Source: a virus
Length of the DNA stretch: 21,354 nucleotides
Direction: 5' to 3' (one strand)
IMG/VR virus record: IMGVR_UViG_3300040801_001631
Location: 1-21,354 of that record
Positions 1 to 21,354 of the stretch are shown here, piece after piece; within the stretch, counting starts at the first letter, position 1, and each line of letters begins with the position of its first letter. The translations under genes were made by a program, and so were the position numbers. The notes beneath the pieces are model-generated. The model did no database searches, was not told where the DNA came from, and was given only the letters and a program-made list of their open reading frames with translations.

Positions 1-89
1 AGGACCTCTCCAAGGAAGACCTTGAGGTACATCGCCCGTGCGTCACCGGAGCCGTTGATCTGGCCGGTGCGGGAGATAGTGAGAGCCAT
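1..89 (-). CDS. Major capsid protein, N-terminal 29 codons (partial)
   Basis: Only the first 29 codons are present; the gene runs off the left edge of the window. The peptide begins MALTISRTGQ and continues through ARAMYLKVFLGEV-like residues, resembling the start of T7 gp10, where a short variable segment is followed by ALYLKLFSGEM. The protein would form the icosahedral shell by HK97-type folding. The ATG at 89-87 is preceded by AAAGGAA about 9 nt upstream. Its place downstream of portal and scaffold, in T7 order, supports the call. The sequence is short, so the call rests on this motif and on synteny. Confidence 0.8.
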   Translation of the reverse strand, partial: MALTISRTGQINGSGDARAMYLKVFLGEV

Positions 90-214
90 AGTGGATTGAT
101 TCCTTTGTGGGGTGGGTGGGTGTGCGACAGCTGCGGCCGCGGGCGGAATCCGTCCGGGTCAAGGTTGTCCCTCGGGAGGGGCCAAGTCATCGGGATTGAG
201 CGGGGCGGCCGGGC
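90..214 (-). promoter_or_regulatory. Intergenic leader of the capsid gene
   Basis: This 125-nt gap is the longest in the structural block and lies directly upstream of the capsid start. I see the capsid ribosome site (AAAGGAA near 100-106) and GC-rich short inverted repeats such as CCCT/AGGG around 170-180, but no T-run that would make a terminator. In T7 relatives, capsid genes often have their own phage-RNA-polymerase promoter. No promoter consensus can be derived from this one site, so that role is only a possibility. Confidence 0.3.
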
Positions 215-412
215 TTAGTCGGCGGGGTCTTTAGGTTCGAGGGAGTCGAGGTAGTCGCGGAACATCTCCATCGAGAGTTGCCGCACGTCCTCGCGGAGCT
301 TGACGTACTTCTGGACCTCGGCCGGGGTGGCGTTGTCGAGGTTGGACTGGAGATTCCCGATCAGGTCGATGACCCGTTCGAGGACCGAGAGGATGAGAAT
401 GACCTCTTTCAA
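215..412 (-). CDS. Small helical protein of unknown function
   Basis: This 65-aa protein is not one I recognise. It starts with TTG (412-410) overlapping the stop of the upstream lipoprotein gene in the pattern TTGA, with a strong AAGGAGG just upstream, so translation is probably coupled. The N-terminal 25 residues (KEVILILSVLERVIDLIGNL) form an amphipathic or hydrophobic helix, and the rest is charged and helix-prone. It is the last member of a three-gene insert between scaffold and capsid genes. A role in lysis or the virion is possible from position only. Confidence 0.7.
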   Translation of the reverse strand: MKEVILILSVLERVIDLIGNLQSNLDNATPAEVQKYVKLREDVRQLSMEMFRDYLDSLEPKDPAD

Positions 413-765
413 GACCCCTCCTTCCGCTGTTCGATCTCGATGATGAACAGCTTGATGTTGCTTATGATGGCCCGGAACCGTGCGTCGTCTTCCGGGGGCA
501 GAGACAGGCCCTGCTCGGCGAGCGGAAGGAGCATGTCGAAGTAAGCGTCGGCCTCGTGGGCCAGTTCGGCGAAGTTCTCCAGTTCGGCGTCGGTGACGAC
601 ACCGAGACGGTGAGCCTCGACCGCGGTATCGACCGCGGCGATGAAGATGTCCTGGGTCACGGCGTAGCTCTTGAGGGGGGTGGTGTTGCAGCCGGAGACC
701 GCGAAGCAGATGTTGAGGAAGATGATCGCCGCGAAGGCAGCGATAGGGTTCAGTTGTCGGTCCAT
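409..765 (-). CDS. Predicted small lipoprotein
   Basis: This 118-aa protein has a hydrophobic N-terminal segment (about residues 8-24) ending in the lipobox V23-S24-G25-C26, so it is probably exported and lipid-anchored at Cys26. The mature part is acidic and helical. I start it at the ATG at 765-763, which overlaps the stop of the upstream membrane-protein gene (TGATG). A GTG one codon earlier is also possible. GGAGG lies 10 nt upstream of the ATG. Small lipoproteins next to a small membrane protein occur in phage lysis cassettes (o-spanin type) and as superinfection-exclusion proteins. Here the mature domain is longer than a typical Rz1 and not proline-rich, so the function stays open. Confidence 0.75.
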   Translation of the reverse strand: MDRQLNPIAAFAAIIFLNICFAVSGCNTTPLKSYAVTQDIFIAAVDTAVEAHRLGVVTDAELENFAELAHEADAYFDMLLPLAEQGLSLPPEDDARFRAIISNIKLFIIEIEQRKEGS

Positions 766-971
766 CACTTGAGGTCCTCCCCGCGGTCCTTGGCGGCTTG
801 CGTCAGGATTCCGGCGAGCTTCTCCACGATGGCGTAGAGCTTGGCCAGGGCCTGGTTATCCGCCGGGGTCGGCGTGAGGTTGACCACGGCCAGGGCGACG
901 ACGTGGATGCCGACCAGCAGGGCCGCCAGCGGGGCGGCGTTGTCGGTCAGGTATTCGATCAGGGCGTCCAT
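765..971 (-). CDS. Small single-pass membrane protein, holin-like candidate
   Basis: This 68-aa protein has a short acidic N-terminus, one hydrophobic segment at about residues 13-32 (APLAALLVGIHVVALAVVNL), the turn LTPTPAD, and a helical, charged C-terminal tail. Small phage membrane proteins with a similar TM-LTPTP-helix layout are familiar from podovirus structural and lysis regions, but I know no proven function for them. Size and topology would suit a pinholin-like or other membrane role. The start has a perfect AAGGAGGT site. It lies 9 nt after the scaffold gene and is coupled to the lipoprotein gene, so the two likely act together. Confidence 0.75.
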   Translation of the reverse strand: MDALIEYLTDNAAPLAALLVGIHVVALAVVNLTPTPADNQALAKLYAIVEKLAGILTQAAKDRGEDLK

Positions 972-980
972 AGGACCTCC

Positions 981-1754
981 TTAGAAGTTGGAGCGGGCGA
1001 TCTTCTCCTCCACCTGGCGGCGGAAGGAGGGGTTGTTGCGGTACTCGGGTTTCATCTGGTCGGCGACGGCCGCCTCCAGGTCGGGGTAGGCCTCGACCAC
1101 GGAAGTCTGGCTGCCGGTGATGGGGGTTCCCTCGGTGCCGGTGGCGGCGTCGTACTGTGCCTGGAGGCCCGACAGGGCGAGCTTGATCCGGGCCGGTTCG
1201 GCACCGGGAGACACGAGGTTGTTGAAGGCGTTGAACGACTCCTCGTCGAGGCCGCCGTTCGCCGCCCATTCGGCCATCTTGTCGAACTTCTCCTGGCCCC
1301 CGAAGTCCTTGAGGATGGATTCGATCTGGGCGTTGGCCGCGGCCTTCTGTCCTTCGCAGTACCGATCCACGACTTCGCCGGGGATGCCGGCTTGTTCGAG
1401 GGCCGCCTTGGTCTCGTCGCTTAGCTTGCCCTTGGCCAGGTACTCGGCTTCGAGCGAGTCCCAGTCCACGCCGGCGTTGGCGACCGCATCCTTGGCGGCG
1501 GCGGTGTCGTCGGAGTCGGCCGGGGGGTCACCGGCGTCGTCCGCCGGGGCCTGGCCGAGCTTCGATTCGAGTTCGGAGTAGGCCTTGGCCATGTCCTCCG
1601 GGGACTTGAACTTCTCGGGCAGCCACTCGGGGCGGTCGGCGGGGGTGGGGAGCGTCAGCGTCTGGGCCGGGGTGCCGGCCGAAGCGTCGGGAGCGGCGGG
1701 CGTATCGACAGCGGGAGCGGCCTCGGGGGCCGCCGGGGTGTTGGGTTCGGACAT
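981..1754 (-). CDS. Capsid assembly scaffolding protein (T7 gp9-like)
   Basis: This 257-aa, acidic, low-complexity protein should guide procapsid assembly and leave before DNA packaging. Residues 1-38 are Ala/Pro/Thr-rich. Then comes the signature of T7-group scaffolds, RPEWLPEKFKSPEDMAKAYSELE (about residues 41-63). The C-terminus (YRNNPSFRRQVEEKIARSNF) is basic and helical, as in gp9, where the C-terminal helix contacts the capsid. The length is close to that of the family (T7 gp9 about 300 aa). It follows the portal gene by 11 nt. Its ribosome site is weak (GAG), consistent with translation continuing from the portal gene. Confidence 0.92.
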   Translation of the reverse strand: MSEPNTPAAPEAAPAVDTPAAPDASAGTPAQTLTLPTPADRPEWLPEKFKSPEDMAKAYSELESKLGQAPADDAGDPPADSDDTAAAKDAVANAGVDWDSLEAEYLAKGKLSDETKAALEQAGIPGEVVDRYCEGQKAAANAQIESILKDFGGQEKFDKMAEWAANGGLDEESFNAFNNLVSPGAEPARIKLALSGLQAQYDAATGTEGTPITGSQTSVVEAYPDLEAAVADQMKPEYRNNPSFRRQVEEKIARSNF

Positions 1755-1765
1755 GGGTTATCTCG

Positions 1766-3319
1766 TTAGGGGGCTTCTCGGGCGGCCTGCTCACGCATCG
1801 CGGCACCGCCTTGACGGAGGAGTTCGGGGGTGGCCTGCTGCATCATTGCCTGCTGCTGCTGGGCCTGGCGAATCTGTGCGACTTCCTCGGCCGACCGGAT
1901 GACATCCGTGACGACGCCGAGGTTGGACTTGACGGTCTCGATGTATTCCACGTCCTTGAGGTACATGGCCACGGCCTCGGGTCCGAACAGTTCGGCGATC
2001 CGCGAGACCAGGGCGTCGAGACGGTCCTGCTCGTGGCCGCGGCCGAGGGCTTCGATGCCGGTGACGATCCGCAGGTCCAGGAAGTCCAGGGGCAGGGGTG
2101 GGAGGTTGCCGGCTTTGTCCTGCACACGCAGGAACCGCCGGATCAGGGGACGCTGGAAGTCCTGGGACAGGACCGAGTAGGCCCCGCCGAGGGAGTCTTC
2201 CAGGTTGCGGGCCAGGAGCCGGATTTCTTCGGCGGTGACCCGCTCGGCGTCCCGCGGGGTGGTGAGGAGGAAGGCGTGTTCGAGCCGGCGTTCGGCCAGG
2301 TCGGCGGTGCGGGCGGCGAACTGGAAGTCGCCGATCTTGCCGAGTTCGGGGGAGGTGATGTCCTCGGCCCGGCCGTAGCCGACGTGCCCGGTGTCCTTGG
2401 TCAGGTCGTCGGGCCGGACGGAGGAGCCGGGCCGGATCAGGCGGATGACCTTAGCGGCCTCGGCGGCGGCCAGGGTGATCGACCGCGTGACGCTGTTGGC
2501 GGTACGCAGGTCGCCGATCAGTTCCTCGACGTAGCCCCGGCCGTAGTCCTCCCCGGCCACGGAGATGAACCGCAGGGGGATCAGCGGGGGCTCCTCGGCC
2601 TTGTGTGTGGAGCGGGTGGATTCGACCACCATGTCCAGGACTTCCTGGTGGCGGTGCCAGGTGTCGCCCTTGAGGACGGCCCAGGTGTAGACACTCACCT
2701 CGTCGTCGGGTTTCTTGGGAGAGGCGTCGTCCTTGGTCTTCTCGATAACGGCTTCCCGGATCGCGTCGGGCAGGGCCGCGACGGCCACCACCTCGTGGGT
2801 GATGACTTCGATGGGCTTGCCGCCGCCGCTACGGGCCACGACGTAGTTGTCGAGGCGGTACATGCGGAAGCTGCTGTCGGCCTCGATGTTCAGGCAGGTG
2901 TTCCCGCCGATGATGAGTTGACGCAGGCCGTCGAAGGTGACCGGCCGGAACACTGTGGTCTCCAGCAGGCGGACGGTACGGGTTTCGATGTTGGCCAGCT
3001 TCCGGCCGATCTCGGCCCGGACTTTATCGGTGATCTGTTCGTTGTCCTCGACCTTGCTTTCGTCGAGGGACAGAGAGAAGAACGGGCTGTTCGGCGGGAA
3101 CAGAGCCAGCTGGAGCTTCGAGGCCAGGTTGTTCACCCCCCGTTGGCCGATGTTGGTCCAGGGGGAAGGGATGCGGGCCGGGGCGTTCCCCGGCTGGTTC
3201 GTGGTCTCGGGGAAGACGGAGGGGATGGTGAGGCGGGATGCCTCCCGTGCCGCGTTGACGTAGGGCTCGCGTCGGGTTTTGAGCGTGTCGTACCGGCTGC
3301 GGGCGGTGGGCTTATCCAA
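1766..3319 (-). CDS. Portal (head-tail connector) protein, T7 gp8-like
   Basis: This 517-aa protein matches T7-type portals in length (gp8 is 536 aa) and in its start, with residues 5-30 (TARSRYDTLKTRREPYVNAAREAS) followed by IPSVFPETTNQPGN. Near residue 55 is the segment NIGQRGVNNLASKLQLALFPPN, a hallmark of Caudovirales podovirus connectors. The C-terminus is Gln/Ala-rich (QAQQQQAMMQQA). It would form the dodecameric ring for DNA packaging and tail attachment. The start is TTG (3319-3317), overlapping the last codons of the upstream small gene, with only a weak GGGGTG site. Translational coupling is likely. Confidence 0.95.
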   Translation of the reverse strand: MDKPTARSRYDTLKTRREPYVNAAREASRLTIPSVFPETTNQPGNAPARIPSPWTNIGQRGVNNLASKLQLALFPPNSPFFSLSLDESKVEDNEQITDKVRAEIGRKLANIETRTVRLLETTVFRPVTFDGLRQLIIGGNTCLNIEADSSFRMYRLDNYVVARSGGGKPIEVITHEVVAVAALPDAIREAVIEKTKDDASPKKPDDEVSVYTWAVLKGDTWHRHQEVLDMVVESTRSTHKAEEPPLIPLRFISVAGEDYGRGYVEELIGDLRTANSVTRSITLAAAEAAKVIRLIRPGSSVRPDDLTKDTGHVGYGRAEDITSPELGKIGDFQFAARTADLAERRLEHAFLLTTPRDAERVTAEEIRLLARNLEDSLGGAYSVLSQDFQRPLIRRFLRVQDKAGNLPPLPLDFLDLRIVTGIEALGRGHEQDRLDALVSRIAELFGPEAVAMYLKDVEYIETVKSNLGVVTDVIRSAEEVAQIRQAQQQQAMMQQATPELLRQGGAAMREQAAREAP

Positions 3320-3506
3320 GGTTCACCCCGTTCTGGCCCGTGCCGCCGTGTGTGGCCGCCCGCCGGATGCGGAGGTCAGCCACGCCGACTCGGTTTTTGG
3401 CCTTCTTTCGGTCCTCACCGACGACGGCGGCCTTCGGCTTTCGACGGGGGTCCGAGACGGGCTCGGGATCAGGTTCAGGGATATCGGGGGTATCGGGTCG
3501 GCACAT
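3312..3506 (-). CDS. Small virion protein, candidate T7 gp7.3-like
   Basis: This 64-aa protein begins MCRPDTPDIPEPDPEP. Its C-terminal half is basic: DRKKAKNRVGVADLRIRR, then a glycine-rich end, GGTGQNGVNLG. From memory, T7 gp7.3 has the same closing pattern (GRKKAR...KSLSVAR...GGGINI) and also sits just upstream of the portal gene; gp7.3 is a virion protein ejected at infection. The ATG at 3506-3504 has a good site (TAGGAGA, 6-7 nt). The gene's end overlaps the TTG of the portal gene by 8 nt. Identity rests on this tail pattern and on position, so the assignment is moderate. Confidence 0.65.
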   Translation of the reverse strand: MCRPDTPDIPEPDPEPVSDPRRKPKAAVVGEDRKKAKNRVGVADLRIRRAATHGGTGQNGVNLG

Positions 3507-3514
3507 GGGGTCTC

Positions 3515-3712
3515 CTAGCGTTGGTTCTGGCTTTCGATCCATTCTTCGAGCCGCCGGATGACGGATTGCTGGCCCTGGAGCTTGGCCAGCTGGCATTCCG
3601 TGGTGGGGGCCGGGGGAATCTCGTTGGGGTAGCAGCGTTTCAGGGCCGCCACCACGTCCGGATCGACGTAAGGGAGTTCGATGAGGGGGGTGTTGTGGTG
3701 CATGATTCTCAT
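3515..3712 (-). CDS. Small conserved-type phage protein, unknown function
   Basis: This 65-aa protein ends 8 nt before the gp7.3-like gene. Residues 8-28 read TPLIELPYVDPDVVAALKRCY, followed by a Pro-rich turn and a C-terminal helix, AKLQGQQSVIRRLEEWIESQN. Small proteins with a 'VDP..V..L...P' start and a 'G...VI..LE......Q' end are common near podovirus portal genes, but I know no function. The ATG at 3712-3710 has only a weak ribosome site; a second in-frame ATG at 3703-3701 (GAGAA upstream) could be the real start and would remove three residues. Confidence 0.65.
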   Translation of the reverse strand: MRIMHHNTPLIELPYVDPDVVAALKRCYPNEIPPAPTTECQLAKLQGQQSVIRRLEEWIESQNQR

Positions 3713-3724
3713 ATAGGGATGGGC

Positions 3725-4207
3725 CTACTTCGGGGGAAGCCCGGCGGCGATGTAGGCATCCATCAATGCGTCCATCTCCTGGTCGTCGTCCGGAGCCGGT
3801 TCGCGGCCTGCCCCGTAGCCGATCAGGTGCCGGATCAGCACGTCGGAGTTGGTGTCCCAGGGGACGTACTGCGGTAGGTCCTCGAACAGGCGGGAAGACG
3901 GGGCGTGCCCGGACTTGACCATCTCCTCGAAGTGCATGATGCAACCCAGGTTCCACCGGGCGGCGGCCAGGTGGTCCTCGTCGCGGCAGCCGGCCAGGTA
4001 CTTGACCAGGTGCCGCATCGCCGCGTCGATGAATCGGTGGGCCGGTTGGCCCCTCTCCCAGTTGCGGTCTCCGTACTTGGCGGCACCCAGTTCGAGGTGC
4101 TTGGCGTCCCGCATGAGGACGAAGGGAGACATGAGGTCGAACCGGCCCTTGCCGGCTCCGCTGTCCCGGACGCTGCCGGTGTCAAAGTGTTCGCGTTGTT
4201 CAGGCAT
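3725..4207 (-). CDS. dATP/dGTP pyrophosphohydrolase-like protein (MazG/MazZ type, DUF5664)
   Basis: This 160-aa protein carries the segment GKGRFDLMSPFVLMRDAKHLELGAAKYGDRNWERGQP (near residues 19-55) and then RHLVKYLAGCRDEDHLAAARWNLGCIMHFEE. The order RFDL, AAKYGDRNWERG, RHL, DHL..A.WN matches the dGTP/dATP diphosphohydrolase family that includes phage MazZ, an all-alpha MazG-like fold. Such enzymes cleave purine dNTPs to monophosphates and adjust the pool during replication. I start it at the ATG 4207-4205, with TGGAGG 8 nt upstream, rather than 30 codons earlier, where the sequence is low-complexity and overlaps the exonuclease gene. It overlaps the exonuclease stop by 8 nt. Substrate preference cannot be read from the sequence. 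Confidence 0.72.
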   Translation of the reverse strand: MPEQREHFDTGSVRDSGAGKGRFDLMSPFVLMRDAKHLELGAAKYGDRNWERGQPAHRFIDAAMRHLVKYLAGCRDEDHLAAARWNLGCIMHFEEMVKSGHAPSSRLFEDLPQYVPWDTNSDVLIRHLIGYGAGREPAPDDDQEMDALMDAYIAAGLPPK

Positions 4208-5039
4208 TCGGGGGCCTCCAGAGAATGGGGGTCTGCGTTTCGGGGTCCACATCCCCGTGGCGGAGGATGCGGGCAAGGCGGGCCTGGGACAGGGCATAGT
4301 CGAGGCCGAGTCCGGCCTTGGCGTAGGCCGAGACCACGATCTCCCAGGGGGAGCCCGGCTCCTCGGCGGGCACCCACCGGTCCTCGACCTCGCCCTTGCG
4401 GGGTCCGCGGGACAGGACGTGTTCGTGCTTGACCAGGGGTCGGCCGGAGTCCAGCAGCTTCTCGGCGGAGACCCTGCCCACGCCGGGGCAGCCGGGGTAG
4501 CTGTCCACCGTGTCGCCGGTCAGGGCCTGGAGGTAGAAGAAGCGGTCGGCCTCCTCGACGCTGACGGTCTGGACGCCTTGTTCGGGGTTCAGCATGTCCA
4601 GCAACAGGCCAGGGACCTGCTGCATGTCCTTGTCGCCGGAGACGATGACCGTCTCGTCCTCGCCGCCGGCGGTGGCCAAAATCCCCATCACGTCGTCGGC
4701 TTCCATCCCCCCGTGGTGTACGAACAGGTCGTCACCCTCTCGGAGCATGTCGAGGAGACCGGAGTAGGCAACGGGCTTGACTCCGGTGCGTCCGCTTTTG
4801 TAGTCCTCGGCGATGTCGTGGCGGAAGTACCGGCCGGTGGGGCAGGAGAAGCAGAGGACCACCTTGTCGGCCTCGGCGGCTTTCAGGAGCTTGTCCAGCT
4901 GCTTCTCGAAGACGAGGTAGGCTTCGTCGGCCGATGAGTGAAAGGTCCAGAACCCGTCACCCCAGTCGGTGGCCTGCTCGACGGCGGCACACGCCCGGAA
5001 GGCGAGCATGTCGCCATCAATGAGGGCGGTTCTTGCCAC
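4200..5039 (-). CDS. 5'-3' exonuclease, FEN/PIN type (T7 gp6-like)
   Basis: This 279-aa nuclease would degrade host DNA and remove RNA primers. Visible FEN residues are ALIDGD near the N-terminus (D8, D10), the basic helix DYKSGR (79-84), MEADD (112-116), VSGDKD (133-138) and the helix-3-turn-helix entrance LTGDTVDSYPGCPGVG (173-188) with D176 and D179. All metal-binding acids of the family therefore appear to be present. I start it at GTG 5039-5037, preceded by AGGAGG at 6 nt; an ATG 14 codons upstream has no site and encodes an unlike peptide. It lies downstream of the polymerase as in T7, with three small genes or enzymes inserted around it. Confidence 0.9.
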   Translation of the reverse strand: MARTALIDGDMLAFRACAAVEQATDWGDGFWTFHSSADEAYLVFEKQLDKLLKAAEADKVVLCFSCPTGRYFRHDIAEDYKSGRTGVKPVAYSGLLDMLREGDDLFVHHGGMEADDVMGILATAGGEDETVIVSGDKDMQQVPGLLLDMLNPEQGVQTVSVEEADRFFYLQALTGDTVDSYPGCPGVGRVSAEKLLDSGRPLVKHEHVLSRGPRKGEVEDRWVPAEEPGSPWEIVVSAYAKAGLGLDYALSQARLARILRHGDVDPETQTPILWRPPNA

Positions 5040-5271
5040 GGTGCCTCCTCTCGATTTCTCGGATGTACCGGGGAACCCCACGGGCGAACGTTTTCAACTC
5101 GCGGAAGCCCATCGGGGCAACGATCTCACACTGGAGTTCCTGCCCCTCGGTGACTCCCCGCTTGGGCTCGGCGTAGTAGAACAGGCTGTCGGGGAACCGG
5201 GCGAACAGTTCGTCGAGGAGGTCCTGGGTGTCGATGAACTCCAGGGTCCCGGGGACGTGTTGGGTCTTCAT
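5017..5271 (-). CDS. Small protein of unknown function
   Basis: This 84-aa protein is translationally nested between two enzymes: its ATG (5271-5269) overlaps the stop of the metallophosphatase gene as ATGA, and its 3' end overlaps the exonuclease start by 23 nt. An AGGAAA site lies 8-10 nt upstream. The sequence has an acidic helix (FIDTQDLLDELFARFPDSLFYYAE) and a basic C-terminus (PRYIREIERRHRGKNRPH). I recognise no motif. Context suggests a replication or nucleotide-metabolism accessory. Confidence 0.72.
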   Translation of the reverse strand: MKTQHVPGTLEFIDTQDLLDELFARFPDSLFYYAEPKRGVTEGQELQCEIVAPMGFRELKTFARGVPRYIREIERRHRGKNRPH

Positions 5272-5987
5272 GGTTTTCGTTTCCTTCGGGGGTTCTTGGG
5301 CATCCGGCTCCGGTGGAACTTCTCGCCGCGGGAACAGGGCATGGGCTCGTGGTACGGAACCCCGTCGATGACGACGCCGCTGCCGAGTAGGGGCTTGCGG
5401 TCGAAGTTCTTCCCGTAGGCCATTGCCGCGGCTTCTACGTCCACGCCGCAGCCGGTGTCCATGCCGAACAGGCGGCCGCCGCGGTGGGCCGACCACTTGA
5501 CCCCGCCGGCGTGGTGGGTGTGCCCCAGAACCACGGACTGGTGGTTCCGCTTCATGGCGTTGTACGCGGGGTGTTCCCCGCCGCGTCCGGTGCCGTGAAG
5601 GGCCAGGACGCCCTCGTGCTGGAACTCGTCCCGCCAGGTCCATCCGGGGGTCTCCCAGATGTCGGCGTAGTCCCGCAGGTACTGCGGGCCGATGCCGTGG
5701 GTCTCGGCCAGGCGGTAGGTTCGAGCGTCGTGGTTGCCCACGCAGACATCGGCCTCGGGAAAGGCGTCATGCCACCGGGCGATGCAGGCCAGGGACAGTT
5801 CGTATTCGTCGTTGGGTCCCGGACACGCCGGGTTGCTGGCGTGAAACGAGATGGCGTGGTGGTCGAGAACGTCGCCGATCAGGCAGACACGTTTGACCTG
5901 GTGTTTGTCGGCCAGGTGCTCATTGAACTTGAGATAGCCGGGGTGCGTCACGGGGGCGTGGATGTCCCCGATGTATAGGGTACGCAT
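5268..5987 (-). CDS. Calcineurin-like metallophosphatase
   Basis: This 239-aa protein has the complete metallophosphoesterase signature: GDIHAP (D8, H10), GDVLDHH (D39), GNHD (84-87), LHG (H131) and GHTHHAG (H156, H158). These residues bind two metals and hydrolyse phosphoesters. The C-terminal 20 residues are strongly basic (RSRMPKNPRRKRKP), which suggests nucleic-acid binding. Relatives in phages are often annotated as metallophosphatase or DNA-repair exonuclease-like, but the substrate is unknown. AAAGGAG lies 4-5 nt before the ATG. It sits between DNA polymerase and exonuclease, so a role in DNA end processing or nucleotide turnover is reasonable inference. Confidence 0.88.
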   Translation of the reverse strand: MRTLYIGDIHAPVTHPGYLKFNEHLADKHQVKRVCLIGDVLDHHAISFHASNPACPGPNDEYELSLACIARWHDAFPEADVCVGNHDARTYRLAETHGIGPQYLRDYADIWETPGWTWRDEFQHEGVLALHGTGRGGEHPAYNAMKRNHQSVVLGHTHHAGGVKWSAHRGGRLFGMDTGCGVDVEAAAMAYGKNFDRKPLLGSGVVIDGVPYHEPMPCSRGEKFHRSRMPKNPRRKRKP

Positions 5988-6002
5988 GGGCTCCTTTCGT
6001 GG

Positions 6003-8069
6003 TTAGTGGGTCTCCTTCCAGCTGTCCCCCACGTCGTAGGAGCCGGCCAGAGGACAGCGGAAGTTGAAGTGTTCGCCCGCGAGGCGGATGCTTTCGGAGA
6101 ACCGCCGGCCGGCCTCCTCGGCCGTTTCGGGGCGGGCCTCCATCTGAACCTCGTCGTGGATGTTGCCGACCAGTCGAATGACGGCGGCGGTGTCGTCGAG
6201 GTCGCGGGCGATGCGGAGACCGTCAAGCTCGCACTGTTCAACGAACAGGCAGAGAGCCTTCTTCATCACCAAGGCACCGGCCGACTGAAGCAGCGTGTTG
6301 AGGGCCGCATGGTCCGACCGGATCGGGAGGGTACGTCCGTCCAGGCCCCGGAGAGCCCCGGCCGACTTGACCCGCTGCTGGACCCCTTCGCTCAACAGAC
6401 GCAACGCGGGCAGGGCCTTGAGGAACCGGTCCTTGAGCTTGTCGCCCAGAACGGTCAGGGCGATGTCTGCGGGGGTCGGGCTGCCGTACTTCCGGAGACG
6501 CTTCTCGACGGTCTTCCAGGCCGAAGCGTTTCCGGCCTGGGTTTCTCGGATGCGTTCGGGGGTCCCGGCTCCGTAGACGATGGAGCCGATCTTCTTGCTC
6601 CCGGCTCCGTAGAGCCAGCCGTAGATGAAAGTCTTGGCGATGTCCCGGCCGGTCTGCGGCTTCCCGCTTTCCTCATAGACCGACTTTGGATCGAGGCCGA
6701 TGGCCCGGCAGTTGGTCGAGTGGATGTCGGTCCCGTCGTCCTTCGACCCTTCGAGGATCGTGGCGGCGTACTGCCCGTCGTCGTGTCGGGCCAGAAAGTG
6801 GCCCAGGCACCGAAGCTCCAGGCCGTCCGCGTCGGAGCCGACCAGCTTCCATCCGGAAGCGGGGACGAACAGTTCCCGGCACTCGTCGCCGAACTCCACC
6901 TTGGAGGACGGAATCTGGGCCAGGTTCGGGGAGGCGTGGGTGCAGCGGCCGGTGACGGCCCCGTTGGTGATGACGCGGCCGTGGATTCGGCCGTTCTTGA
7001 CCACGCGGAGCCAGCCGTTGCTCCCCTCGGCGATCTGCCCCACCCGCTTGAGCATCATGAAGTACCCGGCCAGGTCTTCCGCCTCGGGGTAGGGGAGGGA
7101 AGACAGGACCGACTCGTCGATCTGCGGCTGCCCGCTGTCGGTGAGCTTGTCCGGCTTCCATCCGTACTTCTCGATCAACCGCTCGGCGACCTGCTTCCGG
7201 CTGCCGGGGTTGAACGGAATCTCCCGCTGGCGGGGCGGACCCTTCTCCCAGCGGCAGTCCTTGGGAGCCCACCCCCGCTCCTTCCGCTCCCGGTCGGCGT
7301 CGGCCTTGGTCACGGCCTGGATCGTGCTGTCTCCGCGGTGTAGCTTCCAGTAGGCCGGGGACTTGAGGGTCTCGACCCGTGGCGGGAAGATGCTTTGTAG
7401 CTGGGCCTCGTATTCCAGCAGCCGCTGCCTCATCTCCGCGTAAAGGGCCGTGGCCTTCCGCTCATCGAACCCGAAGCCGCACCGCTCCTGCCAGAAGATG
7501 TACCGGCGGAAGTCGTGTTCGAGCTTCGAGGATTCCTCGGAGAACCCCTGCCGGACCAGATGTTGGTGGAGCCGCTGGGTGAGGCGGGTGTCCTGCTCGC
7601 AATATTTCTGCATCGCGGGCGACCACTCGGCCCAGTCCGTGTCCTCCCCGAAGTCCCCCTTGTGGGTTCCCAGGCGGTAGCCCCAGGCCTTGAGACCGTA
7701 GGTGCCGATGAGCTTCTTCGGCAGTTTCTCAACGGCAGCCAGGCGGTGGTCGCCGGGCTCGATGTCAGAGAAGACCAGGCGGGAAAGGACCAAGGTGTCC
7801 TGCACGTTGTCGGTCAGTTCGAGGTCGGGGTAGAGCTTCCGCAGGGCCGGCAGGTCGAAGCAGATGATGTTGTGGCCGATTAGCTGATCGGCCGAAGCCA
7901 GTTCAGCGAGGCCCGTAGCCAGGTCCATAAATCCATGCGGCTTTCCTTTCGAGTTTCCGGTGCAGGACATGGCTTTCCCGGAGTCGGGGTTGACGATGCA
8001 GAGGGAGTGGAGAGTGTGGCACTCGTCGAGTAGGCCGTTGGTTTCGATGTCGAAGACAAGTCGCTTCAC
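6003..8069 (-). CDS. Family A DNA polymerase with 3'-5' exonuclease (T7 gp5-like)
   Basis: This 688-aa replicative polymerase is close to T7 gp5 in length (704 aa). The exonuclease domain has Exo I FDIETNG (6-12), Exo II LIGHNIICFDLPAL (63-76) and Exo III YCEQDTRLTQR (156-166), so proofreading residues are present. The polymerase domain has GRCTHASPNLAQIPS (374-388), motif A SDADGLELRCLGHF (412-425), motif B RDIAKTFIYGWLYGAG (475-490) with Tyr483 at the position of E. coli Phe762, as in T7, and motif C HDEVQ (638-642). The basic stretch at about 235-285 aligns in place with the T7 thioredoxin-binding loop but looks shorter; thioredoxin use is unproven. The start is GTG 8069 with AAAGGAAG upstream. 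Confidence 0.97.
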   Translation of the reverse strand: MKRLVFDIETNGLLDECHTLHSLCIVNPDSGKAMSCTGNSKGKPHGFMDLATGLAELASADQLIGHNIICFDLPALRKLYPDLELTDNVQDTLVLSRLVFSDIEPGDHRLAAVEKLPKKLIGTYGLKAWGYRLGTHKGDFGEDTDWAEWSPAMQKYCEQDTRLTQRLHQHLVRQGFSEESSKLEHDFRRYIFWQERCGFGFDERKATALYAEMRQRLLEYEAQLQSIFPPRVETLKSPAYWKLHRGDSTIQAVTKADADRERKERGWAPKDCRWEKGPPRQREIPFNPGSRKQVAERLIEKYGWKPDKLTDSGQPQIDESVLSSLPYPEAEDLAGYFMMLKRVGQIAEGSNGWLRVVKNGRIHGRVITNGAVTGRCTHASPNLAQIPSSKVEFGDECRELFVPASGWKLVGSDADGLELRCLGHFLARHDDGQYAATILEGSKDDGTDIHSTNCRAIGLDPKSVYEESGKPQTGRDIAKTFIYGWLYGAGSKKIGSIVYGAGTPERIRETQAGNASAWKTVEKRLRKYGSPTPADIALTVLGDKLKDRFLKALPALRLLSEGVQQRVKSAGALRGLDGRTLPIRSDHAALNTLLQSAGALVMKKALCLFVEQCELDGLRIARDLDDTAAVIRLVGNIHDEVQMEARPETAEEAGRRFSESIRLAGEHFNFRCPLAGSYDVGDSWKETH

Positions 8070-8087
8070 GGGTCTTCCTTTCGGGGG

Positions 8088-8273
8088 TCAGGGGTCGATG
8101 TCGGGGACGAACTCCTCGACGGTCTTGGGCCGGAATCCCGCCGCGAGTAGAACGCTGCGGAACATAGAAACAGGGACGGATACATGACCAAACTCGTCTT
8201 CGCTGGTCGCCGAGAACGTGCGGTCGGGAAGACCCGCCTCGTCCTCGAAGGTGATAGTTACGGTGGTTTTCAT
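8088..8273 (-). CDS. Small protein of unknown function
   Basis: This 61-aa protein starts at ATG 8273-8271 with TAGGAGAA about 6 nt upstream; a start 21 codons earlier would encode a Thr-rich shadow inside the helicase gene. The sequence has an N-terminal beta-like stretch (KTTVTITFEDE), then GHVSVPVSMFRSVLLAAGFRPKTVEEF, a compact alpha/beta-like segment. I recognise no family. It fills the gap between primase-helicase and polymerase genes, with 7 nt and 18 nt to its neighbours. Confidence 0.7.
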   Translation of the reverse strand: MKTTVTITFEDEAGLPDRTFSATSEDEFGHVSVPVSMFRSVLLAAGFRPKTVEEFVPDIDP

Positions 8274-8280
8274 GGTTCTC

Positions 8281-9912
8281 CTAGTAGTCGTTGTGATTGT
8301 CGAAGCCATAGCTGTCCGCGGACTCAACCGGGGCATCGCACGGCAGAAGTCGGCCGGTGTCGGGGTGGTACTCGACGTAGCCGGCCGGGCCGTTGTCGCC
8401 CCACTCTCGGTTCTTGAGTTGGCGGATCAGGGACTGGTTGGACTGTTCGCCCTGCTGGTCCCGCTCCAACGCGATGATCGAGTCGGGGACGTGTTTGAGG
8501 GCACCGCTTCCGCGGAGTTCGGTCAGGGTCACCCTGCCCCCTTCTTCGTGGGGCTTGCCGCCGGGCTGCTTGAGGTGGACGATGGCGATGACTCCAACCC
8601 CGGTGTTCTCGATGAGGGACCGCAGGTGGGTCATGAGCACGTCGATGTCCTTGCGTTCGCCCTGGCCGCTGCCTTCCTGGCCGGAGACCACCATGCTGAT
8701 GTGGTCCAGCAGGATGAAGTCGCACTGGAGGCCCACGGCGAAGTACCGCAGCTTGGCGATCAGGTGTTCTGATTCCATGCTGCCGAAGTGGTTGTAGAAG
8801 GCCATACGGCCGCCGCGGACCAGCTTGTCCAGGCCGGCCTCGACCTGCTCCTCGGTCAAGACGCTCCGGGGGTCTTCCCGGAAGCGGCCCAGCGGGATGT
8901 CGTGTTCGATGGCCAGGTAGCCCTGGATGGTCTTGCGGTAGCTCTCCTCCAGGAAGATGTTCCCGATGCGGAGGCCGTGGGCGGTAACCAGGTGGTGCCC
9001 GATCTCGCGGACCAGGGTCGTCTTGCCGATGCCGGTGCCGGCGGTGAACAGGGTGAGTTCGCCCTTCCGGATGCCCCGATTCATCTCGTTGATGCCGGGG
9101 TAGGGCACGGTGTAACCGGTGCTGGGGGCCTGGTACAGGTCGCTGACCTGGATGTCGTCCCCAGAGATGATGCCGTCCGGTCGGTAGAGCTTGGCCGACC
9201 ACTGTGCCTCGATCAGTTCCTTGATCTTGCCCTCGACCAGCATGGCGTTGGCGTCCTTCTCGGAGAGGGACGCGATGTAGGCCCGGCCGGGGGTAAGGAG
9301 TTCGGCACACTCGACGGCGGCCGCCTGGCCGGGCTCGTCCTGGTCGAACATGAAGACCACGCGGTCGAACTGTTCGAGGTACTCCAGGTTGCTGCGGATC
9401 GACTTGGCCGCCGCCTGGGCACCGTTGGGCACGGAAACGACGGGGTACTTGTGGTTCAGGGCCTGGGACATGGAGAGGGCGTCGATCTCGCCCTCGGTGA
9501 CGATTACCATCTTGCCCCCGTCACGCCAGAGCCACTGCCCGTACAGGGTCATCTTCTTCGGATCGCCCAGGATCAGGAACTCCTTGTTCGGGCGGCGGAC
9601 CTTCTGGGCGACCACGGTCCCCTTGTTGTCTAGGTAGTTGGCGATCTGGACGTTGGCGGATCGGTGCATACCGATCTCGTAAGACCACTTCTTGCATGTC
9701 TCCTGGGTGAGTTTTCGGGTGCGGAGTTGCTTGGCTTCTCCGCCCTGGATCAGGTCGGGCATACGCCTCCGGGGGGTTGTAGGTGCGGCGGTGCCGTCGC
9801 CCTGGGAGTGGGTCTGGCAGGAAAAGCAGAACGTGTGCCCGTCGTCGTAGAGGGCGTTGGCGTCGGAGGACCCACAGGCCGGGCAAGGTCCCTTGGAGAC
9901 AACCTCGCTCAT
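8281..9912 (-). CDS. Primase-helicase (T7 gp4-like)
   Basis: This 543-aa protein joins primase and ring helicase (T7 gp4 is 566 aa). An N-terminal zinc motif has C10, C13, C29 and C32. The TOPRIM core shows VTEGEIDAL (E140) and FMFDQDEPG (D190, D192). The helicase shows Walker A TAGTGIGKTT (290-299), the catalytic glutamate in LEES (321-324), Walker B FILLD (399-403), the sensor histidine in VHLKQP (H446) and the arginine finger region QLKNREWGDNG (R502). The C-terminus is acidic and ends in Tyr (DNHNDY), comparable to the acidic, Phe-ended T7 tail that touches the polymerase. The ATG overlaps the RusA stop as ATGA; the ribosome site is weak, so coupling is likely. Confidence 0.97.
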   Translation of the reverse strand: MSEVVSKGPCPACGSSDANALYDDGHTFCFSCQTHSQGDGTAAPTTPRRRMPDLIQGGEAKQLRTRKLTQETCKKWSYEIGMHRSANVQIANYLDNKGTVVAQKVRRPNKEFLILGDPKKMTLYGQWLWRDGGKMVIVTEGEIDALSMSQALNHKYPVVSVPNGAQAAAKSIRSNLEYLEQFDRVVFMFDQDEPGQAAAVECAELLTPGRAYIASLSEKDANAMLVEGKIKELIEAQWSAKLYRPDGIISGDDIQVSDLYQAPSTGYTVPYPGINEMNRGIRKGELTLFTAGTGIGKTTLVREIGHHLVTAHGLRIGNIFLEESYRKTIQGYLAIEHDIPLGRFREDPRSVLTEEQVEAGLDKLVRGGRMAFYNHFGSMESEHLIAKLRYFAVGLQCDFILLDHISMVVSGQEGSGQGERKDIDVLMTHLRSLIENTGVGVIAIVHLKQPGGKPHEEGGRVTLTELRGSGALKHVPDSIIALERDQQGEQSNQSLIRQLKNREWGDNGPAGYVEYHPDTGRLLPCDAPVESADSYGFDNHNDY

Positions 9913-10289
9913 GGCTCGGGCTCATCGAGGGCCACGATGGTCACATCCACCCAGCCGCCGGACTTGCCCTCGGGGGGCCGCTTCTCGGCGGCGAGCTTCG
10001 TGATCTGGGTGTCGTCGGCGTAGATGCCGGCGTGTCCGAGGGCGTCCAGCAGGGCCTTGAGGATGTTGTCGATGTCGCGGCGGCGGTGGTCAGGGACGAC
10101 GGCCACGATGTCCACGAAGACGGGGCCGGTGAGCGTATCGCCCACCAGCCCGGCCTTGCGGAGGTCGTCAACCATCCCGACCACGGCCTCACGAAACTCG
10201 CGGCCTTCCTTGCGAAGTACAACCCGATCGCGTAGCCGCATCCAGTAGTTGTTCACGCTCGGCGGGTACGGGAGGTGCAGCTGAATCAA
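9909..10289 (-). CDS. RusA-type Holliday junction resolvase
   Basis: This 126-aa protein matches RusA in size (E. coli RusA is 120 aa) and motifs: LPYPPSVNNYW (6-16), RRRDIDNILKALLDAL (69-84) with D72 and D74, and IYADDTQITKL (89-99) with D92/D93 and K98. These acids form the RusA metal site. It would cleave branched DNA during replication and before packaging, the job done in T7 by endonuclease I (gp3), which I do not see here. The start is TTG 10289, overlapping the SSB stop as TTGA. A later ATG (residue 17) would remove the PPSVNNYW motif, so the TTG is preferred. Confidence 0.92.
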   Translation of the reverse strand: MIQLHLPYPPSVNNYWMRLRDRVVLRKEGREFREAVVGMVDDLRKAGLVGDTLTGPVFVDIVAVVPDHRRRDIDNILKALLDALGHAGIYADDTQITKLAAEKRPPEGKSGGWVDVTIVALDEPEP

Positions 10290-10963
10290 TAGTCACCGTC
10301 CCCGGCGTCTTCGTCGGTGCTGTCGGCGACGAAGGCTTCCTCGTCGTCCGGCTGGTTCGGGTCCACGGTGAAGCCTTCGCCGTCTTCGTCGGCGTCGAAC
10401 CCGAAGTCGTCGAAGTTGTCCCCGCCGGCATACTCCTCCAGCTTCACGAGCTTCACTGCCTCCAGGCGGATCGAGACGCCGAACTGCTTGTTGCCTTCCG
10501 AGACGTAGGGACGTTCGGAGAAGCTGACGACAACGAGAGAGCCGTTGCCGATGTTCAGGTTCTGCTTGATGACGTTGCCTTTGGAGTCGAAGACCGGAAT
10601 CTTGACTTCGACGGTCTTCCCGTTGCGGGGGTTCTCGAACCGGGCGTCCCGCTTGAAGTTGATGTGGACCTCATCGGAGGGGTCGCCGTCCTCGTTGTAC
10701 TGCTCGATGAAAGGAGAACGGAACTTGCACTGCTTGAGGAGGCCCTTTTTCTGGGGCTTGGCCTCGGCCATCCTTTCTTCGAGAAGCTCTTCGGCGGCGT
10801 AGGTCCACCGCTCGGTCATCTTCTCGACCCATTCGTGGTCCGCGGGGACCACGAGCTTGAGGCGGTATTCCTCGCCGTCCTTGTTGTAGTTCTCGGCGGG
10901 ATCCTGGACGTTGGGGTAGAGGCAGGGAAAGATCGGGGTGGTCTGTCGTGGGGGCTTGGGCAT
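10286..10963 (-). CDS. Single-stranded DNA-binding protein (T7 gp2.5-like)
   Basis: This 225-aa protein resembles T7 gp2.5 (232 aa). The OB-fold region begins TPIFPCLYPNVQDPAENYN and includes EYRLKLVVP and VHINFKRDA. The last 45 residues are extremely acidic and end DGDY, a terminal aromatic after acids, like the T7 tail ending in Phe, which contacts the polymerase and helicase. The protein would coat single strands at the fork and assist recombination. CAGGAC precedes the ATG at 10963. The position next to the resolvase and primase-helicase matches T7 (gene 2.5, 3, 4). Confidence 0.88.
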   Translation of the reverse strand: MPKPPRQTTPIFPCLYPNVQDPAENYNKDGEEYRLKLVVPADHEWVEKMTERWTYAAEELLEERMAEAKPQKKGLLKQCKFRSPFIEQYNEDGDPSDEVHINFKRDARFENPRNGKTVEVKIPVFDSKGNVIKQNLNIGNGSLVVVSFSERPYVSEGNKQFGVSIRLEAVKLVKLEEYAGGDNFDDFGFDADEDGEGFTVDPNQPDDEEAFVADSTDEDAGDGDY

Positions 10964-10975
10964 GTTGGTCCTGGG

Positions 10976-11200
10976 TTAGTGGTTGTCGTTGAACAGGCAG
11001 GTCTGGCCGTTGAGGCAGTGGGGACAGAGAAGCGGAATCCCCTCCTCGTCCATCTGCTGGCGGAGGCCGTCGTTGATCTCAACCAGGGAGGGGTGGCTGA
11101 TCCGGTCTCCGTTGATTTCCGAGTAACGAGTCAGGAGTTCCAGTAGCGGGAGGTCTTCCTCGGTGAGGGCGATCAGGTACAGTTCTTGGTCTTCTGGCAA
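10976..11200 (-). CDS. Small protein with C-terminal Cys pair, unknown function
   Basis: This 74-aa protein starts at TTG 11200-11198, with AAAGGAAAG at good distance; no ATG start fits. It is acidic and helical in the middle (LTEEDLPLLELLTRYSEI) and ends in CPHCLNGQTCLF, a CxxC pair with a further Cys, which may bind zinc. Its start overlaps the upstream gene by 28 nt, and its stop lies 12 nt before the SSB start. I recognise no family. In T7 this interval between RNA polymerase and SSB holds host-takeover genes, so such a role is possible. Confidence 0.65.
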   Translation of the reverse strand: MPEDQELYLIALTEEDLPLLELLTRYSEINGDRISHPSLVEINDGLRQQMDEEGIPLLCPHCLNGQTCLFNDNH

Positions 11201-11466
11201 GGCTTCTTTCCTTTCGGGGTAGGGGACATAACGACGAAGCTGGTCAGGTCGTCCTCGGGGATGTCGATGACCTCCCATAGGCCGAGGGGGTGTTCCTTCG
11301 ATCCGGCGGTGATGCAGCGGACAAGCCGCTGGCAGCCTTTACGCCGGCCCAGCCAGTAGGCCAGGAAGGGCTCTCCTTCGTAGTGCTGGGCAGCGACGAC
11401 GGGCGTTTCCCGTTCTTTCAGCTGGTCGATGAAGGACCCGTTGTGGTGGGTTTTCTTGAGGGTCAT
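11173..11466 (-). CDS. Small protein of unknown function, first gene after the RNA polymerase
   Basis: This 97-aa protein starts at ATG 11466, 43 nt after the RNA polymerase stop. A longer frame upstream is an antisense-like shadow of the polymerase gene, so the ATG is chosen. The sequence holds HYEGEPFLAYWLGRRKGCQRLVRCIT, then LGLWEVIDIPEDDLTSFVVM, and a Lys/Cys-rich tail. It may be a small alpha/beta protein, but no known motif is visible. The ribosome site is poor (GGCGGG). It is preceded by an operator-like box at 11490-11503. Confidence 0.6.
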   Translation of the reverse strand: MTLKKTHHNGSFIDQLKERETPVVAAQHYEGEPFLAYWLGRRKGCQRLVRCITAGSKEHPLGLWEVIDIPEDDLTSFVVMSPTPKGKKPCQKTKNCT

Positions 11467-11489
11467 GCGGCCCGCCGTTCGGCAGGTCG

Positions 11490-11503
11490 ATGCGTTAGTG
11501 CAT
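11490..11503. promoter_or_regulatory. Operator-like box, site a
   Basis: The 14-mer ATGCGTTAGTGCAT differs from the perfect palindrome at 14132-14145 by two central bases. It lies in the 43-nt gap between the RNA polymerase stop and the next gene. No convincing promoter hexamers flank it. It belongs to the set of eight related boxes in this window. Confidence 0.45.
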
Positions 11504-11509
11504 AGATAT

Positions 11510-14086
11510 TCATGAGAAGAAGTATTCCGAATCGAGGACAAGGCTAAGGTCCATGTCCCCGCGGGGAGGTACAGGGGGGAGGTCCTCGACGCCCTCCTCG
11601 ACCAGGCGGTTTCGGAGGGATTCGAGGGGGCAGTGATTCTCGTACAGGGAGACGAACTGCTCCCGAATGATCTGGGTGAAGCGGGGCATGTCCGCGGCGT
11701 GGGTCCCGTAGCTGTCGTGGACGACGAGGAACGAATCGATGCCCTCGGCGTGGGCCTGGTTGACGCTGTAGACCAGGTGGGCGGCGTCGTAGCTGTGGAC
11801 GAAGTTGGGCGGGAGACTGTTCCGCTGCTTGCGGGAGTCCACGGCGTCCGCGGCTTGAGCAACGCTAATCACGATGCTGGCCGACTCGTCTTTGCACTCG
11901 ACCTTCCGGGTCTGGGCCTTGCAGTATTGCTGGCAGACCGGGAACCCCACCGGCGAGGTCCAGCGGATCGGGACCCCGGCCCTGGCGGCCTTGGACGCAC
12001 ATTCCCGCAGGAAAGCCATCGCATCCATCGCGGCCTTCACCGTCTCGACGGCGGCGTCCCAAAGCAGCGTGACCAGAAGCTGAACGGCCTCGGAAAGTTC
12101 TTCGCCGAAGTAGTCCGGCATCCCGCCGGCGACCATCTCGCGGTACTTCTCGTGGACGTACTCGTAGAAGGCCCGCGAGGTGCCGCCGTAGGGTAGAACC
12201 ATGACCGGCCGCTTGACCAGGGAACGGTTCACGCCGATGCGGAGCCACTGCTGGGCATACTCCTTCCGTTTCCTCATGGCCTCGTGGGCATCTCCCTCGG
12301 CGGTCAGGACGATACCAACCTTGTCCGCCTTGTTCCCGCCGTCCGTTGCGATCTTCGTCCGCTTCTCGATCAGGCGTCGTTCCTTGGCCTTCCGCTCCCG
12401 CTCGGTCGGGGTGTAGTCTTCCAGCTTCTGGGACAGACGCTCGGCGACCCTGGCGTAGATGTCGGCCGGGCGGTCGCCGGGGACCAGGTTGACCTCGGCC
12501 CCGCCCTCGTTGTCGCGGAGCATGGCGGAGAAGTGCTGGAGCCCGTTGCAGGTCCCATCGACGTTGATCGGGAGGCGGGAAAGGAACCCGTAGCCCTGCT
12601 CCAGGAAGCCGGTCAGTTCGTCGGCGGCGGCCAGGAACATCCAGGGGTCGTCTGCGTCACGCCACCACTTGGTACTCCGCGGATCGCGGGCGGCCTCGAC
12701 GATGAGGTCGGCGTGGGTGTCGGCCCACTCGACCCGCTCGTTCATGGGGGTCTTGTCCAGGCCGTAGCAGTTGGCGGCGTGAATCTTGAGCCACCGGGCC
12801 TGCTCGGCCGTCTCGATGGGCTTGGCCTCGTGGAAGCGGACCATCGCCCGCATGAAGCCCGGACCCTGGGGTTGTAGGGCGTGAGGGACGGCGTAGATGC
12901 GGCCCCGGAAGTCCACCCGGTAGGGGTAGTAGAAGTACCCGTGGCCGATGAAACGGCGGGCACAGTTCAGGGAAGCCATTGCGGAGACACGCTTGGATAG
13001 GCGGGCCTCACGCTCGCGGTGAACCTTGTAGGCCGCCGCTTTCCAGTCCAAGAACTCCTGCTTGTTCTCCCTGCCGGGGAACGGGGGCATGGGGATGTTC
13101 GGAGTCGGGGGGAGGTCGCCGATGTCGATCTCGTGATCCACGGCCCACTGGATCGTCCGGTAGACCGTCTCGTTGACTTCCCAGGAGGTCTCCTGGAGCC
13201 GGTTCACGGCCTCGAACACAGCGGTCATGTCGCCAGACTTGAGGTCATCGAAGTGTCCGGGATGGAGGCGGTTGAGGGTGAACTTGAGGGGCTTCCCCTC
13301 CTCGGTGTAGTAACCCCCGCCGGAGAGACGGGACCAAGGGCGGGGCTTAACGATCATCGGCTCGCGGCAGGCGATCAGGTACTCCAGGAAGTCGTCTCGG
13401 TCTTCGAGATGCTCGACGACGTGGGCCGAAAGCAGAACCCGCTTCTCGGTCTTCCGGGCGTGCTTCCGGACATCGCGGAGTTCGAGCAAGCCGATGTCGG
13501 CCATGCGGTGGAGGACCCAAACCCCGACACGAACTCGGTCATCCAGGGGCCAGGGCGACCACTCAAGGTTGGCCATCCGGAGAAGCTGGGCTCGACGGGC
13601 CGGCCGGCCTTGCCCGGTGGTCATGTTTGTCACATGCCGCATGTACTCGTAGAGCTTGGGGCGGTCGGAGGACATCTTGGTGTACTTCATCTCCCGGTCC
13701 AGCCGCTTCCCGATTTCCTTGGCGACGTAGACGACGATGTTGTTCGTCTTCGGGCCGCAGATTGCGTCGATGACGGCCTTGCAGGCCACGAGGGAGACCA
13801 CCTCGGGGTCGAGGCGACCAACCAGAAGGGCGGACGTGGAGAGGTGTCCAGGAACGCCTCGGCGGTCTCGGTCGCCGACCTCCTGGATACGCTCCGACAG
13901 GGGGAGAACGACTTGCTTCAAGAACGAGCTATACCGGGGGGCCACGGAGCCGACTCCGGCTGCTTCGAGTTCTCGGGTGCGTTTCCGCAGACGCTGGATG
14001 AGTCCGTGTCGCTCTTTCCGCTCCATTTCGACCTGGGCCTTGAAGCGGGTGGCGTTGATTCCGGGAGGCACTTCGAGTTCTGTCAT
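11510..14086 (-). CDS. Single-subunit DNA-directed RNA polymerase (T7 gp1-like)
   Basis: This 858-aa enzyme (T7: 883 aa) would transcribe the middle and late phage genes. Motif A is INVDGTCNGLQHFSAMLRD with catalytic Asp510. Motif B is VNRSLVKRPVMVLPYGG with Lys625 and Tyr633, the residue that selects ribonucleotides in T7 (Tyr639). Motif C is VVHDSYGTHAADM with His790-Asp791. GYFYYPYRVDFRGRIYAV (383-400) is also typical. The C-terminus is EYFFS, related to but different from the FAFA end of T7. The ATG at 14086 has TTGGAG 5 nt upstream. A host-type promoter candidate carrying a palindrome lies 34-62 nt upstream. The promoter consensus used by this polymerase could not be deduced. Confidence 0.97.
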   Translation of the reverse strand: MTELEVPPGINATRFKAQVEMERKERHGLIQRLRKRTRELEAAGVGSVAPRYSSFLKQVVLPLSERIQEVGDRDRRGVPGHLSTSALLVGRLDPEVVSLVACKAVIDAICGPKTNNIVVYVAKEIGKRLDREMKYTKMSSDRPKLYEYMRHVTNMTTGQGRPARRAQLLRMANLEWSPWPLDDRVRVGVWVLHRMADIGLLELRDVRKHARKTEKRVLLSAHVVEHLEDRDDFLEYLIACREPMIVKPRPWSRLSGGGYYTEEGKPLKFTLNRLHPGHFDDLKSGDMTAVFEAVNRLQETSWEVNETVYRTIQWAVDHEIDIGDLPPTPNIPMPPFPGRENKQEFLDWKAAAYKVHREREARLSKRVSAMASLNCARRFIGHGYFYYPYRVDFRGRIYAVPHALQPQGPGFMRAMVRFHEAKPIETAEQARWLKIHAANCYGLDKTPMNERVEWADTHADLIVEAARDPRSTKWWRDADDPWMFLAAADELTGFLEQGYGFLSRLPINVDGTCNGLQHFSAMLRDNEGGAEVNLVPGDRPADIYARVAERLSQKLEDYTPTERERKAKERRLIEKRTKIATDGGNKADKVGIVLTAEGDAHEAMRKRKEYAQQWLRIGVNRSLVKRPVMVLPYGGTSRAFYEYVHEKYREMVAGGMPDYFGEELSEAVQLLVTLLWDAAVETVKAAMDAMAFLRECASKAARAGVPIRWTSPVGFPVCQQYCKAQTRKVECKDESASIVISVAQAADAVDSRKQRNSLPPNFVHSYDAAHLVYSVNQAHAEGIDSFLVVHDSYGTHAADMPRFTQIIREQFVSLYENHCPLESLRNRLVEEGVEDLPPVPPRGDMDLSLVLDSEYFFS

Positions 14087-14119
14087 GGGTCTCCAATCAG
14101 GCAGAGGTGAGGTGCGACC

Positions 14120-14148
14120 AGTGTAGGTTCAATGCGTTAACGCATCAA
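14120..14148 (-). promoter_or_regulatory. Candidate sigma70-type promoter of the RNA polymerase gene, with operator b
   Basis: On the minus strand TTGATG (14148-14143) and TACACT (14125-14120) are separated by 17 nt, four matches of six to each consensus hexamer. The perfect 14-bp palindrome ATGCGTTAACGCAT (14132-14145) fills most of the spacer and touches the -35. Transcription would start near 14113, 27 nt before the polymerase ATG. A protein bound to the palindrome should block host RNA polymerase. The promoter is inferred from spacing and hexamers only. Confidence 0.5.
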
Positions 14149-14355
14149 TCCATCGACCATGAGAATCGACCGTGTAGTTATCACGGTGGTAGGTACAGGA
14201 ATAATCCGGGATGAACCCGTGATATTACGTAGTAGGTTTTAGGTTGTTGTTAATAGCTGTAGTGAAGAAGAACTAAACCACGATATCACTTCGATAGAAC
14301 ACAATAGAACAAGATGTTAATGAGTTGTTACTAAGTAACTACAGGGTTATTACAG
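14149..14355. other. AT-rich non-coding region, candidate replication origin or leader
   Basis: This stretch is clearly AT-richer than the rest of the window and has no supportable gene. It holds an inverted pair TATCACGG (14179-14186) and CCGTGATA (14217-14224), a 10-bp-spaced direct repeat of ATAGAACA (14294-14301 and 14304-14311), and the palindrome GTTACTAAGTAAC (14327-14339). In T7 the primary origin is an AT-rich, promoter-linked region next to the RNA polymerase gene, so an origin role is plausible but unproven. Confidence 0.4.
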
Positions 14356-14410
14356 CCCCTCCTCCCTCCCTTCATCCCCCCTTTCCCCCCTTCTTCCCTC
14401 CCTCCTCCCC
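14356..14410 (-). repeat. Pyrimidine tract (purine-rich on the transcribed minus strand)
   Basis: Across 55 nt the plus strand is C/T with a single A. The minus strand therefore carries repeated G-runs (GGGG, GGG, GGG, GGGGGG, GGGGGG, GGG and others), enough to form a G-quadruplex in DNA or RNA. It borders the AT-rich region upstream of the RNA polymerase gene. It could aid strand separation at an origin or act as a pausing site. Confidence 0.6.
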
Positions 14411-14633
14411 ACCGATCAGCAAAGCCGATGGTCGAGATTCATAGGCGGTCGAGGTGTTGTTGCTTGTGTTCATGGGAGGTCGATCAGGTTCAGGCTTGGG
14501 GAGGTCGAACGGCTTGGCCCGGTCAACACGACGGGCACTCCTTCTCCGATACGGTAGGGATCCGTTTTTGGGCCTATCATCCGCATTACACCCGTCCCTG
14601 GTCACACCCGTGACCGGTGACTTGGCACAATCT
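14411..14633. other. Non-coding stretch between polymerase leader and terminator
   Basis: I find no gene with a ribosome site here. A 77-codon minus-strand frame reaches from 14605 into the pyrimidine tract, but it lacks a ribosome site and ends in a Gly/Lys run made by that tract. The right part contains the inverted repeat GGTCAC-ACCC-GTGACC (14600-14615), similar to the TTGGTCAC boxes on the other side of the attP core. Confidence 0.5.
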
Positions 14634-14647
14634 ATGCGTTTACGATA
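14634..14647. promoter_or_regulatory. Operator-like box, site c
   Basis: ATGCGTTTACGATA resembles the palindrome ATGCGTTAACGCAT, with one half conserved and the other degenerate. It lies 13 nt beyond the T-run of the terminator. A weak plus-strand promoter-like pair (TTGGCA at 14622-14627 and a poor -10) overlaps it, but no plus-strand gene follows. Confidence 0.4.
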
Positions 14648-14660
14648 CGGAGTACCTATA

Positions 14661-14700
14661 AGAAAAGCCGCAAGCCCTTGATTAACAAGAGCTTACGGCT
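14661..14700 (-). terminator. Strong intrinsic terminator ending the integrase operon
   Basis: On the minus strand a 15-bp stem pairs AGCCGTAAGCTCTTG (14700-14686) with CAAGGGCTTGCGGCT (14680-14666), all positions paired with two G-U wobbles. The loop is TTAAT, and the stem is followed at once by TTTTCTT. The plus strand has no T-run after the stem, so the direction is clear. It should stop transcripts from the early and integrase genes before the RNA polymerase leader, giving the polymerase gene its own transcription unit. Confidence 0.9.
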
Positions 14701-14734
14701 TACGTAAGTGCATTGAACCGGCCCAAACACGGGA

Positions 14735-14776
14735 TTCTTAATCCGACCGTCCCTGGTTCGAGTCCAGGAGGGGGCA
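14735..14776 (+). other. Candidate attP core: 3' part of a tRNA-Lys(CUU) gene
   Basis: The sequence has exact tRNA 3'-half geometry: anticodon loop TTCTTAA (14735-14741, anticodon CTT), the 3' anticodon strand TCCGA, a 5-nt variable loop, T stem CCTGG/CCAGG (14752-14756, 14764-14768) with loop TTCGAGT, acceptor strand AGGGGGC (14769-14775) and discriminator A14776. There is no D arm and no GCCCCCT 5' acceptor strand upstream, so it is not a working tRNA. Phages that integrate into tRNA genes carry just such a 3' copy, which restores the gene after insertion. The integrase gene lies 1.2 kb away. No such core was compared with a host genome. Confidence 0.75.
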
Positions 14777-14853
14777 TTGAAGAATATGCTTGTTTTACAA
14801 GTAGATTCTTACCCGGCCGACGCGGCCCAGGGGACCCCCCAGCCGGTCGGCTT

Positions 14854-14942
14854 GTGACCAAACGGTTGAATTGGTCACACGGTAATCCGTTTGCACTTGG
14901 TCACGTGGACACAGCGTCTTTCGTCTCCGCGGTTTTGGTCAC
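14854..14942. repeat. TTGGTCAC boxes next to attP, candidate integrase arm sites
   Basis: TTGGTCAC occurs at 14871-14878, 14897-14904 and 14935-14942, and inverted as GTGACCAA at 14854-14861. A related TGGTCAC lies on the other side of the tRNA fragment at 14599-14605, with its inverted partner at 14610-14615. Short repeats on both sides of a core are typical of the arm-type sites bound by the N-terminal domain of tyrosine integrases. Binding is inferred. There is no gene between 14777 and 14977. Confidence 0.55.
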
Positions 14943-14977
14943 ATTTGCGGAGTGAAACGGAGATTAAACCAGACCCG

Positions 14978-15043
14978 CTAGTTGTTGGTCTTCGCCTTCT
15001 CCGCATACTCCTTGCTCATCCACTCGGCGATGTCCGTGAGCAT
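14978..15043 (-). CDS. Very small ORF (21 aa), doubtful
   Basis: The frame begins ATG 15043-15041 with GAAAGGACAC upstream, the same type of ribosome site used by real genes here, and encodes MLTDIAEWMSKEYAEKAKTNN. It lies 17 nt after the preceding gene, and its usual GC-rich codon pattern ends at the stop, just before the repeat boxes. It could be the last gene of the integrase operon or a chance frame. Confidence 0.4.
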   Translation of the reverse strand: MLTDIAEWMSKEYAEKAKTNN

Positions 15044-15060
15044 GTGTCCTTTCGGTGGGG

Positions 15061-15393
15061 TCAGGGGTTGACGGCGACCATCGCCATCGGGAGGGAACAG
15101 GGAAGCAGGGACATCGGGAACAGCCGGGAGTCTCCGGCGTTCCGCCACTTGCGGGTCTCGGCGGGGCCGAACGACAGGACCTCGATCAGCCGCTCGTCGC
15201 GGGGTTGGCCGGACCCGGCCGGGGCGACCATGTAGCGGCCCGGAAGGGTCCCGTAGAAGGCCTCCTCATGGTGGACCGACTCCTCCGGGTCCTGCGGCTC
15301 GGCGTAGTCATGGAGCCCCCTGCGGAGCGTCTGGAGCGTCTCTTTCGGGGCGTGTTGGATGAAGTCAATCAGGTCTTGTTCGATGGCGGTCAT
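15061..15393 (-). CDS. Protein of unknown function in the integrase operon
   Basis: This 110-aa protein starts at ATG 15393, overlapping the stop of the repeat-protein gene as ATGA, with AGGAGA 4-5 nt upstream. The N-terminus is helical and acidic (TAIEQDLIDFIQHAPKETLQTLRRGLHDYAE). The middle contains GTLPGRYMVAPAGSGQPRDERLIEVLSFGP, and the end is hydrophobic (LFPMSLLPCSLPMAMVAV). I recognise no family. Its place between integrase and attP suggests an accessory carried with the lysogeny block. Confidence 0.7.
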   Translation of the reverse strand: MTAIEQDLIDFIQHAPKETLQTLRRGLHDYAEPQDPEESVHHEEAFYGTLPGRYMVAPAGSGQPRDERLIEVLSFGPAETRKWRNAGDSRLFPMSLLPCSLPMAMVAVNP

Positions 15394-15932
15394 GGGGTCT
15401 CCTGGGTTGGGGTTTCGTCCTTAATCAACGCGATCAGGGTTTCGACTTGTTGCTTCGACTCCGCCGACAACGCCGAAAACGCCGCCGACCTCGCCGCCGA
15501 CTCCGCCGCCGACCTCGCCGCCGACCTCGCCGCTGACTCCGCCGACCTCGCCGCTGACTCCGCCGACAACGCCGCCGAAAACGCCGCCGACCTCGCCGCC
15601 GTTGCAAGTTCTTCGACACCCGCCCGACCTTCGGCAAACCGCCTCGCTACCTGCACCGCTTTTAACGATGCGGGGTCGGGATTACTCACCCCGGCTATCG
15701 CCCTCTCCGCACAGTCGGCGGCGAACAGGCGGAGAATCCGGTCGCTTATCAACCCCCCACGTAAAACAGCCCAAAGACGATCCTCCGCCGGTACGGTTTC
15801 CCAAGGGCCTTCCGTGTTTTCTAGAACCTCAAGCACCGAGCGGGGCTCGGGAAACAAAGCGTTGAGACGCTCGTAGCTATAACAGGCGTACTGGTCACGG
15901 AGGCCTGCGGCGGTTAGGGTATTTTCGGTCAT
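15390..15932 (-). CDS. Ala/Ser-repeat protein, unknown function
   Basis: This 180-aa protein has a non-repetitive first 110 residues (including LRLFAADCAERAIAGV and SLKAVQVARRFAEGRAG) followed by about 49 residues built from AARS, AAES, AAFS and SAES units. It resembles a widespread group of phage and bacterial proteins in which the segment 'CAERxL...AxxxARxxAxGxA' precedes a long Ala-rich helical repeat; no function is established to my knowledge. The repeat would form one long helix with Ser on a 3-4 residue spacing. The start (ATG 15932) lies 16 nt after the integrase stop with a weak AAGAAGAA site. Confidence 0.75.
   Translation of the reverse strand: MTENTLTAAGLRDQYACYSYERLNALFPEPRSVLEVLENTEGPWETVPAEDRLWAVLRGGLISDRILRLFAADCAERAIAGVSNPDPASLKAVQVARRFAEGRAGVEELATAARSAAFSAALSAESAARSAESAARSAARSAAESAARSAAFSALSAESKQQVETLIALIKDETPTQETP
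15456..15602 (-). repeat. In-frame degenerate tandem repeat (Ala/Ser units)
   Basis: The plus strand shows repeated blocks such as GCCGACCTCGCC and GCCGACTCCGCC over about 147 nt. The units are multiples of three, so length changes by slippage would keep the frame. Codon-level copies are nearly identical, suggesting recent expansion. Confidence 0.8.
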
Positions 15933-15948
15933 ATCAAGTTCTTCTTTC

Positions 15949-16989
15949 TTATTTGGCAGTTACGGACTGCAACACGTCGATGCTGTCCCGAAGGCTTTCC
16001 TCGTTCAGGTGGGCGTACCGGAGCGTGGTCTTGACGCTGCGGTGCCCGGCCAGTTCCTTGATGCGGTTGAGGTCTACGCCCGCCTGGGAGAGGCGGGAGC
16101 AGAAGGTGTGCCGCAGGACGTGAGGCGTGAACGCCTTGTCCTCGTTCATGCCCAGCGTGTCCCTCATCCGGTTCCACTTGCGGTTCACGGCGGTCTCGGC
16201 GGCTTCGATGATGAACGGGCCGCCCATGCTTCCGGGTGGTCCGGTCTTCAGCCCGGCCAACGCTCGGGAGGCACGGTCGGTCAGGGGGATGGTCCGGGGG
16301 TAGCCCGACTTGGTTTCGTCAAGCCGGATCGACCCCCGTTTCAGGTCGATGTCCGACCACTCCAGGGACCTCGCCTCACCCATCCGCATCCCGGTGTCCA
16401 CCAGGACGATGATTAGGCTGGCGAACATGGTCTCCTGGTGCTCGACGCACCACTCCAGGGCCGCCCGCTCCTCGTCGAGGTCCAGGTAGCGGACCCGGTT
16501 GAGGTCTTCGGGAAGCTGGGGGACCCGGAAGCGGGAAGCGATCCAGCCCAGGTCCACAGCGTGGGTGAGTACCCGCGACATTGCGGCACAGTGGCGATTG
16601 ATCGTGGCGTGGGTCTTGCCCGCCTTCTTCATCACCTTGTGGAGGTCGAAGAAGTCACGCGGGGCGAGCGTGGCGACGTGTCGATCAGGCCCCAGCATCT
16701 CCGCGGCTTGACGCCCCCGTACCAGGGAGCCGTCTCCGTCCTTGTTGTGGGTCCAGACATCGACGTAGGTGCGATTCACCCCGGCCAACAGGGACCGATC
16801 CTCCGTCCGGGTTCCGATGGAAGTGCCCCGATCCGGGAGGTCCAGGGGCTTTCCCTGGCGGGTCCGACGCTTGGCGTCGTCTTCCCACTCCAGGGCCTCG
16901 GAACGGCTGCGGAAGCTCGGGCGATAGCGGGTGCCGGTTCGGTCCCGCACGTCTGCGACATAGCGTTGGCCCCGTTTGCGGATGGCCAT
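15949..16989 (-). CDS. int: Tyrosine recombinase (phage integrase)
   Basis: This 346-aa integrase has all catalytic residues: Arg in DTGMRMGEARSLEW, Lys in ETKSGYPRTIPL, HVLRHTFCSRL (His and Arg), LAGHRSVKTTLRYAHL (His and the nucleophile Tyr). The N-terminus (MAIRKRGQRYVADVRDRTGTRYR) looks like an arm-binding domain, followed by a core-binding SAM-like region near residues 75-160. The start is ATG 16989 with AAAGGA 8 nt upstream. It should insert the phage at a tRNA-Lys gene through the attP-like site at 14735-14776. An integrase upstream of the RNA polymerase gene is known in some T7-like podoviruses of cyanobacteria and SAR11 bacteria, which also use tRNA sites. Confidence 0.96.
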   Translation of the reverse strand: MAIRKRGQRYVADVRDRTGTRYRPSFRSRSEALEWEDDAKRRTRQGKPLDLPDRGTSIGTRTEDRSLLAGVNRTYVDVWTHNKDGDGSLVRGRQAAEMLGPDRHVATLAPRDFFDLHKVMKKAGKTHATINRHCAAMSRVLTHAVDLGWIASRFRVPQLPEDLNRVRYLDLDEERAALEWCVEHQETMFASLIIVLVDTGMRMGEARSLEWSDIDLKRGSIRLDETKSGYPRTIPLTDRASRALAGLKTGPPGSMGGPFIIEAAETAVNRKWNRMRDTLGMNEDKAFTPHVLRHTFCSRLSQAGVDLNRIKELAGHRSVKTTLRYAHLNEESLRDSIDVLQSVTAK

Positions 16990-17090
16990 AGTCAGGTCCT
17001 TTCGGTTGTGATGAGGCACAGCCGGCCCGCTCAACCCTTGGTCAAGCAGGTGGCAGCCGTGCTGGTGTTGTGGTGTTGTGGTGGGGTGTC

Positions 17091-17405
17091 TTAGAAGTCG
17101 AACGCCTTGACGGCCTCGATGCCCTTGCTGGTCAGGTAGCAGACTTGCTTTCGGTTGTCCCCGCTGGGAGACGGCCGGGTAGATACCAGGCCCCGCTTCC
17201 GTAAGCTGCCGATCCTGCGGGCAATAGACGCCTGCGAAAGATTCGGGACGATGTCCGATAGGTGGGTCTGTTCCATCTCCCCGTACCGCGAAGCGGCCAG
17301 GGTCAGGAACACACGAAGCTCGGTGATCGGCATTCTGGCCTCCACCTCGTCGCCCCCGCTGAACTTGGCCAGGGCTTCAATCAGTTGTCGGTAGTCGGCG
17401 TCCAT
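17091..17405 (-). CDS. MarR-like winged-helix DNA-binding protein
   Basis: This 104-aa protein contains MPITELRVFLTLAASRYGEMEQTHLSDIVPNLSQASIARRIGSLRKRGLVSTRPSPSGDNRKQVCYLTSKGIEAV. The helix-turn-helix (THLSDIVPNLSQASIARRIGSL) and the wing (RPSPSGDNRKQVCYLT) are typical of MarR-family regulators. I start it at ATG 17405; upstream codons in the same frame have no site. It lies about 100 nt before the integrase, probably in the same operon. It is the only clear regulator in the window, so it is the first candidate for the repressor or integration control. A TATACT box starts 8 nt upstream of its ATG. Confidence 0.85.
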   Translation of the reverse strand: MDADYRQLIEALAKFSGGDEVEARMPITELRVFLTLAASRYGEMEQTHLSDIVPNLSQASIARRIGSLRKRGLVSTRPSPSGDNRKQVCYLTSKGIEAVKAFDF

Positions 17406-17412
17406 TTTCCCA

Positions 17413-17447
17413 AGTATAGCAGGGTGTCTACCCAAAACGCTTAGGTT
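17413..17447 (-). promoter_or_regulatory. Possible promoter of the MarR-like gene with operator-like box d
   Basis: On the minus strand TATACT (17418-17413) matches a sigma70 -10 in five of six positions. At 17 nt further upstream is AGCGTT, a poor -35, lying inside the box AACCTAAGCGTTTT (17447-17434). That box shares CCTAAGCG with boxes f, g and e. An activator or repressor at this place would act on the MarR-like gene, possibly by autoregulation. The start site would be nearly at the ATG, giving a very short leader. Confidence 0.4.
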
Positions 17448-17586
17448 CGTAGATGATCCCGATTTTGTACGCGGCGATGTAGGTCCCGCTCTTGTGTCTC
17501 CTCCAGGCGAAAGTACCGGGAGAAAAGCCGATATTCTCGATAGGTCCAATGTAAATCTCTCCTAAAAACAGCAGACGTAGGTGCAT
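17428..17586 (-). CDS. Small ORF (52 aa), unknown function
   Basis: The frame starts at ATG 17586 with GGAGAAAACA directly upstream, and encodes MHLRLLFLGEIYIGPIENIG...YKIGIIYEPKRFG. The peptide is rich in hydrophobic and basic residues and may form a small beta-type domain. It is the first frame after the promoter at 17643-17672 and ends 22 nt before the MarR-like gene. No similar family comes to mind. The AT-richer codon use differs from most genes here. Confidence 0.55.
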   Translation of the reverse strand: MHLRLLFLGEIYIGPIENIGFSPGTFAWRRHKSGTYIAAYKIGIIYEPKRFG

Positions 17587-17642
17587 TGTTTTCTCCGTGG
17601 GGTCCGTCCCTCCCCCGTATGAACAGGCTTCAGTAGGGTTAT

Positions 17643-17672
17643 GTTATATAAGCGATTTCCTTATGTGGTCAA
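17643..17672 (-). promoter_or_regulatory. Sigma70-like promoter for the regulator/integrase operon
   Basis: On the minus strand TTGACC (17672-17667) and TATAAC (17648-17643) are 18 nt apart, five of six matches to each consensus. The surroundings are AT-rich (TTATATAACATAACC). Transcription would start near 17636 and run through the 52-aa ORF, the MarR-like gene, the integrase and on to the terminator at 14661-14700. No operator-like box overlaps it. Confidence 0.65.
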
Positions 17673-17738
17673 GTGTCAGAACAAACCCGGCCCCCGCCGG
17701 TCAAGGCGGAGACAAGGCAGTTGGAGTTGCTGGTGGTG

Positions 17739-17770
17739 TCGGCCCGGCCAACCCTCGGCCCGGCCAACCC
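17739..17770. repeat. Tandem duplication of a 16-mer
   Basis: TCGGCCCGGCCAACCC occurs twice head to tail (17739-17754, 17755-17770), followed by a third TCGG. It lies in the non-coding gap between the 67-aa gene and the promoter at 17643-17672. The remainder of this gap (17600-17812) holds no gene I can support. Confidence 0.8.
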
Positions 17771-17785
17771 TCGGAAGCTGAAGGG

Positions 17786-17842
17786 CCGGGAACCGGTCCA
17801 GGATCGCGGCAGTTAAATGTCCGGGAACCGGTCCAGGATCGC
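17786..17842. repeat. Perfect 22-bp direct repeat, copies 35 bp apart
   Basis: The 22-mer starting CCGGGAACCGGTCCAGG occurs at 17786-17807 and 17821-17842. The second copy encodes the last residues of the 67-aa protein (LDRFPD), the first lies after its stop. It contains the palindrome ACCGGT. This may be a partial 3'-end duplication or a protein-binding repeat. Confidence 0.8.
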
Positions 17843-18016
17843 AGAACGCTCCGCCCCGCTGATCGGCCGGTCGGCTTCGGGGTCGTCCAGGTCCAGCCCG
17901 TGTATCTCGGAGGCGTAGGCCCGGACAATCTCCGCTTGGTGGGCGTGCTGGCGGGACAGATCAATGCAGCTTTGGTAAAGCTCCCGGATAGTTTCCGGCG
18001 GGCGGATGATGGTCAT
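17813..18016 (-). CDS. Small early protein of unknown function
   Basis: This 67-aa protein starts at ATG 18016 with CGGAG 7 nt upstream. The sequence MTIIRPPETIRELYQSCIDLSRQHAHQAEIVRAYASEIHGLDLDDPEAD suggests two helices and a short acidic linker, ending DRFPDI. I recognise no family. It is the last gene of the early block, 109 nt after the peptidase-like gene. Confidence 0.65.
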   Translation of the reverse strand: MTIIRPPETIRELYQSCIDLSRQHAHQAEIVRAYASEIHGLDLDDPEADRPISGAERSAILDRFPDI

Positions 18017-18027
18017 GGCTGGGCTCC

Positions 18028-18046
18028 GTGGTGGTGGTGGTGGTGG
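18028..18046. repeat. GTG triplet run
   Basis: Six GTG units lie just upstream of the ribosome site of the 67-aa gene (CACCAC on the transcribed strand). The rest of the gap 18017-18125 contains the GC-rich inverted repeat GGGCC-GGC-GGCCC (18102-18114), which lacks a T-run. A similar GTGTTGTG run occurs at about 17064-17087 upstream of the integrase. Confidence 0.7.
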
Positions 18047-18125
18047 CAGGATTCAGGCCCCGCATGGATCGAAAGAATCCGACCCCGCCCCGTCAAGGGC
18101 AGGGCCGGCGGCCCCTAACCGAGTG

Positions 18126-19070
18126 TTACCCGGCGGCCGGGGCAGCGGGTTCGTAGTATTCAAGAACCAGGGGACCCCCGCAGACCGGACAGATAGGGAC
18201 CCCGGTAGACCGGTCCGTGTCGGTCTCATCCTCATCGAGAGGCAGGGCACAATCGTCGCACCAGTAGTACGCTTCGGGCTCGTCGGGCGGGCTCCAGCCG
18301 GTGGCGTCGTCATCATAGGAATCATACCAGTGTCCGGCGTTGCGGCGGGCATCCCGGTAAACGTACCGGATGCCTCCGCGTGTCCGCGTTTCCCGCAACC
18401 AGGCGGCCGCGTTGCGGACCGTCATGGCCCAGACAAGCGGGTCTATCGACTCCTGCGGGGTATGTTCCGCGTCGAACCCGATAGACACGTTCACGCCGAC
18501 GACGCCCAGGGCAGGGGCCAGAACCGAGACATCACTGAACGATCCCACGGCCTCGGCGTAGCCGTTGAACGGCCCCGATGTTAGATCGTGGTCCAGGTCG
18601 GCCGGGTTGGCGTCGTAGTAAACCAGATCGTTAACGCCCCGGCGGTCGAATTGCATGAACATCCCGAATACTTGATCCTCTAGGATGTCTCGGTGATATC
18701 GGGCGACGTGGCGGCTCCCGACACATCCGTCTTCTTCGGCCGGGACAATCAGCAGGCCGGCCCCGGAGTCCCGCAGCCGCCACAAGGCGGCACAGCCGGC
18801 CCGGTCGTCGGCCCCGATCCCCCGATCAGGCACGGCAGACCGGCCCCGGCCGTCGCCGCACCAGGCCAGGCGGCCCGGACCCGGCCACACCGTGTCCGTG
18901 TGTGCGACCAGGCAGACCGGATGCTCTACGCCGGGATCGGGCGGGACCAGGACCGCATCGGGCAGCCCAGGGACCGGGAGACGGCGGGCGTGGGGCAGCG
19001 ACGCGAACGCATCGACGATGGCGTCTTCCCCCGCTTCGATGAATTGCTTCAGTAGGTGCATATCTTGCAT
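18126..19070 (-). CDS. Clan MH zinc metallopeptidase-like protein (M28/M20-like) with C-terminal zinc ribbon
   Basis: This 314-aa protein shows the full metal-site order of M20/M28 co-catalytic zinc peptidases: VAHTDTV (H57, D59), IGADDRAG (D88), PAEEDGCVGSRH (E112 base, E113 ligand), MQFDRRG (D142) and AEHTPQESID (H203). EExGxxGSR and HTPxxxID look more like M28. The 60-residue distance from D142 to H203 leaves no room for the M20 lid domain, so it is a single-domain type. Residues 271-297 add a CxxC...CxxC zinc ribbon (C271, C274, C294, C297). The start is ATG 19070, weak site; ATG 19061 is an alternative. No signal peptide is visible, so it acts in the cytoplasm, on unknown peptides. Confidence 0.75.
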   Translation of the reverse strand: MQDMHLLKQFIEAGEDAIVDAFASLPHARRLPVPGLPDAVLVPPDPGVEHPVCLVAHTDTVWPGPGRLAWCGDGRGRSAVPDRGIGADDRAGCAALWRLRDSGAGLLIVPAEEDGCVGSRHVARYHRDILEDQVFGMFMQFDRRGVNDLVYYDANPADLDHDLTSGPFNGYAEAVGSFSDVSVLAPALGVVGVNVSIGFDAEHTPQESIDPLVWAMTVRNAAAWLRETRTRGGIRYVYRDARRNAGHWYDSYDDDATGWSPPDEPEAYYWCDDCALPLDEDETDTDRSTGVPICPVCGGPLVLEYYEPAAPAAG

Positions 19071-19082
19071 TGTTTTCTTTCG

Positions 19083-19096
19083 TAAGCGTTTAGGTT
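19083..19096. promoter_or_regulatory. Operator-like box, site e
   Basis: TAAGCGTTTAGGTT lies in the 31-nt gap between the 461-aa gene and the peptidase-like gene. It is the left part of the leader unit that is complete at 20488-20586, here without the hairpin part. On the minus strand it follows the stop by a few nt, as in sites f and g. Confidence 0.45.
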
Positions 19097-19101
19097 GGGG
19101 T

Positions 19102-20487
19102 TCAGCCCATGATGAAGTAGGTGCCCTCGGTGCTTTGACAGAGGTCCGGGTGGTCATCCGCAATAAAGGTGTCGGAGTCGTTAACCCACACCGCCTCATC
19201 GTGCAGGATGTATTCTTCAGAATGGTTCGACCAGCAGAAGTCGTGTTCAATGCAGCATCGGCAGACCATTCCCGAACCTTCGACGTATTCGTAGTCGTCC
19301 CCTTCCTCGATGGTGTCCCCGCAATGGGCACAGGTGCCGATTGATGCATTGCCGGACACGGAATAGTTGCTGGCCACCAAATCAACGGTGTCGTCTCGGC
19401 CGTCTCCCGCCACCCGGCAGGAACCGGAGTTGTAATAGATGTAGTCAACCGAATAATCCAGGAAGCGGGGCCGAGTCCGGGGCTCCAATGCAGTCTCAAG
19501 CTCCCCCGGATCAATCCCCCGGTCTTTCAGCACAATCCAGGCAGCCGCCGCGAACAGACACGGGGCGGCAAGGCCCAGCCCCGGCGAGTAAGTGTTGCAG
19601 ATCGTTATTGACCGCTCCCCGGCGACACCCCAGCAGCGGCCGATATATTTCCCGTTCGCGTCTTCAATCAACCCGGCAAAGCTCTGATTTTCATAGACCA
19701 GGATCGCCGGGGCCAGGCGATGCTCACCGCCCCGCCGGAAGCATGAGCCGGAGTCGGAGTCGGCGTAGTGCCCCAGACGTTCGACATACTCCGCGTCTCG
19801 CGTGAAGGTGATCGTGGCGTCTTCGAGTTTCTTCCGGGCCGACCGAAGATCGTTGAGTTTCAAGGACGCGGCTCGGCTCATGTGTTCCTCGAAAGCGGTT
19901 CTCTGTGCGACATAAGGAATACCGGCAATGGTCAATTTATCCAAGGCCCGGATCAACCAGGCTTCAATGGTGGCTTTACCGACCCGCCCGGAACGGGCCC
20001 AGGACCCGCTAAGAAACTCATCCGACCGAAGCGTTTTAGCCAGGTGGGCTATGTCCTTCTCGGCTTGTTTCGCGTAAACGCCCTTGTTGTTAATCAGGCA
20101 CGTATCCAGCAGGCCCGCCAGGTCGGCGGCCGCCTCCCGACTTTCATCGTTCCAGACGTCGCGGGTTTCCTCATCCAGGGTCAGGTCCAGACACTCCGCA
20201 GCCGGGACCGTGACAGAATCGTACCCGGCGGCTTGGGCTTGCTCCCCCAGGAGGAAACGTCCGCCCGATGTCTTCCTCGCCTTCAGGGCGTTCGCCCATC
20301 CGGCGGGGTCGCTTAAATCGTCCACGTGGAGGCCCCCGCTTGTCCGCTCCGCCAGGTTATCGGCCACGGCCTCCAGCCGCTCCGGCCGATGCATGGTGCT
20401 GAATGCCAGCCGGCCCATCGTGCCCTGCGTTGCCGGTTCGCCCAGCCCCGCTTCCAGGGTCTTCACTTCCGCAGTCTCTACGCTCAT
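19102..20487 (-). CDS. Large early protein with C-terminal zinc ribbons, unknown function
   Basis: This 461-aa protein is probably expressed early. Residues 1-100 are of mixed helix type, 100-240 are helical and charged, and 240-300 hold DSGSCFRRGGEHRLAPAILVY followed by GLIEDANGKYIGRCWGV. Phage proteins with 'SC...hP....Y' and 'G.yigR' are familiar as conserved early proteins of unknown function. The C-terminus has CAHC (386-389) and a second Cys cluster (C409, C411, C412, C418, C450), likely zinc ribbons. I start it at ATG 20487 (TTGGAG 8 nt upstream), because the next gene upstream starts with the same MSVE codons and leader; a TTG two codons earlier is less likely. Confidence 0.75.
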   Translation of the reverse strand: MSVETAEVKTLEAGLGEPATQGTMGRLAFSTMHRPERLEAVADNLAERTSGGLHVDDLSDPAGWANALKARKTSGGRFLLGEQAQAAGYDSVTVPAAECLDLTLDEETRDVWNDESREAAADLAGLLDTCLINNKGVYAKQAEKDIAHLAKTLRSDEFLSGSWARSGRVGKATIEAWLIRALDKLTIAGIPYVAQRTAFEEHMSRAASLKLNDLRSARKKLEDATITFTRDAEYVERLGHYADSDSGSCFRRGGEHRLAPAILVYENQSFAGLIEDANGKYIGRCWGVAGERSITICNTYSPGLGLAAPCLFAAAAWIVLKDRGIDPGELETALEPRTRPRFLDYSVDYIYYNSGSCRVAGDGRDDTVDLVASNYSVSGNASIGTCAHCGDTIEEGDDYEYVEGSGMVCRCCIEHDFCWSNHSEEYILHDEAVWVNDSDTFIADDHPDLCQSTEGTYFIMG

Positions 20488-20586
20488 AACCAAAACTCCA
20501 ACTAGGGATCAATGAACCCAGCCCCATCGGCCAGGCAATGGCCGGCTCCGGCGTTGACCGGAATCGACCTAAGCGTTTAGGTTGGT
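20488..20586 (-). repeat. Leader repeat, copy 1, with operator-like box f
   Basis: This non-coding leader of the 461-aa gene is closely similar to copy 2 (20782-20875). From upstream to downstream it holds the box CCTAAACGCTTAGG (20581-20568), a CCGG/CCGG hairpin, the hairpin GGCCA-TTGCC-TGGCC (20543-20529), GGGTTCATTGATCC, and TTGGAG before the ATG. Confidence 0.85.
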
Positions 20587-20781
20587 TTATCTCCACACCA
20601 GGGCAACCCACCGCCCCGGCTTCCGCGACTCCCCGCAGTGGTCCGCCAGCGTCTCGGCGGCGGCCCGGAACCGGTTATTGTCGTCGGCCTCGATGCGGAC
20701 GGCGGCCCCGCCGTAGGCTTCCGAGACCAGGTGATTGCTCGCGGACCGGATCAGCATCCAGACAGCCTTTTCTACGCTCAT
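20587..20781 (-). CDS. Small early protein of unknown function
   Basis: This 64-aa protein starts at ATG 20781 with TTGGAG 8 nt upstream, in leader copy 2. It begins MSVEKAVWMLIRSASNHLVSEAYGGAAVRIEADDNNRFRAAAETL and ends with an Arg/Trp-rich tail (RKPGRWVALVWR). The first four residues equal those of the 461-aa protein downstream, so the duplication that made the leaders reached into the coding start. No motif is recognisable. Confidence 0.72.
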   Translation of the reverse strand: MSVEKAVWMLIRSASNHLVSEAYGGAAVRIEADDNNRFRAAAETLADHCGESRKPGRWVALVWR

Positions 20782-20875
20782 GGTCAGACTCCAACCAGGG
20801 TCAATGAACCCGGCCCCATCGGCCAGGCAATGGCCAGCTCCGGCGTTGACCGGAACCGACCTAAGCGCTAGGTTG
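20782..20875 (-). repeat. Leader repeat, copy 2, with operator-like box g
   Basis: This copy has the same order as copy 1: box CCTAGCGCTTAGG (20872-20860), CCGG hairpin, hairpin GGCCA-TTGCC-TGGCC (20835-20821), GGGTTCATTGACCC, then TTGGAG before the ATG of the 64-aa gene. The box begins 5 nt after the stop of the acidic gene. Confidence 0.85.
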
Positions 20876-20877
20876 TC

Positions 20878-21138
20878 TCACCCTTCCCGGACCACCAGGC
20901 AGACCCCGATGACTTCCCCGTCCGCGTGAAGCTCCAGGGCGTTTCTGATCTCATCCCAGACGGACTCGGCCTTGGCTACGTCGTCGTCGAACTCATCGAC
21001 CAGGGTATCGTCATCGATGTACTCATCGACGTACCATCGCCGGCCTCCCAATTCATGGCCGACCTTGGAGGGCTCCACGTAAACCAGGTCGCCATCGGCC
21101 ATCTCCGCTTGGTAGACTACATCAGCATCAATCATCAT
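20878..21138 (-). CDS. Highly acidic small early protein
   Basis: This 86-aa protein is the first gene of the early block. It contains 24 Asp/Glu against 6 Lys/Arg, with clusters VDEYIDDDTLVDEFDDD. Such charge is typical of DNA-mimic or other host-takeover proteins encoded first by T7-like phages (T7 Ocr is the classic example), but the sequence is not recognisably Ocr. I start it at ATG 21138, with TTGGAG 7 nt upstream; a second ATG follows directly. Further upstream codons have no site and lie in leader copy 3. Confidence 0.72.
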   Translation of the reverse strand: MMIDADVVYQAEMADGDLVYVEPSKVGHELGGRRWYVDEYIDDDTLVDEFDDDVAKAESVWDEIRNALELHADGEVIGVCLVVREG

Positions 21139-21189
21139 CGTCAAGCTCCAACTAAGGATCAGTGAACCCGGCCCCATCGGCCAGGCAAT
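21139..21189 (-). repeat. Leader repeat, copy 3 (partial)
   Basis: Upstream of the acidic gene, this copy keeps the start-proximal part of the unit (GGCCGATGGGGCCGGGTTCA, GATCC, TTGGAG) but diverges inside the GGCCA hairpin, where a different stem takes over. Confidence 0.8.
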
Positions 21190-21219
21190 CCGCCGGGCAT
21201 CGGTTAAGACACCCGGCGG
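21190..21219 (-). other. 8-bp hairpin in the early leader
   Basis: CCGCCGGG (21190-21197) and CCCGGCGG (21212-21219) form a perfect stem with a 14-nt loop. It lies in the transcript of the right-end promoter, before the first gene. There is no T-run, so it is more likely an mRNA structure or processing site than a terminator. Confidence 0.55.
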
Positions 21220-21271
21220 GTCGTGTTTGCTCGGTGGTCTTCACTTGTCAAAGAGCGGGCCGGCGGTGCTG

Positions 21272-21311
21272 CCGATGTCCATACGTTAACGCTTAGACAT
21301 CGGATTGTCAA
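21272..21311 (-). promoter_or_regulatory. Right-end early promoter with operator-like box h in a dyad
   Basis: On the minus strand TTGACA (21311-21306, a perfect -35) is 17 nt from TAACGT (21288-21283). The box ATACGTTAACGCTTAG (21281-21296) overlaps the -10. The box is flanked by a perfect 8-bp inverted repeat, CCGATGTC (21272-21279) and GACATCGG (21296-21303). Transcription would begin near 21275 and run into the early genes. The -10 is weak, which fits a regulated promoter. Confidence 0.6.
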
Positions 21312-21331
21312 CCGGGTGCCTCGGGATTCTG

Positions 21332-21354
21332 AAAAAAAAAAAAAAAAAAAAAAA
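21332..21354. other. Poly-A run at the window end
   Basis: The last 23 nt are all A after a normal GC-rich stretch. A run this long in such DNA is likely a contig-end artefact or tailing product. A true genome end cannot be excluded. Confidence 0.6.

Follow-up and report, generated by a model that had tools for sequence, protein, structure and literature searches.

Integrating T7-like phages of the Pasto, LUZ100 and pelagiphage type are characterized by a tRNA-derived attP site near the integrase gene. In T7-like cyanophages, the published attP sites correspond to tRNA-Leu in 11 of 11 cases, and the integration of S-TIP37 requires both the integrase and attP; cyanophages with these parts integrate at a low rate and form no stable lysogens (PMC8776855). 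Integration of Pasto and HTVC019P is cited as demonstrated in PMC10134795, and the record of TRX32-1 states induction from a lysogen. Hosts from which integrating T7-like phages are known include Rhizobium, Agrobacterium, Pseudomonas, Bordetella, Mesorhizobium, Roseobacter and Limnohabitans, and several of these phages have a GC content of 55-61%. The original prediction for the locus described here had placed such phages mainly in cyanobacteria and SAR11, and had regarded them as not GC-rich. This is wrong, since the cassette regions of several relatives have 55-60% GC and the LUZ100 genome has 61% (PMC10134795).

Here we analysed a stretch of viral DNA of 21,354 bases, the record IMGVR_UViG_3300040801_001631 (hereafter the window). 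Judged by the integrase, the closest annotated phages are Autographiviridae that integrate or at least carry an integrase, several of which are also among the closest by RNA polymerase. The closest relatives comprise Pasto, RHEph01, RHEph21, TRX32-1, LUZ100, Lo5R7ANS, BB8, roseophages, pelagiphages and a Limnohabitans phage, all near 30% identity. A tRNA was detected in the cassettes of nine relatives, three of which, all Rhizobium phages, are closely related among themselves, and it is tRNA-Leu in all nine; in eight of them it is antisense to the integrase gene, as is the tRNA-like core of the window. Neither a tRNA nor a perfect T arm was found in the cassettes of BB8 and three roseophages. 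A search of viral contigs with the integrase gave no match, and the RNA polymerase retrieved a sole IMG/VR relative, IMGVR_UViG_3300030329_001510 (L002), at 33% identity.

Gene content and organization of the window

The window is a fragment of a T7-like phage, the structural region of which is cut after the scaffold gene. All recognised genes are located on the minus strand. Along this strand, small early genes and an open frame with a zinc-peptidase-like domain (18126..19514; phrog_4191, 5e-15; Peptidase_M28, 9e-5) are followed by a MarR-like regulator, a tyrosine integrase, two small frames and an intergenic stretch that contains the tRNA-like core. Beyond the core are arranged the T7-type single-subunit RNA polymerase (858 aa, 11510..14086; PF00940, 4e-106; phrog_414, 1e-228), the T7-type single-stranded DNA-binding protein (10286..10963; PF21265, 8e-15), a RusA-type nuclease, the T7-type primase-helicase (8281..9912; PF21268, 1e-17; phrog_239, 1e-172), a family A DNA polymerase (6003..8069; PF00476, 3e-36), a 5'-3' exonuclease, a dNTP-hydrolase-like gene, the portal or head-tail connector (1766..3319; PF12236, 6e-67) and the scaffold. 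The window thus presents the order of the Autographiviridae on one strand, namely early, polymerase, DNA metabolism and structural genes, together with the phage-encoded single-subunit RNA polymerase, which is about 33% identical to those of the relatives. A complete T7-type replication set had been predicted; the T7-type genes listed above are indeed present, but the description is slightly generous, as the small nuclease is of the RusA type and family searches assigned no endonuclease I or ligase in this 21-kb fragment.

Three further features of the record were observed. A leader repeat of up to 70 nt occurs at 20506-20575, 20798-20867 and 21156-21190, just upstream of early frames on the minus strand; the first two copies are 94% identical, and the third is alike in its first part only. 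These repeats might be promoter or translation leaders common to the early frames. At its end, the record has more than 20 consecutive A (21332-21354), possibly an artefact of the assembly. Between the integrase gene and the attP candidate, a minus-strand frame (15390-15932) encodes Ala/Ser/Glu-rich repeats and matches phrog_18326 (function unknown), with a weak Imm5-like match in addition; its DNA is repetitive at 15445-15625, in steps of 9 or 12 bases.

A half-tRNA core between the integrase and RNA polymerase genes

The candidate attP core is a 42-nt stretch, TTCTTAATCCGACCGTCCCTGGTTCGAGTCCAGGAGGGGGCA, on the plus strand at 14735..14776, within the intergenic stretch between the integrase gene (16989-15949, minus strand) and the RNA polymerase gene (14086-11510, minus strand). 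It has the layout of the 3' half of a tRNA-Lys(CUU), running from the anticodon loop to the discriminator base. The loop TTCTTAA, which contains the anticodon CTT, is followed by the 3' strand of the anticodon stem (TCCGA), a 5-nt variable loop, a perfect 5-bp T stem with the loop TTCGAGT, the 3' strand of the acceptor stem (AGGGGGC) and the discriminator A. The GGA at 14732-14734 is still compatible with the anticodon stem, and the resemblance to a tRNA stops upstream of 14732. ARAGORN detected no complete tRNA in the window, and the core has no 5' half. A T-arm scan of both strands of the window returned the core as the only site. Moreover, a search for the combined geometry of anticodon loop and T arm found one site in the window and one site in total in 300 random sequences of equal length, generated by a first-order Markov model from the base-to-base transitions of the window. 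The geometry control and ARAGORN therefore confirm the prediction that this 42-nt stretch has the geometry of a tRNA-Lys(CUU) 3' half and lacks the 5' half.

When the 5' halves were taken from seven real tRNA-Lys(CUU) genes and fused to the core, an intact tRNA-Lys was predicted for all seven chimeras, the behaviour expected of an attP that restores a disrupted tRNA. In addition, an inverted repeat, GGATT-CTT-AATCC, is centred on the anticodon, an arrangement that would fit strand exchange within the anticodon loop.

The integrase and its candidate arm-type sites

The integrase gene (15949..16989, minus strand) encodes a full-length protein of 347 aa from its ATG, which matches PF00589 (Phage_integrase, 1e-28) and phrog_1 (1e-57). 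The catalytic residues Arg202, Lys227, the HxxRH motif with Arg293-His294, His316 and Tyr325 are all present and are conserved in the alignment with the relatives, so that the predicted complete tyrosine integrase is borne out.

At a distance of 78-166 bp to the right of the core, four exact copies of TTGGTCAC are clustered at 14854 (minus), 14871 (plus), 14897 (plus) and 14935 (plus), spanning 14854..14942. The window holds five exact copies, four of them inside 89 bp, and TTGGTCAC is the only 8-mer with four copies within 100 bp, one repetitive coding stretch excepted. A near copy, CTGGTCAC, is located at 14598, on the opposite side of the core from the cluster. These copies are possible arm-type sites of the integrase; alternatively, they might be sites for a regulator.

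Regulator, terminator and candidate operator

Directly upstream of the integrase gene and on the same strand lies the gene of a putative MarR-like winged-helix regulator (17091..17405, with the ATG at 17405 and a longer open frame to 17549). Its best PHROG is phrog_9665, at a weak E value of 2e-4, and the Pfam MarR models, with a weak match to MarR_2, stay below the cut-off. The regulators of LUZ100, Pasto, RHEph01, Lo5R7ANS, HTVC200P and L002 fall into phrog_9665 as well. The assignment as MarR-like thus comes from a weak match, yet position and family agree. Upstream of this gene, a sigma-70-like promoter candidate on the minus strand (17640..17668), with TTGACC and TATAAC about 18 nt apart, was read by eye; the automatic scan did not report it.

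Between the attP core and the RNA polymerase gene, the terminator scan revealed an intrinsic terminator on the minus strand (14665..14701), which consists of a 16-bp stem followed by TTTTCTTAT. It has a folding z-score of -6.7, and none of 200 shuffled sequences was as stable. A perfect palindrome, TGCGTTAACGCA, at 14133..14144 is a candidate operator of the regulator, with matches that exceed those in each of 100 shuffles. The MarR-like regulator, the strong terminator and the TTGGTCAC cluster next to the core, with its four copies in 90 bp, are features that the original prediction did not include.

Search for the host and for related prophages

Bacterial tRNA-Lys(CUU) genes that end in the core, and prophages bounded by it, had been proposed as the check on integration; neither was found. 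No copy of the exact 42-mer occurs in 84,980 species genomes or in the viral contigs, which also lack the exact 34-mer, and no site within three mismatches was present in 397 Phycisphaerae genomes. A relaxed tRNA pattern, in which the anticodon stem, the T loop and the acceptor were held fixed, retrieved 19 loci from the genomes, 5 in Planctomycetota and 14 in bifidobacteria-type Actinobacteria. The actinobacterial tRNAs were discarded as attB candidates, since position 32 of their anticodon loop is C and they differ from the core by 8-9 mismatches. Among the 19 loci, T32 of the anticodon loop is shared only by those of the Phycisphaerae type, which match the core at 35-37 of 42 positions. These nearest tRNA-Lys(CUU) genes belong to Phycisphaeraceae (Planctomycetota). 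In the best match (37/42), the five interruptions comprise a compensating T-stem pair (two differences) and three differences in the variable loop. This form is carried by 2 of the 51 genomes in the family of the best-matching genomes, and one further Planctomycetota genome has a tRNA-Lys match of 36/42. Searches of plasmid and phage DNA with the att region gave just weak, short matches and ordinary tRNA genes.

No prophage of the window's lineage was found in about 300 Phycisphaerae genomes. T7-type RNA polymerases are encoded in 5 of 298 of these genomes at 23-28% identity to that of the window; they are more distant than those of Pasto or LUZ100 and thus do not represent prophages of this lineage. 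A Phycisphaerae integrase with 32-35% identity (L050, 16736-17840) is located beside a tRNA-Leu(CAA) gene, and was rejected on account of the surrounding 38 kb, which have no other match to a protein of the window. Distant T7-type RNA polymerases are present on Phycisphaerae contigs of 110-129 kb (L035, G072:C23; L036, G037:C15), the second of which also has a tRNA-Leu; these are possible T7-like prophages in Planctomycetota. Overall, the tRNA matches make a Planctomycetota host a lead rather than a result, and we regard it as tentative, somewhat short of an even chance.

Proposed mechanism of integration

We propose that the window is very probably a non-integrated (attP) fragment of an integration-capable T7-like phage, whose integrase acts on a tRNA-Lys(CUU) gene of the host and recombines at its anticodon region. 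The non-integrated arrangement is evident from the phage genes on both sides of the intact core. Upon integration, the phage-borne 3' half (14735-14776) would replace the 3' half of the host gene, and the tRNA would consequently stay functional, while the TTGGTCAC sites next to the core, four or five in number, would serve as arm-type sites of the integrase. The MarR-like protein, presumably co-transcribed with the integrase, might restrain the lytic RNA polymerase gene, and the terminator at 14665-14701 would limit how many transcripts of the integrase operon run on into the polymerase gene. The early/integrase region and the polymerase gene flank attP on its two sides, and integration would therefore put them at opposite ends of the prophage: the early-regulator-integrase block would lie at the tRNA-side end, and the polymerase gene at the other end, beside host DNA. 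The integrated polymerase gene would be cut off from upstream early transcription and rely on any promoter in 14087-14734, and integration itself might form part of the off switch for the lytic polymerase.

Site-specific integration through this attP into a tRNA-Lys gene of the host, as originally predicted, is the best reading of the core, the integrase, the MarR-like regulator, the terminator, the gene order and the chimeric tRNAs, and as a sequence-based reading it is well supported; the matching host gene was the part that did not turn up. Lysogeny is likely, but the term temperate goes further than the evidence, as T7-like cyanophages that have these same components integrate but form no stable lysogens. 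Integration might accordingly be a transient event during lytic infection here too, a reading with which the attP form of the window and the lack of a prophage of this lineage in the Phycisphaerae genomes are consistent. However, the window has a MarR-like gene adjoining the integrase gene, as in the lysogenic lineage of Pasto and of TRX32-1 with its recorded induction, and we consider purely transient integration rather unlikely.

The tRNA fragment might also be a relic of a past host tRNA or of an old attachment site, with the integrase now using another one. The absence of the exact core from the species genomes would agree with this, and tRNA capture by imprecise excision has been suggested by the authors of the LUZ100 study (PMC10134795). 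By contrast, the perfect T stem, the canonical anticodon loop and an acceptor strand that pairs with real tRNA-Lys 5' halves indicate that the fragment is not decayed; moreover, its position and strand are the same as in Pasto and YIMV22061, and the candidate arm-site cluster adjoins it, which together make a relic very unlikely. A chance resemblance to a tRNA half has a negligible probability, as the Markov-sequence control yields about one such site in 300 random windows and the site falls exactly where the relatives carry a tRNA.

Comparison with known integrating phages

Compared to the window, Pasto (MT708545), which is reported to lysogenize Agrobacterium, possesses a similar set of a zinc peptidase, an HTH/MarR gene, a tyrosine integrase, small genes, an antisense tRNA and a T7-type RNA polymerase, with the zinc peptidase two genes upstream of the regulator-integrase pair. 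Despite this likeness, sequence identity is low (32% for the integrase and 33% for the polymerase), and Pasto has a complete tRNA-Leu, whereas the window has a tRNA-Lys 3' half. The order regulator-integrase-tRNA-polymerase is common to the window, Pasto and Limnohabitans phage YIMV22061 (PQ492660), in which the integrase gene is likewise followed by an antisense tRNA and the RNA polymerase gene, but the tRNA is a complete tRNA-Leu. Pseudomonas phage LUZ100 (OP329100, PMC10134795) is also GC-rich and has a MarR-integrase operon upstream of the polymerase gene, a tRNA antisense to the integrase gene, and a terminator between integrase and polymerase at the place equivalent to that of the window terminator; it differs in its complete tRNA-Leu, located between the MarR and integrase genes. 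In P-SSP7 and S-TIP37 (PMC8776855), attP is a stretch near the integrase gene that has the same sequence as part of a tRNA gene of the host, as proposed for the window, but the tRNA is tRNA-Leu, the hosts are cyanobacteria and integration occurs without stable lysogeny. L002 shares with the window the order of MarR-like gene, integrase, RNA polymerase, SSB, primase-helicase, DNA polymerase and exonuclease; it differs in its GC content of 42%, and no tRNA or perfect T arm was found there.

Integrating T7-like phages being already known, the new elements here are only the host lead and the tRNA target. That a Planctomycetota host (the first for an integrating T7-like phage), a switch from tRNA-Leu to tRNA-Lys(CUU) and silencing of the polymerase by promoter separation all hold together is unlikely. 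The idea of an off switch is general, and applies equally to relatives in which the tRNA attP is located between early host-type promoters and the polymerase gene, a position from which integration could act in this way. As for the target, the window is predicted to use tRNA-Lys, whereas tRNA-Leu is the target in the nine relatives with a detectable tRNA and in the published cyanophage sites. The window would thereby widen the range of tRNAs targeted by integrating T7-like phages and, should the Planctomycetota lead prove right, extend these phages to another bacterial phylum.
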